Below, piece by piece: positions 1 to 64,000 of a DNA stretch of 64,000 bases. The stretch is from contig JADGAZ010000014.1 of NCBI GenBank assembly GCA_015231755.1, positions 1 through 64,000 of the forward strand, given 5' to 3'. The stretch comes from Magnetococcales bacterium. Its GTDB lineage: Bacteria; Pseudomonadota; Magnetococcia; Magnetococcales; Magnetaquicoccaceae. Within the stretch, counting starts at the first letter, position 1; every line of letters starts with the position of its first letter. A model generated the notes under the pieces. It worked only from the letters and a program-made list of their open reading frames with translations. It searched no databases and was not told where the DNA came from. The position numbers and the translations under genes were made by a program.

Positions 1-1255
1 GCCAGAACAGGGCGTTGCTCCAGACGATCAGGATCCACAACAGGATCGTCAGATAAAATCCCCACGCCGGGGCCAGTCTGGGTGCCAGGATGAGCAGGGT
101 GATGCCAATCAGCGCAAAATAGACCAATTCGATGATCAATTGATGCTGGGCATGGCGCTTGACCGCGCCGTCCAGGATGCCGCTGATCACATTGGCATGA
201 ATTTCCACCCCGGGAAAGGCGGGATGAATCGGAGTGACCCGCAGATCCATCAGTCCCGGCGCCGAGGAACCCACCAGCACGATGGCATCGTTGAGAACCG
301 TCGGATTGGCTTTTTTGTCGAGGATGTCCACCACGGAGACATAAGGGAAGGTTCCCGGTGGCCCCCGATAGGGAATCAGGATGGCGGCCCGTTCATCCAC
401 CGGAATGTGATGGGGTCCCAGTCCGACCCATTCCAGACCGGTTTCCACCTCCCGTGGATTTTTGGCTACCGGGGTGATGCCCAGAGTGACGGGAGGATCC
501 CCCAGAATGGCACGCACCAGACTTAATGAAAGGGATTGATAGATCTTGCCCTGAAACTCCCGCAGCAGGGGCAGGGAACGATGCACGCCATCCGTATCCA
601 CCAGGGGATTGTCAAGAAATCCGCCGTTCTGGGCGGCGCTTTGCAAAATGGGCAGATTGGCGCCATAACCGGTCGCGGAGATGAACGGCACATTGGCGCG
701 TCCCAATTCCTCCAGGCTGATCACCGGATCGGGCAGGGCGCCGGATCGGGAGGATTGGGCGGCGTTGCCATCGGAACGGAAATAATACCCCATCATCACC
801 GGACGCCCTTTCAGGGTGCCGGCGAACCGTTCGTCCCGCTCCAGAACCGGTCGCATCCGGTTGAACTCCAGCAGGAAGCCCGGTTGGTTTTGCAAGGCCC
901 CCGTCGCCAGTCTTTCCAGAACCGGCAGGCCGGAGCTTTCATCCCGTTCGGCGAACACCACGTCGAAACCCAGGGCCAGGATGCGATAATGATCGAACAG
1001 GGTTTCGGTCAACTGGGCCAAGTGGTGACGCCCCCAGGGCCAGCGTCCAAGGCGGGCGAGACTTTGCTCGTCGATGTCCACGATCACGATCCGGGTATCC
1101 CGGGTGCCGGGCATGGCGATTTTCAGACGGGTGTCATAGGCGATGTGTTCAAATTTTTCCAGCAGGGGAATCTGAAGCACGTTGAAGGCGTGCAGCACGA
1201 AAACCAGCAATACCCCGAGTCCGGTTCCCAGGCGCATCGCGGAGAGACGCGGCAC
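1..1255 (-). CDS. CHASE2-domain sensor protein, C-terminus beyond the window
   Basis: The reading frame stays open from about position 1255 down to the left edge (about 418 residues). The product has an N-terminal hydrophobic segment (about residues 9-25), then a long extracytoplasmic domain typical of CHASE2. That domain contains the stretches IVIVDIDEQSLARLGRWPW near its start and DAIVLVGSSAPGLMDLR near its end. At least two hydrophobic membrane segments follow at the cut end. CHASE2 proteins are membrane sensors whose cytoplasmic output (adenylate cyclase, kinase or GGDEF) follows these segments, so the output domain here is not visible. I chose a GTG start because GGAGGA lies about 6 nt upstream. 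In-frame ATGs at 1282 and 1300 are alternatives, the second overlapping the preceding gene. It lies directly downstream of the HD-GYP gene and is probably co-transcribed with it. Confidence 0.85.
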   Translation of the reverse strand, partial: MPRLSAMRLGTGLGVLLVFVLHAFNVLQIPLLEKFEHIAYDTRLKIAMPGTRDTRIVIVDIDEQSLARLGRWPWGRHHLAQLTETLFDHYRILALGFDVVFAERDESSGLPVLERLATGALQNQPGFLLEFNRMRPVLERDERFAGTLKGRPVMMGYYFRSDGNAAQSSRSGALPDPVISLEELGRANVPFISATGYGANLPILQSAAQNGGFLDNPLVDTDGVHRSLPLLREFQGKIYQSLSLSLVRAILGDPPVTLGITPVAKNPREVETGLEWVGLGPHHIPVDERAAILIPYRGPPGTFPYVSVVDILDKKANPTVLNDAIVLVGSSAPGLMDLRVTPIHPAFPGVEIHANVISGILDGAVKRHAQHQLIIELVYFALIGITLLILAPRLAPAWGFYLTILLWILIVWSNALFW

Positions 1256-1289
1256 CAGGCGTCCTCCATTTTTCAACCGCATCGTGACA

Positions 1290-2945
1290 TCATGGAACAT
1301 AACCGGGGATCTTTTCCAGATTCACCTGGTCGATCTGTTCCGGGGCAAGATACTCCTGGGCGTAGTCCAGATAGATTTTTTTGTCGATGAACAGTTTGAA
1401 AATATCCGGATCGATGTGGCCATCCTTCATCATGAAGCCGAGGATCTGCAACGACGCGGAGAGAGGTTTGCCTTTTTTGTAGGGGCGATCCCGGGCGGTG
1501 AGGGCCTCGAACACGTCGGCGATGGCCACCATGCGGGCCTGCAACGACATCTGGTCGCCGGTGAGTCCTTTGGGATAGCCCTTGCCGTTCATCTGTTCGT
1601 GATGACCGCCGGCAATTTCCGGCACCCGTTTGAGATGCTTGGGGAAAGGAATGGCATCCAGCATCTTGATGGTGGCGGAAACGTGATTGTTGATGATTTC
1701 CCGCTCTTCCGGGGTGATGGTCCCTTTGGGAATGTTGAGATTGTAGACTTCGTTGTCCGTCAGGAAGGGCCTTTCCACGCCATGGGTGTCGATCCAGCGC
1801 CGTTTGGCAATGGCGCGAATGCGATCCTGGCGTTGCGGGGACATGAATTCGCCACCGATGTTGGTTTCCTGCACAAATTCCCGATCCGCGTCGATGCGGG
1901 TCAGTTCCTGGAGAAATTCCGCTTCCAGGGTGGCGAGGTCCGCTGGCGGGGCTCCACCTTCCAGGGCGGCCATTTTCTGTTTCAGGAAGGTGATTTCCAT
2001 ATCCCGTTTGAGCACCTCGAAACGGGTGTCGATGAGATGGACGCGATCGAAGATGGTTTCGAGCTTGGTGCCCTTGTCCACCACTTCGGTGGGGGTGACC
2101 ACCTTGCCGCAGTCGTGCAGCCAGGCCGCGATCTTGAGTTCATACATCTCCTCGTCGGAGAGATGAAAATCCTTCATGGGCCCCGCGTCGCAATCGCTCA
2201 CCGCCTTGCCGAGCATTTCGGCCAGCACCGGCACCCGATGGCAGTGACCGCCGGTATAGGGGGATTTGTCGTCGATGGCGGAGGCGATGGCCTGGATGAA
2301 GGATTCAAACAGGGCCTTGAGGTCGGAAATCAGTTTCTGGTTGGTCAGGGCGATGGCTGCCTGAGAGGCCAGGGATTCCGCCAGTTTCTGGTATTGCTCG
2401 GAAAAGGAGACGATCTCCTGGGTGTGGGCGTCCTTGGCGTTGATGAGTTGCAACACGCCGATGATTTCGTTTTCGTGATTCTTCAGCGGCACGGTCAGGA
2501 AGGACTTGGAACGGTAATGGGTCCGTTGGTCGAAGGCCCGGGTGCCGGAAAAGTCAAATCCTTCGGCCTCGTAGGCATCGGGAATGTTGACCGTGGTTTG
2601 CTTGAGGGCCGAAAAGGCCGCGATCATTTGCAGATTGGGCACGCCGTCTTTGTAGAGGGGCAGTTCCGGAAAATTGATCGGGACTCCGGTGGTGCCTCCC
2701 ATGGCGATGCCGAGCGAGTCGGTGCGCAGGATTTCAAACTTGAGGGTATGGCGTTCGGTGACGCTGTACATGGTGCCGGCGTCGGCGTTGGTCAACTCCT
2801 TGGCGCCAAGCAGAATGATCTCCAGCAATCGGTTGACGTTCCGTTCGGCGGACAGGGCGATTCCGATGTCGTTCAGTCGCTCGATGCGTCGGAGAATATC
2901 TGTGCCCGCGTCATCCTTGGCCACTTGAGATGGCTGTTGATCCAT
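1290..2945 (-). CDS. GAF and HD-GYP domain protein, predicted c-di-GMP phosphodiesterase
   Basis: The 551-residue soluble protein has an N-terminal GAF domain (about residues 25-205) and a C-terminal HD-GYP domain (about 215-500). The HD pair is H277-D278 in HDCGK, and the HHExxxGxGYP signature is at 448-458, so the metal and c-di-GMP-hydrolysis residues look intact. The family hydrolyses c-di-GMP to pGpG or GMP in the cytoplasm. About 120 residues (roughly 290-410) are inserted between the HDCGK helix and the helix that normally follows closely, which makes the domain longer than the minimal form. GAGGAG stands 6 nt before the ATG. The CHASE2 gene begins about 35 nt downstream, so the pair may couple an extracytoplasmic sensor to c-di-GMP turnover. 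The ligand of the GAF domain cannot be told. Confidence 0.93.
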   Translation of the reverse strand: MDQQPSQVAKDDAGTDILRRIERLNDIGIALSAERNVNRLLEIILLGAKELTNADAGTMYSVTERHTLKFEILRTDSLGIAMGGTTGVPINFPELPLYKDGVPNLQMIAAFSALKQTTVNIPDAYEAEGFDFSGTRAFDQRTHYRSKSFLTVPLKNHENEIIGVLQLINAKDAHTQEIVSFSEQYQKLAESLASQAAIALTNQKLISDLKALFESFIQAIASAIDDKSPYTGGHCHRVPVLAEMLGKAVSDCDAGPMKDFHLSDEEMYELKIAAWLHDCGKVVTPTEVVDKGTKLETIFDRVHLIDTRFEVLKRDMEITFLKQKMAALEGGAPPADLATLEAEFLQELTRIDADREFVQETNIGGEFMSPQRQDRIRAIAKRRWIDTHGVERPFLTDNEVYNLNIPKGTITPEEREIINNHVSATIKMLDAIPFPKHLKRVPEIAGGHHEQMNGKGYPKGLTGDQMSLQARMVAIADVFEALTARDRPYKKGKPLSASLQILGFMMKDGHIDPDIFKLFIDKKIYLDYAQEYLAPEQIDQVNLEKIPGYVP

Positions 2946-3207
2946 GGTGACTCCTCAAGAAAATAGACCGAGTGAAGCGTGAACCCATCTTTGATGATTC
3001 ATGCGAAGTATATACCAGTCTGGGAAATTTGCATATGTTTTCTGATACAAAACCGGCAAGGAACAATCCAGTTTGTGGTCACGAAAAGCATGACAAAGCT
3101 GGACTTATCTGCATATTTTTGCAGCAAATTGCCTGAATTGCATTCTTTTGCGTTTGAATCGCCTAAACTTAAAAGAAGAAGGGCGGGCGGGAAGGGGATC
3201 GTTGCAA

Positions 3208-3696
3208 TCAGAACCAGCAGGAAGGATGAAACATCCGTTGCCATCCTTTGGGCTTGCGCCGCTGCCAAAGACTGTCCACCAGGAACTGGAAACGGTTGGT
3301 GGGGGTGGTGATCTGGGTCAATTCGGCCAGGAATTGCTCCTGACGCCGATATCCAGCGGTCCAACGACGGATGCGCTCCTCATAGGCCATCATGCCGCCG
3401 TCGAGGCTGACCAGGGTGTAGGCGGTGCGGCGGTTCTTGCTTTGAAAGAGTTGTACCGCCTCCAGGCTGGAGTTGCCGCTGTTGCAGACCAGCAGGATCG
3501 TTTGGCCGGCCTGGAACTCGACTCCCAACATATCCTGTACCCATCCGGCTTCCTCATAAAACACATCCGCATGAAACCGGGTGGGAATGGCGCTGGGAAT
3601 GGCGTGTTGGTAGTCACCCCGCAAATCGACGACGCGAAAGCGGTTGCCTTGCGCGATGTCGCGTAAAAAGCTTTCCGCGGTGATGGCTCGTTTCAT
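3208..3696 (-). CDS. Single-domain rhodanese-like protein
   Basis: The 162-residue protein has a single rhodanese fold. VVDLR lies near residue 22 and the active-site loop is C71-NSGNSS, so the persulfide-forming cysteine is present. Rhodaneses move sulfane sulfur from thiosulfate or protein persulfides to acceptors, and the substrate here is unknown. The C-terminal 60 residues are rich in Trp, Arg and aromatic residues and extend beyond the minimal domain. AAGGAG lies 11 nt upstream of the ATG. The gene stands alone, divergent from metG across a 290-bp AT-rich spacer, and its neighbours give no hint of a sulfur pathway. Confidence 0.88.
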   Translation of the reverse strand: MKRAITAESFLRDIAQGNRFRVVDLRGDYQHAIPSAIPTRFHADVFYEEAGWVQDMLGVEFQAGQTILLVCNSGNSSLEAVQLFQSKNRRTAYTLVSLDGGMMAYEERIRRWTAGYRRQEQFLAELTQITTPTNRFQFLVDSLWQRRKPKGWQRMFHPSCWF

Positions 3697-3750
3697 GGCG
3701 CAAAAGATCTCCTTGGTATGGAGAAAAGTCGCATAATGAATATTATGTTA

Positions 3751-3770
3751 AATGAGAAACAATGAGAAAC
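3751..3770. repeat. Tandem 10-bp direct repeat in the rhodanese/metG divergent spacer
   Basis: The decamer AATGAGAAAC occurs twice in perfect tandem within an AT-rich 292-bp spacer between two divergent genes. A second short repetition (CTTCATGCACTTCCTGCACT) follows at about 3820. Either could be an operator, but no regulator can be named. Confidence 0.6.
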
Positions 3771-3988
3771 GGTGAGTGCAAGAAAACGTAAACGAATGTA
3801 TGTTTATGCAAATCCTGTACTTCATGCACTTCCTGCACTCTGTTTGCGTAAAAATAGGCCATTTTTTGAACCAAAAGCAATGAAAATTATTTGAATGCGG
3901 CGACCAGGAAGGCTTGCCGGATGGCGCGAAACTGTTAGAATATCTCCAGATTGAGTCACAATTCAGCCACACGGGTCAATTTCCACTT

Positions 3989-6049
3989 ATGCGTCGCATT
4001 CTCGTCACCAGCGCTTTGCCTTACGCCAATGGACAAATCCATCTGGGGCATCTCGTCGAAACCATTCAAACCGACATCTGGGTCCGGTTTCAAAAGCTCA
4101 AGGGCCACGAGTGTCTTTATTTTTGCGCCGACGACACCCATGGCACGCCGGTGATGATCCGGGCCCGTCAGGAAGGCATCTCTCCCGAAACCCTGGTGGA
4201 ACGGATCCACGCCGAACATCTGAGCGACTTTCAAGGCTTTCACATCGGGTTCGACAACTATTACACCACCAACAGTCCGGAAAACCGCCTGTTGTCCGAA
4301 GAGGTCTATCTCAACAATCGTCAGGCGGGCAACATCCGGGTCAGCACGGTGCGACAGGCCTACTGCGAACGGGATCAGATGTTTTTGCCGGACCGTTTCA
4401 TCCGGGGAAACTGTCCCACCTGCGGGGCCGAGGATCAGTATGGCGATTCCTGCGAGGTCTGCTCCGGCAGTCACGCCCCCCTGGATTTGAAAAATCCCCG
4501 CTGTTCCTTGTGCGGCGATGCGCCGGTGGAACGGGATTCGGAACACTATTTTTTTCGTTTGACCGCCTTCGAGACCTTTCTCAAAGAGTGGATCCGGTCC
4601 GGTGCCTTGCAACCGGAAATGGCCAACAAGCTGGATGAATGGTTCGATGCCGGGCTGCAGGACTGGGACATCTCCCGCGACGGTCCTTATTTCGGCTTTG
4701 AAATTCCCGACGCCCCGGGCAAATATTTTTATGTCTGGCTGGATGCGCCCATTGGCTACATGGCCTCCTGCTGGGAGTGGTGCAAGCGTCACGGGCGGGA
4801 TTTCGACGCCATCTGGCGCCGGGACGATCAGATGGAGGTCTATCACTTCATCGGCAAGGACATTCTCTACTTTCATACGCTCTTCTGGCCCGCCACCCTG
4901 CGTGGCGCCGGATTCCGCACCCCCACGGCGGTCTATACCCATGGCTTTTTGACCGTCAACGGTCAGAAAATGTCCAAATCCAGAGGCACCTTCATCACGG
5001 CCCGCCGTTATCTGGAACTCCTGGATCCCGAATATCTGCGTTATTATTATGCGGCCAAGCTCACCGCCCGGGTCGATGACCTGGATTTGAACCTGGATGA
5101 TTTCATCTTGAGGGTCAACAGCGATCTGGTGGGCAAGGTGGTGAACATCGCCTCCCGCAGCGCCGGATTCATTCACAAACGGTTCGCGGGTCGGTTGGCG
5201 GAGCGTTATCCCGAGGATGAGGGGCTGCATCGACAGTTCGTGGAGGCCGGTGACGAGATCGCCGCTTTTTACGAGGCCCGGGAGTTTTCCAAGGCCATGC
5301 GGGCCATCATGAATCTGGCGGATCTGGCCAACCGTTTCGTGGAGGCCAAAGCCCCGTGGAATCTGGCCAAGGATCCGGCCAAAAGCGACGAATTGCGCGA
5401 TACCTGCACGGTGGCCATCAACCTGTTTCGGATCCTGATGATCTATCTGCAGCCGGTGCTGCCGCAACTGGCGGAAAAATGTCGTGATTTCCTCCAATTG
5501 CCGCCGTTTGAATGGGAGTCCCGCCTCCAGCCTCTGTGCGGCCAGACCATTCGGGAATTTGCCCACATGCTGGCCCGGGTGGATCCCAAAAAGGTCGAAT
5601 CCCTGGTGGAAAACGTCGCCCCGGTGGTGCCTCCCGCCTTTGCCGCCAAGCCTGCCGTCAAACCTGCGTCTCTCCCGGCGCCGGTGGTGGCGACCCCCTC
5701 CCCTGCCCCACCCCCCGGCGAACCTTTGGATATCGAAACCTTTGCCCAGGTCGATTTGCGGGTGGCGAAAATCCTCGCCGCCGAACCGGTGGATGGCGCG
5801 GACAAACTGTTGCGTCTGACCCTGGACGTGGGCGAACTGGGTCAGCGGACCGTCTTCGCCGGGATCCGGGCCGCCTATGCCCCCGAAACCCTCCCTGGAC
5901 GGTTGACGGTTCTGGTCGCCAATCTCAAGCCGCGCAAAATGCGTTTCGGAATCTCCGAAGGCATGGTCCTGGCGGCTGGACCGGGGGGGGATCAACTTTT
6001 TTTATTGTCACCCGATCCTGGGGCCACACCCGGCATGCGCATTCGCTAG
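3989..6049 (+). CDS. metG: Methionyl-tRNA synthetase, long form with C-terminal tRNA-binding domain
   Basis: This enzyme charges tRNA-Met with methionine in the cytoplasm. The class I HIGH motif is HLGH at residues 18-21 and KMSKS is at 327-331. The zinc knuckles CPTCG, CEVC and CSLCG lie between about residues 145 and 190. After an Ala/Pro-rich linker near 555-590, the last 100 residues form the OB-fold dimerisation and tRNA-binding domain. The 686-residue length is close to the 677 residues of E. coli MetG. The frame is open upstream to an ATG at 3914. I placed the start at 3989 because the protein then begins [15 protein letters not shown], as in the family, although no strong ribosome binding site precedes it. 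The receiver gene follows after 25 bp. Confidence 0.97.
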
Positions 6050-6074
6050 TTCAACGAGAAGGCAAGCAACCGAC

Positions 6075-7814
6075 ATGGAAATTCAGCCGAAAAAAGTATT
6101 GCTTCTGACCGATTCGGGCACGATCAACCAGATGTTGAAAGGCACCCTTCAGGCCCAGGGTTACGCCGTCACCATGATTCAATCCGGCAATGCCGAGTTT
6201 TTCCAGACCATCGTCTCTTCCCAGCCGAACATCATTTTTTTGCGCACCGAGTTGAATCACGCCAACGGCCTGGAGGTGTGCGACCGCATCAAAAAAGAAC
6301 CGACGCTGATCAAAACCCGGGTGGTGTTTCTTTCATCGAATCCCAAGGTGCGGGAACAGGCCATCGAACATCGGGCCGACCGGTTTTTGACCATGCCCTT
6401 CTCTCCCGCCGACGTGATCGAAACCGCGTCGGTGTTGTCCATCGACAAGCCGGTGATCTTGTATGTGGACGACAGCGATCTGATGCATCGCACGGTGGTC
6501 GCTCCTTTGAAGGAGGAAGGCTACGAGGTGATCGAGGCCTGGGATGGCCGCGAGGCCATGGAAGTGATCGACGAACGGGATGGGCACATCGATCTGATTC
6601 TTTCCGATGTGGAGATGCCGGTCATGGATGGCATCGCCTTGTGCAAGAATCTCCGTTCCAGCCGCACCGAGGACATTCCCTTTGTCCTGTTGACCTCCCT
6701 GGATACCGCCGAAGCCGTGGAACGGGGATTCAACGCCGGCGCCGACGACTATCTCACCAAGCCGGTTTTGATTCACGAAATGATCTCCCGGATCAAGCGT
6801 CTGCTCAAAACCGGACGACAAGAGGCTGCCCGGCCCGAACGGATCTTGATCGTGGACGACTCTCCGGTGATCCGGGGCATGATGTTGACCGCCTTGCGTT
6901 CCCACGGCTTTCAGGCCGAAACCGTGGAGCACGGCATGGCCGCCATGGCCAAATTGCAGGAGCGGCGTTACGATCTAATGATCTCCGATTACGACATGCC
7001 CCACATGAACGGTCTGGAACTGTGCATGAAGGTGCGTCAGGAACCCTCTCCCTGGCAACAGATGCCGATCATCTTCGTGACCGCCCGGGATGCCAAGGCC
7101 GATGAGGTGCGGGTCAAATCCCTGGGGGTGCAGGCTTTCATCACCAAACCGTTCAACGCCGACCGCTTTCTGGCGGAAACCGAACGGGTGTTGTCCGAAC
7201 TCCATCTGCAACGACAAGGCCGGATGCTGGGTTATTATTTCGCGGAACAGGCCTCCAAAACCGCCGAAGTACTGGCCAGCGATCAATTCCGCAGTGTGTT
7301 GTGTGTGGGGATTTCCGAGTTTCGCGCCCTGTCCAAGCGATTGGATCCCAAGGCTTTGATTACGCTCCTGAATCACTACTTCGCCACCCTGGGGGAGGTG
7401 TTGGAGCGTTGTGAGGTGTTGGTGGACCGGATTCAGGAAGATCATCTTTTCCTTTCGTTCGGCAACCAGGACAAAGGGGCCATGCAGGCCATCGAATGCG
7501 CCCGCGCCATGCACAAGGCCCTGCCCGAGTTGCAGCGTCGCTCCGGCAATCCCGAGGTCCAACTGCAAACCGGCATCCATTCCGGGCGTTTGGTGCTTGG
7601 GGCCATGGAGGCCCTTACCACCCGGGAAAAGACCATCATGCTGATCGGCGAAAGTGTGGATCTGGCCCGACGTGTCCAGGAGGTGGCCCCGCCCGGAGAC
7701 ATCATTCTTTCCGAAACCACCTTCGCGTTGGTGCAAACGCTGGTCAAAACCCAACCCATGGGTTACGTCAAGACCCAGGAAGGGGCGATGCGCGCTTTTC
7801 AGGTAATCGCCTGA
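6075..7814 (+). CDS. Three-receiver response regulator with degenerate class III cyclase-like domain
   Basis: The 579-residue protein is REC1 (about 5-120), REC2 (126-245), REC3 (254-375) and a class III nucleotidyl cyclase homology domain (about 400-579). REC2 keeps the phospho-acceptor D178 and K229, and REC3 keeps D305 and K358. REC1 has R57 where the Asp is expected and M107 where the Lys is expected, so it cannot be phosphorylated in the usual way. In the cyclase-like domain the first metal Asp is replaced by G412 (VLCVGISEF). The second Asp is kept in QEDHLF. The usual N..aR motif reads DLARR. I infer a phosphorylation-responsive scaffold or allosteric partner rather than an active cyclase. 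It lies 25 bp after metG, but a functional tie is unlikely. Confidence 0.88.
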   Translation: MEIQPKKVLLLTDSGTINQMLKGTLQAQGYAVTMIQSGNAEFFQTIVSSQPNIIFLRTELNHANGLEVCDRIKKEPTLIKTRVVFLSSNPKVREQAIEHRADRFLTMPFSPADVIETASVLSIDKPVILYVDDSDLMHRTVVAPLKEEGYEVIEAWDGREAMEVIDERDGHIDLILSDVEMPVMDGIALCKNLRSSRTEDIPFVLLTSLDTAEAVERGFNAGADDYLTKPVLIHEMISRIKRLLKTGRQEAARPERILIVDDSPVIRGMMLTALRSHGFQAETVEHGMAAMAKLQERRYDLMISDYDMPHMNGLELCMKVRQEPSPWQQMPIIFVTARDAKADEVRVKSLGVQAFITKPFNADRFLAETERVLSELHLQRQGRMLGYYFAEQASKTAEVLASDQFRSVLCVGISEFRALSKRLDPKALITLLNHYFATLGEVLERCEVLVDRIQEDHLFLSFGNQDKGAMQAIECARAMHKALPELQRRSGNPEVQLQTGIHSGRLVLGAMEALTTREKTIMLIGESVDLARRVQEVAPPGDIILSETTFALVQTLVKTQPMGYVKTQEGAMRAFQVIA

Positions 7815-7831
7815 GTTTTTTCTTTGTTTTT

Positions 7832-7896
7832 CCCAGGCCTTTTGAAGGGTTTGCGACCAGCGCATGGCATGGCGCAAACCTTTCAAAAGGCCTGGG
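7832..7896. repeat. Long inverted repeat between convergent genes
   Basis: Arms 7832-7855 and 7873-7896 are complementary over 24 bp with a single G:T-type mismatch, separated by a 17-nt loop. It lies between the triple-receiver gene (+) and the transglutaminase gene (-). A T-rich stretch precedes the left arm on the plus strand and no T-run follows either arm, so it is not a standard intrinsic terminator. It may still end transcription from both sides, or be a copy of a dispersed palindromic repeat. Confidence 0.85.
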
Positions 7897-7947
7897 GTCT
7901 CCCCGCCTCGACGATCTTTCCCGATCAACCTGTTGAATTGTTGGATT

Positions 7948-8850
7948 TTATCTGAAGTCGGATTCCGGGAACGGCGTGTCGCGCTGCACATCCACGCTGA
8001 CATCCAGGATCGGATTGCGCCCTCCTCCCAGCACCACTCCTTTTAACGGTGGCACATCGCTGTAATCCCGTCCCCAGGCCAAGGTGATGTGGCGGTCCGA
8101 AGGGAGCAGATCGTTGGTGGGATCCAGATCGATCCAACCCAGATAGGGACAAAGGGTGGCAAACCAGGCATGGGAGGCGTCCGCCCCCACCAGACGTGGC
8201 CGACCAATGGGTGGAAGGGTCTCCAGATAACCGCTGACATAGCGGGCCGCCAATCCCATGGAACGCAACGCGCCGATGGCCACATGGGCGAAGTCCTGAC
8301 AGACCCCGTGTCGATGTGCGAGAATTTCGCTCAAGGGTGTGGCGATGGTGGTGGCCCGGGGCCGATAGGCGAAATCCACATGGATGCGATGCATCAGGTC
8401 GATCACCCCATCGATGAGGGGGCGGCGCGGGGGGAAGGAAGGCGCGGCGTATCGGGCCAACTCCGAGGTGCGGCGCACCAGGGGGGAATCCAGCAGAAAC
8501 TGGCGTTCCAATAGATACCGGGGATCCTGGGAGGCGTTCAACAGGTCGCGGGCCTCTTCCCAGGGGGGGGAGACACCGGGACACAGGGGCAATGGCGGCG
8601 TTACCGCCACCTGACTGACGCATTCGATGGTGAGGGTGCGATGGGACTCCAGCACCTCGAAATAGCGCACCCGGTTGCCATGGATATCGAGTCTGGGAAA
8701 GACGATGGCCGGCGTGGGTTCAATCGTCCACTCGAAACTCAGCGGATTCTGGGACGGCGTGTGACGGGGTTGCAACCAGGCGAGATTGTGGCTCAAAGAG
8801 ACCGGTTCGCTGAACTGGTAACAGGTAATGTGGCGAACGCGATAGGCCAT
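7948..8850 (-). CDS. Transglutaminase-like cysteine peptidase family protein
   Basis: The 300-residue protein has a bacterial transglutaminase N-terminal region (about 1-150) and a transglutaminase-like core. The catalytic triad appears intact: C184 in HGVCQDF, H227 in ASHAWF and D243 in DLDPTND. There is no signal peptide, so it should act in the cytoplasm. Such proteins can be peptidases, amidases or transamidases. It is the third gene of a minus-strand arm and starts 3 nt after the stop of the ATP-grasp/alpha-E fusion. Published analyses of amidoligase-type ATP-grasp neighbourhoods list exactly these partners, so a role in making or trimming a peptide-like tag is plausible but unproven. 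Confidence 0.9.
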   Translation of the reverse strand: MAYRVRHITCYQFSEPVSLSHNLAWLQPRHTPSQNPLSFEWTIEPTPAIVFPRLDIHGNRVRYFEVLESHRTLTIECVSQVAVTPPLPLCPGVSPPWEEARDLLNASQDPRYLLERQFLLDSPLVRRTSELARYAAPSFPPRRPLIDGVIDLMHRIHVDFAYRPRATTIATPLSEILAHRHGVCQDFAHVAIGALRSMGLAARYVSGYLETLPPIGRPRLVGADASHAWFATLCPYLGWIDLDPTNDLLPSDRHITLAWGRDYSDVPPLKGVVLGGGRNPILDVSVDVQRDTPFPESDFR

Positions 8851-8853
8851 GGC

Positions 8854-11397
8854 TCACCTCGTCTCTCCTCGCAGAACGCGGGAAGAGGAGTGTTGAAAAA
8901 AGCCGTTGGCCAACTCCATGGACAACAGAGGGAGAAGCGTTTGCAAGCGTTCCAGCAAGGCGGACAGATTGGTCCGTTCCCCCTCCTCGCTCACCATGGC
9001 GAGCAGATCGGTTTCGGAAAGATGCAAGGCGCTCAACGATTCCAGCACGATGCGACCACGCGGCGTGCGGTGGGAAGCGACAGAGGCACGACCGGGAAGC
9101 GCGGCCACATGCTCCTGGATCAAGGCGAGTTGGCTGGACAACCCCCGGGGATTGGTACCATCCAGCAGAATCAGTTCCAGAAACGGCTTGATGGCCAGAT
9201 GGGTCCGGTAGCGTCGGCGATAGGTGATGCTGCTGTCGCTGACATTGAGCAGCGCATCCAGCAGCACCCGTTCCCCTTCCGGTTTCAAGGAACGCACCAG
9301 GGTGGCGCGCAGCAGATCCACCACGAAAATGGCCCGTTCCAGCCTGCGTCCCAGATCGAGAAAACGCCAGCCCAATCCGCGGGTCATGTTTTCCTGGGCC
9401 AGTCCGGCCAAGGCCGCGCAGGTGCTGATCAACCGTTCCATTTCACCCACCATGTCGGCGGTGCTTTTCTGGGAACACAGCCGCTGACGCAGTTCCCGGA
9501 TCTGGATGATCACCCGCCAAGTGTCGTTGGAAAGCCGCTCCCGCACCCGGTGAGCCGCCATGATCAAAGCCTGGATCGACGAACAGACACTCCCCATCCG
9601 CTCCGATGAACCCACCAGGGCGAGCAGTTCCGGCTCCGGATCCTGAAACAGCTCTTCCGCCCCTTCTCCGACAAAACCCGGCGGTGTGGCGGTGACTTCG
9701 GTCAGGGCGCGGTACAAAATGCGCAACGCTTCCCGTTCCTCTTCCTCCCGGACCTCTCCCCCTTCGGGACGGGGCAGCAGCAGCAAAACCCGCAGCAAAC
9801 GCAGCACATTTTCGGCCCGTTCGGCGTAACGTCCCATCCAGTAAAGATTTTCCGCCATGCGGCTGGAAATTTCGCCGGTGAAGAACGAAGGCTCCGAAAT
9901 TCGTTCCAGCGGAAGACGATTGGCGCGGGATACCGGATCCGGAGAGAGAATCCACACATCCTTGGTGATGCCGGATTGTCCCGTGAGAGACGACAGATGG
10001 GTCGCGTCCATCAACACCCGGGCCAAACCACCGGGCATCACCTCCACCTCGTCTTTGCCCGCCGTGGAGAAGGTGCGCAGCACCACATGACCGGGCCGCA
10101 ATCCTTCCGGGGTCATGACCGGCAAAGTGGAAGGCACCACCGGAGCCTGGGCGATGAACTCCTGCGGTTTGGATTGCAGGGTCTGACGCATGGCGGCGGC
10201 ATCCGGGCCGGAAAGTTCCCGTCCGGGCCGGTTGGGATAGGCCAGTTCGCGGATCACCAGGGGAGCGGGATGGTTGAGCACCTGTTCCAAAGCGTTGGGA
10301 TCGCCGCACCACCAGGTGGGAATCACCGACAACAGAGGGGCTTCCCCCAGAAAATAACGACAGACCGCCGGAAAATAGGCCAACAGCGCCGGATTTTCCA
10401 GCACCGCCGCCCCCGGATGGTTGAGTACCGCCACCTTGTGCCCGGCGATGGCCTGCACCAGTCCGGCCACTCCCAGAAAGGAGCTTTCGTCCAGTTCCAA
10501 AGGATCGCACAGACCGTCTTGCAGCATGCGCAGCACCACATCCACCGGGTGGAGTCCGTCCAGGGTCTTGAGATGAACCCGTCCGTTGCGCACGGTGAGA
10601 TCTTCCCCCTGAACCAGGGTCAATCCCAGAAAATTGGCCAGAAAGGCATGCTCAAAATAGAGTTTGTCTTCCGGTCCCGGGGTGAGCAGCACGATGCGCG
10701 GGTCTTCCTTGGGCAAGGGACTGGCTTCGTGGAGATGATTGCGCAGGGCCGAAAAAAAGGGCAACAACAGGCGCACATGGTTTTCGTTCAGGGGTTGCCG
10801 CAACAGGCGGAAGAGAATCTGACGATTTTCCAGGGCGTAACCCGAACCTGTGGGGGCTTGCAGGTGATCCCCCACCACCTGGAACGATCCCGGCCCGGCC
10901 CGCACCAGATCCGCCGCCCACCACGGCAGCAGTTTGCCCTGAACCTTGGGCAGACCGTGACAGGCCCGGTGAAATCCCGGCGAGGCGTAAACCAACGCCG
11001 CCGGAATGATCCCGGCCCGCAACACCTCCTGATTGCCGTAAAGATCCTCCAGCAGCATTTCCAGCACCCGATGGCGCTGTTTCAGGCCCCGTTCCAGCTG
11101 TTGCCACTCTTCTTCCACCAGGATCAGGGGAATCAGGTCCAGATCCCAGGTGCGGACGCCATCGGTTTCGTTCTGGAACAGATTGTAGGTGATGCCGTTT
11201 TCCAGCAGGAGCTGTCTGGCCTGTTGGCGCAGGGCTTCGACCCGTGGAATTCCCAGCTCTTCCAGATGCGCCAGAAGAGGGATCCATCCGGGGCGCAGTT
11301 CGCCATAGACTCCAACGGCCTCGTCGAAACCGGGCGGAGGTGAATAGGCCCGTAACAACGAAGTCGCGGGGGCGAATGGGTTCGGCGTGTAGTCCAT
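8854..11397 (-). CDS. Fusion of degenerate circularly permuted ATP-grasp and alpha-E domain
   Basis: The 847-residue protein joins a circularly permuted ATP-grasp-like region (about residues 20-485) to an alpha-helical alpha-E domain (about 510-847, opening SSRMAENLYWMGRYAERAEN). The standalone ATP-grasp encoded at 15069-16520 has E166-D-N168, VVKPANESGGYG and DLRPF. Here the matching positions read G176-D-H178, VIRELAYPNRPG and VLRTF. The nucleotide-lysine, glycine loop and metal ligands are therefore altered, and this half is probably a pseudoenzyme. The gene lies 9 nt downstream of the large transglutaminase gene and 3 nt upstream of the small one. I infer a complex in which it pairs with the active copy of the divergent arm. 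Confidence 0.9.
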   Translation of the reverse strand: MDYTPNPFAPATSLLRAYSPPPGFDEAVGVYGELRPGWIPLLAHLEELGIPRVEALRQQARQLLLENGITYNLFQNETDGVRTWDLDLIPLILVEEEWQQLERGLKQRHRVLEMLLEDLYGNQEVLRAGIIPAALVYASPGFHRACHGLPKVQGKLLPWWAADLVRAGPGSFQVVGDHLQAPTGSGYALENRQILFRLLRQPLNENHVRLLLPFFSALRNHLHEASPLPKEDPRIVLLTPGPEDKLYFEHAFLANFLGLTLVQGEDLTVRNGRVHLKTLDGLHPVDVVLRMLQDGLCDPLELDESSFLGVAGLVQAIAGHKVAVLNHPGAAVLENPALLAYFPAVCRYFLGEAPLLSVIPTWWCGDPNALEQVLNHPAPLVIRELAYPNRPGRELSGPDAAAMRQTLQSKPQEFIAQAPVVPSTLPVMTPEGLRPGHVVLRTFSTAGKDEVEVMPGGLARVLMDATHLSSLTGQSGITKDVWILSPDPVSRANRLPLERISEPSFFTGEISSRMAENLYWMGRYAERAENVLRLLRVLLLLPRPEGGEVREEEEREALRILYRALTEVTATPPGFVGEGAEELFQDPEPELLALVGSSERMGSVCSSIQALIMAAHRVRERLSNDTWRVIIQIRELRQRLCSQKSTADMVGEMERLISTCAALAGLAQENMTRGLGWRFLDLGRRLERAIFVVDLLRATLVRSLKPEGERVLLDALLNVSDSSITYRRRYRTHLAIKPFLELILLDGTNPRGLSSQLALIQEHVAALPGRASVASHRTPRGRIVLESLSALHLSETDLLAMVSEEGERTNLSALLERLQTLLPLLSMELANGFFQHSSSRVLRGETR

Positions 11398-11406
11398 GAT
11401 CCGCTA

Positions 11407-14400
11407 TCAAAACCCGGATTGACGCCTCATGTCAAGGGTATGGGGATACTCGCCCGGCGCTTCCTCGGGGGGAATGGCGCGGGTGGCTCCCGGAGAGTGT
11501 CCAAACTCCTGGAAGCGGGTCCCGCGTCGGGCTTCGGCCTCGAAGCTGTTGACCGGGAACTGTTCGTGATTGCGTCCACCGGGATGGGCGGCGTGATAGA
11601 CGCATCCCCCCAGGGAACGACCATTCCAGGTATCCACCAGATCGAAGGTCAGCGGAGTATGAACCCCGATGGTGGGATGCAGCGCGGACGGGGGTTGCCA
11701 GGCCCGGAAACGCACTCCGGCCACCTGTTCTCCATGCACGCCGGTGGACCGCAGGGGAACCCGTCGCCCGTTGCAGGTCAGGATATGACGATCTTCGGTC
11801 AATCCGGTCACCTTGGCCTGGACCCGCTCCAAAGAGGAATCCACGAAACGGGCCGTGCCCATGCGGGTCAACTCCTCTCCCAGCACATGCCACGGCTCGA
11901 TCGCCGTGCGCAATTCCAACTGGATATCGCCCAGGGTGACCGCGCCCAAGCGGGGAAAACGGAATTCGACAAAAGGTTCGATCCAGTCATCCTGGAACGG
12001 AATCCCGGCGCGACGCAAGCCTTCCGTCACCTCCAGCACATCCCGGCGCACATGATGGGGCAGCATGAACCGGTCATGCAGTTCCGTGCCCCAGCGCACC
12101 AGACGACCCTGATAGGGTTCCCGCCAGAATTGGGCGATCAACCCCCGCAGCAGCAACATCTGCACCAGACTCATGCGGGCATGGGGAGGCATCTCGAAGG
12201 CCCGCAGCTCCAACAACCCCAGTCGCCCGGCGGCCCCGTCGGGAGAGTAGAGCTTGTCGATGCAAAATTCCGACCGGTGGGTGTTGCCGGTGAGGTCCAC
12301 CAGCAGATGACGCAACAGCCGATCCACCAGCCAGGGGGCGGTCACCTCTCCCGGAGGCATCTGTTGGAAGGCGATCTCCAGTTCGTACAACGACTCCGGA
12401 CGGGCCTCGTCCACCCGGGGCGCCTGACTGGTGGGACCGATGAACAGTCCGGAAAACAGATAGGAGAGTCCCGGATGATGCTGCCAACAAGTGATCAGAC
12501 TGCGCAACAGATCGGGTCGGCGCAACATCGGGCTGTCGCCGGGGGTGGCGCCCCCGAGTACCACATGATTGCCGCCACCGGTTCCGGTGTGGCGACCGTC
12601 GAGCATGAATTTTTCCGTGGCCAGACGGGTGGCGCGGGCCTCTTCGTAGAGGATGAAGGTATTCTCCTCCAGTTCCTGCCAGGAAGCGGCGGGATGGATG
12701 TTGACCTCGATCACCCCGGGGTCCGGAGTGATCAACAGTCGGGACAGGCGGTTATCCGCCGGAGGTTCGTACCCTTCCAGCAACACCGGCAGCTTCAGCC
12801 GGGCCGCGACCCGTTCCACCGCCGCCACCAGCTCCAGATAGTGTTCCAGCAACCCCAGGGGCGGCAGAAAGACTCGCAGCGTCCCCTGACGTGGCTCCAC
12901 ACACAAGGCGGAACGGATCACCAGGGCAGGCTCGTAGACCAGTTTCTTTTCCACGGCCCCGGCAGGCAGAATGGGAGTCTCCCCAACCGGATGGGGGGGC
13001 AGAGGCACGATGGGGGCAAACAGGGAACGCTCTTCCAGGAACTCCTCTTCGCCGGCCCAGGAGTCCGGCAACGAGTCGAGGGGCAGACGCAATCCCATGG
13101 GAGAGTCACCCGGCGCCAAGAACAGCTCCCCCCGCCGCAACGGCCATACTCCCGTATGCCAACGCTGCTCATCCCGCATCACCGGCAGCAGGTGACCGGT
13201 GGGTTTTTCCACGCCACGTTGCAACAGAGCGGCCAGACGTTTTTGTTCCATCGAGGGTTTGGGTTTGGCCTTGGGATCCACCTTGCCCACATCCCGATCC
13301 ATGGGGGCGCGCATCTCCTGCCACAGGTGATAAAACGGATCTTCGAGGGCCGGAATCACCGCTTCCGGGGCGAGGCCCAGTTCCCGGGCCAGTTCTTTTA
13401 AGAAGATCTCCCCTTGAATGATGCCATGGCCCAGATCCCCCTTGCCCCAGGCGATCAGCGACGGATCCCGCCAGACCGGATGGCCGTCTGTCCGCCAGAA
13501 ACAGGAAAAACGCCAGCGGGGCAAAGGCTCCCCCGGATACCATTTGCCCTGGCCGTGTTGCAATACCCCACCCGGCGCGAAACGCTCGAACAGACGTTGG
13601 GTCAACTCCGTGGCCAGACGTTGTTTGTGGGGGCCGTCGGCGGCGAAATTCCATTCCGGTTCTTCGGTCTGCTCCATGGCGATGAAGGTGGGTTCACCCC
13701 CCATGGTCAAACGCACGTCGTCTTCCAACAGGCGTTGGTCCACTTTTTGTCCCAGCTCCTGGATGGCGTTCCAGCTCGCGTCGGAGTAGGGTTTGGTCAC
13801 CCGGGGGTGTTCAAGAATGCGGGTGACGGAGTTGTCGTATTCAAAGCTGGTCTCACAGGCTTCCATCAGGCCGGAAACCGGAGCCGCGCTCGCCGGTTGG
13901 GGGGTGCAGGCCAAAGGAATGTGACCCTCTCCGGCAAACAGTCCCGAGGTGGGATCCAGTCCCACCCATCCGGCGCCGGGCAGATAGACCTCGGCCCAGG
14001 CGTGCAGATCGGTGAAATCCTGTTTCGGACCCGACGGACCATCCAAAGCCGGCTGATCCGGCGTGAGTTGCACCAGATAACCGGAGACAAAACGGGCCGC
14101 CAGTCCCAGATGACGCAAAATCTCCACCAGCAACCAAGCGCTGTCGCGACAGGAGCCGGTTTTACGGGTCAAAGTCTGCTCGCAGCTTTGCACCCCCGGT
14201 TCCATGCGGATGGTATAGCCCACCTCCTGCCAGAGCCGTTGATTCAGAGCCACCAGAAACAACACGGTATTGGGGGCTTCCCGGGGAACCTGCGCCAGCC
14301 ATTTTTTCAGGAGGGGACCGGCCTTGGCGGCCTCCAGATAGGGACCGAGTTCCTGGGCCAGCAGCGGCTCGTATTGGAAGGGAAACCGTTCGGCGTACTC

Positions 14401-14688
14401 TTCGACAAAAAAATCGAAGGGATTGATCACCGACATTTCCGCGATCACTTCCACCGAGATTTCCAGCGCGGTACATTTCTCCGGAAAGACCACCCGCGCT
14501 AGATAATTGCCGAATGGATCCTGCTGCCAGTTGATGAAATGATTCTCGGGCAGGATCTTCATGCCGTAGGCGCGAATCGGGGTGCGACAATGCACCGCCG
14601 GGCGCAACCGGAAGATCTGGGGAGAGAGGGTGATGGCCCGGTCATACTGATACCGGGTACGGTGATGAATGGCGACGCGAATGGTCAT
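11407..14688 (-). CDS. Large transglutaminase plus DUF2126 protein
   Basis: The 1093-residue protein begins with a transglutaminase module (about residues 1-300) and continues into a long DUF2126 region to the end. The triad is visible: C180 in TGSCRDS, H229 in DLHAWAEV and D245 in GLDPTSG. DUF2126 is of unknown mechanism and regularly accompanies ATP-grasp and alpha-E genes. The frame is open to a GTG at 14757. I chose the ATG at 14688 because the product then starts MTIRVAIHHRTRYQY, the usual beginning of the domain, although the ribosome binding site is weak. It is first in the minus-strand arm and divergent from the second ATP-grasp gene. There is no signal peptide or membrane segment. 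Confidence 0.92.
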   Translation of the reverse strand: MTIRVAIHHRTRYQYDRAITLSPQIFRLRPAVHCRTPIRAYGMKILPENHFINWQQDPFGNYLARVVFPEKCTALEISVEVIAEMSVINPFDFFVEEYAERFPFQYEPLLAQELGPYLEAAKAGPLLKKWLAQVPREAPNTVLFLVALNQRLWQEVGYTIRMEPGVQSCEQTLTRKTGSCRDSAWLLVEILRHLGLAARFVSGYLVQLTPDQPALDGPSGPKQDFTDLHAWAEVYLPGAGWVGLDPTSGLFAGEGHIPLACTPQPASAAPVSGLMEACETSFEYDNSVTRILEHPRVTKPYSDASWNAIQELGQKVDQRLLEDDVRLTMGGEPTFIAMEQTEEPEWNFAADGPHKQRLATELTQRLFERFAPGGVLQHGQGKWYPGEPLPRWRFSCFWRTDGHPVWRDPSLIAWGKGDLGHGIIQGEIFLKELARELGLAPEAVIPALEDPFYHLWQEMRAPMDRDVGKVDPKAKPKPSMEQKRLAALLQRGVEKPTGHLLPVMRDEQRWHTGVWPLRRGELFLAPGDSPMGLRLPLDSLPDSWAGEEEFLEERSLFAPIVPLPPHPVGETPILPAGAVEKKLVYEPALVIRSALCVEPRQGTLRVFLPPLGLLEHYLELVAAVERVAARLKLPVLLEGYEPPADNRLSRLLITPDPGVIEVNIHPAASWQELEENTFILYEEARATRLATEKFMLDGRHTGTGGGNHVVLGGATPGDSPMLRRPDLLRSLITCWQHHPGLSYLFSGLFIGPTSQAPRVDEARPESLYELEIAFQQMPPGEVTAPWLVDRLLRHLLVDLTGNTHRSEFCIDKLYSPDGAAGRLGLLELRAFEMPPHARMSLVQMLLLRGLIAQFWREPYQGRLVRWGTELHDRFMLPHHVRRDVLEVTEGLRRAGIPFQDDWIEPFVEFRFPRLGAVTLGDIQLELRTAIEPWHVLGEELTRMGTARFVDSSLERVQAKVTGLTEDRHILTCNGRRVPLRSTGVHGEQVAGVRFRAWQPPSALHPTIGVHTPLTFDLVDTWNGRSLGGCVYHAAHPGGRNHEQFPVNSFEAEARRGTRFQEFGHSPGATRAIPPEEAPGEYPHTLDMRRQSGF

Positions 14689-15068
14689 GTTGAGTCGGTT
14701 GTGGTCAAGGGGTTGCTGAATTTCAGATACACAAACGAACTGTTCTTCAAGATTCACGCCAAAGACGCAGATGAGGCGGCAGGCTCCATCGGGGAGCGGG
14801 CCAACGGATTTGGGTGTTTATTTATTAATCAATCATGCATAAAATGAGCATCACCTGTATACGACTTGCTCAAGAACAGCCAAACCGGAACGGTTCATCG
14901 TCTCCCGATGCCGTGAAGAAACGACAAAAACCGTTCAGATTCCTTGAATCTGTGGGATATGCACCACAAAGAACCGTGACTGGCCCGGAGGTTGCGATAT
15001 TCTTTGATATTCCGTTTTTAGTTCTGTACGGCTGGGAAGTCGCCGGACCCAAGGAGCTTTGTCGAACC
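14689..15068. other. Divergent intergenic region of the ATP-grasp/alpha-E locus
   Basis: These 380 bp separate the two divergent arms and must hold both promoters. The middle (about 14813-14850) is clearly AT-rich compared with the flanking genes. AAGGAG at 15051-15056 serves the ATP-grasp gene. I could not fix -35/-10 pairs with confidence and see no gene in it. Confidence 0.6.
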
Positions 15069-16520
15069 ATGACCATAGCCTGGAATGAATATCCCTTCAC
15101 CTCGGGTCACGATGAACTGTTGACCCCGGAGTATCTGCCACGGGCGGGTGCGGAAGGTTTGCACCGCTATTTGACCAATCTGGGCCTGGAGGAGTTGCAG
15201 GCGCGACAGCGGGCCGCCGAGGATACGATTCTCAACCTGGGCATCACCTTCACGGTCTATTCCCAGGGGGACAATATCGATCGGGCCTGGCCCTTCGACA
15301 TCATTCCCCGTCTGATCCCTCTCAAGGAGTGGGAGCAGATTGAACGGGGCTTGATTCAGCGGCTGACCGCCTTGAATCTGTTCATCGGGGATGTCTATGG
15401 CGCCCAGCGGATCATCAAGGAAGGGGTGTTCCCGGCGGAAGTGCTGGCCATGTCCCGCAATTTTCGTCCCCAATGCGTGGGAATCCAGCCGGCTTTCGGG
15501 GTGTGGGCCCATGTGTGCGGCAGTGACTTGATCCGCGATCGGGATGGTCGCATTCTGGTGCTGGAGGACAACCTGCGGGTGCCTTCCGGGGTTTCGTACA
15601 TGCTGGAAAACCGTTTGATCACCAAGCGGGTCTTTCCGGAGCTGTTCGGAACCCAGTCGATCCTGCCGGTGGATGACTATCCGGCGCGTCTGTACGACAC
15701 CCTGGCGGCCCTGGCTCCGGCTGGACGGGATCCGCCCCGGGTGGTGGTGTTGACGCCGGGCATTTACAACTCCGCTTATTTCGAGCATGTCTATCTGGCC
15801 CAGCGCATGGGGCTGGAACTGGTGGAGGGGCGTGACCTGGTGGTGGGAGAGGATGATCGGGTCTATATGAAGACCATCTCCGGTCTCCAGCCGGTGGATG
15901 TGATTTATCGCCGGGTCGACGATCTGTTCTTGGATCCGGAAGTGTTCGTTTCCGACTCCATGTTGGGTGTGCCGGGCCTGATGCGCTCCTGGCGACTGGG
16001 TCGGGTGGCCATGGTCAACGCGCCGGGGGCCGGCGTGGCGGACGACAAGGTGGTCTATGCCCATGTGCCGGAGATGATCCGCTTTTATCTGGGCGAAGAG
16101 CCCATTTTATCCAATGTGCCCACCTGGAAATGTCTGCTGGACGCGGATCGTGACCATGTGCTGACACATTTGGATCAACTGGTGGTCAAACCGGCCAACG
16201 AGTCCGGGGGGTATGGCATGCTGATCGGTCCCATGGCCTCCAGGGCCGAACGGGAAGAGATGGCGACGCGAATCAAGGCCGATCCGCGCAATTACATCGC
16301 CCAACCGATGATTTCCCTTTCCACGGTGCCGACCCTGACCGAAAACGGCGTATTGGAGCCGCGACATGTGGATTTGCGTCCTTTCATTCTCCAGGGCAAG
16401 GAGAGTTCGGTGACCGCCGGAGGGTTGACCCGCGTGGCGTTGCGCAAAGGTTCCCTGGTGGTCAATTCCTCCCAGGGCGGGGGCAGCAAAGACACCTGGA
16501 TCGTGGCGACGGAGGATTGA
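15069..16520 (+). CDS. Circularly permuted ATP-grasp protein, apparently active
   Basis: The 483-residue protein is a full circularly permuted ATP-grasp enzyme of the COG2308 type. It keeps LVLEDNLRVPSG (E166, N168), YRRVDD near 280, VVKPANESGGYG (K374 and the glycine loop) and DLRPF. ATP-grasp enzymes activate a carboxylate as acyl phosphate and join it to an amine or similar nucleophile, but the substrates of this family are unknown. The frame is open further upstream. I start it at the ATG preceded by AAGGAG, where the protein begins MTIAWNEYPF. Its stop is 2 nt from the ATG of the alpha-E gene, so the two are translated together. It is homologous to the N-terminal part of the fusion in the divergent arm. 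Confidence 0.93.
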   Translation: MTIAWNEYPFTSGHDELLTPEYLPRAGAEGLHRYLTNLGLEELQARQRAAEDTILNLGITFTVYSQGDNIDRAWPFDIIPRLIPLKEWEQIERGLIQRLTALNLFIGDVYGAQRIIKEGVFPAEVLAMSRNFRPQCVGIQPAFGVWAHVCGSDLIRDRDGRILVLEDNLRVPSGVSYMLENRLITKRVFPELFGTQSILPVDDYPARLYDTLAALAPAGRDPPRVVVLTPGIYNSAYFEHVYLAQRMGLELVEGRDLVVGEDDRVYMKTISGLQPVDVIYRRVDDLFLDPEVFVSDSMLGVPGLMRSWRLGRVAMVNAPGAGVADDKVVYAHVPEMIRFYLGEEPILSNVPTWKCLLDADRDHVLTHLDQLVVKPANESGGYGMLIGPMASRAEREEMATRIKADPRNYIAQPMISLSTVPTLTENGVLEPRHVDLRPFILQGKESSVTAGGLTRVALRKGSLVVNSSQGGGSKDTWIVATED

Positions 16521-16522
16521 TC

Positions 16523-17431
16523 ATGCTTTCCCGCGTGGCGGAAAATATCTATTGGATGGGACGTTATCTGGAGCGGGCCGAGAATATCGCCCGTTTGGTG
16601 AGTGTCACGGGCACGTTGCTGCTCGATCAACCCGGGGTGGGACCGGAACAGGGATGGCGTCGGCTGGTGATCATCACCGGGTGCGACGCAGGCTTTGCCC
16701 AGACCGAACAAAGGGCCGGGGAAGAGGCGGTGACCCGTTTCCTGTTGAGCGAGCCGGACAATGTTTCGTCGTTGTTCTCCTCGGTGGCCTATGCGCGGGA
16801 AAATTTGCGCACCATGCGCGACAGCTTTCCCGGCGAGTTGTGGGAGGGGCTGAACGACCTTTCCCTGTTTCTCAAGGATCAGGGGGAAAAAGGACTGGAG
16901 GCGGCCTATCGTCACGCCTTTTTGTGTGAGGTGATCGGGCGCTGTCAGACCCTGGTAGGCATTCTGGTGGGAACGCTTTCCAGAGGTCCGGCCTTTGATT
17001 TTTTCAGCATGGGCCAGCACATGGAACGGGCGGACATGTGTACCCGCATCCTTGATGTGGATGTGGCCACCGGACATCCCACCATGGGCGGCATGGATCT
17101 GTTGTGGCTCAATCTGCTCCGGTCGGTTTCCGGGGAACCCATGTACCGGCGGCATGTCAATCCTCGGGTCAACGCGGTGGATGTGGTCTCGTTTTTATTG
17201 CGGGACCGGCGTTTTCCCAGGGCGTTCAATTTCTGTCTGCACGAAGTGGAGCGGTGCCTGAATACGCTGGATCACAACGCCTTGAGCATTCAGTTGCTCA
17301 AGCGCATGGAGCGCCGGGCGGACACACAGGATGTGGCGACCTTGATCGAGACCGGTCCGGGATTGTTCATGGATGAGCTGCAACAGGAACTGCAAAAACT
17401 GCATCGGATCATTACGGCGATCTATTTTTAA
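16523..17431 (+). CDS. Standalone alpha-E domain protein
   Basis: The 302-residue, mostly helical protein belongs to the alpha-E family (COG2307/DUF403). It starts MLSRVAENIYWMGRYLERAEN, closely matching the C-terminal domain of the fusion protein in the opposite arm. GGAGGA lies 6 nt before the ATG, which fixes the start. The family has no known catalytic activity and is almost always paired with circularly permuted ATP-grasp proteins, so it is probably an obligate partner. A strong intrinsic terminator follows directly, which ends this two-gene arm. Confidence 0.93.
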   Translation: MLSRVAENIYWMGRYLERAENIARLVSVTGTLLLDQPGVGPEQGWRRLVIITGCDAGFAQTEQRAGEEAVTRFLLSEPDNVSSLFSSVAYARENLRTMRDSFPGELWEGLNDLSLFLKDQGEKGLEAAYRHAFLCEVIGRCQTLVGILVGTLSRGPAFDFFSMGQHMERADMCTRILDVDVATGHPTMGGMDLLWLNLLRSVSGEPMYRRHVNPRVNAVDVVSFLLRDRRFPRAFNFCLHEVERCLNTLDHNALSIQLLKRMERRADTQDVATLIETGPGLFMDELQQELQKLHRIITAIYF

Positions 17432-17435
17432 GCCC

Positions 17436-17485
17436 GGATGCGGGACGAGTCCCCTGCGCCCTCGTCCCGCATCCAGCTTTTTTTC
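17436..17485 (+). terminator. Rho-independent terminator after the alpha-E gene
   Basis: Perfect 14-bp arms at 17436-17449 and 17461-17474, an 11-nt loop and a run of seven T at about 17478-17484 form a textbook intrinsic terminator for the plus-strand arm. The convergent phosphoesterase gene ends just beyond it. Confidence 0.93.
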
Positions 17486-17515
17486 TGTCCACCCGGATCA
17501 TCCGGCATGATGGTT

Positions 17516-18412
17516 CTAGGGCTGGATCTTGAGGATTTCGCGGATCATCTTCTTGAATTTTGCCTCCCCGCCCTGCCAGTACATTTCACGGGTGTTCACA
17601 AAATAGACTTCACCCTTGCGGTCCACCAGGGCGGCGCCCAGCAGGCTTTTTTTCGGCTGGTTGTCGTTGTTGACGATCCGGATGCCGGGGGTTTCCATCT
17701 CGATGGTTTCGTCCTTTTGCACCAGAATATTGGGACGATGACCGTGTACCACAGTATGGATATCGAGTTCTTTCAGTAACTTGCCGAGCTTTACCCCGCG
17801 TTTTTCACCGTCGTGGCTGCGCTCTTGATAATACATTTTGGCCCGCTTGATGTTGCCCATCAACACCTTGCCCTCCTCCTTGCGGAACAGGGCGTGATCC
17901 CCTTCGTAAAAAGCCTTGCGCACCCGGTCGTTGAAACCGTTCAGCTCTTTTTTCTCTTCGCGGATCTGCAACAAGAAGCGCAGCAGGTGCAAGGTGGGAT
18001 AACCGTGCAAAAAGAGGGTCTTGCCAAACACATGCAACAGATCCCGTCCGCGGATGAACTTGACCCGCTTTTCCCCCAGATGGGTGTAGATGCCCTGTTC
18101 CACCCGATGGAGAATATCCAGTTCATGGTTGCCGTTGAGAATGGTCAGGCCGCATCCCTTGGGCGCGGTGCGTTCAAGATGAATGAAGTAATCAATCATC
18201 TCCAGAGCCGGATCCCATTTGTTGAGCCAGTCGCCGGTATGAATCACCCGGATGCCCCGGACTCCCTTGCGCCATTCGCCATCCTTGTCGCACACCCCGA
18301 CAATCTGCAACGCATACTGAACCGCCCGCAGATCGTTGTCCGTATCCGACAGCACCACCGCGAAACGCGGCTCTTTGGAGGCATCATGATCCTTGTCATG
18401 GGTCTTGGACAT
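17516..18412 (-). CDS. Calcineurin-like metallophosphoesterase
   Basis: The 298-residue cytoplasmic protein shows the metallophosphoesterase motifs in order: SDTDND near residue 22, GDW near 60, GNHE near 94, LHGY near 136 and VVHGHR near 220. The first motif reads D-T-D where D-x-H is usual, so one metal ligand may be substituted. Family members hydrolyse phosphomono- or diesters, from protein Ser/Thr phosphates to diadenosine tetraphosphate, and the substrate here is unknown. It starts 10 nt after pdxA and is the last gene of the long minus-strand run. Confidence 0.85.
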   Translation of the reverse strand: MSKTHDKDHDASKEPRFAVVLSDTDNDLRAVQYALQIVGVCDKDGEWRKGVRGIRVIHTGDWLNKWDPALEMIDYFIHLERTAPKGCGLTILNGNHELDILHRVEQGIYTHLGEKRVKFIRGRDLLHVFGKTLFLHGYPTLHLLRFLLQIREEKKELNGFNDRVRKAFYEGDHALFRKEEGKVLMGNIKRAKMYYQERSHDGEKRGVKLGKLLKELDIHTVVHGHRPNILVQKDETIEMETPGIRIVNNDNQPKKSLLGAALVDRKGEVYFVNTREMYWQGGEAKFKKMIREILKIQP

Positions 18413-18422
18413 GATTTTGATT

Positions 18423-19445
18423 CTATCCTCTACCTTTTTTCCGGTTTATGGCCATTTCTCCGGCAGCCGACAAGGCGGCCAGATACGATCCAGGATCGGC
18501 GGTCCCTTGTCCGGCGATGTCATGTGCGGTTCCGTGATCCACGCTGGTGCGCACAATAGGCAGATTCAGAGTAACGTTAATTGCATTACCGAAAGCCAGC
18601 ATTTTCAGCGGAATCAAAGCCTGGTCGTGATACATGCAGACCACGGCGTCATACCCGGCGCGGGCGCGGGGATGAAACAGGGTGTCGGCGGGCAGTGGTC
18701 CCCGCAACAAAGGATACTCCAGCGCCAGTTCCCGACAGACCGGTCCGATCAAGGTCAACTCTTCGTCGCCAAAGGCCCCTTCTTCTCCAGCGTGGGGATT
18801 CAATCCGGTCACCACCACCCGGGGTTGTGGCATGGCAAAATCGGTGCGCAGGGATTCCAGGGTGATCCGGATCACCCGACGCAAACCGTCACGGGTCAAC
18901 GAAGCCGGCACCGAGGCCAGGGATTGATGAATGGTGGCCAGCACCACCCGCAATCCGTTACCCGCCAACATCATCACCGGACAATCCACCCCCAGCAGAC
19001 GGGCCAACAGTTCGGTATGGCCCGGAAAATCAAACCCCGCCGCATGAATGGAGCCTTTGTGAATCGGCGGTGTCACCATGGCCACCACCCGCCCCTCCAG
19101 CGCCATCCGGCAGGCGGTCTCGATGCTTTCCACCGTGGCGGCGGCGTGATCCGCATGGGGTTGGCCGAAGGCGAATACCTCGTGATTGGCCTTGGCCCGG
19201 GTGGCCAGAATGTCGAAATGGTCCGGCGAGGTGCCCATTTCAGGGGTGGGGGCGTCAAACACCCGAAAGGGAATCTCCCATCCCAAATGACGGGCCGTGC
19301 GCACGTAGACCTCCGGATCCCCGACATGCAGCAGGCCAAAAGCTTGACCCGTCTGCATCGGCGATTCCCGGAACGCTTTCAAAACGATCTCGGGGCCAAC
19401 GCCAACCGGATCCCCCATGGTCACGGCCAAGGGCAAACGATTCAT
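18423..19445 (-). CDS. pdxA: 4-hydroxythreonine-4-phosphate dehydrogenase
   Basis: PdxA oxidises 4-phosphohydroxy-L-threonine with NAD in pyridoxal-5'-phosphate synthesis. Metal-binding histidine contexts are visible as PGHTE, NPHAGE and YHDQALI, and the protein starts MNRLPLAVTMGDPVGVGPE as in the family. The length of 340 residues is normal. The ATG overlaps the surA stop as ATGA, which fixes the start, although the frame is open further upstream. The surA-pdxA arrangement is also known from enterobacteria. Confidence 0.96.
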   Translation of the reverse strand: MNRLPLAVTMGDPVGVGPEIVLKAFRESPMQTGQAFGLLHVGDPEVYVRTARHLGWEIPFRVFDAPTPEMGTSPDHFDILATRAKANHEVFAFGQPHADHAAATVESIETACRMALEGRVVAMVTPPIHKGSIHAAGFDFPGHTELLARLLGVDCPVMMLAGNGLRVVLATIHQSLASVPASLTRDGLRRVIRITLESLRTDFAMPQPRVVVTGLNPHAGEEGAFGDEELTLIGPVCRELALEYPLLRGPLPADTLFHPRARAGYDAVVCMYHDQALIPLKMLAFGNAINVTLNLPIVRTSVDHGTAHDIAGQGTADPGSYLAALSAAGEMAINRKKGRG

Positions 19446-20824
19446 CGATACTCCACAAAGGCCCGAAGGCGCACATCCCGCAACCATTGATTGTAACGTG
19501 CCTGCAATTTGGCTTCCATGACCCGTTCTTCCAGTTCCTTGCCCCGGGCCTCCAGGGAGTCGGGAGCCAGACTCTTTTTATCTTCCACCACAATCAGATG
19601 CCATCCAAAGGGGGTGCGCACCGGTTGGGACAGTTCCTTGGGTCGCAGTTGGAACGCGGCCTCTTCGAACGGAGCCACCATCATGCCGTGTCCGAACCAT
19701 TTCAGGTCTCCGCCTTCGGCGGCGGTTTCGTCCTGGGAGTGCTGACGGGCCATGGCCGCGAAATCCGCGCCGCCCACCAGTTCCTGACGAATTTTCTGGA
19801 TGGCCTCCAGTCCCCGTTTCTCCTCGGCGGCCCCGGATCCGGGCGGCACCTTGATCAGGATATGCCGAGCCTTGACTTTGGTCAACTCCGCATCCGTCGG
19901 GCCTTTGGGTTTGGCTTGACGTTTTTCCATCATGACCAGAATGTGAAAACCCTGGGGTGTGCGAATCGGATCCGCCACTTCTCCGGGTTTCAAGGCGAAA
20001 ACCACCGCCTCCATTTCCGGCATCAGTTCCCCCTGCTTGAACCAGCCGATCTCCCCGCCTTCGATACCGCTCGGATCGTCGGAATGCTGTCCGGCCAGGG
20101 TGGCCAGGGAGGCCCCTTCCCGCAACTGGGCGGCCAATTGTTGGGCGAGTTTGGCTTTTTCCTCGACCCGGGCGGCGGAAGCGGTATTGTCCACGGCCAA
20201 CAGGATCTGACCCAACCGTACCTCCCGTGGTCCTTCCGCGCCCTGGGAGGCGCGATGCACCGCCTGGATCTCCTCCGGGGAGACGGAAACCAGGGGACGG
20301 ATCACCTTGTTGATCAACCGGCTTTTCATCAGTTGATCCCGCAAGCCTTGGCGATACCCTTCCAGGTCGATTCCCTGTTTGGCCAAAGCGCCGGGAAGGG
20401 CGCCAGGGGGCAGATTGTTGTTTTGTTCCACCTGTTTCATGACCGCGTCGATATCCTTGTCTTCGACCACGACCCCCATCTGTTCGGCTTTTTGTTCCCG
20501 CAACACCCGCTGGATCAACTCTTCCAGCACCCGTTTGCGGACTTTCTCCGGATCCACGTCGCCCCCTTCCTTGCGGATGCGGGCCAGCATGGGACGGGCC
20601 ATCTCTTCCACATCCGACGCGGTGATTACCTTGGGCTTGACCGGTTTGTCGGAGACAATGCCCGCTTCCACCACGGCCACGATGCGGTCCGACACCCCTC
20701 CCCGCGCTTCACTCAAAGGCGTCAGCAGCAACGCACACCCGAGGACGATTACCGGCAGGCTCATCCGGTCACGCCATCCACGCCCTGTCAAGGCCGAACC
20801 ACCCGCTTCAGGAAGAGACTCCAT
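19442..20824 (-). CDS. surA: Periplasmic chaperone and peptidyl-prolyl isomerase SurA
   Basis: SurA escorts outer-membrane proteins, LptD among them, through the periplasm. The protein has a hydrophobic signal segment (SLPVIVLGCALLL), an N-terminal SurA chaperone domain, and two parvulin (PpiC) domains. The domains are marked by GGEIGWFKQGELMPEME with TPQGFHIL, and GGDLKWFGHGMM with TPFGWHLI. I use the ATG at 20824, which overlaps the lptD end by 17 nt and puts the basic segment RGWRDR before the hydrophobic core. The ATG at 20764 is the alternative. Placement directly after lptD matches its main client, and its stop is coupled to pdxA by ATGA. Confidence 0.93.
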   Translation of the reverse strand: MESLPEAGGSALTGRGWRDRMSLPVIVLGCALLLTPLSEARGGVSDRIVAVVEAGIVSDKPVKPKVITASDVEEMARPMLARIRKEGGDVDPEKVRKRVLEELIQRVLREQKAEQMGVVVEDKDIDAVMKQVEQNNNLPPGALPGALAKQGIDLEGYRQGLRDQLMKSRLINKVIRPLVSVSPEEIQAVHRASQGAEGPREVRLGQILLAVDNTASAARVEEKAKLAQQLAAQLREGASLATLAGQHSDDPSGIEGGEIGWFKQGELMPEMEAVVFALKPGEVADPIRTPQGFHILVMMEKRQAKPKGPTDAELTKVKARHILIKVPPGSGAAEEKRGLEAIQKIRQELVGGADFAAMARQHSQDETAAEGGDLKWFGHGMMVAPFEEAAFQLRPKELSQPVRTPFGWHLIVVEDKKSLAPDSLEARGKELEERVMEAKLQARYNQWLRDVRLRAFVEYR

Positions 20825-23075
20825 ATCCGCCCAATCCCCGCAAAGTAAAGAAGAATCCAATGAATCCACCACCATGCTCGCTGGTTTGTGACGACAGATC
20901 CCGTCCTCCCGACAACTCCAGGCTCCAACACGAGTGTTCGTAGGTCACCCCGGTACGCCAGCTTTTCAGGCCATCGGTCTCCAGGGAGTAATCCGATTGC
21001 TGTTTCAGAATCCAATTTTCATCCAACCGCAGTTTGGCCTGCAAGGAGATATCCTCCAGGGGTTCCCGGGTGCCTTCGGTGATCATCGCTCCGGTTTTGG
21101 GATCGGTGGTGTTGCGATGATAGCCGACCGTCACGGCGGTGCGGGCGTCCACATATCCCAAATAGGTCTCGGAGGCCTCCAGCAGATCCGCGTAAGGATC
21201 ATACCGTCCTCCCACGGACAGGGTCCAATGATCGCTTGGATACCACTCCAGCCCCGCCACCAGATCGGAAAATTCGTTTCCGCCCTGATAGGCGCGACCG
21301 TTTTCCGGCGCCCAACGTTGACCGATGGTTCCGGTCAGCAGATTGCGCACTGCCCCATCCCCCTGACGACCGAACAGTCGCGAGGTCAGGCCGTAAGCCA
21401 CCCATTGTCCGGAGCTCACCCGGTCGTCACCGGAATACAGATTGCCCGCGAACAGGTTGCTGACGCTGAAATTGCGCAAGGTGGAGTCGAAATTGGGCAA
21501 ATGGCTTTGATCGGTGGACGAGACCATGGCGTATTGCACCGCCGGTTCCAGGGTATGCTTCCAGGCGCCGTTGCCATAGGTGCGGGCCAGATCCAGGTCC
21601 AGACGGGCCCGCAGGGAGGAGGATTCCCGACTGGTGGTGGAATCGTATTGGGTACCAGTCTGGTTGGGATCCCCCTGGATCCAGTAGGCGGTTTCCCGCA
21701 CCCCGATGGCGCCGCTGAAATGCCCAATGGGCAAAGAACGCCAATATTGAATCTCCGGAGCCATGTCCAGCCGTTCCGCCGCATCCCCGGACTGTTGATA
21801 GAAACTGTCGAATTTGGCATCGCTGTGCAGCAGGAAGCGGCCATTATTGCTTCCTCTTTCCCCTTCCACCGCCCGTTCCAGGGCGTGCAACGGACGGTCA
21901 TCGCTGAAGATCAGAAAAGGGAGTCGTTGAACCGTATAGCGGTCGTTGGGAGCGTCCAGATTTTGATACCACAGCGCCCCGCCCTGAAAATTGCTGTAAC
22001 CGCTCTCACGCAACCACAGACGATCGGTGATCAGGCGGGATTCCAGACGCCGTTCCCGGGAATCCACCAGTTTTTTTTGCTGGAAATCGTTGAGAAAATC
22101 CCGGGTCTGACTGGCAGCCAACCGGGCATCGATCTCCCAGCTTCCCAGTTCGTGCTGATGGGACAGCAGTGTCAAACCCCGGTGGCGATCTTCCACGGTA
22201 TCGTAGATGTTTTGGGTATCCAGGGTGCCTTTGTAGTTTTCACCCATGTAGCGATATTGGACCTTGGTGAGCATGCCCCGTCGGCTGGTGGGATGCAAGG
22301 TGACGGTGGCATCCCGTTCCGGAGCGATATTCCAGTAGTAGGGCAGGTCCATTTCAAAACCGTTGCCCCCCCCGGCCCGCATGACCGGATACAACAGTCC
22401 GCTTTGCCGTTTGGGCATGAACGGATGTTGCCACCAGGGCACCCACAGCACCGGCACGTCTCCCAGGCGCAAATTGACATCCCGTGCGGTCAGGGTGTTG
22501 TTCACCCGGTCCATGTCGATGGAGTTGGCGGTCAACTCCCAGGCCGGTTTTTCGCCGGGAACGCAGTCGCAATTGGTGTAGGAGGCTTTTTCCAGGGTAT
22601 AGCTGTCCTCAGAGTGGAACTGTACCTTTTCCGCCTGGATGCGACCGCCGGGGCCTTTGAGGTCCGCGACGGCTCGCTCCATGGAGCCTTGGCGTTTTTC
22701 CACGTCGAGTTGAATTTTTTCGCTGGTGAACAGGTCACCGTTGCGGATGAGACGAATGTTGCCAGTGGCCTGGATTTCGCGTTTATCCAGGGAATAGGAG
22801 GCTTCGTCCGCCTGGAGATCCACCATTCCCGGCTGGTTGATCAGCACCTTGCCCCGGGCCGTGATGGTGCGATTTTCCTGGTCCATGTCCAGGTGATCGG
22901 CATTCAGATCGATGGGATTCTCTTCGGCCCGGTGTTTCTCCTCGGCCCACAGCTCTTGCACGCCGAATCCGGAAGCCAGCAGCAACAGACACGAGGCGGT
23001 CAACGCCCCGATCCGGAGCGGACGACGAATGCGGCTTGCGATCTGGAACGGGAGATGACCTCGATCTCGCTTCAT
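20808..23075 (-). CDS. lptD: LPS-assembly protein LptD
   Basis: LptD is the outer-membrane beta-barrel that, with LptE, inserts lipopolysaccharide into the outer leaflet. The 755-residue protein has a signal peptide (hydrophobic core LTASCLLLLASG), an OstA/LptA-like periplasmic domain opening PIDLNADHLDMDQENRTITARG, and a long barrel region rich in alternating aromatic and polar residues. A CDC pair in the N-terminal part and a Cys in HSCW near the C-terminus could form the disulfide seen in known LptD, with fewer cysteines than the E. coli protein. The start at 23075 is favoured by AAGAGG about 9 nt upstream and by the basic MKRDRG start. The 3' end overlaps the surA start. Confidence 0.94.
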   Translation of the reverse strand: MKRDRGHLPFQIASRIRRPLRIGALTASCLLLLASGFGVQELWAEEKHRAEENPIDLNADHLDMDQENRTITARGKVLINQPGMVDLQADEASYSLDKREIQATGNIRLIRNGDLFTSEKIQLDVEKRQGSMERAVADLKGPGGRIQAEKVQFHSEDSYTLEKASYTNCDCVPGEKPAWELTANSIDMDRVNNTLTARDVNLRLGDVPVLWVPWWQHPFMPKRQSGLLYPVMRAGGGNGFEMDLPYYWNIAPERDATVTLHPTSRRGMLTKVQYRYMGENYKGTLDTQNIYDTVEDRHRGLTLLSHQHELGSWEIDARLAASQTRDFLNDFQQKKLVDSRERRLESRLITDRLWLRESGYSNFQGGALWYQNLDAPNDRYTVQRLPFLIFSDDRPLHALERAVEGERGSNNGRFLLHSDAKFDSFYQQSGDAAERLDMAPEIQYWRSLPIGHFSGAIGVRETAYWIQGDPNQTGTQYDSTTSRESSSLRARLDLDLARTYGNGAWKHTLEPAVQYAMVSSTDQSHLPNFDSTLRNFSVSNLFAGNLYSGDDRVSSGQWVAYGLTSRLFGRQGDGAVRNLLTGTIGQRWAPENGRAYQGGNEFSDLVAGLEWYPSDHWTLSVGGRYDPYADLLEASETYLGYVDARTAVTVGYHRNTTDPKTGAMITEGTREPLEDISLQAKLRLDENWILKQQSDYSLETDGLKSWRTGVTYEHSCWSLELSGGRDLSSQTSEHGGGFIGFFFTLRGLGGYGVSS

Positions 23076-23133
23076 GCGGGGCCTCTTTGAGAGAATGATG
23101 CAACGTTTCGGATGTTCGTCAACAACCATCCGT

Positions 23134-24447
23134 TCAACATAACAGAGAACGGGCCTCTCCCACCAGAAACAATGAACCGGTCACTACCACCCGACCCTGT
23201 GGTGTGGCAGCCTGACGGGCCGCGTCCAGAGCTTGGCGGGTATCGGCACAGGGGATCACCTTGGGAACCAGCCCGTTCCACAGATGGATCAGTTCCTGGG
23301 GGTTGCGTCCCCGGTTGCCGCCGCAGGGCACGGTGAAAACCGTGTGGGCCACCGTGGCCAACTGTGCCACCATGGCGGCGCCATCTTTGTTGTTCAGCAC
23401 CGAAAACACCAGGACCGTTGGATGCTGGGCTCCATTCCTGGACGTATCACGCAGAAACCGTACCAAGGCCTGAACCGCGTCCGGATTGTGGGCGCCATCC
23501 AGCCAGACGGGGGGATGGCCCGGAAAACACTCCAGGCGACCGGGCCAGACCGCTCCGGCCACCCCCGCCCGCAACGCTCCCCGGGTCACCGGATACCCCT
23601 GACGCCCCAGTTCTTTGGCAGCGGCCACGGACAGGGCGGCGTTGGCATACTGGTGCAATCCCGGCAGGGAGGGAGCGGGCAAAAAGAGGGATCCCTCCTG
23701 GTCGCGAAACCGCCACAACCCTTGGATGGCATTCGGACCGGAAGGCGGCGCGAATCCGAACTCCCGACCTTCCCGCGCCACAGGTGTGCCCAAGCGAGCC
23801 GCCACACCCGTCACCACCCGTTCGGTTTCCCGACCGCCGGTCGCGACCAGGGCGGGCACTCCTTTTTTAAGGATTCCAGCCTTCTCCCGGGCGATTCCCG
23901 CCAGGGAGGGCCCCAGATGGTCGGTATGATCCAATCCCAACGCGGTGATGACGCTCAACAGGGGGGTCACCACGTTGGTGGCGTCCAGACGCCCCCCCAG
24001 TCCGGTTTCCAGCAGCACGATCCCCGGCGGACGACCCGACCGACGACCAAAAGGCTCCAGACGTGCGAAATACAGCAGAGCCGCAGCCGTGGTCCATTCA
24101 AAGAAGGTGGTCTCCTTGTTCGGGTCATGGGCCAGGGTTTCACTCAAAACCGCATCCAGGTCGTCATCGTCGATCTCCACCCGGTTGACCCGGATCCGTT
24201 CGTTGAAGCGCACCAAGTGGGGAGAGGTGAATACCGCCACCGGAATCCCGGCGGCCAGACAGATCGCTTCCAAAAAGGCGATCACCGAACCTTTACCGTT
24301 GGTCCCCGCCACGTGGACCACCTTCAATCCCTTCTGGGGGTTGCCCAGTCGGGACAAAAGACGACGAACCGGAGTCAATCCGAGGCGAATGGTCTCCGGA
24401 TGGCGTCTGGCCAGCAGCACACCCAGGGCCGGAACCCTGGCGCTCAT
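23134..24447 (-). CDS. folC: Folylpolyglutamate synthase / dihydrofolate synthase
   Basis: FolC adds glutamate to dihydropteroate and to folates with ATP. The Mur-ligase-type P-loop GTNGKGS is at residues 48-54, followed by FTSPHLVRFNERI, LETGLGGRLDATN and the C-terminal WLDGAHNP motif. The 437-residue length is normal. Its ATG overlaps the accD stop by 4 nt, an accD-folC order shared by many proteobacteria. lptD starts 58 nt further on. Confidence 0.96.
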   Translation of the reverse strand: MSARVPALGVLLARRHPETIRLGLTPVRRLLSRLGNPQKGLKVVHVAGTNGKGSVIAFLEAICLAAGIPVAVFTSPHLVRFNERIRVNRVEIDDDDLDAVLSETLAHDPNKETTFFEWTTAAALLYFARLEPFGRRSGRPPGIVLLETGLGGRLDATNVVTPLLSVITALGLDHTDHLGPSLAGIAREKAGILKKGVPALVATGGRETERVVTGVAARLGTPVAREGREFGFAPPSGPNAIQGLWRFRDQEGSLFLPAPSLPGLHQYANAALSVAAAKELGRQGYPVTRGALRAGVAGAVWPGRLECFPGHPPVWLDGAHNPDAVQALVRFLRDTSRNGAQHPTVLVFSVLNNKDGAAMVAQLATVAHTVFTVPCGGNRGRNPQELIHLWNGLVPKVIPCADTRQALDAARQAATPQGRVVVTGSLFLVGEARSLLC

Positions 24448-25427
24448 TCGGAGCCGGCCAGCGCCTTGGACTCCTCGGGACGATGGCCGGGTTCCAGACG
24501 ATACGGGCCATTGCTCCTGCCGGTCTCTTCCCGGGTTCCTTTGGAGCGGGTCAGACGGGCAAGCAGATCGGACAACTGATCCCGCATTTCGTCCCTGGGG
24601 CAGATGCGATCGATAAAGCCATGTTCCAGAAGATATTCGCTGCGCTGGAATCCTTCGGGCAGGGTTTCGCGCATGGTCTGTTCGATGACCCTCGGGCCGG
24701 CGAAGCAGATCAGGGCATGGGGTTCCGCCAGGATGATATCCCCCAGCATGGCGAAGGAGGCGGTCACGCCACCGGTGGTGGGATCGGTCAGAACCGAAAT
24801 GAAGGGCAATCCCGCCTCATCCAGCCGGGTGAGGGCGGTGGAGGTGCGGGCCATTTGCATCAGGGACAGAATGCCTTCTTGCATGCGCGCGCCTCCGGAG
24901 GCGGAAAACACCACATAGCCGCATTTTTCCTCGACCGCGGCCAGGGCGCCCTGAGCCACTTTGGCCCCCGCCACAGAACCCATGGATCCCCCCAGAAAGG
25001 AAAAATCAAAGGCGGTCACCACAGCCGGCACCTCCTTGATGGTGCCCTTGAAAACCCGCACCGCGTCTTGCAGACCGGTCTCCTTCTGGGCATCCCGGAC
25101 CCGGTCCCGGTAACGTTTCAGATCCTTGAATTTCAGGGGATCCGCGGATTGCAAATTGGCGAACAGCTCCTTGCGGCCTTCGGGATCCAGGGTGATGTCG
25201 ATGCGGGAAAATCCCGAAATGCGAAAATGGTGTTTGCAATGGGGACAGACATGGAGATTACGTTCCAGCTCCTTGTGAAACAGGGTTTGTCCACAAGGTT
25301 CGCATTTGATCCACAGCCCTTCCGGCGGGTGTTGGGCCCGGTTGCCCGCCACTTTGATCTTGGGCTTGATGATGCGGTTGAACCAGTTCATGGGCGTATT
25401 TGCCGTCATGTTATCCATGCTCCCCAT
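24444..25427 (-). CDS. accD: Acetyl-CoA carboxylase carboxyltransferase subunit beta
   Basis: AccD forms with AccA the carboxyltransferase that moves CO2 from carboxybiotin to acetyl-CoA in fatty acid synthesis. The N-terminal zinc ribbon is C42-x2-C45 and C61-x2-C64. The crotonase-like core includes GGSMGSVAGAK and GGARMQEG. Length is 327 residues, slightly longer than E. coli AccD, with a polar C-terminal tail. GGGGAGG lies 5 nt before the ATG and fixes the start. The gene follows trpF by 39 nt and is coupled to folC. Confidence 0.97.
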   Translation of the reverse strand: MGSMDNMTANTPMNWFNRIIKPKIKVAGNRAQHPPEGLWIKCEPCGQTLFHKELERNLHVCPHCKHHFRISGFSRIDITLDPEGRKELFANLQSADPLKFKDLKRYRDRVRDAQKETGLQDAVRVFKGTIKEVPAVVTAFDFSFLGGSMGSVAGAKVAQGALAAVEEKCGYVVFSASGGARMQEGILSLMQMARTSTALTRLDEAGLPFISVLTDPTTGGVTASFAMLGDIILAEPHALICFAGPRVIEQTMRETLPEGFQRSEYLLEHGFIDRICPRDEMRDQLSDLLARLTRSKGTREETGRSNGPYRLEPGHRPEESKALAGSE

Positions 25428-25466
25428 TGTTTCCTCCCCTTGGCCAAGAGAAAGAAAAGCTTGCGT

Positions 25467-26087
25467 TTACGCGGCGGCCCGATGGACCTGCCGAATGAAT
25501 TGCGCCATTGCGTCGTGATTCTTGATTCCCGGTGCCGATTCCACGCCGCTGGAGACATCGACGGCATAGGGAGCTACCTGACGAACCGCTTGAAAGACAT
25601 TCTCCGGGTTGAGTCCTCCCGCCAGAATCAGCGGCACCGGGGAACGGTATCCAGCGATCAAGGACCAGTCGAACACGCATCCTGACCCGCCATAGTGGTC
25701 CGCCACCTTGGCATCCAACAGCAGACCCTGGACCGGAAACCGTTCCAGTCCCGTCAGATCTGCCGCCTCCCCCACCCGCACTGCCTTGATCACCCGACCG
25801 GGCAGACCGCGACACGCTTCCGGGGATTCGTCTCCATGCAACTGGATCACATCCAGCCGACAGACCGCGGCGGTGGTATGGATCTCTTCCCGGGACGCGT
25901 TGACGAACAGACCGGTGATGGTGATGAAGGGGGGCAGGCGTTTCAGGATTCGAGCCGTCGCTTCCGGGGTGATATGGCGCTTTGAAGGGGGATAAAAGAC
26001 AAATCCCAGGGCATCGGCTCCCGCCGCCACGGCGGCCAGGGCATCTTCGACCCTGGTGATTCCACAGATCTTGACCCTGGGTATCAT
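25467..26087 (-). CDS. trpF: Phosphoribosylanthranilate isomerase
   Basis: TrpF carries out the Amadori isomerisation in tryptophan synthesis. The TIM-barrel protein of 206 residues starts MIPRVKICGITR, with the catalytic Cys in KICGIT. It continues with GFVFYPPSKR, QLHGDE, LAGGLNPENV and DVSSGVESAPGIKN. The frame is open well upstream, but AAGGAA about 10 nt before the ATG at 26087 and family alignment fix the start. No other trp gene is next to it. It sits before accD, whereas trpF-trpB-trpA often precedes accD elsewhere, so trpB and trpA appear to be missing from this spot. Confidence 0.95.
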   Translation of the reverse strand: MIPRVKICGITRVEDALAAVAAGADALGFVFYPPSKRHITPEATARILKRLPPFITITGLFVNASREEIHTTAAVCRLDVIQLHGDESPEACRGLPGRVIKAVRVGEAADLTGLERFPVQGLLLDAKVADHYGGSGCVFDWSLIAGYRSPVPLILAGGLNPENVFQAVRQVAPYAVDVSSGVESAPGIKNHDAMAQFIRQVHRAAA

Positions 26088-26133
26088 GCCATCCGTTTCC
26101 TTGCTGCGCGTCAGAAAGAGTTGTGAGGCCGGA

Positions 26134-26478
26134 TTACGCGTCTTCCTCTTCCGACTCTTCCTCGTCTTCTTCGTCTTCTTCCATTTCGATGCTGCCGACA
26201 ACCCGTCCCAGAAAATCGTGGATCTGACGCTGTTCTCCGAAACGTTTTTCATCGGCTTCGAGATCCCCAAGGGTCACCGAGGGATCAAGGCTGTAGTGCA
26301 AAGGTTCGTCTTCGGCGATCACATCGTCCAGAAGATAGATGTCGCACGCCTCGGGATACCAGTCTTCCATGCTGAAATGGCCTGGGGCATCCAGACGGGT
26401 GAGAATCGGCGACTTGCCGCCAAACTCCAGGGTAACCGTTTGCCCTGGTTTGATTTTTTCGACTTCGATGCTCTCCAT
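26134..26478 (-). CDS. Small acidic protein of unknown function
   Basis: The 114-residue protein starts MESIEVEKIKPGQTVTLEF and ends in a run made almost entirely of Glu and Asp (about the last 18 residues). The middle has a likely small beta-rich domain. I do not recognise a family. AAGGA lies 10 nt before the chosen ATG. The frame continues upstream with plausible protein sequence to a TTG at 26520, so the N-terminus may be longer. It lies between cca and trpF in the same direction and is probably co-transcribed. The acidic tail could bind a basic partner such as an RNA-binding protein. Confidence 0.7.
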   Translation of the reverse strand: MESIEVEKIKPGQTVTLEFGGKSPILTRLDAPGHFSMEDWYPEACDIYLLDDVIAEDEPLHYSLDPSVTLGDLEADEKRFGEQRQIHDFLGRVVGSIEMEEDEEDEEESEEEDA

Positions 26479-26575
26479 GACGACGATGTCCTTGAACCTG
26501 GGGTGGACCCGATTGACCAAACCATAAAGATAACGAAATTGGCGACCGGAGGCAACCGCGGGAGAGCAACGCCGC

Positions 26576-27880
26576 TCATCTCAGGGGATCATCCGGTCGT
26601 CGTTTTGGCAGCGTGTTCAGTCCGGAGCGCATCTGCTTGACTCGCCGGATACGTTCCTGGCGTAACGCCTGCCCCAACGCAGCTCCCTGCAAGCCGGTTT
26701 CCGCCAAGGCCTTGGCATCCACCGACAGGCAGGCCCGCAACGCGGTTCGCAACGCCTCTCCCGCCGGATACTCTCCCAAGGGTCCATCCCGGGCGTCGGC
26801 GGTACAGGCGAGCAGAAACGGATCCAGCTGTTCCGGACGGCGCAAAGCGTCCAGGATTTCCAGCAGTCCCACCACCTTGCCGGGGCGCATCTCCTCCACC
26901 CGGTGACAGCGCATGTGTTGTCCCGCCACCAGCACCGCCAGTCGCCCGAAGGGTTTCGACACCTTGAGACGGGCGCACAACCCGGTCACCACCCCCTCAC
27001 CCCGTTGGTCATGACCGTGATGGCGCGGCAGTTGCTCCATCGGGGTCAATCCCTTGCCCAGATCGTGGGTCAGGGCGGCAAAACGGATCACCGGATCCGG
27101 AGTCAACCGGGCAGCCCGCTCCAATACCCACAACACATGAGCGAAGGCATCCCCTTCGGGATGATATTCAGGGGAATGGCTCTGGCCCTTCAGGGCGGTC
27201 AACTCCGGAAACAGCACCTCCAGGGCGCCGCAGGCGTCCAAGGCCCGAAAGTAATCCGCCGGGGCGTTGCTCTCCAACGCCTTGAGGGTCTCTTGCCAGA
27301 CCCGTTCCACAGCCAGATCCGACAACTCCCCGGATTGGGTGATCCGGGTCATCCGTTCCAGGGTGGCCGGTTCCACCCGAAATCCCAGGCCGGCGAAACG
27401 GGCGCGAAAACGGGCCACCCGCAACACCCGCAACGGATCTTCGGCAAACGCGTCGGAAACATGCCGCAAACGACGTTGTTCCAGATCGTTCCGACCGCCG
27501 CAGGGATCGATGATCCCACCGTCCGGATCCATGGCCATGGCGTTGATGGTCAGGTCTCGGCGGTAAAGATCCTCTTCCAGGGGGATCCCCGGGGAAAAAT
27601 CCACCGCGAACCCTTTGTATCCCCGACCAGATTTGCGTTCCCTGCGGGCCAGGGCGTACTCTTCACCGCTTTCTGGATGCAAAAACACCGGAAACGAGGC
27701 CCCGACCGGTCGGAATCCCCGCGCCACCATGCTGTCCGGGGACTCTCCCAGCACCACCCAATCCCGTTCCCCGATGGGCAGACCCAACAGGCCATCCCGC
27801 ACGCATCCGCCGACCCGATATGCCGTCAAACCGGCCAGATCCGCCCGGGGACGGATTTCCCCCGTGCCCGTTTCTTTCAT
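26576..27880 (-). CDS. cca: CCA-adding tRNA nucleotidyltransferase with HD domain
   Basis: This enzyme adds or repairs the 3'-terminal CCA of tRNA. The 434-residue protein has the nucleotidyltransferase motif GGCVRDGLLG at 24-33, ERDWVVLG at about 38-45 (the E. coli-type D-W form), RRDLTINAMAMD, and a C-terminal HD domain with ALTHDLGKG, as in the multifunctional E. coli enzyme. The frame is open upstream over the rtcB gene. The true start is the ATG at 27880, which overlaps the rtcB stop as ATGA. The coupling to RtcB suggests a shared role in tRNA end repair. Confidence 0.95.
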   Translation of the reverse strand: MKETGTGEIRPRADLAGLTAYRVGGCVRDGLLGLPIGERDWVVLGESPDSMVARGFRPVGASFPVFLHPESGEEYALARRERKSGRGYKGFAVDFSPGIPLEEDLYRRDLTINAMAMDPDGGIIDPCGGRNDLEQRRLRHVSDAFAEDPLRVLRVARFRARFAGLGFRVEPATLERMTRITQSGELSDLAVERVWQETLKALESNAPADYFRALDACGALEVLFPELTALKGQSHSPEYHPEGDAFAHVLWVLERAARLTPDPVIRFAALTHDLGKGLTPMEQLPRHHGHDQRGEGVVTGLCARLKVSKPFGRLAVLVAGQHMRCHRVEEMRPGKVVGLLEILDALRRPEQLDPFLLACTADARDGPLGEYPAGEALRTALRACLSVDAKALAETGLQGAALGQALRQERIRRVKQMRSGLNTLPKRRPDDPLR

Positions 27881-29100
27881 CCCTTGATGCATACCGCCTG
27901 TCGCAGGGCATGTACCGGTTCCGCCAGATCCTGCTGATGGGCCATGACCACCTCGATATCCTTGTAGGCTGCGGGGATTTCGTCCAGAACCGAGCGATCC
28001 TTGGGACAGGCCACCCCTTTTGTCTGTTGGACCAGATCCTCCACCCCAAAGCGGCGCAACGCCTCCTGTCGGCCCATGCGGCGACCCGCCCCGTGGGCGC
28101 AGGAGTGAAACGCCTCCCGACTCCCCTTGCCCCGCACGATGTAAGAAAGGCTGCCCATGGAGCCGGGAATCACCCCCCAATCCCCGGATCGGGCCCGGAT
28201 CGCCCCTTTGCGGGTCACCCAGGTGTCGGTGCCGAAATGGCGTTCCCGGGTCACGTAGTTGTGATGACAGTCGATTACCGCGTCGCGACAGGCCACCGGA
28301 CGGGACAGGGTGGCGCGAAGGACTGCGAGGGTCGCTTCCAGCAGGAAAGCCCGATTGGCCTTGGCGAACGCCTGCGCCCAATCGGCGGCGCGCAGGTAAT
28401 CGGTGAACTCCTGGCTGCCTTCGCGGAAAAAAGCCAAATCCCCGTCCGGCAGGGTCCGCAGTTCCCGACCCAGGCTCTCTTTGGCCCGTTGAATGAAATA
28501 GGTGCCGATGCGATTGCCCACCCCCCGGGAACCCGAATGGATCAGCACCCACACCCGATCCTGTTCATCGATCCGCAGTTCGATGAAGTGGTTGCCGGTG
28601 CCCAGAGTGCCTAAATGACGCACGGTATTGGTGCGGGCATTGAGAAGTTTGGGATGGCGGGTCAACAGGTCCGGCAACAGGCGTTGCACCCCGTGTCGCT
28701 CCCACCAAGCCGCGATGGGAGCGGGCAGGGATGACCAGGCGCCTTGATCGTTCGGTCCGCCGTCGTCGGTGCGGCCATGGGGGATGGCTTTTTCGATGGC
28801 CCCTCGCAGGGACTCCCCGTGGTCCGCCAGATCCGCGGCGTTGAGGTTCAGTGGGGCGGCGCACATGCCGCAACCGATATCCACCCCGACCGCCGCCGGC
28901 ATCACGGCGCCGATGGTGGGAATCACCGAACCGATGGTGGCCCCCATGCCGGCATGCACGTCGGGCATGGCCGCCACATGGTGAAACACGAACGGCAGAT
29001 TGGCCACGTTCGCAAGCTGTCTGCGGGACAGATCATCCACCTCGTCGGTGAAAATCTTGACCGGCACACGCGCACCGTTCATGCTCTCCTTGACCGGCAT
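27877..29100 (-). CDS. rtcB: RNA-splicing ligase RtcB
   Basis: RtcB joins 2',3'-cyclic-phosphate or 3'-phosphate RNA ends to 5'-OH ends using GTP and Mn2+. The 407-residue protein keeps the metal-site motif DIGCGM at 74-79 (Cys77), GTLGTGNHFIE, HSGSRGVG, HHNYV, the GDWGVIPGSMG loop and HGAGR near the guanylylated histidine. GGAGAGGTG precedes the ATG. It is the first gene of the long minus-strand run and is translationally coupled to cca. No RtcA or RtcR is visible nearby. Confidence 0.97.
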   Translation of the reverse strand: MPVKESMNGARVPVKIFTDEVDDLSRRQLANVANLPFVFHHVAAMPDVHAGMGATIGSVIPTIGAVMPAAVGVDIGCGMCAAPLNLNAADLADHGESLRGAIEKAIPHGRTDDGGPNDQGAWSSLPAPIAAWWERHGVQRLLPDLLTRHPKLLNARTNTVRHLGTLGTGNHFIELRIDEQDRVWVLIHSGSRGVGNRIGTYFIQRAKESLGRELRTLPDGDLAFFREGSQEFTDYLRAADWAQAFAKANRAFLLEATLAVLRATLSRPVACRDAVIDCHHNYVTRERHFGTDTWVTRKGAIRARSGDWGVIPGSMGSLSYIVRGKGSREAFHSCAHGAGRRMGRQEALRRFGVEDLVQQTKGVACPKDRSVLDEIPAAYKDIEVVMAHQQDLAEPVHALRQAVCIKG

Positions 29101-29148
29101 GACACCTCTCCTCGCCTTGTTTCCGTCTCAAGGGAGTCCATAAAACCC

Positions 29149-29355
29149 ATGATCCTCAAACGGCTGATGACGATTTCAGGTGCCATTTCCATGGCTGCGG
29201 GATTCCACCGTCTGTTCCATCCGCCCCAGCCAATCGAGGATGTGCAACAACTCCCGGAACTGGTTCAGAACGCCATGGATCTGACCCTGATCAACATGGG
29301 ACTGGTTTTGGTCGGGGGAATCTTGATCCTGATCGCCATGACGATCCGACGCTGA
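29149..29355 (+). CDS. Predicted 68-residue small membrane protein
   Basis: The short gene starts MILKRLMTISGAIS and ends with one clear membrane segment (about MGLVLVGGILILIAM) followed by a basic TIRR tail. AGGGAG lies about 13 nt before the ATG. The central region contains HPPQPIEDVQQLPELVQ and looks amphipathic. No family is recognised. It is divergent from rtcB and convergent with the Cys-rich protein gene 7 nt beyond its stop. Coding status rests on the ribosome binding site, the clean membrane segment and the lack of a better competitor in this gap. Confidence 0.5.
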   Translation: MILKRLMTISGAISMAAGFHRLFHPPQPIEDVQQLPELVQNAMDLTLINMGLVLVGGILILIAMTIRR

Positions 29356-29362
29356 CGGGCTT

Positions 29363-29743
29363 TCAATTCCGTTTGAACAGAGCCTCAGCCGCGGCCCAGG
29401 CGGCTGTGCTGCCCCCGGCGTTGCGCGACTTGTTGCTATTGTTGGCGCTGTTGCCATTGCCGCTGCCATTGCCGGTGTTGCGACCGGATGCGCGCAGGGT
29501 TTCGTTGCGTGGCAAGGATCCCTTGGGCTTGAAAAAATCACAGAAATTGGACCGGTCCTTGTCCACAATCCGTTCGGCCACGGTCTCCCGGCACTCGTTG
29601 TAGCTGCCCGTATCGTGGAAGCGGCAGTTCAAACAGACCCGCGTCTCCTTCATGCACCCGGCGCAAACCTCCGACCGGCCAAATCCGTTGGACGGCAGCA
29701 TGGCTCCGCAACTCCAACAGTGCGACGTTTTTCCAACCGTCAT
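29363..29743 (-). CDS. Cys-rich zinc-ribbon protein with Asn/Ser-rich tail
   Basis: The 126-residue protein has C-x2-C pairs in CWSCG, CAGC and CLNC, followed by Cys in NECRE and NFCDFF, arranged as one or two zinc ribbons in the first 70 residues. The pattern CRFHDTGSYNECRE..AERIVDKDRSNFCDFF resembles a small uncharacterised family found in several proteobacteria. The rest is low-complexity Gly/Asn/Ser sequence with a short basic end. The function is unknown. No ribosome binding site stands out, but the start gives an intact first CxxC. Confidence 0.75.
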   Translation of the reverse strand: MTVGKTSHCWSCGAMLPSNGFGRSEVCAGCMKETRVCLNCRFHDTGSYNECRETVAERIVDKDRSNFCDFFKPKGSLPRNETLRASGRNTGNGSGNGNSANNSNKSRNAGGSTAAWAAAEALFKRN

Positions 29744-29972
29744 CTAAGGCATCTCCCAAAAGTGACACTTCCTCCAGACGAACACGACATCATCAAGCAC
29801 GCGATTTTGTCGTCCCGCCTCCCCTTGCAACCGACCCGGCAAGGACCAGACCGGATTTTCCATCCATTCGACTTTCACGTTTTGACACGATCCTTGCGTA
29901 TGCGATCCATCCATGAGAAAGCTCCCTCTTTAGCCATTCCATCCTCACCCCAGAGACACGGAGTATCCAACC

Positions 29973-30710
29973 ATGCCATACCCCTCTTTTCTCCGAGGCG
30001 CCGGTTATCTCCTGACCGGTTTGAAACTCCTGACCGCACCAGGATTGCGACGTTTTGTGTTCGCGCCGCTGGTGATCGGTTCTTTGCTGTTTGCCGCAGG
30101 CAGTTGGGTCGCCCTGACCCATGTGCTGGCCTGGGCGGACTGGCTCAATGGTTACCTGCCCGGCTGGCTGCAATGGATGCAGTGGATTCTGATCCCTTTG
30201 CTGTTCGGTTCGGTGGGCATTTTGCTGTTTACCACCCTGGGCACCATCGCCAATCTGATCGGCGCACCGTTCAACGCGCTCTTGGCCCAACAGGTGGAAA
30301 TCCAGCTCACCGGCCGATTCGCCACCCGGGATAACCAGCAACCCCTTGGCCTGCTGGAGAACATCTTCCCACCCATCCGCAGCGAAATCCAGAAAATCTT
30401 CTATTATCTGGCCAGAGCGCTACCATTATTGATTCTTTTTGTGGTGCCCGTGGTTCAGATTGTGGCCCCGTTTATCTGGATGATCTTCTCCAGTTGGATG
30501 AACGCCTTTCAATACGCGGACATTCCCATGGGCAACCACAATCTGTACGACAAGGAAATCCTCGCTCACTTACGACAAAAACGACTGCTTTCCCTGGGAT
30601 TTGGCGCGGCCACGCTGGTGATGAGCCTGATCCCGTTCGTTAATTTCCTGGCCATGCCCGCTGCCGTGGCCGGTGCCACCGCCATGTGGGTGAAAGAGTG
30701 GCAGGGGTGA
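29973..30710 (+). CDS. EI24/CysZ-family membrane protein
   Basis: The 245-residue protein has about four hydrophobic stretches (roughly 27-50, 67-95, 145-172 and 205-240). Its topology and motifs, including the opening FLRGAGYLLTGLKLLTAPGLRRFVFAPL, are those of the EI24 family that includes the sulfate channel CysZ. CACGGAG precedes the ATG by about 10 nt. No cysteine-synthesis genes are adjacent, so sulfate transport is an assumption and I leave the symbol blank. Confidence 0.82.
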   Translation: MPYPSFLRGAGYLLTGLKLLTAPGLRRFVFAPLVIGSLLFAAGSWVALTHVLAWADWLNGYLPGWLQWMQWILIPLLFGSVGILLFTTLGTIANLIGAPFNALLAQQVEIQLTGRFATRDNQQPLGLLENIFPPIRSEIQKIFYYLARALPLLILFVVPVVQIVAPFIWMIFSSWMNAFQYADIPMGNHNLYDKEILAHLRQKRLLSLGFGAATLVMSLIPFVNFLAMPAAVAGATAMWVKEWQG

Positions 30711-30745
30711 ACATCTGGCACGTTTTTCCCTAAGGACGTTCCGAC

Positions 30746-30783
30746 AAGGGAGGCGTGTAGGTTTGCTGACACACGCCTCCCTT
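30746..30783 (+). terminator. Hairpin after the EI24/CysZ gene, possible terminator
   Basis: Perfect 13-bp arms (30746-30758 and 30771-30783) enclose a 12-nt loop 35 nt after the stop codon. A T-run is lacking, so termination may be Rho-dependent or the hairpin may protect the transcript's 3' end. Confidence 0.55.
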
Positions 30784-30827
30784 AAACCCTTCGTTGCAGG
30801 GATCGGGAACATCACGGGAAACCAGCC

Positions 30828-31154
30828 ATGAAAACGCTCAATGTCCATTTCGATTCACACTTCAAGCACACCTTGAAGGAGTGCCCGGTGTGCGGCAGTC
30901 ATCCGATGCACATCTATCGCTGCACCTGCTGCGGAGAAGTCCGGTGTGGCAGCGATCAATGCATTGGCAGCAAAGGCACGCAATATAAACGCTGGGCACG
31001 GGGAGGAACCCTTTGCCGCCATTGCGGGGAAGGCACCTACCGTCTGCTCGTCAGCGACTCGGAGGAGATGCTTCAGTTTTTGACCGAGTATCGGCGACCG
31101 GTGCGGGTCCTGCCGGCATCCGCTTGCCAACCGTCACGGTACAAAGCCGTTTGA
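30828..31154 (+). CDS. Small zinc-ribbon protein with CxxC motifs
   Basis: The 108-residue protein carries C-x2-C pairs in CPVC, CTCC and CRHC plus further Cys in VRCG and DQC, consistent with two zinc sites. No family is recognised, and its function is unknown. Its last third runs antisense into the convergent M16 gene: the two coding regions share about 104 nt (31051-31154). Both frames look real up to the overlap, so the C-terminal tail may be a recent extension. A hairpin separates it from the CysZ-like gene. Confidence 0.72.
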   Translation: MKTLNVHFDSHFKHTLKECPVCGSHPMHIYRCTCCGEVRCGSDQCIGSKGTQYKRWARGGTLCRHCGEGTYRLLVSDSEEMLQFLTEYRRPVRVLPASACQPSRYKAV

Positions 31155-32445
31155 GGGGCAGAATCCGTTTGGCGACGCGCCGCACATCCTCGCGGGTGAC
31201 GGCGCGGATCCTTTCGGGCCACTTGTCCAGATAATCCATGCCCCGCTGATAATAACCGATCCGACTCCAGGTATCGGCCAGTTTGTCCAGGCCATCCAGT
31301 TGCAAGGGGAAGGAGCCGGTCAGATAGCGTTTCACATCCGCCAGTTCCGTCTCCCCCACGTCCTCTTCCACCAGACGGGTCAATTCGCGGCGGATCAGGG
31401 AAAGGGCCTCCTCGACGGAGGCGTTTTTGGTCTCGGTGCCCACCATGAACGGACCACGTCCCGCCAGGGGGGAAAAATAGGAAAACACCCCATAGGCCAG
31501 ACCCCGCTCCTCGCGGATCACCCGGTTCAAACGGCTGGTGAGTCCTCCGCCTCCCAGGATCTGGTTCATGACCATCAGGGCATAAAAATCCGGATCATCC
31601 CGATGGATGCCCACCACGCCGATCCGCACGGTGGTTTGGGGCAGATCCATTTCCACATGCTGCTCCGTGCCTTTTTCTACCGGAACGGCTTCCGGGGGGG
31701 GACCCAGAGGACCGGGCTGGGATTCCAGGCCGGAGAGGTGTTTTTCCACCAGTCCCTTGAGCCGTTCCAGTCCCACATCCCCGGCCACGGCGATCACCAT
31801 GCCCGGACCCCGGAACACAGCGGCGTGATGACGCCGGATGTCCGCCAGTTCGATGCGTTTGACACTCTCCACCGTACCGTTCACCGGGCTGGCGTAGGGG
31901 TGACGCTCTCCGAAGATCATGGGAAAAATCGCCCGGGTGGCCCGGAAGGTCGGTTCCTCTTCGCTTTTGATCAACTCCGCGACCCGCTCCCGCACGCCGC
32001 GTTGGAAATCCTGCTCCACAAAACGGGGACGGATCATCGCCTCCCCGAGACGGGTCCAGGCTTCGTCCAGGTGGTCGCTCAAGGTGGTCATGCTCACATC
32101 CAGGGTGTCCTGCCCGGCGCTGGCACCGAGGGAGATCCCGTAATAGTGCAACCGTTCCTGAAACGCCACCGAGTCCAGTTCCCCGGCCCCTTCGTTGAAC
32201 ATCCAGGCGGTCATGGCCGCCACCCCTTCCCGACCCGCCGGATCGTAGACACCGCCACCCCGGGCCAGGATTCTGGTTTCCACCATGGGATTGACGTGGT
32301 TTTCCACCAAAAAGACCTGGATGCCATTGGAAGTGACAAAAGGCACCACCTTGGCATTTTCCGCGGCCAGGGCCGGAGCCGTCCAGGAAAGCCACAATAC
32401 CAGCAGGCCATACCGCCACGGAAAAGCAGAAAAACGGACACTCAT
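31051..32445 (-). CDS. M16-family peptidase-like protein lacking the zinc site
   Basis: The 464-residue exported protein has a signal peptide (about residues 1-28, ending APALAA) and two M16 halves. Where the catalytic HxxEH should stand near residue 75 the sequence reads AAMTAWMFNEG, so it cannot bind zinc in the usual way. It keeps the substrate-binding R/Y region SRLNRVIREERGLAYG. Such proteins act as the non-catalytic half of M16B heterodimers. Its ATG overlaps the stop of the catalytic M16 gene by 4 nt, which supports a stoichiometric pair in the periplasm. Confidence 0.93.
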   Translation of the reverse strand: MSVRFSAFPWRYGLLVLWLSWTAPALAAENAKVVPFVTSNGIQVFLVENHVNPMVETRILARGGGVYDPAGREGVAAMTAWMFNEGAGELDSVAFQERLHYYGISLGASAGQDTLDVSMTTLSDHLDEAWTRLGEAMIRPRFVEQDFQRGVRERVAELIKSEEEPTFRATRAIFPMIFGERHPYASPVNGTVESVKRIELADIRRHHAAVFRGPGMVIAVAGDVGLERLKGLVEKHLSGLESQPGPLGPPPEAVPVEKGTEQHVEMDLPQTTVRIGVVGIHRDDPDFYALMVMNQILGGGGLTSRLNRVIREERGLAYGVFSYFSPLAGRGPFMVGTETKNASVEEALSLIRRELTRLVEEDVGETELADVKRYLTGSFPLQLDGLDKLADTWSRIGYYQRGMDYLDKWPERIRAVTREDVRRVAKRILPLKRLCTVTVGKRMPAGPAPVADTRSKTEASPPSR

Positions 32446-33788
32446 GGTTTCAAGATCCCCACGGTCAGGCGTTCCGGGCGCAGATATTTGGCCGCCACAC
32501 GTTGCAACGCCTCGCTGGTCACCGCCCGCACCCGTTTGGGATAGTCATCCACCATCCCGTGCCAATCCAGATCGTTGACCTCCATGCGGCCAATGATCCA
32601 GGCGATCCGGTCGATGGAGTCCTGGGCATAGACATGTTCGGCGATCAGGCCATTGCGGGCTTTTTCCAACTCCCGGACCGGAACCGGTTCCCGGACCAGA
32701 CGGTCCACCTCGGCGAAAATCGCCTTTTCCATCTCCTGGAGATCGGCGCCGGGCTTGGGCATGGCGGACAGGGAAAACAGCTCCCAACTGGCGGAAAAGC
32801 CACTGTAGGCCGCCGACGCCGAAACCGCCAAACCCATGTCACGAATCAAACGTTGATTCAAACGGCTAGTACTGCCGCTTCCCAGCACCACCGCCAGCAC
32901 GTCCAGCGCCAGGGCGTCTTCCGGACCGTCGGGCATGGCCAGGGAGGGGACCGCGTATCCGGCCATCCAGATGGGCAGTTTGGCGGCGGAATCCCGCACT
33001 TCCAGGCGATCGGGTTTTTCCCGTCGGGGGGGTTCGGGAAACGGAAGAGGGGGGGCGGTGGGCTGGGCCGTGAGGGGGGAAAAATATTTCCGCACCAGAC
33101 CCTCCACCTTTTCCGGATCCACATCCCCCACCACCACCAAAATGGCGTTGTTGGGAGCGTAAAAGGTCTGATACCACCCCTTGAGATCCTCCAGCTTCAG
33201 TTCGGCGATTTCATTCATGGCGCCGATGACCGGACGACCATAGGGATGATCCCCATAGGCCAAGGCCCGATAGCGCTCCAGCATGCGTTGATTGGGATCC
33301 GAATCGGTACGCATGCGCCGCTCTTCGCGCACCACGAGATTTTCCGATTTGAACTCCCCTTCCTGAAGCTTCAATCCCCGCATCCGGTCGGCTTCCAGTT
33401 TTAGGGCCAGTTCCACCCGATCCGAGGCCAACTTGATGTAATACATGGTGTAATCGGTGGTGGTGGAGGCGTTGTCCTCCCCGCCTTCCTGGGCGACGAG
33501 TTTGCTGAACGCCTCGGGGGAGAGGGTCTCGGTGCCCTGGAACATCATATGTTCCAGCATGTGGGACAAACCGGTCTTGCCTGGTATTTCGTTGGCGGAG
33601 CCGACCCGATACCACATCTGGGTGATCACCACCGGGGCTTTGGACTCCCGGGCCACCACCACCTTGAGACCATTATCCAGTTTGAACTCCCGGGCATCCA
33701 GGGCCAACGCGGGACGGACGGTCCCGGCCAGCACCATCAGGCCGATTCCCACCCATCCCAGAGTCCGCCCGACCGATACCGGTCGCAT
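32442..33788 (-). CDS. M16-family zinc peptidase, catalytic subunit
   Basis: The roughly 448-residue exported protein has a signal peptide (hydrophobic IGLMVLAGTVRPALA). The inverted zinc motif HMLEH lies in LSHMLEHMMFQGTE, with the downstream Glu region GGEDNASTTTDYT. It should be a processing peptidase acting in the periplasm on small peptides or signal fragments. I chose the ATG at 33788, one nucleotide after the lipoprotein stop. A GTG at 33800 is the alternative. It is coupled to the non-catalytic partner by ATGA. Confidence 0.94.
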   Translation of the reverse strand: MRPVSVGRTLGWVGIGLMVLAGTVRPALALDAREFKLDNGLKVVVARESKAPVVITQMWYRVGSANEIPGKTGLSHMLEHMMFQGTETLSPEAFSKLVAQEGGEDNASTTTDYTMYYIKLASDRVELALKLEADRMRGLKLQEGEFKSENLVVREERRMRTDSDPNQRMLERYRALAYGDHPYGRPVIGAMNEIAELKLEDLKGWYQTFYAPNNAILVVVGDVDPEKVEGLVRKYFSPLTAQPTAPPLPFPEPPRREKPDRLEVRDSAAKLPIWMAGYAVPSLAMPDGPEDALALDVLAVVLGSGSTSRLNQRLIRDMGLAVSASAAYSGFSASWELFSLSAMPKPGADLQEMEKAIFAEVDRLVREPVPVRELEKARNGLIAEHVYAQDSIDRIAWIIGRMEVNDLDWHGMVDDYPKRVRAVTSEALQRVAAKYLRPERLTVGILKP

Positions 33789-33789
33789 G

Positions 33790-34149
33790 TCACTTGCCAC
33801 CGGTGGGGGTGCCGAGCCAACCCGGCAGGCGTTCCTGTTGATCCCGGGTCAGGGGTTTGCTCTCTTGTCTGGCTTCGGGGGTTTTGAACAGAATCGAACG
33901 GGCCGATGTGGGTGCGGAAGAATCGTTGCGGGGGGATGCGGCGATCCGATTGTCATCGTCTTCCTGGGTTTCCTTGCCCGGAAGCACATTCAGATCCGGC
34001 GGAATTTCCAAAGGTTCTCGCGTGGCGACGCGACCGGGATCCAGCATGTTGTCTTCCCACGGCAGGGTGAAATTGCTCGAACAACCAGCCAGGGGCAACA
34101 CTGCCGCAAGGGCCAAAACCGGCATCACGAACCTGTTCATTTTTTTCAT
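33790..34149 (-). CDS. Small outer-envelope lipoprotein (DUF3035-like)
   Basis: The 119-residue precursor has a basic start (MKKMNRF), a hydrophobic stretch and the lipobox LAGC with cleavage before Cys near residue 22. The mature part is polar and low-complexity, with EIPPDLNVLPG typical of the DUF3035 lipoproteins. GAGG lies 6 nt before the ATG at 34149. Adjacent lspA, which cleaves such precursors, begins the same transcript. The downstream M16 pair suggests a shared envelope role, but the function is unknown. Confidence 0.87.
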   Translation of the reverse strand: MKKMNRFVMPVLALAAVLPLAGCSSNFTLPWEDNMLDPGRVATREPLEIPPDLNVLPGKETQEDDDNRIAASPRNDSSAPTSARSILFKTPEARQESKPLTRDQQERLPGWLGTPTGGK

Positions 34150-34157
34150 GGATCGCC

Positions 34158-34658
34158 TCAAGGATCGGAAGTGTTCGACGTAAGCAGATGATCCAACAAC
34201 AAAAGGCCAACTCCGGCGCTGATGGCGCAATCCGCCAGATTGAACACCGGAAACGACAGATCATGCCAGTGAACATACAAAAAGTCCACCACCCATCCAA
34301 AACGGACACGATCCAGCAGATTGCCCAGGGCACCACCCAGCAGCATGCCCAGTCCCACGACCAGAATCCGGGTTTCGGCGGTACGCAGCATCCAGATGAT
34401 CAGCAGCGAGGCCACGGCGGCCACGCTGCACAAAAACAGCACCCGATACTCCGCGGCCATACCGGTGAACAAACCAAAAGCCGCCCCGACATTATGCACC
34501 AGCACCAGATCGAAAAATCCCGGAATCAAGGTGATGCCCTGTTCGGCCAACTCCCGGGTGGACAACCATTTGGCCCACTGGTCCAAAACGAATACCAGCA
34601 CCGCCAATACCAGTCCCACGCCCAGGCGGGCATTCCACCAGCCTCCGCCACCCGTCAT
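34158..34658 (-). CDS. lspA: Lipoprotein signal peptidase
   Basis: LspA is the inner-membrane aspartic peptidase that removes signal peptides from diacylglyceryl-modified prolipoproteins. The 166-residue protein has four membrane segments and the conserved blocks DQWAKWL, HNVGAAFG, GNLLDRV and VVDFLYVHW..FPVFNLADCAI, with the two catalytic Asp residues. It overlaps the ileS stop by 4 nt, the common ileS-lspA order, and lies 8 nt before the lipoprotein gene. Confidence 0.97.
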   Translation of the reverse strand: MTGGGGWWNARLGVGLVLAVLVFVLDQWAKWLSTRELAEQGITLIPGFFDLVLVHNVGAAFGLFTGMAAEYRVLFLCSVAAVASLLIIWMLRTAETRILVVGLGMLLGGALGNLLDRVRFGWVVDFLYVHWHDLSFPVFNLADCAISAGVGLLLLDHLLTSNTSDP

Positions 34659-37531
34659 CGGGAGGAACCATCCGCGGCGAGCACCTCATGACACCGGGGA
34701 CACAGCACCTCATCCCCCACCCCCACTCCGGAATCCCAGTTCCAGCAGCGTTGACACTTGCCACCCTTGGCCAGGGCAATGGACACTTTCAATCCTTCCA
34801 CTTCGGCATCGACCTCCAATCCTTCCGGGGCCTCTTCCAGGGGACGGACATGCACGGCGGAAACGATGAAGATCCGATGCAAATCCCGCATCTGACGCAA
34901 CACATCCCCCAGTCCGGCATCGGCGTACAGCGTGACGACCGATTCCAGGAAGGTGCCCAACCGTTTTTCCCGCCGTTCGATCTCCAAAACTCGGTATGCC
35001 GCCGCCCGCACCTTGCGAACCGTTTTCCAGCGGGCGGCCAACGCCTCGTCCTGCCACAAGGAGTCCGCTTCGGGCAACAACGCCAGATGGACCGATTCCG
35101 GACGGGATCCCCCCATCTGGGCCCACACCTCTTCGGCGGTGAAGGAGAGGATCGGCGCCATCAGGCGGGTCACGGCCTCCAGGATATGGGCCAGCACCGT
35201 CTGGGCGGAACGCCGTTCGACAGAACGCTCGCCTTCACAATAAAGGCGATCCTTGAGCACGTCCAGGTAAAAAGCCCCCATGTCCACGGCGCAGAAATAA
35301 TGAATATCCTGATAGACCCGATGGAAGGCGTATTCGTCGTAGGCCACCCGCACGTCGGTGATCAATCCGTGCAGTTGATGCAAGGCCCACCGGTCGAGTT
35401 CGGGCATCTGGTCCAGGGAGACGCCATCTCGTTCCGGATCGAATTGGGCCAGATTACCCAGCAAAAACCGCAAGGTATTGCGGATGCGCCGGTAGGCGTC
35501 GGAAAGTCCCTTGAGGATTTCGTCGGAGATGCGTATATCCCCGGCATAGTCTTCGGCGGTCACCCACATGCGCAGGATGTCCGCGCCGTACTGCTGGATC
35601 ACCTTGGCCGGGGCGATGACGTTGCCCAGGGATTTGGACATCTTGCGGCCCTTGCCATCCACCACGAAACCGTGGGTCAACACCGCCTTGTAGGGTGCCT
35701 TGCCCCGCACGCCGACCGAGGCCAAGAGGCTGGAATGAAACCATCCCCGGTGCTGGTCCGACCCTTCCAGGTAGAGGTCCGCCGGCCAGGTCAATCCCCA
35801 CCCCGCCGGATCCTGGCGCCGCAAAACCGCCGCCTGGGTCACCCCGGAATCAAACCAGACATCCAGGATATCCTTTTCCTTGGCGAAGGTTTCGCCTCCG
35901 CACCCGGGACAGCGGAATCCGGCGGGCAGAAAGGCCGCCGCTTCCTTGGCGAACCAGACATCGGCGCTGTGTTGTTCCACCTGGAGGGCGATGGATTCGA
36001 CCACCTGTCCATCGGTGACCACCCGACCGCAGCCCTGACAGGTGATCACCGCGATGGGCACGCCCCAGGAGCGTTGCCGGGAGACGCACCAGTCCGGACG
36101 CACCGCGACCATGTTGTAAATCCGCTCTCGCCCCCAGGCCGGAATCCAGCGGGTCTGGTTGATCTCCTCCAGGGCTTTTTCCCGCAGTGTATTGGTTTCC
36201 ATGGAGATGAACCACTGGGGAGTGGCACGGATGATCACCGGTTTGTGACAACGCCAGCAGTGGGGATAGCTGTGGGTGAGGCGACTCTGGGCCAACAGTC
36301 GGCCCTGTTCGTTCAACAGGGCCACCACCGCCTCGTTGGCCTTGAAAATATGCTGACCGGCGAAATGGGGGGTTCCCGCCTCGAACACCCCTCGGTCGTC
36401 CACGGGATTATACACCGGCAGACCATAGCGCCGTCCCACGTCATAGTCTTCGTGACCATGGCCGGGGGCGGTGTGGACGCAGCCGGTACCCGCCTCCAGG
36501 GTGACGTGACGCCCCAAAAGAATCGGCGCGTCCCGTTCCACCAGGGGATGACGGAACCGTTTGCCTTCCAGGGTGGCGCCGGCAAAACGGCTCAGGATTT
36601 CGACCCCTTCCCGGGGCACGCCCCAGGCATCCACGCACGACTCCCACAGACCTTCCGCCAGAATGACGGTTTCACCCACCGTCAGATTGGCGCAGCGGCC
36701 CGGATCGGTGATCCGCGCCGCCACATAGACCAGTTCCGGATGGAGACAGACCGCCAGATTGGCGGGAATGGTCCAGGGGGTGGTGGTCCAGATGACCACC
36801 GAGACCGCCCCTTCGAGGCCGGGGAGGGTTTCATCGGCGGACAGGGGGAACTTGACGAAAATGGCGGTGGATTGATGATCCGCGTACTCCACCTCGGCCT
36901 CGGCCAGGGCGGTGACATCGTTGACACACCAGTAGACCGGCTTGGAGCCTTTGAACAGTCCGCCGTTGACCAGGAACTGTCCCAACTCTCGCAGGATGTC
37001 GGCCTCGAAGCGGTAATCCATGGTCAGATAGGGATGCTGCCAGTCGCCGATCACCCCGAGGCGCTTGAACTCCTCCCGCTGGATATCCACCCAGCGTTGG
37101 GCATAATCCCGGCAATGGCCCCGGAAGACCACCGGATCCATGGTCTCCTTGTCCAATCCCTGCTGTTTGAGTTCCACCTCCACCTTGGTTTCGATGGGCA
37201 GGCCGTGACAGTCCCAGCCGGGCACATAGGGGACATCAAACCCTTCCATGCGCCGGAATTTTAGGATCACATCCTTGAGCACCTTGTTGATCGCGTGACC
37301 CATGTGCAAATTGCCGTTGGCGTAGGGCGGGCCATCGTGCAGCACGAACAAAGGCCGTCCCGCCGCCGTTTCGCGCATGCGGGCATGCAGATCCATGCTC
37401 TCCCAGCGGGCCAGAATGGCCGGTTCGCTGGCGGGCAGGTCGGCACGCATGGGAAACGGGGTGACTGGCAAACGCACGGTATTTTTGTAATCCACGTCCT
37501 TGAACTCCTTGCCACGCTTTCGATCCATCAT
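34655..37531 (-). CDS. ileS: Isoleucyl-tRNA synthetase
   Basis: The 958-residue enzyme charges tRNA-Ile and edits valine. The HIGH motif is HMGH at 76-79 and KMSKS is at 630-634. The CP1 editing domain lies between them, and the C-terminal zinc finger CQRCW..CPRCH is present. Two adjacent ATG codons (37531 and 37528) both fit, with GAAGG directly before them. The gene lies 138 bp after ribF and is coupled to lspA. Confidence 0.98.
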   Translation of the reverse strand: MMDRKRGKEFKDVDYKNTVRLPVTPFPMRADLPASEPAILARWESMDLHARMRETAAGRPLFVLHDGPPYANGNLHMGHAINKVLKDVILKFRRMEGFDVPYVPGWDCHGLPIETKVEVELKQQGLDKETMDPVVFRGHCRDYAQRWVDIQREEFKRLGVIGDWQHPYLTMDYRFEADILRELGQFLVNGGLFKGSKPVYWCVNDVTALAEAEVEYADHQSTAIFVKFPLSADETLPGLEGAVSVVIWTTTPWTIPANLAVCLHPELVYVAARITDPGRCANLTVGETVILAEGLWESCVDAWGVPREGVEILSRFAGATLEGKRFRHPLVERDAPILLGRHVTLEAGTGCVHTAPGHGHEDYDVGRRYGLPVYNPVDDRGVFEAGTPHFAGQHIFKANEAVVALLNEQGRLLAQSRLTHSYPHCWRCHKPVIIRATPQWFISMETNTLREKALEEINQTRWIPAWGRERIYNMVAVRPDWCVSRQRSWGVPIAVITCQGCGRVVTDGQVVESIALQVEQHSADVWFAKEAAAFLPAGFRCPGCGGETFAKEKDILDVWFDSGVTQAAVLRRQDPAGWGLTWPADLYLEGSDQHRGWFHSSLLASVGVRGKAPYKAVLTHGFVVDGKGRKMSKSLGNVIAPAKVIQQYGADILRMWVTAEDYAGDIRISDEILKGLSDAYRRIRNTLRFLLGNLAQFDPERDGVSLDQMPELDRWALHQLHGLITDVRVAYDEYAFHRVYQDIHYFCAVDMGAFYLDVLKDRLYCEGERSVERRSAQTVLAHILEAVTRLMAPILSFTAEEVWAQMGGSRPESVHLALLPEADSLWQDEALAARWKTVRKVRAAAYRVLEIERREKRLGTFLESVVTLYADAGLGDVLRQMRDLHRIFIVSAVHVRPLEEAPEGLEVDAEVEGLKVSIALAKGGKCQRCWNWDSGVGVGDEVLCPRCHEVLAADGSSR

Positions 37532-37669
37532 CCTTCGATCATCCGCAGATTGCGACCACTCCGTTGATCGTCTCGGCGCAGATGATAAAATATCGAATGT
37601 TCCTTGTCCATCTTGGCCGTCACGACCGGGGGGACAAAGCGCATGGAAGGGGGATGCCAGGGAGGGATT

Positions 37670-38623
37670 TCAGGTGGGAGAGAGGGTGCTGTTTTCGGAT
37701 GCGAAATGGGCCTGGGCCTGTTCCACGTCCCGGCGGATCTGGGCCTGCAACGCCTGCACATCCGGAAAACGCATCTCCGAACGCAGATGGCGCAAGAATT
37801 GTACACGCAGAATTTTTCGATAAAGATCCATGGGCACCGGGGCCAACAGGTGGGCCTCCAGCCGCAAGTCGGCGTCGCCGAAGGTGGGATTGCGTCCCAC
37901 ATTCACCACCGCGGGCAGCCAGCATCCCCCCACGCACGCCTTGGCCACATAGACCCCGATGGGAGGATGCAACATGCCTCCCAGGGCGATGTTGGCCGTG
38001 GGAAAACCCAGCTTGCGCCCCCGCTGAAAACCGATCACCACCCGTCCTTCCACCTCGAAGGGACGGTCCAGCAGTCGGGCCGCCATGGCGAAGGAACCGG
38101 CGGAGACCTCCCGTCTGACCCAGGTGGACGAAACCGGCTGACCATCCAGGATCACCAACGGATGGGCATGCACCCCGAATCCATGGATCTCCCCCATGCG
38201 GGCCAGATCCTCGAACGTGCCCACCCCTTTGGCCCCGAAGCGGAAGTTCTCCCCCACCACCACCTCCCGGGCCCCCACGCCATGGACCAGAATCTCCCGC
38301 ACGAAGGTTTCGGGGGGCATGGCGGCCAAAGCGCGGTTGAAATGCAGCACAAACAGCGCCTCCACCCCCGCCTCTTCCATCCAGCGGGCCTTGCCCCGCA
38401 AACCGGTGATGCGGGGAGGGGTCCGTTCCGGGTTGAGCAGGCGCAACGGATGAGGCTCGAAGGTCACCGCCATGATCGCCGCTCCGCCATGCATGGCGGT
38501 CAACGCCCGCAAATGGGCAAACAGGGTCTGATGGCCCCGGTGTACACCGTCAAAATTGCCGATGGCGACCACCGCATTCCGGAACCGGGGGGGCAGATTT
38601 CTGAGTCCTCGAATGATATACAT
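37670..38623 (-). CDS. ribF: Bifunctional riboflavin kinase / FAD synthetase
   Basis: RibF phosphorylates riboflavin and adenylates FMN. The 317-residue protein has the adenylyltransferase motif GNFDGVHRGHQ near its N-terminus, VVGENFRFGAKGVG and the STWVRREV region. Its C-terminal kinase half carries GRKLGFPTANI and NVGRNPTFG. The start MYIIRGLRNLP at 38623 fits the family, although the frame is open upstream and the ribosome binding site is weak. ribF-ileS-lspA is a widely conserved order. Confidence 0.95.
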   Translation of the reverse strand: MYIIRGLRNLPPRFRNAVVAIGNFDGVHRGHQTLFAHLRALTAMHGGAAIMAVTFEPHPLRLLNPERTPPRITGLRGKARWMEEAGVEALFVLHFNRALAAMPPETFVREILVHGVGAREVVVGENFRFGAKGVGTFEDLARMGEIHGFGVHAHPLVILDGQPVSSTWVRREVSAGSFAMAARLLDRPFEVEGRVVIGFQRGRKLGFPTANIALGGMLHPPIGVYVAKACVGGCWLPAVVNVGRNPTFGDADLRLEAHLLAPVPMDLYRKILRVQFLRHLRSEMRFPDVQALQAQIRRDVEQAQAHFASENSTLSPT

Positions 38624-38914
38624 GCCCAACGCACTGTTCTTGATGCCAGAAAGTCCGTCATCGATCCGCCCCGTGCGCACCGATCACTCTCCGGGAACTA
38701 CGATCCTTTGCAAAACCCATTCCTCAATTGCATTCCTCATTGGATCCACAATCCGCGCCATCAAAAAACCGCCTCCCCTTTTCCGTAAGCAAAAAATATG
38801 AGATGATGGTCGCTTGGTGCCCGGGACCCAATCCGGAAACCTTTAAAAAAACAATTCCTGATTCCGCCCTTGCCGGCCAAACTGATCGCCTCGCCGTATC
38901 GGAGCCTTCGCACG

Positions 38915-40813
38915 ATGTTGAATGTCATGCGCCGCAGCGCCAAATCTGTTCTTATCAAACTGCTGCTTGTTTTTCTCGCCTTGAGCTTCATGGTCTGGGG
39001 CGTGGAAAGCTATGTCAACAGCCGTTCCCAGTCGCCGGTGGTGGAGGCGAAAGGGTGGAACATCGGACCCCATGAATTCTCCGAAGCCTATGAACAGGAG
39101 TTCCAACGCCTGCGTGAACGGTTCGGCGGGTCGGTGGACAAGAAAACCGCTGAAATGCTCGGTCTGAAACAGCGTACCCTCCACTCCCTCATCAACCGTT
39201 ACCTGATCCTGTCCGCCAGCCGTGATCTGCGCCTGACCGTCTCTCCCAACGTGTTGCGGCAGCGCATCGAATCCACTCCGGCTTTCCAGGTCGATGGCGC
39301 GTTCAACAAGGAACGCTATGATCTGGTCCTGCGCAACAATCGCTTGAGTGCCCGGGAGTTCGAGCGTCAATTGACCTCCGATATCGTTTCCGACCAGATC
39401 CGTCGCGCCGTCAGCACCCCCACCGCGCTGCCCAAGGCTCTGGTGAGCAATCTGGTGCGCATGGAAAACGAAAAACGTTCCGTGCTGATCCTTTCCCTGG
39501 ATCCCAAGGATTTGGAAGCGGGCATCAAATCCACCAACGACGATCTCGAAGCCTTCCTGAAAAAAAATCAGGGCCAGTTCATGACCAAAGCCAAAGTCAA
39601 ACTCCGTTATGCTGTCCTCAACAACGACAGCGTGCGGGATGCGGTCCAGGTCTCCGAAGAAGAGATCAAGGAGTTTTATACCGAACACCTCAAGGATTAC
39701 AGCAAGGGAGAGACCCGCAAGGCGCGTCACATCCTGGCCCGCATCGACGACAAAACCGACGCCGCCGCGGCCAACGAGAAAATCCGCAAGGCCGCTGAAC
39801 GGCTCAAGGCCGGAGAAGCGTTTGAAACCGTGGCCAAAGAGCTGTCCGACGACTCTTCCGCGGCCCAGGGCGGAGATCTGGGTGAATTCGGACCCGGGGT
39901 CATGGTGCCTGCGTTCGAGAAGGTCGCCTTCTCGCTGGAAGCCGGCAAGGTCTCCGAACCCGTGACCACGGCTTTCGGGGTCCATCTGATTCGTGTGGAC
40001 CAGATCCATCCCGCCGAAACCAAACCTTTGGAAAAGGTCTCCGCCGAAGTCCGGGGTCGCATCGTCGAAAACAAGGCCAAGGATCTGGTCTATGAGCGTT
40101 CCGGCACCTTCGAGGATCAACTGGCCGCCTCGGGCAGTCTGAAAACCATCTCCAACGATCTGAATTTGCGTTACAAGGAGACGGATTTCCTGGCTCAAGA
40201 CGATGCGGGCCGCTCCGGCGTGGAACTGGAACCCAAATTCCTGGAAGCCGCTTTCGCCACGGCCAAAGGATCCGTCTCCTCGCTGATCGAGGTATCCAAC
40301 AATCAATTTGTGGCCCTGGAAGTGGTGGACCGCCAGGAACCCGCTCCCAAAACCCTGGAACAATCCAAGGATGAGGTGGTCAAGGCGCTCACCGCGGAAA
40401 AAGCCAAGGAAGAGACCCATACCCTCATGACCACGGCGCTCAAGGCTTTGGGAGAAGGCAAATCCGCGGAAGAAATCACCGCCATCCATGCCAAGATCCG
40501 TTCCGCCACGCCATCCCCGTTCTTGCGTGAGGGGGCCGAAAAGGAACCCGGTCCCAAGGTGCGCGATGTCAGTTTCAAACTGCAATCCGACAAGCCCAAC
40601 CACCCGGAACTCATCGAAGAAGAGGGGCGCCTGTTGGCCGTGCGTCTGATCAAGATCATCGAACCCTCCGCCGAAGAGATCAAGGCGGCGGAAAAGGAGT
40701 TCTCCGCCAAACTCGAAGAGAGTCTCGGCCAGGAGCAACTGATCGCCTATCTGAATGGTCTTTGGAACCAGTCCAACATCCGCATCAACCAACCCATGCT
40801 GGACCGTTTCTGA
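38915..40813 (+). CDS. ppiD: Membrane-anchored periplasmic PpiD-like isomerase
   Basis: The 632-residue protein has one N-terminal membrane anchor (about 12-32), a long SurA-N-like chaperone region and a central parvulin domain (about 275-375). That domain is marked by KARHILARI, GGDLGEFGPGVMVPAFE and TAFGVHLIRV. A helical C-terminal region of about 240 residues follows. PpiD assists newly exported proteins at the SecYEG exit. GGAG lies about 11 nt before the chosen ATG, and the frame is open 45 nt further upstream. It is divergent from ribF. Confidence 0.93.
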   Translation: MLNVMRRSAKSVLIKLLLVFLALSFMVWGVESYVNSRSQSPVVEAKGWNIGPHEFSEAYEQEFQRLRERFGGSVDKKTAEMLGLKQRTLHSLINRYLILSASRDLRLTVSPNVLRQRIESTPAFQVDGAFNKERYDLVLRNNRLSAREFERQLTSDIVSDQIRRAVSTPTALPKALVSNLVRMENEKRSVLILSLDPKDLEAGIKSTNDDLEAFLKKNQGQFMTKAKVKLRYAVLNNDSVRDAVQVSEEEIKEFYTEHLKDYSKGETRKARHILARIDDKTDAAAANEKIRKAAERLKAGEAFETVAKELSDDSSAAQGGDLGEFGPGVMVPAFEKVAFSLEAGKVSEPVTTAFGVHLIRVDQIHPAETKPLEKVSAEVRGRIVENKAKDLVYERSGTFEDQLAASGSLKTISNDLNLRYKETDFLAQDDAGRSGVELEPKFLEAAFATAKGSVSSLIEVSNNQFVALEVVDRQEPAPKTLEQSKDEVVKALTAEKAKEETHTLMTTALKALGEGKSAEEITAIHAKIRSATPSPFLREGAEKEPGPKVRDVSFKLQSDKPNHPELIEEEGRLLAVRLIKIIEPSAEEIKAAEKEFSAKLEESLGQEQLIAYLNGLWNQSNIRINQPMLDRF

Positions 40814-40828
40814 TTCTTTCGCCTGTTC

Positions 40829-40871
40829 GTCCCCCCTTTTTTTGCCGGTTGTTCCGGTGGAAAGGGGGGAC
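40829..40871 (+). terminator. GC-rich hairpin after ppiD
   Basis: Arms 40829-40839 and 40861-40871 are complementary over 11 bp, with a small CCGG pairing inside the loop, 16 nt after the ppiD stop. Only a weak T-rich stretch follows, so it may be a terminator or attenuator before the next gene. Confidence 0.6.
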
Positions 40872-40900
40872 GCCTCATTTTGCCCGTATGGTTGACATTC

Positions 40901-42334
40901 ATGAAAATAGACGCCCAGGTGGTGGTGATCGGCGCTGGCCCCGGAGGTTACACGGCGGCCTTTCTGGCCGCAGGACGGGGTTTCAAGACCGTGCTTGTGG
41001 ATCCGGAACAGGCGCCGGGGGGAGTGTGTCTGTATCGGGGGTGCATTCCCAGCAAAGCCTTGCTGCATGCCGCCCGCCTCATCGCCGAAAGCAGACAGGC
41101 CGCCACCTTTGGCCTGCATTTCAGCGGATTGCGGGTGGATCTGGATCGACTCCGCGCCTGGAAAGATGAAATCGTCACCCGTCTGACCGGCGGACTGGCC
41201 CAACAGTGCCAGTTGCGCGGCGTGACCCGACTCCAGGGAGCAGCGCGGCTGCTCTCTTCCAATCGTGTGGTGGTGGAACGGCCCGGAGAAGAGAGCGTCG
41301 AACTCCAGGCGGATCATCTCATTCTGGCCACCGGTTCCCGTCCGGCTCCCCTGCCCGGCCTGCCCGGTCCGATGCCGGCAGGCGTGATGGACTCCACCAG
41401 CGCCTTGCAACTGGAAACCATACCCGCTTCGCTTCTGGTGGTGGGGGCGGGGAATATCGGTTTGGAATTGGGTACGGTCTACGCGGAGTTGGGATCCCGG
41501 GTTCGGGTCGTCGAGGCGGCATCCGGAATCCTGCCCGGCGCGGATCGGGACCTAGTGCGACCGTTGGCCTCCCGTCTCGGCAAGGTGATGGAGTCCGTGA
41601 CCCTCAACGCCCGTGTGGTCTCCATCGAATCCGCGACCCCGGGTTTGCGGGTGGGAATCCAGGAAGCCTCGGGACCGGTTGTCTTTCACGAGGTGGAGCG
41701 GGTTCTGATCGCCACAGGCCGGACTCCCGCCAGCGACATTCCGGGTTTGGAACAGACCCGGGTGACGTTGGATCCCCGGGGGGCCATCCGGGTGGATGCG
41801 GCCATGCGCACGGATGATCCCGCCATTTTGGCCATCGGCGATGTCACCGGGGGCGTCATGCTGGCTCACAAGGCCTCGGCCCAGGCCCATCAGGCCGTGG
41901 CCACCCTGACCGGAGCGTCGCCACCGGCCCGTCCTCCCATTCTGCCTGCGGTCACCTACACCGATCCCGAAATCGCCTGGGCCGGACTGACCGAAACCAT
42001 GGCCCGGGAGCAGGGCATCCCGGTGCGAGCGCTTCGTTTTCCCTGGGCCGCTTCGGGCCGCGCCCAGACCCTGGAACGGCCCGAAGGCGTCACCAAATGG
42101 ATCCTGGAACCCACCACCGGCACGATTCTCGGCGTGGGCATCACCGGGGTCGGGGCCGGAGAGTTGATCGCCGAAGGAGTACTGGCCATGGAGCAGGCCT
42201 TGACCATCGACGCGGTTGCCCACTGCGTCCATCCCCATCCGACCCTCTCCGAAACCTTGATGGAGGCTGCGGAGATCTTTTCCGGTCAATGCGTCCATTT
42301 CCACGCCCCACTCCGCAAACGTCCCGGAGAATGA
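40901..42334 (+). CDS. Dihydrolipoyl dehydrogenase-type flavoprotein
   Basis: The 477-residue protein is a class I pyridine nucleotide-disulfide oxidoreductase. It has an FAD dinucleotide fold (VVVIGAGPGGYTAA), the redox pair in GGVCLYRGCIPSK, the NAD fold VVGAGNIGLELGTVYAELG, and the dimer-interface catalytic motif HPHPTLSE. These fit the E3 subunit of 2-oxoacid dehydrogenases or the glycine cleavage system. No E1, E2 or gcv gene is adjacent, so the partner complex is unknown and I leave the symbol blank. The ATG at 40901 has no strong ribosome binding site. Confidence 0.9.
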   Translation: MKIDAQVVVIGAGPGGYTAAFLAAGRGFKTVLVDPEQAPGGVCLYRGCIPSKALLHAARLIAESRQAATFGLHFSGLRVDLDRLRAWKDEIVTRLTGGLAQQCQLRGVTRLQGAARLLSSNRVVVERPGEESVELQADHLILATGSRPAPLPGLPGPMPAGVMDSTSALQLETIPASLLVVGAGNIGLELGTVYAELGSRVRVVEAASGILPGADRDLVRPLASRLGKVMESVTLNARVVSIESATPGLRVGIQEASGPVVFHEVERVLIATGRTPASDIPGLEQTRVTLDPRGAIRVDAAMRTDDPAILAIGDVTGGVMLAHKASAQAHQAVATLTGASPPARPPILPAVTYTDPEIAWAGLTETMAREQGIPVRALRFPWAASGRAQTLERPEGVTKWILEPTTGTILGVGITGVGAGELIAEGVLAMEQALTIDAVAHCVHPHPTLSETLMEAAEIFSGQCVHFHAPLRKRPGE

Positions 42335-42356
42335 TGCGAGGCACGCAAAATAGCGG

Positions 42357-42385
42357 TTGACTTTTGAAAGGACTGTTGCTAGAAT
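42357..42385 (+). promoter_or_regulatory. Sigma-70-type promoter of tRNA-Leu
   Basis: TTGACT (42357-42362) and TAGAAT (42380-42385) are separated by exactly 17 bp. Transcription would start within about 10 nt of the mature tRNA 5' end. Confidence 0.85.
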
Positions 42386-42395
42386 CCTGAAAATT

Positions 42396-42482
42396 GCCGA
42401 GATGGCGGAACTGGTAGACGCACCAGACTCAAAATCTGGCGGATGTGAGTCCGTGTCGGTTCGACTCCGACCCTCGGCACCA
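42396..42482 (+). tRNA. tRNA-Leu, anticodon CAA
   Basis: The 87-nt sequence folds as a class II tRNA. It has an acceptor stem (one A/C mismatch at its base), a D arm with GG, a CCAGA/TCTGG anticodon stem with loop CTCAAAA giving anticodon CAA, and a long variable arm. The T arm has TTCGACT in its loop, and the 3' CCA is encoded. It reads UUG leucine codons. The gene has its own promoter and terminator. Confidence 0.96.
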
Positions 42483-42497
42483 TTTTGACTACTCAAA

Positions 42498-42528
42498 GAC
42501 CTGATCCAACCGATCAGGTCTTTTTTTT
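42498..42528 (+). terminator. Rho-independent terminator of tRNA-Leu
   Basis: Perfect 9-bp arms GACCTGATC and GATCAGGTC, a 5-nt loop and eight consecutive T form a strong intrinsic terminator 16 nt after the tRNA. Confidence 0.96.
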
Positions 42529-42934
42529 GTGCGCCCGGCAGGGGTTGAAGGGGCGACTCCCCCACCCAACCCGTTTGAACAAACCGGAGTTCCGACCATC
42601 AAGAGCCTTGACCCGAAGGTATATCGTCAAGGACAAGAGGTAGGCAAAGCCTTGCGCGAAATCCAGTCGGAAAATCCGAAAAACAACCGCTGAACGTATC
42701 GACGGTTCCGGGGATAATCGATCACCTTTTCGCATCCGACTGTATTCTCCATGATATTCCTCAATCTTATCAATAGACGATACTGCATCCTCTGCTTATG
42801 TGGCAGGATATCACTTTGAAGACATGGTTTGCTCTGCTTGCCAGATATTGTCTTTAAAATGATCAGGTCACACGTTATGGCTCAAAAATCCTGATGCTGG
42901 ATCATACTCCCGAATACTCACTTATTTTTTCCTG
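42529..42934. other. Intergenic region without a supportable gene
   Basis: About 400 bp between the tRNA terminator and the next promoter. A GTG-started frame (42529 to about 42692, ending EIQSENPKNNR) and a minus-strand frame over the same stretch are both too weak to call. The second half is AT-richer than the surroundings. Confidence 0.5.
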
Positions 42935-42962
42935 TTGACTTGATGGAGATGGAAGAGATAAT
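42935..42962 (+). promoter_or_regulatory. Candidate promoter upstream of the PAS/GGDEF remnant and chemoreceptor
   Basis: TTGACT (42935-42940) and GATAAT (42957-42962) are 16 bp apart. If used, it would give the chemoreceptor transcript a leader of about 420 nt that includes the decayed coding remnant. Confidence 0.45.
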
Positions 42963-43026
42963 ACACCGCTTCAACCTGAACGGTCGATATCGGCCTTTTT
43001 TCAAATACCGGATATCACCAGATTGG

Positions 43027-43293
43027 ATGAAGAAAAAAAAGGGGGGGGACACGTCTGCATTGAAACCAATTCGAGGAATCGAAAGGGAGTCCACGGCATT
43101 GCACGCCTTGGCCAGGGTGATGCGGGATGCTGTAGTGATTTTCGGTCCAGATGGTCGCATGACCTGCTGGCATATATATGCCGTCAAACAGGCGGGCCGC
43201 AATCATTTTCGTCTGTTCGATCCCGCCCCGGCCTCCTGCGCGACGCCCTGTCCCATGCGTAACCGGACAGCCTGGATTCCAGCCAAAACGTGA
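43027..43293 (+). pseudogene. Internally deleted remnant of a PAS...GGDEF gene
   Basis: The frame encodes ALHALARVMRDAVVIFGPDGRMTCW (about 43099-43173), which looks like the first half of a PAS domain. It then passes directly into YAVKQAGRNHFRLFDPA (about 43177-43227), which matches the end of GGDEF domains; the cyclase in this window ends YRSKNAGRATFHFFNPA. The bulk of a PAS fold and nearly all of GGDEF are absent, and the sequence after FDPA is not recognisable. I read this as a large in-frame internal deletion leaving the two ends joined at the TGG-CAT-ATA-TAT region. An A8G8 tract lies just after the ATG. Whether a short protein is still made is unknown. Confidence 0.5.
43033..43048 (+). 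repeat. Homopolymeric A8G8 tract
   Basis: Eight A followed by eight G, directly downstream of the ATG at 43027. Such tracts are prone to slippage, and a length change would shift the frame of the remnant. Confidence 0.85.
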
Positions 43294-43359
43294 TCGCCTC
43301 ATCAAGCCGTCAATAGAGGTATGCGCACGGCTCATCCGTAACGAACACACGTCTTACAG

Positions 43360-43374
43360 AAAAAAAAGGGGGGG
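43360..43374 (+). repeat. Homopolymeric A8G7 tract in the chemoreceptor leader
   Basis: Eight A followed by seven G, ending 13 nt before the ATG of the chemoreceptor gene. The G-run is the only Shine-Dalgarno-like element there, so its length may influence translation. It nearly duplicates the tract at 43033-43048. Confidence 0.85.
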
Positions 43375-43387
43375 CGGATAGAACATC

Positions 43388-45679
43388 ATGAAACTGTCAA
43401 GCCGGATTCGACTGCGAGACAAATTCGTATTGCTGTTGATTTTTCCTGTCTGCGGATTGTTGTGGTTTGGTCTTTGGCAGGTGCAGGACAGACAGGCGTT
43501 GGCAAGGCAGGCCACGGACATGGAACAACTGGTGGGATTGGGCATCCGCTTGAGTGCCCTGGTCCATGAACTGCAAAAGGAACGTGGCCTCTCCTCCGGT
43601 TTCCTGGCCAGCAAGGGGGGCAAATTCCGGGATGAATTGGGCAAACAGCGACAGGAAACCGACGACCGGAAAAAACTTCTCGGCATCTTTCTGAAAGAAT
43701 TTCCGGCACAGGCTTTCGGCTCCGGATTGAAACAGGATCTGCAACGGACCGAAGCGGAACTGGAAAAATTGTCCGACCTGCGTGGACAGGTGGACGGGCT
43801 GACCCTGACCCCTCCCCAGGCCATGAGCTTTTACACGACGCTCAATGGATACACCCTGGATCTGGCAGGACGCTTTCCGACCCTGACCGTCAACAGCGAA
43901 TTGTCCACCCAGGCCTCCGCGTACATCAATTTTCTGTTGACCAAAGAGCGCATCGGTCTGGAACGGGCCATGCTCAATGCCGTTTTCTCCTCGGATCGGT
44001 TCGCGCCGGGGACTTTTGCCCACTTCGCTCAACTGGTGGGGGAGCAGGAGGCCTATCAGCGTGTTTTCGTTGGACTGGCCACCCCTGCCCAACGCGCCCT
44101 GCTGGAAACGAAATCCCAGGATCCCGATGTGGCCGAAGCCATCCGTATGCGACAAATCGCCATGGAAAAGGGGGATCAGGGTGGATTCGGGATCGATTCT
44201 TCCCGCTGGTTCTCCGTCATGACACGGAAAATCGAACGCTACAAAGAGGTCGAAGACAGCTTGTCACAGGAGCTTGAGACCCGCGCCCGCCGTTTGAGTC
44301 AGGAGGCGCGTCGTGTCTTGTGGATGGTTTCCGTTGCCGTGGGAAGCATTCTGTTGGTGGTTGCCTTCTTGTCGGTTGTGATTGTGCGGGCCATCCAGGG
44401 ACAACTGGGCGGGGAGCCGGAAATGGTTCGCAATCTGGTTGAACGGGTGGCCAATGGTGATCTGTCGGAACGGGTGGATCCTCAGGCGCAAGGCATTCTG
44501 GGTTCCATCGGCACCATGGTGAACAATCTGCGCGGCACCATTGCCACCATTGCCAATATTGGAGATCAGGTGGTTCAGGAAAGCGAAACCATCAGCGACA
44601 GTTCGGCTCAGGTTTCCCAGGGGTCCAGCCGTCAGGCGGCGGCCATTGAACAGACATCTGCCGCCATGGAACAGATGACCGCGGCGGTGCGCAACAACGC
44701 CGACAATGCGACCCGCACCGAAACCATGGCGGTGCAGGCCGCCACCGGTGCCCGACGCAGTGGCGCGGTGGTGGTGCAAGCGGTGGAAGCGATGCGAAAC
44801 ATCGCCTCGCGCATCACCATTATTGAAGAGATCGCCCGTCAGACCAATCTGCTGGCTCTGAACGCCGCCATCGAGGCGGCCCGGGCGGGAGAGCATGGAA
44901 AAGGCTTTGCCGTAGTGGCCGCCGAAGTGCGCAAACTCGCCGAACGCAGCCAGCAGGCCGCCGGTGAGATCAACCAGATCTCCTCTTCCAGCATGGCCGT
45001 GGCGGAAGAGGCGTCATTGTTGCTGGAACGACTGGCACCGGATATCGAGGAGACCGCCGCTTTGGTCCGTGCGATTGCCCATGCCTCCCAGGAACAAAGC
45101 CAAGGGATCTCCCAGGTCAATCACGCCTTGCAGGAATTGAACGATGTCATCCAGGACAACGCCGGAGCGGCTGAACGATTCGCCCAGGGAGCCGATAGCC
45201 TGGCCGAACAGGCAAACAAGCTGCAAGGGGTGTTTACCTTCTTCCGTCTGGATGACGCCTCGGGAAAAGCCGATGAGATCTTCCCCTGGAGCGATCGGAT
45301 GCGCATCAATGTGCGTGAAGTCGATGCCCAACATCAACGCCTGGTGGAAATGGTGAATCAGGTCTATCGGTTGATCAAAAACGGGGCGTTCGAGGAGGCG
45401 TTGACCAAAGTTTTGCCGGAACTGCTGGAATATACCAAGTTCCATTTTGGTTTCGAGGAACAATTGTTTGCCCAATACGGCTATCCTCAGGCGGCGGATC
45501 ACGCCCGTCTTCACGTCAAGTTGGTCGAACAGGCTTTGGCGTTCGTGCCTCGCGTGCAGGGGGGGGATCGGGCTGTGGCTTTTGAATTGTTGGGATTCCT
45601 GAAACAATGGTTGACCAAACACATCTTGAAGTCCGACAAACATTATGCCGGCTTCCTGAACAAAAAGGGTGTCTATTGA
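43388..45679 (+). CDS. Chemoreceptor with NIT-type sensor and C-terminal hemerythrin
   Basis: The 763-residue protein has a membrane segment (about 14-32) and a periplasmic helical nitrate/nitrite-sensing (NIT-like) domain (about 50-295, containing [16 protein letters not shown] and [12 protein letters not shown]). A second membrane segment (about 311-334), a HAMP domain and a methyl-accepting signalling domain with the hairpin tip [22 protein letters not shown] follow. The final 130 residues form a bacteriohemerythrin domain with the di-iron ligand pattern H in DAQHQRL, H and E in FHFGFEE, two H in DHARLH, and H with D in KHILKSD. Hemerythrin binds O2 at a di-iron site, so the receptor may read both a periplasmic ligand and cytoplasmic O2 and signal to CheA. 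Confidence 0.95.
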
Positions 45680-45753
45680 CCGGGCCGTCCGTGGTCACCT
45701 GAACGCTGAAGGGGGGGATTCATGCCCTCATGATGCCCCCCCATTGGAGACAC

Positions 45754-45787
45754 AAACGGATCCGCCTGTGGTCCATCCCGTTTTTTT
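45754..45787 (+). terminator. Possible terminator between the chemoreceptor and hybrid kinase genes
   Basis: Short arms AAACGG (45754-45759) and CCGTTT (45778-45783) are followed by a T-run to 45787. The stem is short. A second GC-rich pairing (G7 at about 45712-45718 with C7 near 45736-45742) lies just before it. Confidence 0.4.
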
Positions 45788-45811
45788 GATCCTTGTGTTG
45801 GGCCCCTCCCC

Positions 45812-47830
45812 TCACGATGACAACAAACTCCGTTTTGCGGCAACATGGCTGATCACCTCCAGCAACCGGTTGCGACGCACGGGTTTGCTGACGTGGAGAT
45901 CACAACCGACCTCCTGTGCCTTCTCGACCATACACCGGGTCGCGTGACCGGTCAGCGCGACAATGATGGTGGGTTTCCATCCCATTTCTTGTTCCCAGGC
46001 GCGAATACTCCGAGTGGCCTCCAGACCGTCCATGACCGGCATCTGGATATCCATCAAAACCAGATCGCATCCACCTTTCTTGAATTTTTCGAGACATTCC
46101 AGACCATTGGTGGCAAGGCTCAGCCGATGTTCCGTTTGGTCGAGAAACGCATCGATCAGGATAAGGTTTTCCTGCGCGTCGTCGGCGCATAAAATGGAAA
46201 GCGACCTCTCAGGCTGGACGATCTCCGTCGTCACATCCCAATAAGACGGTTTTGGAATCGACGGCTCTTCCATTTCCGGGAGGGGAATGAAAACAGAAAA
46301 GGAACTGCCCTTGCCGAGAATGCTTTCCACCTGGATGCGCCCACCCATTTTCTCGCTCAAATGACGACAGATGCTCAATCCAAGACCCGTGCCCCCGAAT
46401 CGTCGGGTGGTGCTGGCATCGGACTGGACAAAAGGTTGAAAAATATCGTCCAGCTTGTCCTCCGGGATACCCACACCGGTATCCGTCACGGTCAACCTGG
46501 TCCATTCTCCTTCTCCTCTCGAAATCTCCAGGCGGACTGCCCCTTTTTCCGTGAATTTAAGCGCATTGCCCAGCAGGTTCAGCAGGATTTGTCTCAGACG
46601 GTCCGGGTCTCCGCGCACGAAACGGGGGATGGTTTCGTCCATGGTCACACTCCAGTCAATCCCTTTGGTCTTGGCGCGCAAACCGAGGATTTCCAGGGTT
46701 CCTTGCACCAGATCCGGAAAGTCGAACGTCGCGTTTTCAAGGTGCAACTGGCCTGCTTCGATTTTGGAGATGTCCAGAATATCATTGATGAGCGCAAGCA
46801 GTGAATCCCCGGCCCGTTTCAACAATTGGACATGGTGCATCGTCTCCGCATCGAGTGTGGAGGTGCCAAGCAAATCGGTCACACCGATGATGGTGTTCAT
46901 GGGCGTGCGAATTTCATGACTCATGGCGGCCAGAAAGGCACTTTTGGCGTGATTGGCCGAATCGGCTTTCTGTACCGCCTGTTCCAATTCCAACAGCAAC
47001 CGTCTGCGTTCGGTCACATCCCGCACGGTCAGGCAGTAACCCGCCAGTTGGTGACGCTGATCCAACACACCGGAAACCCGACCCTCCAGAAAATGGATGC
47101 CATCCCTTTTTTCGACCTGCATTTCAAACCGATGTTCCGCCTGGGCCCGCACATTCTGAATGGCTTGCATCCAATGCTGCTCATCCACCGCAAACCGTTT
47201 ATGAAACTCACGCACATCATGTCCCAGCGTCTCTTCCTGCGTGATGCCCAGCAGTGTGGCGGCCATGGGATTGAAGTATTGCACGATCAAGTCGAGATCG
47301 GCGGTGATGATGGCCAGATCCGTGGCAGAGCGCAACACATTGTCCATATGGAGACTTTTTTCGACCAGCGCGGCTTCCGCCGCACGGCGACGCCTTTCGG
47401 ATTGCGCCAGTTCCAGGGCGTAATGGAGAGAGCGGGATAAAACCTCCGGGGAAAGATGCTCCTTGACCAGATAGTCCGCCGCACCGAATTTCATCAAGGT
47501 GACGGCGATCTCCTCGTCACCGCATCCGGTCAGAAAAACGATAGGGGTTTCGATCCCGGACCCGCGCATTTCCTGCAACAACTCCAATCCTGTGTTGGCA
47601 CCCAACCGGTAGTCGAAGAAACAGAGATCGAACGATTGACTGCGCAAACATTCCAGTGCGATCGAATAGGTGGGGGCACACGTCAGATGATGGGGACGGT
47701 CGGTCATCCCCCGCATCAGGTGACGACGAAAAACCGTGGCGTCGGTCTCCTCGTCTTCGACAAGCAGCAAGCGGATCGTCACGGCGGGCATGTTGTTGTC
47801 TTTCGATAAAGTGTGTTGAGAGGCCAGCAT
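45812..47830 (-). CDS. Hybrid histidine kinase: REC-PAS-HisKA-HATPase-REC
   Basis: The 672-residue soluble protein has an N-terminal receiver (D73 acceptor, K123), a PAS domain (about 160-275) and a HisKA dimerisation domain with H305 in MSHEIRTP. A HATPase domain with N422 and the GTGLGL lid (about 400-520) and a C-terminal receiver with D594 and KP follow. The front receiver suggests it is itself controlled by a kinase. It begins 6 nt after the GGDEF gene and is last in the eight-gene minus-strand run. No ribosome binding site is clear, and an ATG at 47791 is an alternative start. Confidence 0.92.
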   Translation of the reverse strand: MLASQHTLSKDNNMPAVTIRLLLVEDEETDATVFRRHLMRGMTDRPHHLTCAPTYSIALECLRSQSFDLCFFDYRLGANTGLELLQEMRGSGIETPIVFLTGCGDEEIAVTLMKFGAADYLVKEHLSPEVLSRSLHYALELAQSERRRRAAEAALVEKSLHMDNVLRSATDLAIITADLDLIVQYFNPMAATLLGITQEETLGHDVREFHKRFAVDEQHWMQAIQNVRAQAEHRFEMQVEKRDGIHFLEGRVSGVLDQRHQLAGYCLTVRDVTERRRLLLELEQAVQKADSANHAKSAFLAAMSHEIRTPMNTIIGVTDLLGTSTLDAETMHHVQLLKRAGDSLLALINDILDISKIEAGQLHLENATFDFPDLVQGTLEILGLRAKTKGIDWSVTMDETIPRFVRGDPDRLRQILLNLLGNALKFTEKGAVRLEISRGEGEWTRLTVTDTGVGIPEDKLDDIFQPFVQSDASTTRRFGGTGLGLSICRHLSEKMGGRIQVESILGKGSSFSVFIPLPEMEEPSIPKPSYWDVTTEIVQPERSLSILCADDAQENLILIDAFLDQTEHRLSLATNGLECLEKFKKGGCDLVLMDIQMPVMDGLEATRSIRAWEQEMGWKPTIIVALTGHATRCMVEKAQEVGCDLHVSKPVRRNRLLEVISHVAAKRSLLSS

Positions 47831-47835
47831 GATTT

Positions 47836-49668
47836 TCAGTTCTCGACGGCTGACTGCATCAGGGCAGGATTGAAAAAGTGAAAAGTCGCTCGTCCCGCAT
47901 TCTTGGAACGATACATCGCCTCATCCGCACATTTCAGGAGCGATTCCACCGTGTTGCCGTCTTCCGGGAACACGGCGATGCCGATACTGCCGGAAATATG
48001 CGCCTCCCGACCATGCGGGAAAAACGGACGCGTCAATTGTTCAAGGATTTTGGTCGCGATCGGTTGCGCCAATTCCGGATGGGCCACATCGTGAAGAATG
48101 ACGGTAAACTCGTCTCCTCCCAGACGTGCCACGGTGTCGGAACGACGCACGCACAATGCGATGCGCCGGGCCGCCTCCCGCAGCAGCGCATCGCCCGCAT
48201 CGTGGCCCAGGGTGTCGTTGACCTCTTTGAAACGGTCCAGATCCACAAACATCAACACCATGTGGGCTTCGTTCCGTCCTGCCAGAGCCACGGCCTGACT
48301 CAAACGATCATCAAACAGACGACGGTTGGGAAGCCCGGTCAGTGTGTCGTATTCGGCTTGAGTGCGCAATCTCTCCTCCAGCTCTTTGCGCAAGGTGATG
48401 TCCTGCTGCACCGAGACGAAGCGGGTCACACCACCAAAACGATCACGAACCGGTGAGATGGTGGTTTCCTGAATATACCGGGAGCCATCCTTGCGGCGAT
48501 CCACCATTTCGCCGCGCCAGACATGGCCATCCAGAATGGTGTTCCAAAGATCCTGGTAGAATGCATTGTCATGATGCCCTGATTTGAGAATACGCGGGGT
48601 GGCGTCCCGAATGTTCTCCCGGGTGTAACCGGTGATGCGGGTAAACGCAGGATTGGCCCAGAGAAAAATTCCCTGGGAATCGGTGATGAAAATGGCATTG
48701 GCGGCGGTTTCCAGGGCGGTGGCCTGGAGGCGCATCAATTCTTCGATTTTTTCCCGTTGCAAAGCGGCGCCCAGAGTACTGGCGGCGGTGCGCAGGGCAT
48801 CCAGTTCCATGGATGACCACTCCCGGTCCGCGCTGCGTTCATCGAACCGCAACACGCCCCACCAGGCGCCATCGACGAATACCGGAATCAGCACCGAAGC
48901 GTGGATTCCCATGGACTGCAACCATACCGCTTCCGGTTCCGGAAATTCCGTGGCGCGACAAAAGAAAGGTTTGCCATTGGCCAGTATTCCCGTCCAGTTC
49001 TGATTCTCGGCCTCTCCGTAATGGAAATCCGGATGATCGGAATGGCGGACGGCGGACCGCAACGCCTCCTCGACCCACTCGAACAGGGGTTGGGCACCGA
49101 GTCTTCCCTGCGGGGACATCCTGTTTTGCAGCAAACCGACCCGGCATGCGACCGATGCGCGTCCAAAGGCGGTCAGCAGGCGACTCATGCCGTCGCGCCA
49201 ATCCGAAGACTTGAGCAAGGTTTCCGTGGACAGGGTCAAGGCGTTGAGAATGGCGTCCCGGTGACGCAGTGCGCGTCGGTCCTGAATGCGCTGCACCACG
49301 AACCGGAGGACATGTTCGAGTCCTTCCGCCGACAGGGTGCTTTTGGTCATGTAATCGAGCACTCCGGCACGCAACGACTGGACTGCCACCTCCTCGTCCC
49401 CATGACCGGTCAGCAGAATAAAGGCGCAATCCCGACGCATCTCGTCGGAAAGTCCGCGCACCAGGTCGAGTCCGGTGCCGACATCCAACAAAAAGTCCGT
49501 AAACGCCACGTCCGGTGCGAAGGAGGACAGTGCTTCCGTGGCTTCCTGGGCGGTCGAACACTCCCGACAGGTGATATGCCATCCGGAAAGCTGTTTCAAC
49601 AGTCGGACGAGACGCCGACTGTCCGCCGGATTGTCATCGACCACCAGAATCTTGATGGAATGGCTCAT
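47836..49668 (-). CDS. Response regulator diguanylate cyclase: REC-GAF-PAS-GGDEF
   Basis: The 610-residue protein has a receiver (D58, K109), a GAF-like region (about 140-305), a PAS domain (about 312-430) and a GGDEF domain (about 438-605). GGDEF at 517-521 is intact, and the product-inhibition site RxxD (R508-D511) sits five residues before it, so it should make c-di-GMP under feedback control. AAGGAG is 8 nt before the ATG. It follows the small response regulator by 19 nt. It is the most likely output of the upstream kinases. Confidence 0.94.
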   Translation of the reverse strand: MSHSIKILVVDDNPADSRRLVRLLKQLSGWHITCRECSTAQEATEALSSFAPDVAFTDFLLDVGTGLDLVRGLSDEMRRDCAFILLTGHGDEEVAVQSLRAGVLDYMTKSTLSAEGLEHVLRFVVQRIQDRRALRHRDAILNALTLSTETLLKSSDWRDGMSRLLTAFGRASVACRVGLLQNRMSPQGRLGAQPLFEWVEEALRSAVRHSDHPDFHYGEAENQNWTGILANGKPFFCRATEFPEPEAVWLQSMGIHASVLIPVFVDGAWWGVLRFDERSADREWSSMELDALRTAASTLGAALQREKIEELMRLQATALETAANAIFITDSQGIFLWANPAFTRITGYTRENIRDATPRILKSGHHDNAFYQDLWNTILDGHVWRGEMVDRRKDGSRYIQETTISPVRDRFGGVTRFVSVQQDITLRKELEERLRTQAEYDTLTGLPNRRLFDDRLSQAVALAGRNEAHMVLMFVDLDRFKEVNDTLGHDAGDALLREAARRIALCVRRSDTVARLGGDEFTVILHDVAHPELAQPIATKILEQLTRPFFPHGREAHISGSIGIAVFPEDGNTVESLLKCADEAMYRSKNAGRATFHFFNPALMQSAVEN

Positions 49669-49687
49669 GGCTCTTGCTCCTTCGCTA

Positions 49688-50149
49688 TCAGTGACCAGAG
49701 GGAATGATCACCAATTCAAACCAGAACTCTTCCAGCTTCTGTATCGTTTCCATGAATCGGCTCGGTTCCACCGGTTTGCTGATGAACGCATTGGCTCCAT
49801 GGCCATAAGAGGCCATCACATCCCGTTCCTGATCGGAGGTGGTCAGAATGACCACCGGCAGAGTGCGCAGACTGGGAGTGGCACGAATCTGCCTCAACAC
49901 CTCCAGTCCATCCATTTTGGGCATGTTGATATCCAGCAACAACAGGTCCGGACGCGGATAAGCCTGAGTGTCCGCATACCGGCCCTGGTTTCTTAGAAAC
50001 TCCAGACAGGCTTCGCCGTCATCGACGATGAAAAGCCGCACCGCCAGCATGGCTTTGGCGAACCCGCGTTGCACGGTGCGTTGGTCCGGTTCGTTGTCTT
50101 CAGCCAACAACACGTTGGCCGGTCTTCCGGTTTTGGTCATAAAATTCAT
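49688..50149 (-). CDS. Single-domain CheY/Rcp1-like response regulator
   Basis: The 153-residue protein is a stand-alone receiver with the acidic pocket AEDN near residue 17, phospho-acceptor D73 in LLDINMPKMDG and K125 in FISKP. The long beta4-alpha4 part (TTSDQERDVMASYGHGAN) and overall form match the Rcp1-like regulators paired with phytochrome-type kinases. Both nearby kinases have the matching ASHDLQEPLR phospho-histidine motif. AGAGGA precedes the ATG at 50149 by about 5 nt. It probably passes phosphate between the kinases and the downstream proteins. Confidence 0.93.
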   Translation of the reverse strand: MNFMTKTGRPANVLLAEDNEPDQRTVQRGFAKAMLAVRLFIVDDGEACLEFLRNQGRYADTQAYPRPDLLLLDINMPKMDGLEVLRQIRATPSLRTLPVVILTTSDQERDVMASYGHGANAFISKPVEPSRFMETIQKLEEFWFELVIIPSGH

Positions 50150-50215
50150 GCCATCCTCTCTCGTCTCTGGTGCCATATCAAGTCATCCTGCCTTGCGGGC
50201 AAGGATCACCACAAA

Positions 50216-51778
50216 TCATCCACGTTGCACAACCGCATCGCATGCGGCCCCGTCGTTTTCATGGGGAAGGAACAGCACAAAAACAGTACCCTGGGCGGGG
50301 TGATCCGCCACCCGGATCTCCCCGCCATGGCGTCTGACCGCCTCCCGGACGATGGCCAGGCCAATGCCGGAGCCCGCATAATCCGCCCGCCGGTTCAACC
50401 GCTTGAAAGGCTGAAAAATCAGCTCCCGGTGACGGGGTTCAATGCCGATTCCCTGGTCGGCGATGCGGATCTCCCAACCGGTCGCCGTTTCCGTGGCGGA
50501 AATGTTCACCTTGGGGGGGGATTCAGGTCGGTAAAACTTGATAGCATTATCCACCAGATGTTGAAAGACATGGGTCAACAGGGTCACATCTCCTCGAATT
50601 CTGGGCAATCCATCCCAGACAACCCGCGCCCCGGCCTCTGCCACGGGTTGTTGCAACCGCCTCATCACTTCGCGCAAACAACTGTCCAGATCCACCAACC
50701 GCCAGGAAAGCTGTGTTCCCCGGGTGTGGGCATAGGCCGTCAGATCCTGAATCAAACGACGCATCCGAATGGCGGACTCCTGAATGAAACGCAGATCCTC
50801 CCGAACCTCCGCGCTGATGTCGTGGCCCAGGTCTCCCGGCAGGGCGGAGGTGTAATTCAGGATGATTCTCAAAGGTTCCTGCAAATCGTGGCTGGCGGCG
50901 AAATTGAAATTCTCCAGTTCCCGGTTGGCCGCCTGAAGTTCTTCCGCATAGCGGCGTGTTTCGAGCATCGCCTGTTCCATCTCCATTGTCCGCTCCCGGA
51001 CTTTTTCCTGAAGACCGGCGTTGGCGCCCAGGAGCAAATCGGTCATTCGGTTGAAAGAGGTGGATAATTGTCCAATTTCATCGTCGCTTTCCACGCAGAC
51101 GACACGTTCGCGTCGTCCCAGGGAGGTTTCGTCGGCGGCCTGGGTCAATGCCTGCAACGGCTTGATGATCTTGCGGCGTTGGTAATCGAGGGTCGCGCCG
51201 ATGAGCAGGGCGGCGAAAATCACCAATACGGCCAACTGAATTACGAACAGGGAACGGGAATGGCGCAAAGATTCCAATGTCCTGCCCGCCAGACGACTGA
51301 CATGCCCCATGATGTCCTCATGCAAGGCGTCCAGCATCTCCCCCTTGGCACGCCATTGCGCATACAAAAGGGTGATATGGGTTTCGTCTCCTGCCTCGAT
51401 CGCCGTGATGAACGCCTGGATAATGGCCTCCTGCCCGCTCCAGGCATCGGCGAACAGAGTCAGAAGACGACGCTCTTGATCGGTATCCAATCGTTCCGCC
51501 AATTTCTGGATGGTTTCTCGGAACTCTCTAAAATGGCTACTGATTTCCTCCAGATGTTTTTTGTCGGGTTTGTGGCGATGCGCGATTAGAATATTTTTTA
51601 TATGGCTGTCCAGGGTATTCAGACGAAAGGTCAGGTTGGTCACCCGGGCAATCCGGTCATTGGCCAGGGACATGTTGGCTTCCAGGTCACGAAAGGCGAT
51701 CAACAGCCAACCCATGACGCCGAAAAACAGTACGGCCAACAATACCACGGGCAGAGTGATCCGCACGCCGAGCTTCAC
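50216..51778 (-). CDS. Membrane sensor histidine kinase with HAMP domain
   Basis: The 520-residue protein has membrane segments at about 8-28 and 177-197 flanking a helical periplasmic domain of about 145 residues. A HAMP domain (about 198-252), a coiled coil, a phytochrome-type HisKA domain with H297 in AASHDLQEPLR and a HATPase domain with SGIGLAIV follow. The start is GTG with AGGA about 11 nt upstream, and no in-frame ATG is near. It lies 58 nt downstream of the solitary binding-protein gene, whose product could contact the periplasmic domain. Confidence 0.93.
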   Translation of the reverse strand: MKLGVRITLPVVLLAVLFFGVMGWLLIAFRDLEANMSLANDRIARVTNLTFRLNTLDSHIKNILIAHRHKPDKKHLEEISSHFREFRETIQKLAERLDTDQERRLLTLFADAWSGQEAIIQAFITAIEAGDETHITLLYAQWRAKGEMLDALHEDIMGHVSRLAGRTLESLRHSRSLFVIQLAVLVIFAALLIGATLDYQRRKIIKPLQALTQAADETSLGRRERVVCVESDDEIGQLSTSFNRMTDLLLGANAGLQEKVRERTMEMEQAMLETRRYAEELQAANRELENFNFAASHDLQEPLRIILNYTSALPGDLGHDISAEVREDLRFIQESAIRMRRLIQDLTAYAHTRGTQLSWRLVDLDSCLREVMRRLQQPVAEAGARVVWDGLPRIRGDVTLLTHVFQHLVDNAIKFYRPESPPKVNISATETATGWEIRIADQGIGIEPRHRELIFQPFKRLNRRADYAGSGIGLAIVREAVRRHGGEIRVADHPAQGTVFVLFLPHENDGAACDAVVQRG

Positions 51779-51836
51779 CGGGGCGTTTCCTCATGAGATT
51801 TGAAGAATAATAACTGCACGACTGCGTTCCTTGAAT

Positions 51837-52829
51837 TCACAAAATGGTGATGTATTCCGGTTTGACGCCTTCCAGGGGGGCGGGAAACAGGAAAGAACGA
51901 AAGTCGGGAACGGGACCGGGCAATCCACCCGCTTCCACGAACCAGGTCGCCTCCTGGCGCAAGATGGTCAACAGGATATTGTCCAACGTGAGAATGGGGG
52001 TGAAATCCCCTCGGATTTTGCGCATTTCCTCATCGTTGATGTTCAATCGTCTGGCGATCGCGGCGTAGGCCTCATCGGTTCTGCCGACCAGGAACGCTTC
52101 CGCCCGCAGCAAGGCGCGCAGCAGACGAGTCAGCGCTTCCTGTTTGGCGACGAGCGCCTCCCGGCGTCCGACGAGCAACGAAATCTCGGTGTAGACATCG
52201 GAGTGATACAAGGTGGCGTTGTCTTCTCCGATGGCCTGAACCGCCCGGTGGGTAAAGGGCGCCCAGGTGGCCACGGCGTCCACCGCTCCCGATTGCAAGG
52301 AGGCCACCATGCGATCCGGCGGAGTATCCACCAGCGTCACTTGAGACGTGGCGATGCCCTGACTGTTCAGGGAAGAGCGGAGAAAAAAAATACCGCTCGT
52401 ATTGAAGGTTACACCGATGCGTTTGCCGATCAGGTCAACCAGGGCGTCGATTTTCCGATCCTTGCGCGCCACCAGCGCCGTGTTGCGGGAGGATTGATGC
52501 AGGGTGGAAACCATGGCAATCGGTTCGCCCTTGAGGATGTTGAGGACTGCCACCGTTTCGTAGACCGTCGCAATATCCGCTTCGCCCTTCAGGGTTGCCG
52601 TCAGGGCATCCCGACCGACGGAAAAGTCCTTGAACGTCACCTCCAACCCTTCCTTGGCGAAGAATCCCTCGGCCTCAGCCAGAAAAAGCAGGCCAACCGT
52701 CGGCAGTTCCACAGAAGCGATGGTCAGTTTTTCCAGCTTGTCGCGGGAAAAAGCAAACAGGACAAAACCGGCAGGGATGAGCAGCAATCCGATCAGCAGC
52801 CATGAAATGCCGACCCGATTGTGCTTCAT
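51837..52829 (-). CDS. Membrane-anchored NitT/TauT-type substrate-binding protein
   Basis: The 330-residue protein has an N-terminal membrane anchor or uncleaved signal (WLLIGLLLIPAGFVLFAF). An NMT1/SsuA-like binding fold follows, containing TIASVELPTVGLLFLAEAEGFF, GEADIATVYETVAV and GAVDAVATWAPF. Such proteins bind nitrate, sulfonates, taurine or pyrimidine precursors for ABC importers, but no permease or ATPase gene is near. GGAGG is 7 nt before the ATG, which overlaps the upstream kinase stop as ATGA. I infer that it presents a ligand to the HAMP kinase rather than to a transporter. The ligand is unknown. Confidence 0.9.
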   Translation of the reverse strand: MKHNRVGISWLLIGLLLIPAGFVLFAFSRDKLEKLTIASVELPTVGLLFLAEAEGFFAKEGLEVTFKDFSVGRDALTATLKGEADIATVYETVAVLNILKGEPIAMVSTLHQSSRNTALVARKDRKIDALVDLIGKRIGVTFNTSGIFFLRSSLNSQGIATSQVTLVDTPPDRMVASLQSGAVDAVATWAPFTHRAVQAIGEDNATLYHSDVYTEISLLVGRREALVAKQEALTRLLRALLRAEAFLVGRTDEAYAAIARRLNINDEEMRKIRGDFTPILTLDNILLTILRQEATWFVEAGGLPGPVPDFRSFLFPAPLEGVKPEYITIL

Positions 52830-55441
52830 GGAACCGCCTCCCGATCCGGTGGGTTTTGGTTTTGTCCGATCCAGGCAGGCAGGGTCAGGGTGAACAGGCT
52901 GCCGTGTCCGGGAGTGGACTCGACCTGGATCACGCCACCGTGCCGTTCGACGATCTTTCTGACAATGGCCAATCCCAAACCGGTGCCCGGGTACTCTTTT
53001 TTGCTGTGCAGCCTCTTGAAGGGCTGGAAAATCTGTTCTAAGTATTTTCCCTCCATGCCGATCCCGTTGTCGCGCACCCGGATCACCCAGAGTGCTCCGT
53101 TCGCTTCCGCCTCCACCCGCAGGATGGGATCCACACCCGGGCGACGAAACTTGATGCCGTTGCCGATCAGATTCTGAAAAACGCTGATCAAGGATGTGGC
53201 CTCTCCCCGCACCGTGGGCAGATCTTCCCAGGTGACCGAGGCGTGGCTCTCGACCATGCTGGTTTGCAGATTCTCCTGCACGGCTGCCAGACAATCGTTG
53301 AGCGCAACGGGGCGATGTCTGACTTCCAGCCGCCCGGAACGGGAATAGGCCAACAGATCCCATACCAGGGTCTGCATGCGTTTCGCCGCATCGGTGATAA
53401 AACGCAAATCCTCCTGAGCCGATTCGTTGAGAGTCGCTTCGCCCACATCCTCCCGCAAAAATTCCGCGTAGCTGTTCATGGTGCGCAGCGGTTCCTGAAG
53501 ATCATGACTGGCCACATAAACGAACTCTTTTAACTCCTGGTTGACCGCTTCGAGTTCGGCGGTGCGTTGTTGAACCCGCTGCTCCAGTTCGGCGTTGAGG
53601 AGGCGAATCTCCTCTTCTGCGTGTTTGCGTTCCGTGATGTCTTGCACCGTGCCACGCAACATGAGAATCCGACCATCGGCATCGTACAGAGACTCACCCC
53701 GGGTGGTGATCCAACGATGGGGTCCACCGTCTCCTGGAATCACCTCGGCGTCACACACGTAGGGCTTGCCTGTTGCCATGCTTTGCTCGATGGCCGCGGC
53801 CATGGACGTCCAGCTTTCCGGGGTGAAATAACTCCGAACCTCCGGATAACTGGCGGGTGGCAAAGCGGGATCCCGTCCATAAAGACGGTAGATTTCCTCC
53901 GACCAGGTATGCGTGTCGGTGCGCAGATCCCATTTCCAGTCGCCCAATCCGGCCAGACGCCGCGCCTCCCGCAGATTTTCTCCACTCTCCCGCAAGGCCG
54001 CCTCGGCCTCTTTGCGCGCCTGAATCTCCTCGATGACGGCGATGAAATAATCCGGAGTGGTATCGGCCTTCCAGACCAGCGAGACGGTCAGATTGATCCA
54101 CACCACGCTGCCATCCCTGCGGAAATACCGTTTTTCCATGGCATAGTTCTCGATCTGGCGGGCCAGCATGCGCTGCACATAATCCAGATCGGTATCCAGA
54201 TCCTCCGGATGGGTGATTTCCTGAAAGGTCAGGTTCAGCAATGCGTCATGGTCGTAACCCACGATTTGGCACAGCTTGCGATTGACCCGCAACCAGCGCC
54301 CCTCGGGAGATACCAACGCGATACCCACGGCGGCCTGTTCAAAAGTGGCCTCGAAGCGTATTTCGCTTTCTTGCAGCAAGGTATTGGTGGCCTGACGCAA
54401 AGCGGCCTCGGTCCATTTGATACGCTGGAGCGTCCGGGCGTTTTCGATCACCAGAGTGCAGATGCCCAGCAGGGAACGGGCGGTATCCAGATAACGCTCC
54501 CGGAAATGGGGAAACGCCAGATGATCGATCGCGATGGTCCCCACCGTGTGTCCCGCCCGATCCAGGCGCAGCAGAAATCCCTCACCCGAGCGGGTCCAGG
54601 CCCACTCCCGATGCAACTGCCGAATCTGCTCCTGCAACGCCGGCGGGATCCGGTCCATGGATTGCCAGGCCCCATCCACCCAACCCGCGAAATGAAATTC
54701 GGTGGGAGCGAACAGCATGCGGAACATCTCTTCGATGGCGGCAATGGCTTCCGGTTCGTCCTTGAGCAAAACCAGACGGCCCAAGAAATCCATGGCCGCC
54801 GAAAGATCGGCCATATCCCGGGTCTGACGGAGTTCCTTTTGTCTGGCGCGTTGTCGTTCCGTTTCCCAACGCAACCCGTTGACCGCCCGTTGCAACAGCA
54901 GGCGTGTGTAGTCCAGGCCCACGGCCAGACGCCGCACCGGAAGCCTGACCGCTGCGCCAAACTCCCGCAACCTGTCGTCGGCGTCCGGCAGAATAGCGGT
55001 ATCCAGCAACAACAGTTCCCGGGCGAAATCGTGAAAAAACTCGCCGGCCTGATCGCTTTGGAATCCCATGGAGGCCAGATGATCCGGCCAGGTGGCCAGC
55101 CAAGTGGGGGTGATCAGATAGGCTCCCCGGCTGATGGCCTCAGCCACCAGGGTCTTGCCCGCCACCAGATGGAAACATTCCGCCTGACGATCGATCCGGG
55201 TCATGGGCCAGTGGTCCGGAGGCGCATCCAGACCGGTGAGGCAGGCCCGCCCCAGAATCACCACCCCGGAGGTGCCCGGCAGCAGCAGGGGTTCCAACTC
55301 CTCCCAACGCATGGCCGGACGCCCGCATCGTACCGGATAGGCCATCACCTGGACATCGCTCCAGCCTTCCTCTTGCGCCGCGGCAAGCAGATCCGGATGG
55401 AAGTTGTGACAGCACAACACGCAAATCAAGGTATCACTCAT
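52826..55441 (-). CDS. Soluble PAS histidine kinase with DUF1638-like N-terminal domain
   Basis: The 871-residue protein has no membrane segment. Residues 1-190 resemble DUF1638, a cysteine-bearing domain that elsewhere occurs beside corrinoid methyltransferase genes. Supporting stretches are LICVLCCHNFHPDLL, ECFHLVAGKTL, AYLITPTWLATWPDHLASMGF and FFHDFARELLLLDTAI. A GAF-like region (about 210-340), two PAS domains (about 362-475 and 490-605), a coiled coil, a phytochrome-type HisKA domain with H646 in ASHDLQEPLR and a HATPase with GTGLGLAIV follow. It starts 3 nt after the UroD-like gene and is coupled by ATGA to the binding-protein gene. I infer that the N-terminus senses the corrinoid/UroD pair or its metabolite. 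The DUF1638 assignment is by pattern and is moderately sure. Confidence 0.87.
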   Translation of the reverse strand: MSDTLICVLCCHNFHPDLLAAAQEEGWSDVQVMAYPVRCGRPAMRWEELEPLLLPGTSGVVILGRACLTGLDAPPDHWPMTRIDRQAECFHLVAGKTLVAEAISRGAYLITPTWLATWPDHLASMGFQSDQAGEFFHDFARELLLLDTAILPDADDRLREFGAAVRLPVRRLAVGLDYTRLLLQRAVNGLRWETERQRARQKELRQTRDMADLSAAMDFLGRLVLLKDEPEAIAAIEEMFRMLFAPTEFHFAGWVDGAWQSMDRIPPALQEQIRQLHREWAWTRSGEGFLLRLDRAGHTVGTIAIDHLAFPHFRERYLDTARSLLGICTLVIENARTLQRIKWTEAALRQATNTLLQESEIRFEATFEQAAVGIALVSPEGRWLRVNRKLCQIVGYDHDALLNLTFQEITHPEDLDTDLDYVQRMLARQIENYAMEKRYFRRDGSVVWINLTVSLVWKADTTPDYFIAVIEEIQARKEAEAALRESGENLREARRLAGLGDWKWDLRTDTHTWSEEIYRLYGRDPALPPASYPEVRSYFTPESWTSMAAAIEQSMATGKPYVCDAEVIPGDGGPHRWITTRGESLYDADGRILMLRGTVQDITERKHAEEEIRLLNAELEQRVQQRTAELEAVNQELKEFVYVASHDLQEPLRTMNSYAEFLREDVGEATLNESAQEDLRFITDAAKRMQTLVWDLLAYSRSGRLEVRHRPVALNDCLAAVQENLQTSMVESHASVTWEDLPTVRGEATSLISVFQNLIGNGIKFRRPGVDPILRVEAEANGALWVIRVRDNGIGMEGKYLEQIFQPFKRLHSKKEYPGTGLGLAIVRKIVERHGGVIQVESTPGHGSLFTLTLPAWIGQNQNPPDREAVP

Positions 55442-55444
55442 GCC

Positions 55445-56485
55445 TCACGCATCCACCCATTCCAGAGGATACCGGCCCCAGTGGCGGGTGGCCTCGCCGA
55501 TGGCCAGCAACACGTCGTCGGGTGTCTGGAAGGGGATTTCGCCATGGTTGTCGGACAGCAGGAATCCTCCCCCCGGTCCAGCCACCCGGATCACCTCTTT
55601 CACTTCCCGTTCGGCCTCCTCCGCGCTCCAGCGACGCATGGCGATACCGTTCAAATTCCCCAGCAGGGTGATTTTTCCGTGTGCCGCAATTTTCCAGGCG
55701 GAGATGTCTTCCAGGGTGCTGATGCCCACGACAGCGGAACCGGTGGCCGCAATCTCGTCAACAATCGTCAAGCCCCGTCCTGAGGCCAGATGCGTGGCGG
55801 TGGGACCCTGGATGCGGGCCAGGGTGCGACAGGCAATGGGATAACCGGTTTGCCGATATAGCTCACGGGGAATGTTGGTCGTGGAGGAGATCGGGTCGAA
55901 ATAACAGATGGTCGTGGCCCCGGCGGCCAATTGGGCGTTGGCCCAATCCACGCAAAAGGCCTCGTTGACCGCCATCAACCGGGCGAAACGCGCCGGGTGT
56001 TCGTAGATCAATTCAATGTAACGGTCGAATCCCATCTGCATCACCGGCAGGGAAAACGGGGAGACGGCCACACCAATGATGGGAATTTCCTCTTTGGCCT
56101 GCCGTTTCAGTCCCTGAATGGCCTCCAACACCCGGAACAGACAAGGCGTGCTGGCCACCCGGGGCGGTTCCAGGGTATCGATGTCGCTGAAGTCTCGAAT
56201 CACCGGAGCGCCGGAATTGGGCGGACCATCCTCCACGAACAGGGTCGAACCGCCAAAGGCTTCGATTTCCAGCGAAGCGTAAAAAAACGGAAAAAAGCAA
56301 TCCCCCCCATATTTGCGCCGCAGGCGCATCTGTCCTTCGATCACATGATCCGCACGGGAAAAATAGTCCTGGATGGTCAGTCCGAGTTCCTTGGCGCCAT
56401 GCATGGTGGTCAGCAGGATCAGGGGCACCCGGTCCGGTTCCCGATGGGAAAGAGTGGTCAAGACCCGTTGCATGGCGGTCATCAT
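55445..56485 (-). CDS. MtaA/UroD-fold methyltransferase-like protein with altered zinc site
   Basis: The 346-residue protein has the TIM-barrel pattern of the MtaA/CmuA branch of uroporphyrinogen decarboxylase-like proteins, with LSHREPDRVPL near the start and LLGNLNG near 274-280. Active MtaA-type enzymes bind zinc through HxC and a later Cys to activate a thiol for methyl transfer. Here the first site is H232-L-A234 and the second lies in SDNHGEIP (around H314), so both cysteines are missing. The decarboxylase motif of HemE is also absent. The ATG overlaps the corrinoid-protein stop as ATGA. It may be a non-catalytic sensor, or use other ligands. Confidence 0.88.
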   Translation of the reverse strand: MMTAMQRVLTTLSHREPDRVPLILLTTMHGAKELGLTIQDYFSRADHVIEGQMRLRRKYGGDCFFPFFYASLEIEAFGGSTLFVEDGPPNSGAPVIRDFSDIDTLEPPRVASTPCLFRVLEAIQGLKRQAKEEIPIIGVAVSPFSLPVMQMGFDRYIELIYEHPARFARLMAVNEAFCVDWANAQLAAGATTICYFDPISSTTNIPRELYRQTGYPIACRTLARIQGPTATHLASGRGLTIVDEIAATGSAVVGISTLEDISAWKIAAHGKITLLGNLNGIAMRRWSAEEAEREVKEVIRVAGPGGGFLLSDNHGEIPFQTPDDVLLAIGEATRHWGRYPLEWVDA

Positions 56486-57141
56486 CGATTTTGCCCTTCC
56501 CATTGGCGCAGAATGCGAATCCCCTCCGCGGCGTTGCGTCCCATGGCGTCCGCTCCCACCTCCCGCCACAGATCCGGATCGAACAAAAACGGCGCCCCAC
56601 CCACCAGAATGCGCACCGCCACCCCTTTGGTCCGCAGGGCGTTCCGAACCTCTCGCACCTTGAGCGCGGAAGGAAGCATCAAAACGGAGATGAGCAGTTC
56701 CTCCACCCGATCGACGATTACCCGTTCCACCAACTCTTCCACGCTCAGGCGTCCGTAATCCAGCAATGGAAAGCCGCTGGCGCGCAGAATGGAATAGACG
56801 ATCCGTTTGCCCAACATGTGATAATCATGCAGCACCACAATAGCCCGCCTGGGTTGTCCTTCAGGCATCTCCGTATGTTCGGCATCAAAAGCCCGACTCA
56901 CCAGATCCTCGCACATGCGACCACTCATGTAGACCTGGGACAAGGCGATGCAACCCGATTCCCAATCACTCCCGATACGTTCCAAGGTGGGCACGATGAG
57001 ACTTTCCACCATGTCGAGGGGGGGATCCATGGCCAAGGCCTGTTGAAACAATGCTTCGGCACGGGAGCGGTCAAAGGATTCAAGGGCATCCCGGAATTGA
57101 TCGAGCAGCGTTTGTGTGTTCACGATCAAAGGTTCGTGCAT
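56482..57141 (-). CDS. Corrinoid (B12)-binding protein
   Basis: The 219-residue protein has the helical cap module (about 8-90) and a Rossmann-type cobalamin-binding domain. The base-off motif DxHxxG is intact at D106-G111 (H108 would coordinate cobalt), with S152-V-L154 and GG181-182 completing the usual set. Such proteins carry methyl groups between methyltransferases, or sense light or B12 status. GGAG lies just before the ATG at 57141, which fixes the start although the frame is open further upstream. It is the first gene of the eight-gene run and coupled to the UroD-like gene. No cobalamin riboswitch is seen upstream. Confidence 0.92.
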   Translation of the reverse strand: MHEPLIVNTQTLLDQFRDALESFDRSRAEALFQQALAMDPPLDMVESLIVPTLERIGSDWESGCIALSQVYMSGRMCEDLVSRAFDAEHTEMPEGQPRRAIVVLHDYHMLGKRIVYSILRASGFPLLDYGRLSVEELVERVIVDRVEELLISVLMLPSALKVREVRNALRTKGVAVRILVGGAPFLFDPDLWREVGADAMGRNAAEGIRILRQWEGQNR

Positions 57142-57328
57142 GATCTCTCCGCAAGGGCTGAATCCGCCTTTATGAGTGCGTCCGGACCCTTCGTCATGCG
57201 TATCGGCAATGCGATAAAGGATCGATTCGCGTTTCAAGAACCCTTTTTTTGCGTAGAAATCGGGCATGGGTCAAGGCCGATCGTCTGTTTTAGGTAAGTT
57301 TGTGAATATTAACATGATCAGGGTATTC

Positions 57329-57357
57329 ATTATACAGACACTCACACACATTGGCCA
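57329..57357 (-). promoter_or_regulatory. Candidate promoter of the corrinoid signalling operon
   Basis: On the minus strand a consensus TATAAT (57334-57329) is preceded at 17 bp by TGGCCA (57357-57352), a weak -35. The leader to the corrinoid gene would be about 180 nt. Confidence 0.5.
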
Positions 57358-57708
57358 GGACGTAATCTTTGTGTTGACTTACGTATTGACCACATAAAAC
57401 AATTTCAACTGTTTGACGAGCCGAAAAACATAATTTAAAGCAAATACAACAAACTTAAAATAAATTGACAGGATGACAGGAATGACAATAAATTGCCATG
57501 CAAGTCCTGGAGCTTTATTTTGCAAGTCGCCGAAAGTCCCCGGCGGGAGATCGCATGCGGCGACGGCAGCAAAATCAGCCTGTGTCCAGGATCAGGCATC
57601 ACACGCCCCTCCTTTACCCATTTGGATTCACCAAACAGCACCCGGTCCATTGGAATATCGATCTGGATTCCGTATCCAGAAAAATCAAATGCGATATTGA
57701 AGATGAAC
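57358..57708. other. AT-rich divergent intergenic region
   Basis: No supportable gene. The segment is clearly richer in A and T than its flanks from about 57360 to 57520. A GC-rich hairpin with arms GTCGCC (57526-57531) and GGCGAC (57559-57564) stands out. Short repeats of GACA(G)GAT/GAAT occur near 57465-57490. Confidence 0.5.
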
Positions 57709-57738
57709 TTGACCTGAATGCACTTGAAATGATATTAT
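57709..57738 (+). promoter_or_regulatory. Candidate promoter of the DUF4177-yidD-M48 genes
   Basis: TTGACC (57709-57714) and TATTAT (57733-57738) are 18 bp apart. A start near 57746 would leave a leader of about 40 nt before the DUF4177 gene. Confidence 0.5.
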
Positions 57739-57785
57739 TAATTGATTGCATTAATAGTCAATCTTAACGACAGGGAGTCTTCAGG

Positions 57786-58004
57786 ATGACGGCACAATTC
57801 AAGGAATACAAAGTATTGCATGTGGTCGAAGGTGGTTGTGGCACCATCTTTCTCGGTGCATCTGGCCTTCCCCTGCAAAAAATGGAAGCCGAACTCAATC
57901 GTCTTGCCGCCGAAGGTTGGCAATTGGTGTTTCAGGTCATCGAAAAAAAGCGGTTCGCTCTGTTCTGGACCCGTGAAGCAGTGATCATCACCATGGGCCG
58001 TTGA
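57786..58004 (+). CDS. DUF4177-family small protein
   Basis: The 72-residue protein has the pattern YKVLHV...LNRLAAEGWQLVFQVI, typical of the DUF4177 family of short alpha/beta proteins. No function is known. GGGAG lies about 8 nt before the ATG. The yidD gene follows after 3 nt, so the genes are probably read together from the promoter at 57709. Confidence 0.85.
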   Translation: MTAQFKEYKVLHVVEGGCGTIFLGASGLPLQKMEAELNRLAAEGWQLVFQVIEKKRFALFWTREAVIITMGR

Positions 58005-58007
58005 CGG

Positions 58008-58226
58008 ATGCGGGGTTTTTTGATCCGTTTGATCCGCGGCTATCAGGCCAGAGGCGGTGGGCGTGCGCTTCTGGTGGATTGCAATTTTACGCCCAGTTGT
58101 TCCGAGTATGCCATTCAGGCACTCGAAAAGTATGGATTGTGGCAAGGGATCCGGTTGGCCGCCAACCGGATCCATCGCTGCCGCGATCCCAACCGTATCC
58201 AACCCCTGGATGATCCCCTGCCATGA
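58008..58226 (+). CDS. yidD: Membrane protein insertion efficiency factor YidD
   Basis: The 72-residue protein has the family signature [18 protein letters not shown] followed by [10 protein letters not shown] and a C-terminal DDPLP. YidD is a small inner-membrane-associated protein that helps YidC insert membrane proteins. It is usually found in the rpmH-rnpA-yidD-yidC cluster, so its place here beside a DUF4177 gene and a protease gene is unusual. Its stop overlaps the next ATG as ATGA. Confidence 0.95.
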
Positions 58227-59473
58227 GCCTCTTTGATTTTGAATTGCCTCAAAAGGATCTGGATCAACTGGAAGACCGGTTGCGCGCCCATCTCCGGGAG
58301 TTGCCCGACGCCCAACGCCGGGAGTACTACAACGCGGTCAATCCACGACTGCGGGATCCGGATACCTTCGTGGTGCTCTGCTGGTCCTTGGGCCTGTTGG
58401 GGTTGCATCATGTTTACCTGGGACGATGGCTCTCCTTTCTCCGGGATCTGATTGCCGGAGCCTGTGGGGTGGGCATCCTCATCTTCTGGATGCTCAATGG
58501 TGAATGGACCTATGCCGCGTTGCTGTTCGCGATCGCGGTCGCCGTGAACTTGTTCGACACCATCTACAGTCTGGCCCTCTCCCAAAGAATCGTCCAGAAA
58601 CACAACATCATGCTTGGACTGACTTGGCTCAACCACAACGGTCATCCCCTGGAGAAAAATCAGCCCCGGGAACTGCTGCCTTCCGCCGAGAATCGGGCCA
58701 TCACCCAGACCGACCGAAAACTGGGGATTTTCCTGGCGGCGGGGACATCCCTGTTTGCCGGGATCATCGGTTTGTTTTATTTTATTTTTATTCCGATCCT
58801 GTCCGAATGGGTCGCCACGGCCCTGCCGGAAAACACCATTCTGGTCTCCACCGAACCAGAAGCCGCCGAAGCCCTCGACCAGATGAAAGCCTTCACGGCC
58901 TCCGAACTGCCCCCCCGCGAGCAGGAACGACTGCGGACCTTGTTTCGCGCCATTCCTCCAAACGAAAAGAAACACGCCAAATATTTTCTTTTTCTGCGCA
59001 AAGGAAACAAACTGGGGGCCAATGCCTTCGCCTTTCCCCGGGGACAGGTGGTATTGACGGACGAACTGGTGAAATTGACCCAAAACGATCAGGAACTGAT
59101 CGCGATCATGGCCCATGAACTGGGCCATTTGCAGTACCGCCACGGGGTGCAAACCTTTGTGCAAAACTCCACCATGCTGGCGATCACGGCCTGGGTGACC
59201 GGCGACATGACCTCGATTGCCGGAGCCGCGGGCATCATGATGAATCTGGCCTTGAATGCCAACTACTCCCGCCAGTTTGAACGGCAGGCGGATGACCACG
59301 CCTTGCACCATCTCCAGAAAAACGGCATTCCCGTGTCCCATTTTGTCAATTTGCTCAAGCGGCTCAAGGAGACCAGGAAATCAGGAGCCTCCGAAACGAA
59401 CTTCCTGGCATCTCACCCTCCCACGGAAGAGCGCATTCAGCACCTTTCCAGTGGCAGTGGCACGCCGATTTAG
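58223..59473 (+). CDS. TM2-domain membrane protein fused to an M48-like zinc protease
   Basis: The 416-residue protein starts with a cytoplasmic segment and a TM2-like pair of membrane helices (about residues 50-115, with [19 protein letters not shown]). A further membrane segment lies near 175-195, and then an M48 peptidase domain. Zinc motif HELGH is at 298-302, and the third ligand is probably the Glu of [10 protein letters not shown]48 proteases of this HtpX/BepA type degrade damaged membrane or outer-membrane proteins. Coupling to yidD by ATGA suggests a link between membrane insertion and quality control. Confidence 0.9.
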
Positions 59474-59616
59474 AAACAGTTTTAACAGGATGGATTGTTT
59501 TTCCGGTGGCAGGCCAGCAGGGGGAAAGACTCCCTGGCCTTGAAGGTTGCGAGGATGATATAAAAGCAAAGTGAAGCTTGCTGGACGTAACGCGCAACCT
59601 TTATGGATCCGGATCC

Positions 59617-62600
59617 ATGCCCAATACAAACCCGCTTTTCCCCTTTGTCCACTCCGCCTTTCGTGACATCCGGAAAGGCAAGCCTCTGTCTCTTCTGGCC
59701 ATTGCCGTGCTGATCTGGTGTCTGGTCACAGGGGTTGCCCAGGCCCAGGACCATAAACCAGACAATCCCCCCCCGGTCCAGATCGAAAACTTCACCCCGC
59801 AAGGTCTGCTTAAAACCAACACCCGGCAAGTAACGGTACGCTACAGTCAGCCGATGGTGCCTTTTGGCGTCTCCAGACAGACCACACCCCCTTTTGCGGT
59901 GAATTGTCCCGTGGCCGGACAGGGCCGCTGGCTCGACAGTCGCAACTGGCTGTATGAATTCGATCACGATCTGCCCGCGGGCGTCCGGTGTATTTTCACC
60001 CCCCGATCCGAGCTGCGCGGCCTCGACCAGCAGCCGGTGAAAGGAGAACCATCTTACCGTTTCATCACCGGCGAACCCGCCATTCTGTCTTATATTCCGT
60101 ATCAGACCGTCACCGAGGATCAGGTTTTCATTCTCGCCGCCAACACGCTGCTGGACAGGAAATCGGTTCAGGCCCATCTGTATTGCGACATTCCCGGCAT
60201 TGGGGAACGGATCGGAGTCCGGTTGCTCAGTGGGGATGAACTCCAGACCCTCTTAAAAGTCCAGGGCTATTTTGCCAACTCCCATCTGGACAAACTGATG
60301 TCCGGTGGCCGTGGCCCCCTCTACGCCAGTCGTTTGCCGAAAAATGCCACCCCGATGGACCAATGGCTCGCCATGGCCACCTGGGACGACTCCCCGATCG
60401 TAGCCGCCCAGTGTCAACGGCGTCTTCCCAACGATACCGGCTTCGATCTGGTGTGGGACAAGGGGATCCGTTCCAAAGGGGAGATCGAATCCAGCAAACC
60501 GCAACGGCTGTCATTCAAGGTACGTTCCCCGTTCAGCGCGACCTTTGAATGCAGTCGTGCCAACAAGAACGCCCAATGCATGCCGATTCTGCCCATGACG
60601 CTCCATTTTTCCGCCCCCATCTCCCGCGAAGATGCCCTGCGGATTCGGCTCAAAGGCAGAAACGGCACCCTCTATCCTTCGACGCTGCAACGGGATCTGA
60701 ACGACAAGAAAAACACCACAGACACCCAGTCCTGGGAAAATCAAATCACGCTGCCCGGTCCTTTTCCGGTGGAAGAGACCTTCACGCTGGAGATCCCCCC
60801 CACCCTCCGGGATGACGCGGGGCGCGCTTTGCTCAATCAGGACCGCTTTCCCCTGAAGGTCCAAACCGATCCGACGCCCCCCCTGGCCAAATTTTCCGCT
60901 CCCTTTGGCATCATCGAGGCCAAAGGAGGGGCCATGCTCCCCGTCACCCTGCGCAACCTGGAGTCCCTGTTGCCCCTGGACCCGGAACATCCAGGTTCCG
61001 AAGCCCGGGAACCCGACGCGACATCCCCGGTCAGTCCGGGAAGCACGCCGACTCCATCGGTCACGGATTCCGGGCCAGAACCCTCGGAAGTGCGGGGTCA
61101 TTGGCTGCGTGTGGACAATCCCTGGGAGTTTGTCTCCTGGATGTCACGGGTGGACAAGGCCCGCAGTCACAAAAAAGAACCCGACGACAACGACGGGGAA
61201 GGCGAAGCCGCCCAAAACGCCGCGGATGACACCCCTCCCCATCGGCCTGGAGAAATTTCGGTCTTCGAGTCCCTGAAATCGGATCCACAAGCCAAACTGG
61301 AGACCTTTTCGGTTCCCAGACCCGGAGGCGGTAAACCATTCGAGGTGATGGGCATTCCCCTGCCCGGTCCCGGCTATTATGTGGTGGAGTTGGCGAGTGA
61401 TCGGCTCGGCGCCTCGCTCCATGGGGAAAACAAACCCTATTACGTGCCGACCGCGGTGCTGGTTACCAATCTGGTGGCCCACTACAAACGGGGGGAGTCC
61501 TCTTCCCTGGTCTGGGTGACCACCCTGGATGAGGGCAAACCGGTGGCGGGTGCCCAGGTATCCATCACCGATTGCGCCGGCACGCCGATCCACGAGGCAT
61601 CCACCAACGCCGAAGGGGTGATGATTCTGCCGAATCCCGTGCCCCTCAACAAAAACCCGCCCCAGTGCGAAAACAACGCATTCGTCATTGTCGCCAAGTC
61701 GGGTGAAGACTCCACCTTCACCCTTTCGTCGTGGGACAAGGGCATTGAACTCCATCAATTCAACCTGCTCACGACGGATCCGCTCCAGACGAGTACCCAT
61801 TTCACCACCATTTTTGATCGTACCTTGCTGCGGGCTGGCGAAACCGTCTCCATGAAACATATCGCCCGCCAGTTGGTGGCCAAGGGATTTGCTCAGCCGA
61901 ATCTGCGCGACGGACCCAAACAGGCGCGTATTCGCCATCAGGGCAGTGAACAGATCTATGCCCTGCTGCCCCTGGAATGGGACGACCACGGAGTTGCGGT
62001 GCAAAGCTGGTCGATCCCCAAGGAGGCCAAATCCGGCCATTACGTCGTCGAATTGATCTCCCCCACGATCCCGGAGGCCATGATCCCCATCTCCGGCTCG
62101 TTCCGGGTGGACGCGTTCCGGGTTCCCACCATGAAGGCCACCATCGCACCCGCTCCCAACGATCCAACCGATTCGGGCCGGGTTTCGTTCGATCTTCAGG
62201 CGCACCATCTTTCCGGCGGCGCAGCCCGGCAGTTGCCCGTGCAACTGCGGGGCATGCTGCAACCGAAAACCATCGCCTTCGACGACTACGAAGAATTCCA
62301 GTTCGCCAATGGCCCGGTTCGGGAAGGTATCGAAAAACCCGAAGGAAACGCCGCAGCCGATGGCGAACCGGAAAAAGGGAAAAACAAAATCCTGCCGGTG
62401 CAATCCCTGATCCTGGACAACGCCGGCAGTGCCCGTGCCAGTTTCTCCGGACTGGCCCCCACCACCACGCCTCAAACCCTGCTGGCGGAAATGGAGTTCC
62501 AGGACGCCAACGGCGAACGGGTGACGGCGTCCACCCAAATGACCCGCCTGCCATCCGGAATCGTGCTGGGCATCAAGACCGACAACCTGCACGAAGGTGA

Positions 62601-64000
62601 AAACCGTTTGAAAGTCCAGGTGGTGGCCCTGAATCCCCAGGGGAAACCCATGGCCAGGGTGCCGGTTTCGGTGGATCTTCTGCAACGCCTGAACTTCTCC
62701 CATCGCAAACGGTTGCTCGGCGGCTATTATGATTATGTGCATCACCAGGAGGTCAAACGGGTTGCCGAATTCTGTTCCGGCATCACCAACGCCTTGGGGC
62801 TGATCTTTTGTGAAGGACCGGTCCAGGTGGATGGCAATGTGATTCTGCAAGCCAAAGCCGTGGATGCGAAAAATCAACCCGGTTATGCCAATACATCCCT
62901 GTGGGTCTACAAGAACGAACAGGTCTGGTTCGATGTGGATCACCACAACCGCATGGATGTGCTGCCGGAAAAATTGGAATACGATCCGGGAGAAGAGGCG
63001 GTACTGCAATTGCGCATGCCTTTCCGGGAGGCCACGGTGCTGATCACGGTGGAACGGGAAGGCATCCTGGAGAGTTTCACCCGTACCGTCACCGGGGAAA
63101 ATCCCACGGTGCGGGTGCCGATCCGGGGCCATTTCGCGCCCAATGTGTTCATTTCGGCGCTGGCGGTTCGGGGTCGGGTCACCGGGGTCGAACCGACTGC
63201 GGTGATTGATCTGGGAAAACCCGCCTTCCGGTTGGGTTATGCCAAACTCAAGGTGGGCTGGAAAGCCCATGAACTGACCGTCAAAGTGTCCACCGATCAG
63301 TCGGTGTGCAAAATCCGTGATACGGTCACCGCAACCATCCAGGTGACGCCTCCCGCCGACCGTCCGTTACCGGCGGATGCGGAGTTGGCGGTGGCGGTGG
63401 TGGATGAGGGCTTGCTGGAACTCAAACCCAACGATTCCTGGAACCTGCTGTCCGCCATGATGCAAAAACGACCGATCCAGGTGGAAACCAGCACCGCCTT
63501 GGAACACGTGATCGGACGACGCCACTTCGGACGCAAATCTTTCCGCCCCGGCGGCAGCGGCGGACGTCTCACGATGGAACGTCAACTGCTGGATACCCTG
63601 CTGCTCTGGAAAGGCCGGGTCAAACTCGATCCCCATGGTCGCGCCCAGGTCACCATCCCGGTCAACGATCAGCTCACCTCGTTCCGGGTGGTGGCCGTGG
63701 CCCATGCCGGCACCGATCTTTTCGGGACCGGTGCCACCTCGTTTCGCACCACGCAGGATCTGATCCTCCATTCCGCCCTGCCTCCGCTGGTGCGGGAACA
63801 GGATCGCTTCCAGGCCGGATTCACCGTGCGCAACAGCAGTGCGCGCCCCCTGACGATCCAGGTGCAAGCCACCTTGTCCTCTCCGCCGATTGCCGGTGTC
63901 GCCACTCCCCCGCAATTGCCCTCCCTGCCCGTCATTCCCATGACCCTGGAACCCGGAGCCAGCCAGATGGCCAGTTGGGAAGTGACGGTGCCTCTCGATA
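59617..64000 (+). CDS. Bacterial alpha-2-macroglobulin, C-terminus beyond the window
   Basis: The frame stays open from an ATG at 59617 to the right edge (about 1461 residues). The product has a signal peptide (hydrophobic LLAIAVLIWCLVTG, cleavage likely after AQA) and repeated beta-sandwich MG-type domains. It contains the alpha-2-macroglobulin core stretches HFTTIFDRTLLRAGETVSMKH (bait/MG region), LAVAVVDEGLLEL and VKLDPHGRAQVTIPVNDQLTSFRVVAVA. The family traps proteases in the periplasm. The thioester CxEQ region and C-terminus would be past 64000. No lipobox is seen, unlike the E. coli inner-membrane lipoprotein form. A penicillin-binding protein 1C gene often follows and cannot be checked here. 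Confidence 0.93.
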   Translation, partial: MPNTNPLFPFVHSAFRDIRKGKPLSLLAIAVLIWCLVTGVAQAQDHKPDNPPPVQIENFTPQGLLKTNTRQVTVRYSQPMVPFGVSRQTTPPFAVNCPVAGQGRWLDSRNWLYEFDHDLPAGVRCIFTPRSELRGLDQQPVKGEPSYRFITGEPAILSYIPYQTVTEDQVFILAANTLLDRKSVQAHLYCDIPGIGERIGVRLLSGDELQTLLKVQGYFANSHLDKLMSGGRGPLYASRLPKNATPMDQWLAMATWDDSPIVAAQCQRRLPNDTGFDLVWDKGIRSKGEIESSKPQRLSFKVRSPFSATFECSRANKNAQCMPILPMTLHFSAPISREDALRIRLKGRNGTLYPSTLQRDLNDKKNTTDTQSWENQITLPGPFPVEETFTLEIPPTLRDDAGRALLNQDRFPLKVQTDPTPPLAKFSAPFGIIEAKGGAMLPVTLRNLESLLPLDPEHPGSEAREPDATSPVSPGSTPTPSVTDSGPEPSEVRGHWLRVDNPWEFVSWMSRVDKARSHKKEPDDNDGEGEAAQNAADDTPPHRPGEISVFESLKSDPQAKLETFSVPRPGGGKPFEVMGIPLPGPGYYVVELASDRLGASLHGENKPYYVPTAVLVTNLVAHYKRGESSSLVWVTTLDEGKPVAGAQVSITDCAGTPIHEASTNAEGVMILPNPVPLNKNPPQCENNAFVIVAKSGEDSTFTLSSWDKGIELHQFNLLTTDPLQTSTHFTTIFDRTLLRAGETVSMKHIARQLVAKGFAQPNLRDGPKQARIRHQGSEQIYALLPLEWDDHGVAVQSWSIPKEAKSGHYVVELISPTIPEAMIPISGSFRVDAFRVPTMKATIAPAPNDPTDSGRVSFDLQAHHLSGGAARQLPVQLRGMLQPKTIAFDDYEEFQFANGPVREGIEKPEGNAAADGEPEKGKNKILPVQSLILDNAGSARASFSGLAPTTTPQTLLAEMEFQDANGERVTASTQMTRLPSGIVLGIKTDNLHEGENRLKVQVVALNPQGKPMARVPVSVDLLQRLNFSHRKRLLGGYYDYVHHQEVKRVAEFCSGITNALGLIFCEGPVQVDGNVILQAKAVDAKNQPGYANTSLWVYKNEQVWFDVDHHNRMDVLPEKLEYDPGEEAVLQLRMPFREATVLITVEREGILESFTRTVTGENPTVRVPIRGHFAPNVFISALAVRGRVTGVEPTAVIDLGKPAFRLGYAKLKVGWKAHELTVKVSTDQSVCKIRDTVTATIQVTPPADRPLPADAELAVAVVDEGLLELKPNDSWNLLSAMMQKRPIQVETSTALEHVIGRRHFGRKSFRPGGSGGRLTMERQLLDTLLLWKGRVKLDPHGRAQVTIPVNDQLTSFRVVAVAHAGTDLFGTGATSFRTTQDLILHSALPPLVREQDRFQAGFTVRNSSARPLTIQVQATLSSPPIAGVATPPQLPSLPVIPMTLEPGASQMASWEVTVPLD

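Follow-up and report, generated by a model that had tools for sequence, protein, structure and literature searches.

A B12-binding protein and a methyltransferase-like partner are normally found as parts of metabolic enzymes, and in partners of the MtaA/MtbA type a zinc motif, HxC...C, serves thiol activation. In the MtaABC, MtbABC, MttBC and MtgBCD systems, a corrinoid protein with a DxHxxG motif stands beside such a UroD-fold protein, and some of these systems also need RamA and DUF1638. The split B12-dependent methionine synthase of Phaeobacter likewise requires a DUF1638 protein and a RamA-like activase (PMC5764234); this system is metabolic, its DUF1638 protein is stand-alone and no kinase takes part. 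With regard to signalling, the mec (dichloromethane) cassette clusters genes for a corrinoid protein and UroD-superfamily proteins with those for a histidine kinase and a receiver, and also includes a transporter and more methyltransferases; sensing by its kinase goes through PocR, and no DUF1638 fusion has been reported there (PMC9768040). MsmS and RdmS of Methanosarcina are PAS/GAF kinases associated with methyltransferase genes for methyl sulfides; they sense by way of heme or thiols, act on gene regulation and have no corrinoid/UroD pair as input (PMC6944256). Finally, CarH and the photocobilins use a cobalamin-binding domain for signalling, sometimes together with GGDEF, as single-protein light sensors that carry EH and GxxH motifs and have no UroD partner.

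In the window (the whole stretch of 64,000 nucleotides of Magnetococcales DNA that was analysed), a corrinoid/UroD pair opens an operon of eight genes that runs on the minus strand from 57141 to 45812, with every gene confirmed in its place:

56482 to 57141, minus strand: corrinoid (cobamide-binding) protein, 219 aa, MttC/MtmC-like (Pfam B12-binding_2 and B12-binding; DxHxxG)
55445 to 56485, minus strand: UroD-fold protein, 346 aa (Pfam URO-D, 5.8e-52; motif conservation; predicted structure)
52826 to 55441, minus strand: DUF1638-GAF-PAS-PAS-HisKA-HATPase sensor kinase, 871 aa (Pfam PAS_3, HisKA, HATPase and DUF1638; model)
51837 to 52829, minus strand: orphan NMT1/SsuA-like solute-binding protein, 330 aa (Pfam NMT1, 1.8e-25)
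50216 to 51778, minus strand: HAMP histidine kinase, 520 aa (Pfam HAMP, HisKA, HATPase)
49688 to 50149, minus strand: stand-alone receiver protein, 153 aa, alternative start 50176 (Pfam Response_reg)
47836 to 49668, minus strand: REC-GAF-PAS-GGDEF protein, 610 aa, predicted diguanylate cyclase (Pfam GGDEF, 1.6e-52)
45812 to 47830, minus strand: REC-PAS-HisKA-HATPase-REC hybrid kinase, 672 aa, alternative start 47791 (Pfam)

An earlier note on this DNA had described eight same-strand genes joined by ATGA overlaps or very short gaps. The gene number, the strand and the close packing hold, but overlaps, each of 4 nt, occur at only two of the seven junctions, between the corrinoid and UroD genes and between the DUF1638 kinase and solute-binding protein genes. 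The remaining five are gaps of 3 to 66 nt, namely 3 nt from the UroD gene to the DUF1638 kinase gene, 58 nt from the solute-binding protein gene to the HAMP kinase gene, 66 nt from there to the receiver gene, 19 nt to the REC-GGDEF gene and 5 nt to the hybrid kinase gene. The claim that every gene besides the pair is for signalling fails at the fourth gene, which encodes a solute-binding protein and not a signalling enzyme. This protein has a hydrophobic segment at its N-terminus, scores 113 bits against TIGR01728, below the cut-off of 163.5, and is probably a second, periplasmic input. Across the operon, the translations show intact phosphoacceptor residues (SHDLQEPLR twice, SHEIRTP, LLDINMP, FTDF, FFDY and LMDI) and an intact RLGGDEF motif in the REC-GGDEF protein, with RRSD, an RxxD site, upstream of it. 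A 738-aa open reading frame antisense to the DUF1638 kinase gene (53567 to 55783) was dismissed as an opposite-strand by-product.

The first three genes are a widely conserved module. A scan with the UroD protein as the only query returned 244 loci with the operon's UroD subfamily, of which the best 80, spread over several phyla, were examined. In all of these 80 loci the corrinoid gene lies directly upstream of the UroD gene, and in 63 of them the gene directly downstream carries DUF1638, with the three genes usually overlapping or separated by gaps of a few tens of nucleotides. Among the same best 80, DUF1638 is fused to a histidine kinase in 33 loci, to a kinase with a receiver in 14 and to GGDEF in five. 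A further 13 third genes keep the GAF domain only, and profile comparison detected no DUF1638 similarity in them, so the link does not depend on DUF1638; in one locus (L069) the pair has no third gene. Apart from signalling proteins, no gene family recurs beside the module in the best 80 loci. Orphan solute-binding genes of three Pfam families (NMT1, phosphonate-bd and DctP) lie near it in only 6 of the 80, which was judged no more than background, and a general link of these proteins with the module was discarded. Between loci, the UroD proteins are 55–92% identical, as against 18–89% for the ATPase domain of the kinases, and this difference suggests one common ligand. Of all pairs, the corrinoid protein and DUF1638 show the strongest correlation of pairwise identities, 0.91, to which shared ancestry contributes. 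No paper on the three-gene module was found in searches of open-access papers.

The conservation of the trio across phyla, the DUF1638-GGDEF fusions and the lack of recurring metabolic neighbours favour a sensory reading. They strongly support the proposal of the earlier note that the pair and the DUF1638 kinase act together in signalling and not in methyl metabolism, and the conserved order that it had suggested looking for in other genomes is indeed found. Its view that the system sets c-di-GMP levels is plausible for this operon and direct in the five loci with GGDEF fusions, but a histidine kinase is the end point of most modules. We consider it likely that the corrinoid, UroD and DUF1638 genes form a sensory module, and the best explanation of the whole, to which we give a probability of about 0.6, is that the trio would be a sensory device with the rest of the operon as its relay and output.

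In the 871-aa kinase, DUF1638 covers approximately residues 1–180 and GAF residues 204–350, and the HisKA domain with its phosphoacceptor histidine (SHDLQEPLR) followed by HATPase identifies a two-component sensor histidine kinase. The DUF1638 profile (PF07796) gives 26.1 bits in the full-length protein, just below the cut-off of 27, and 28.2 bits, above it, on residues 1–350 taken separately; 53 of 54 aligned members match the profile, and the cysteines C11, C39, C67 and C89 are conserved at 93–96%. The DUF1638-GAF part is modelled with a pLDDT of 95.1. A sequence search for solved relatives of this part returned none, and in a structure search with the model the matches were filled by the GAF part, with Z up to 15.2 for the predicted GAF fold.

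The pair could instead be a metabolic demethylase or dehalogenase that the kinases merely regulate, as in the mec cassette with its similar set of components, and we regard this as unlikely. The UroD model (pLDDT 93.4) is closest to methylcobalamin:CoM methyltransferase, with 4ay7 as its best structural match (Z 41.1, rmsd 2.1 over 330 residues), and a histidine of its HxA motif (H232, A234) aligns with a histidine of 4ay7. However, active-site residues have changed: HxA and DNHGEIP (D312–P318) replace the zinc motif of MtaA, with alanine at the cysteine position in 81 of 81 sequences and no cysteine in DNHGEIP, which makes methyl transfer to a thiol unlikely. Against the curated MtaA/CmuA family TIGR01463 the protein scores 87.2 bits, below the cut-off of 235.4. 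The mec cassette includes extra methyltransferases (MTII), whereas no non-signalling family recurs in the best 80 loci, and, unlike in the MtaABC, MtbABC, MttBC and MtgBCD systems, no substrate:corrinoid methyltransferase gene adjoins the module, the third component is fused to a histidine kinase or GGDEF and the neighbours are signalling genes. Furthermore, a third protein that is a direct GGDEF fusion has no means of its own to regulate genes.

The rest of the genome was also searched for methyltransferase genes of the MttB type that might use the pair as an ordinary metabolic module; the earlier note had named such use as evidence against its proposal. There is no MttB gene, and the UroD genes number three: HemE, that of the operon and a second kinase-linked one. 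The last belongs to a second unit composed of RamA, a corrinoid protein, UroD, DUF1638 and a hybrid kinase. Corrinoid protein, DUF1638 and a RamA-like protein are also combined in Phaeobacter, where their joint work was shown genetically (PMC5764234); here it is gene neighbourhood that connects them. The only RamA of the genome adjoins this second unit and not the eight-gene operon, so that regeneration of Co(I) in the operon's own unit is not assured.

It is also improbable that the module senses a tetrapyrrole or the cobamide itself, in which case UroD would bind a precursor of haem or B12 and the signal would be occupancy, not methyl transfer. The UroD fold, the alignment of the DNHGEIP histidine with the GHG histidine of HemE and a corrinoid protein that should bind cobamide are consistent with this explanation. 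On the other hand, the HemE motifs RQAGRY and FSDIL are absent in an alignment with the HemE of the same genome, the score against TIGR01464 (HemE) is 55.4 for a cut-off of 302.95, and the pairing with a corrinoid protein and the DUF1638-RamA link point to corrinoid chemistry. An Rfam scan of the window returned a single tRNA, with neither a cobalamin riboswitch nor any other RNA element in the vicinity of the operon.

Light, which the earlier note had listed among the possible signals, is disfavoured, and a CarH- or photocobilin-type sensor driving the kinase is very improbable. Cobalamin domains that respond to light and are fused to GGDEF are known, among them 8j2y, which the corrinoid protein matches distantly in sequence. 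Of the CarH-type signature, GxxW, EH, GxxH and GxxxP (PMC11796333), GxxW is present, but in the 17 aligned members EH and GxxH are absent, with Ser-Gln where EH is expected. The best solved relatives, 7xcn and 3ezx, are methylamine corrinoid proteins, and many of the hosts, to judge from organism names, come from dark sediments. The B12_2 cap and a Rossmann domain with DxHxxG (D106-Y-H108-M-L-G111, invariant in 17 of 17 aligned proteins of the module) place the protein in the MttC/MtmC/MtbC type, with 76.7 bits against the curated TIGR02370, below the cut-off of 215.3.

The longer operon order recurs in related genomes. One relative (G006) repeats it from the third gene on, with DUF1638 kinase, solute-binding protein, HAMP kinase, receiver, REC-GGDEF protein and hybrid kinase; another (G046) has the same order without the hybrid kinase and carries its corrinoid and UroD genes at the end of an adjoining contig. 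In these two relatives the HAMP kinase is conserved in place and the solute-binding protein is 57–61% identical to its same-position counterparts, while the hybrid kinase is 61% identical to that of G006. The receiver (75–78% identical) and the REC-GGDEF protein are conserved in both and in a third relative (G039). Two further relatives (G001 and G002) have DUF1638-histidine kinase genes and no UroD of the operon's subfamily. A chance neighbourhood of the eight genes is the least probable explanation, already contradicted for the first three, since the trio recurs in 63 of the best 80 loci across phyla, usually with tight spacing, and the longer order in G006 and G046. In its favour, the part made up of solute-binding protein, HAMP kinase and receiver is found mainly in close relatives (L112 and L125 show looser parallels), and orphan solute-binding genes are rare near the module.

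For the sensory device, we infer a mechanism in which the corrinoid and UroD-fold proteins would form a complex, as a corrinoid protein does with its methyltransferase, and in which this pair would have been taken over for a sensory role. Binding of a single, specific small ligand or methyl donor by the UroD subunit would alter the state of the cobalt in the bound corrinoid (methylated, Co(I) or Co(II)). DUF1638, as part of the kinase, would then dock on the corrinoid protein and read the state of the cobalt; such a reader role seems probable, while methylation or redox state of the cobalt as the actual signal is a possibility to be held with some doubt. From DUF1638, the signal would travel via a helix and the GAF domain to the kinase core, whose place is taken in other species by a GGDEF domain. 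In the operon, the small receiver and the hybrid kinase may hand phosphate on to the REC-GGDEF cyclase, which would set the c-di-GMP level, and the second input, formed by the solute-binding protein and the HAMP kinase, would probably join the same relay.

More tentatively, the module may represent a new sensing principle in several phyla, in which a corrinoid protein and a UroD relative without the zinc-thiol site would have their cobalt methylation or redox state read by DUF1638 and passed to phosphorelays or c-di-GMP. The trio suggests that cells sense something by B12 chemistry itself and, in the Magnetococcales host, adjust the second messenger c-di-GMP. If this is true, DUF1638 would gain a signalling role, and parts of corrinoid methyltransferases would have been turned into a widespread sensor. 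The input of numerous PAS/GAF kinases and diguanylate cyclases found in sediment bacteria would become directly testable. With the one common ligand suggested by the strongly conserved UroD, a single biochemical result could account for what is sensed at no fewer than 244 loci.

All eight genes that the earlier note had placed in one same-strand cluster are present; they occupy 57141 to 45812 of the - strand. By Pfam content they encode, in order, a corrinoid protein, a UroD protein, a DUF1638-PAS-PAS-HK kinase, an NMT1 solute-binding protein, a HAMP-HK kinase, a receiver, a REC-GAF-PAS-GGDEF protein and a REC-PAS-HK-REC hybrid kinase, and the phosphoacceptor, GGDEF and RxxD residues are all intact in the translations. 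The DUF1638 domain scores slightly below the Pfam cut-off in the full-length kinase and above it when the N-terminus is scanned alone; its profile is matched by 53 of 54 aligned members. The packing is tight, as described earlier, with ATGA overlaps at two junctions and gaps of 3, 58, 66, 19 and 5 nt at the others. On the + strand, a chemoreceptor that has NIT and MCP-signal domains and ends in a hemerythrin domain (43388-45679) is convergent with the operon, and an M48 peptidase with a weak TM2-like match before the peptidase (58223-59473) lies upstream of it.

Scanning 84,980 species genomes yielded 244 loci; the best 80 were retained, and all cross-phylum counts cover these. Since the query was the UroD subfamily alone, the neighbouring genes count as independent evidence. 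The co-occurrence of corrinoid, UroD-like and DUF1638-kinase genes that had been suggested as a check was found: among the best 80 of the 244 loci, the corrinoid gene lies immediately 5' of UroD in all 80 and a DUF1638 gene immediately 3' in 63. The other 17 comprise three that stop at a contig edge, 13 whose third gene carries the module's GAF domain and no DUF1638, and one (L069) with neither. The third protein is a DUF1638-HK in 33 loci, a DUF1638-HK-REC in 14 and a DUF1638-GGDEF in five, the remainder being mostly short or truncated by contig ends. The hosts are alpha-, beta- and gammaproteobacteria, SAR324, Desulfobacterota, Chloroflexota, Bacteroidota and Ignavibacteria, Nitrospirota, Riflebacteria and Aminicenantes, and around these 80 loci no families recur widely except the trio and signalling proteins. 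The trio of corrinoid, UroD and third gene is a real, transferable module, found far beyond chance. No description of it was found in the searched open-access literature; its parts are known families, and their conserved arrangement is new.

Closer to the window, the UroD subfamily gives strong scores in 8 of the 48 genomes of the class, and the trio is also present in two genomes of a different family of the same phylum (G054 and G080). One relative (G006) keeps the gene order from the DUF1638 kinase through the hybrid kinase, with a UroD gene of the same subfamily on a different contig, near the contig end. A second (G046) shares this order, broken by a contig end within the kinase gene. The genes downstream of the DUF1638 kinase share 48-78% identity between the window and these two genomes. 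In a third relative (G039) the order is corrinoid, UroD, DUF1638-HK, an extra HK, receiver and REC-GGDEF.

Within the module, conservation is highest in UroD, with a median pairwise identity of 64% (minimum 55%) across 41 loci; the corrinoid protein reaches 51%, DUF1638 33% and the kinase ATPase domain 32%. The predicted fold of UroD (pLDDT 93.4) most resembles the methylcobalamin:CoM methyltransferase 4ay7 (Z 41.1), and its scores fall far under the curated cut-offs of both MtaA/CmuA and HemE. The active site is altered, with HxA replacing HxC and the Ala present in 81 of 81 sequences. In the alignment with HemE, the His of a DNHGEIP stretch matches GHG, and RQAGRY and FSDIL are absent from the window protein. 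From the sequences, we infer a site that would be tightly constrained for one ligand, rather than suited to thiol-acceptor activation.

Among solved structures, the corrinoid protein has its closest relatives in two methylamine corrinoid proteins, 7xcn and 3ezx, and DxHxxG is unchanged in 17 of 17 aligned corrinoid proteins. The light signature of cobalamin domains consists of GxxW, EH, GxxH and GxxxP (PMC11796333); the module protein keeps GxxW, and EH and GxxH are missing. Base-off/His-on binding of a cobamide is therefore likely, and light sensing, one of the inputs that the earlier note had entertained, is unlikely.

The AlphaFold2 model of kinase residues 1-350 is confident (pLDDT 95.1) and shows, besides the DUF1638 domain, a long helix and, missed by Pfam, a GAF fold (structure match Z up to 15.2). 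Cys 11, 39, 67 and 89 of DUF1638 are kept at 93-96%, and three of them are common to stand-alone DUF1638 proteins. In Phaeobacter inhibens, a split B12-dependent methionine synthase requires a DUF1638 protein and a RamA-like activase (PMC5764234), and the DUF1638 protein was later grouped with the reductive recharging of cobalamin (PMC12478193). By analogy, contact of DUF1638 with corrinoid proteins is a natural expectation, and its fusion to an HK or GGDEF domain would make this contact a reader. Given the 13 modules with GAF and no DUF1638, GAF may be part of the reading surface. DUF1638-HK genes also adjoin hybrid kinases in two genomes, G001 and G002 (loci L050 and L052), where no UroD of the window subfamily was found; DUF1638 may thus function without this pair and serve other corrinoid proteins. 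The GAF-only third genes (L079 10002-10781, L083 10053-10784, L125 9893-10726 and ten further loci) mostly carry a conserved C-terminal stretch (GLIPICSHCKKIRDD-GYW) matching no Pfam family. At L134, a pentapeptide-repeat protein fused to a class-I adenylate cyclase (10975-15039) immediately follows such a gene, making a cAMP output possible there.

Together with the window unit, a second one gives this 3.84 Mb genome two kinase-linked corrinoid units:

L058 5711-12307 (contig C6 of the window's own genome, G000): RamA, corrinoid protein, UroD, stand-alone DUF1638 and PAS-HK-REC hybrid kinase

Its genes overlap at three junctions: corrinoid-UroD, UroD-DUF1638 and DUF1638-kinase. The order corrinoid-UroD-DUF1638-kinase is repeated in five relatives and at L067 (3186-8262); there the corrinoid and UroD parts lie in a single frame, DUF1638 and a hybrid kinase come next, and the set stands in tandem with a window-type module. 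The UroD motif of the second unit is altered differently, with YYC replacing HxC and a second site devoid of Cys or His. No RACo gene other than the neighbouring RamA was found in the genome, and neither was an MttB gene. The genome's three B12_2 proteins are a 1260-aa MetH-like frame and the corrinoid proteins of both units, and its three UroD proteins are HemE and those of both units.

In the window, the solute-binding protein together with the HAMP kinase resembles a second input, one from the periplasm. A set of this kind in looser form, SBP-HK-receiver-hybrid kinase, lies upstream of the corrinoid/UroD genes in Thermodesulfovibrio (L125), and no general enrichment of orphan solute-binding genes was found at module loci. 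What is shown for the module itself is its anatomy and its conservation; for its working we propose a sensing mechanism. Binding of a ligand or methyl donor by UroD would change the cobalt state of the corrinoid, which DUF1638 would read and its kinase would relay to the REC-GGDEF protein. If cobalt chemistry is the signal, this would be a new sensing principle.
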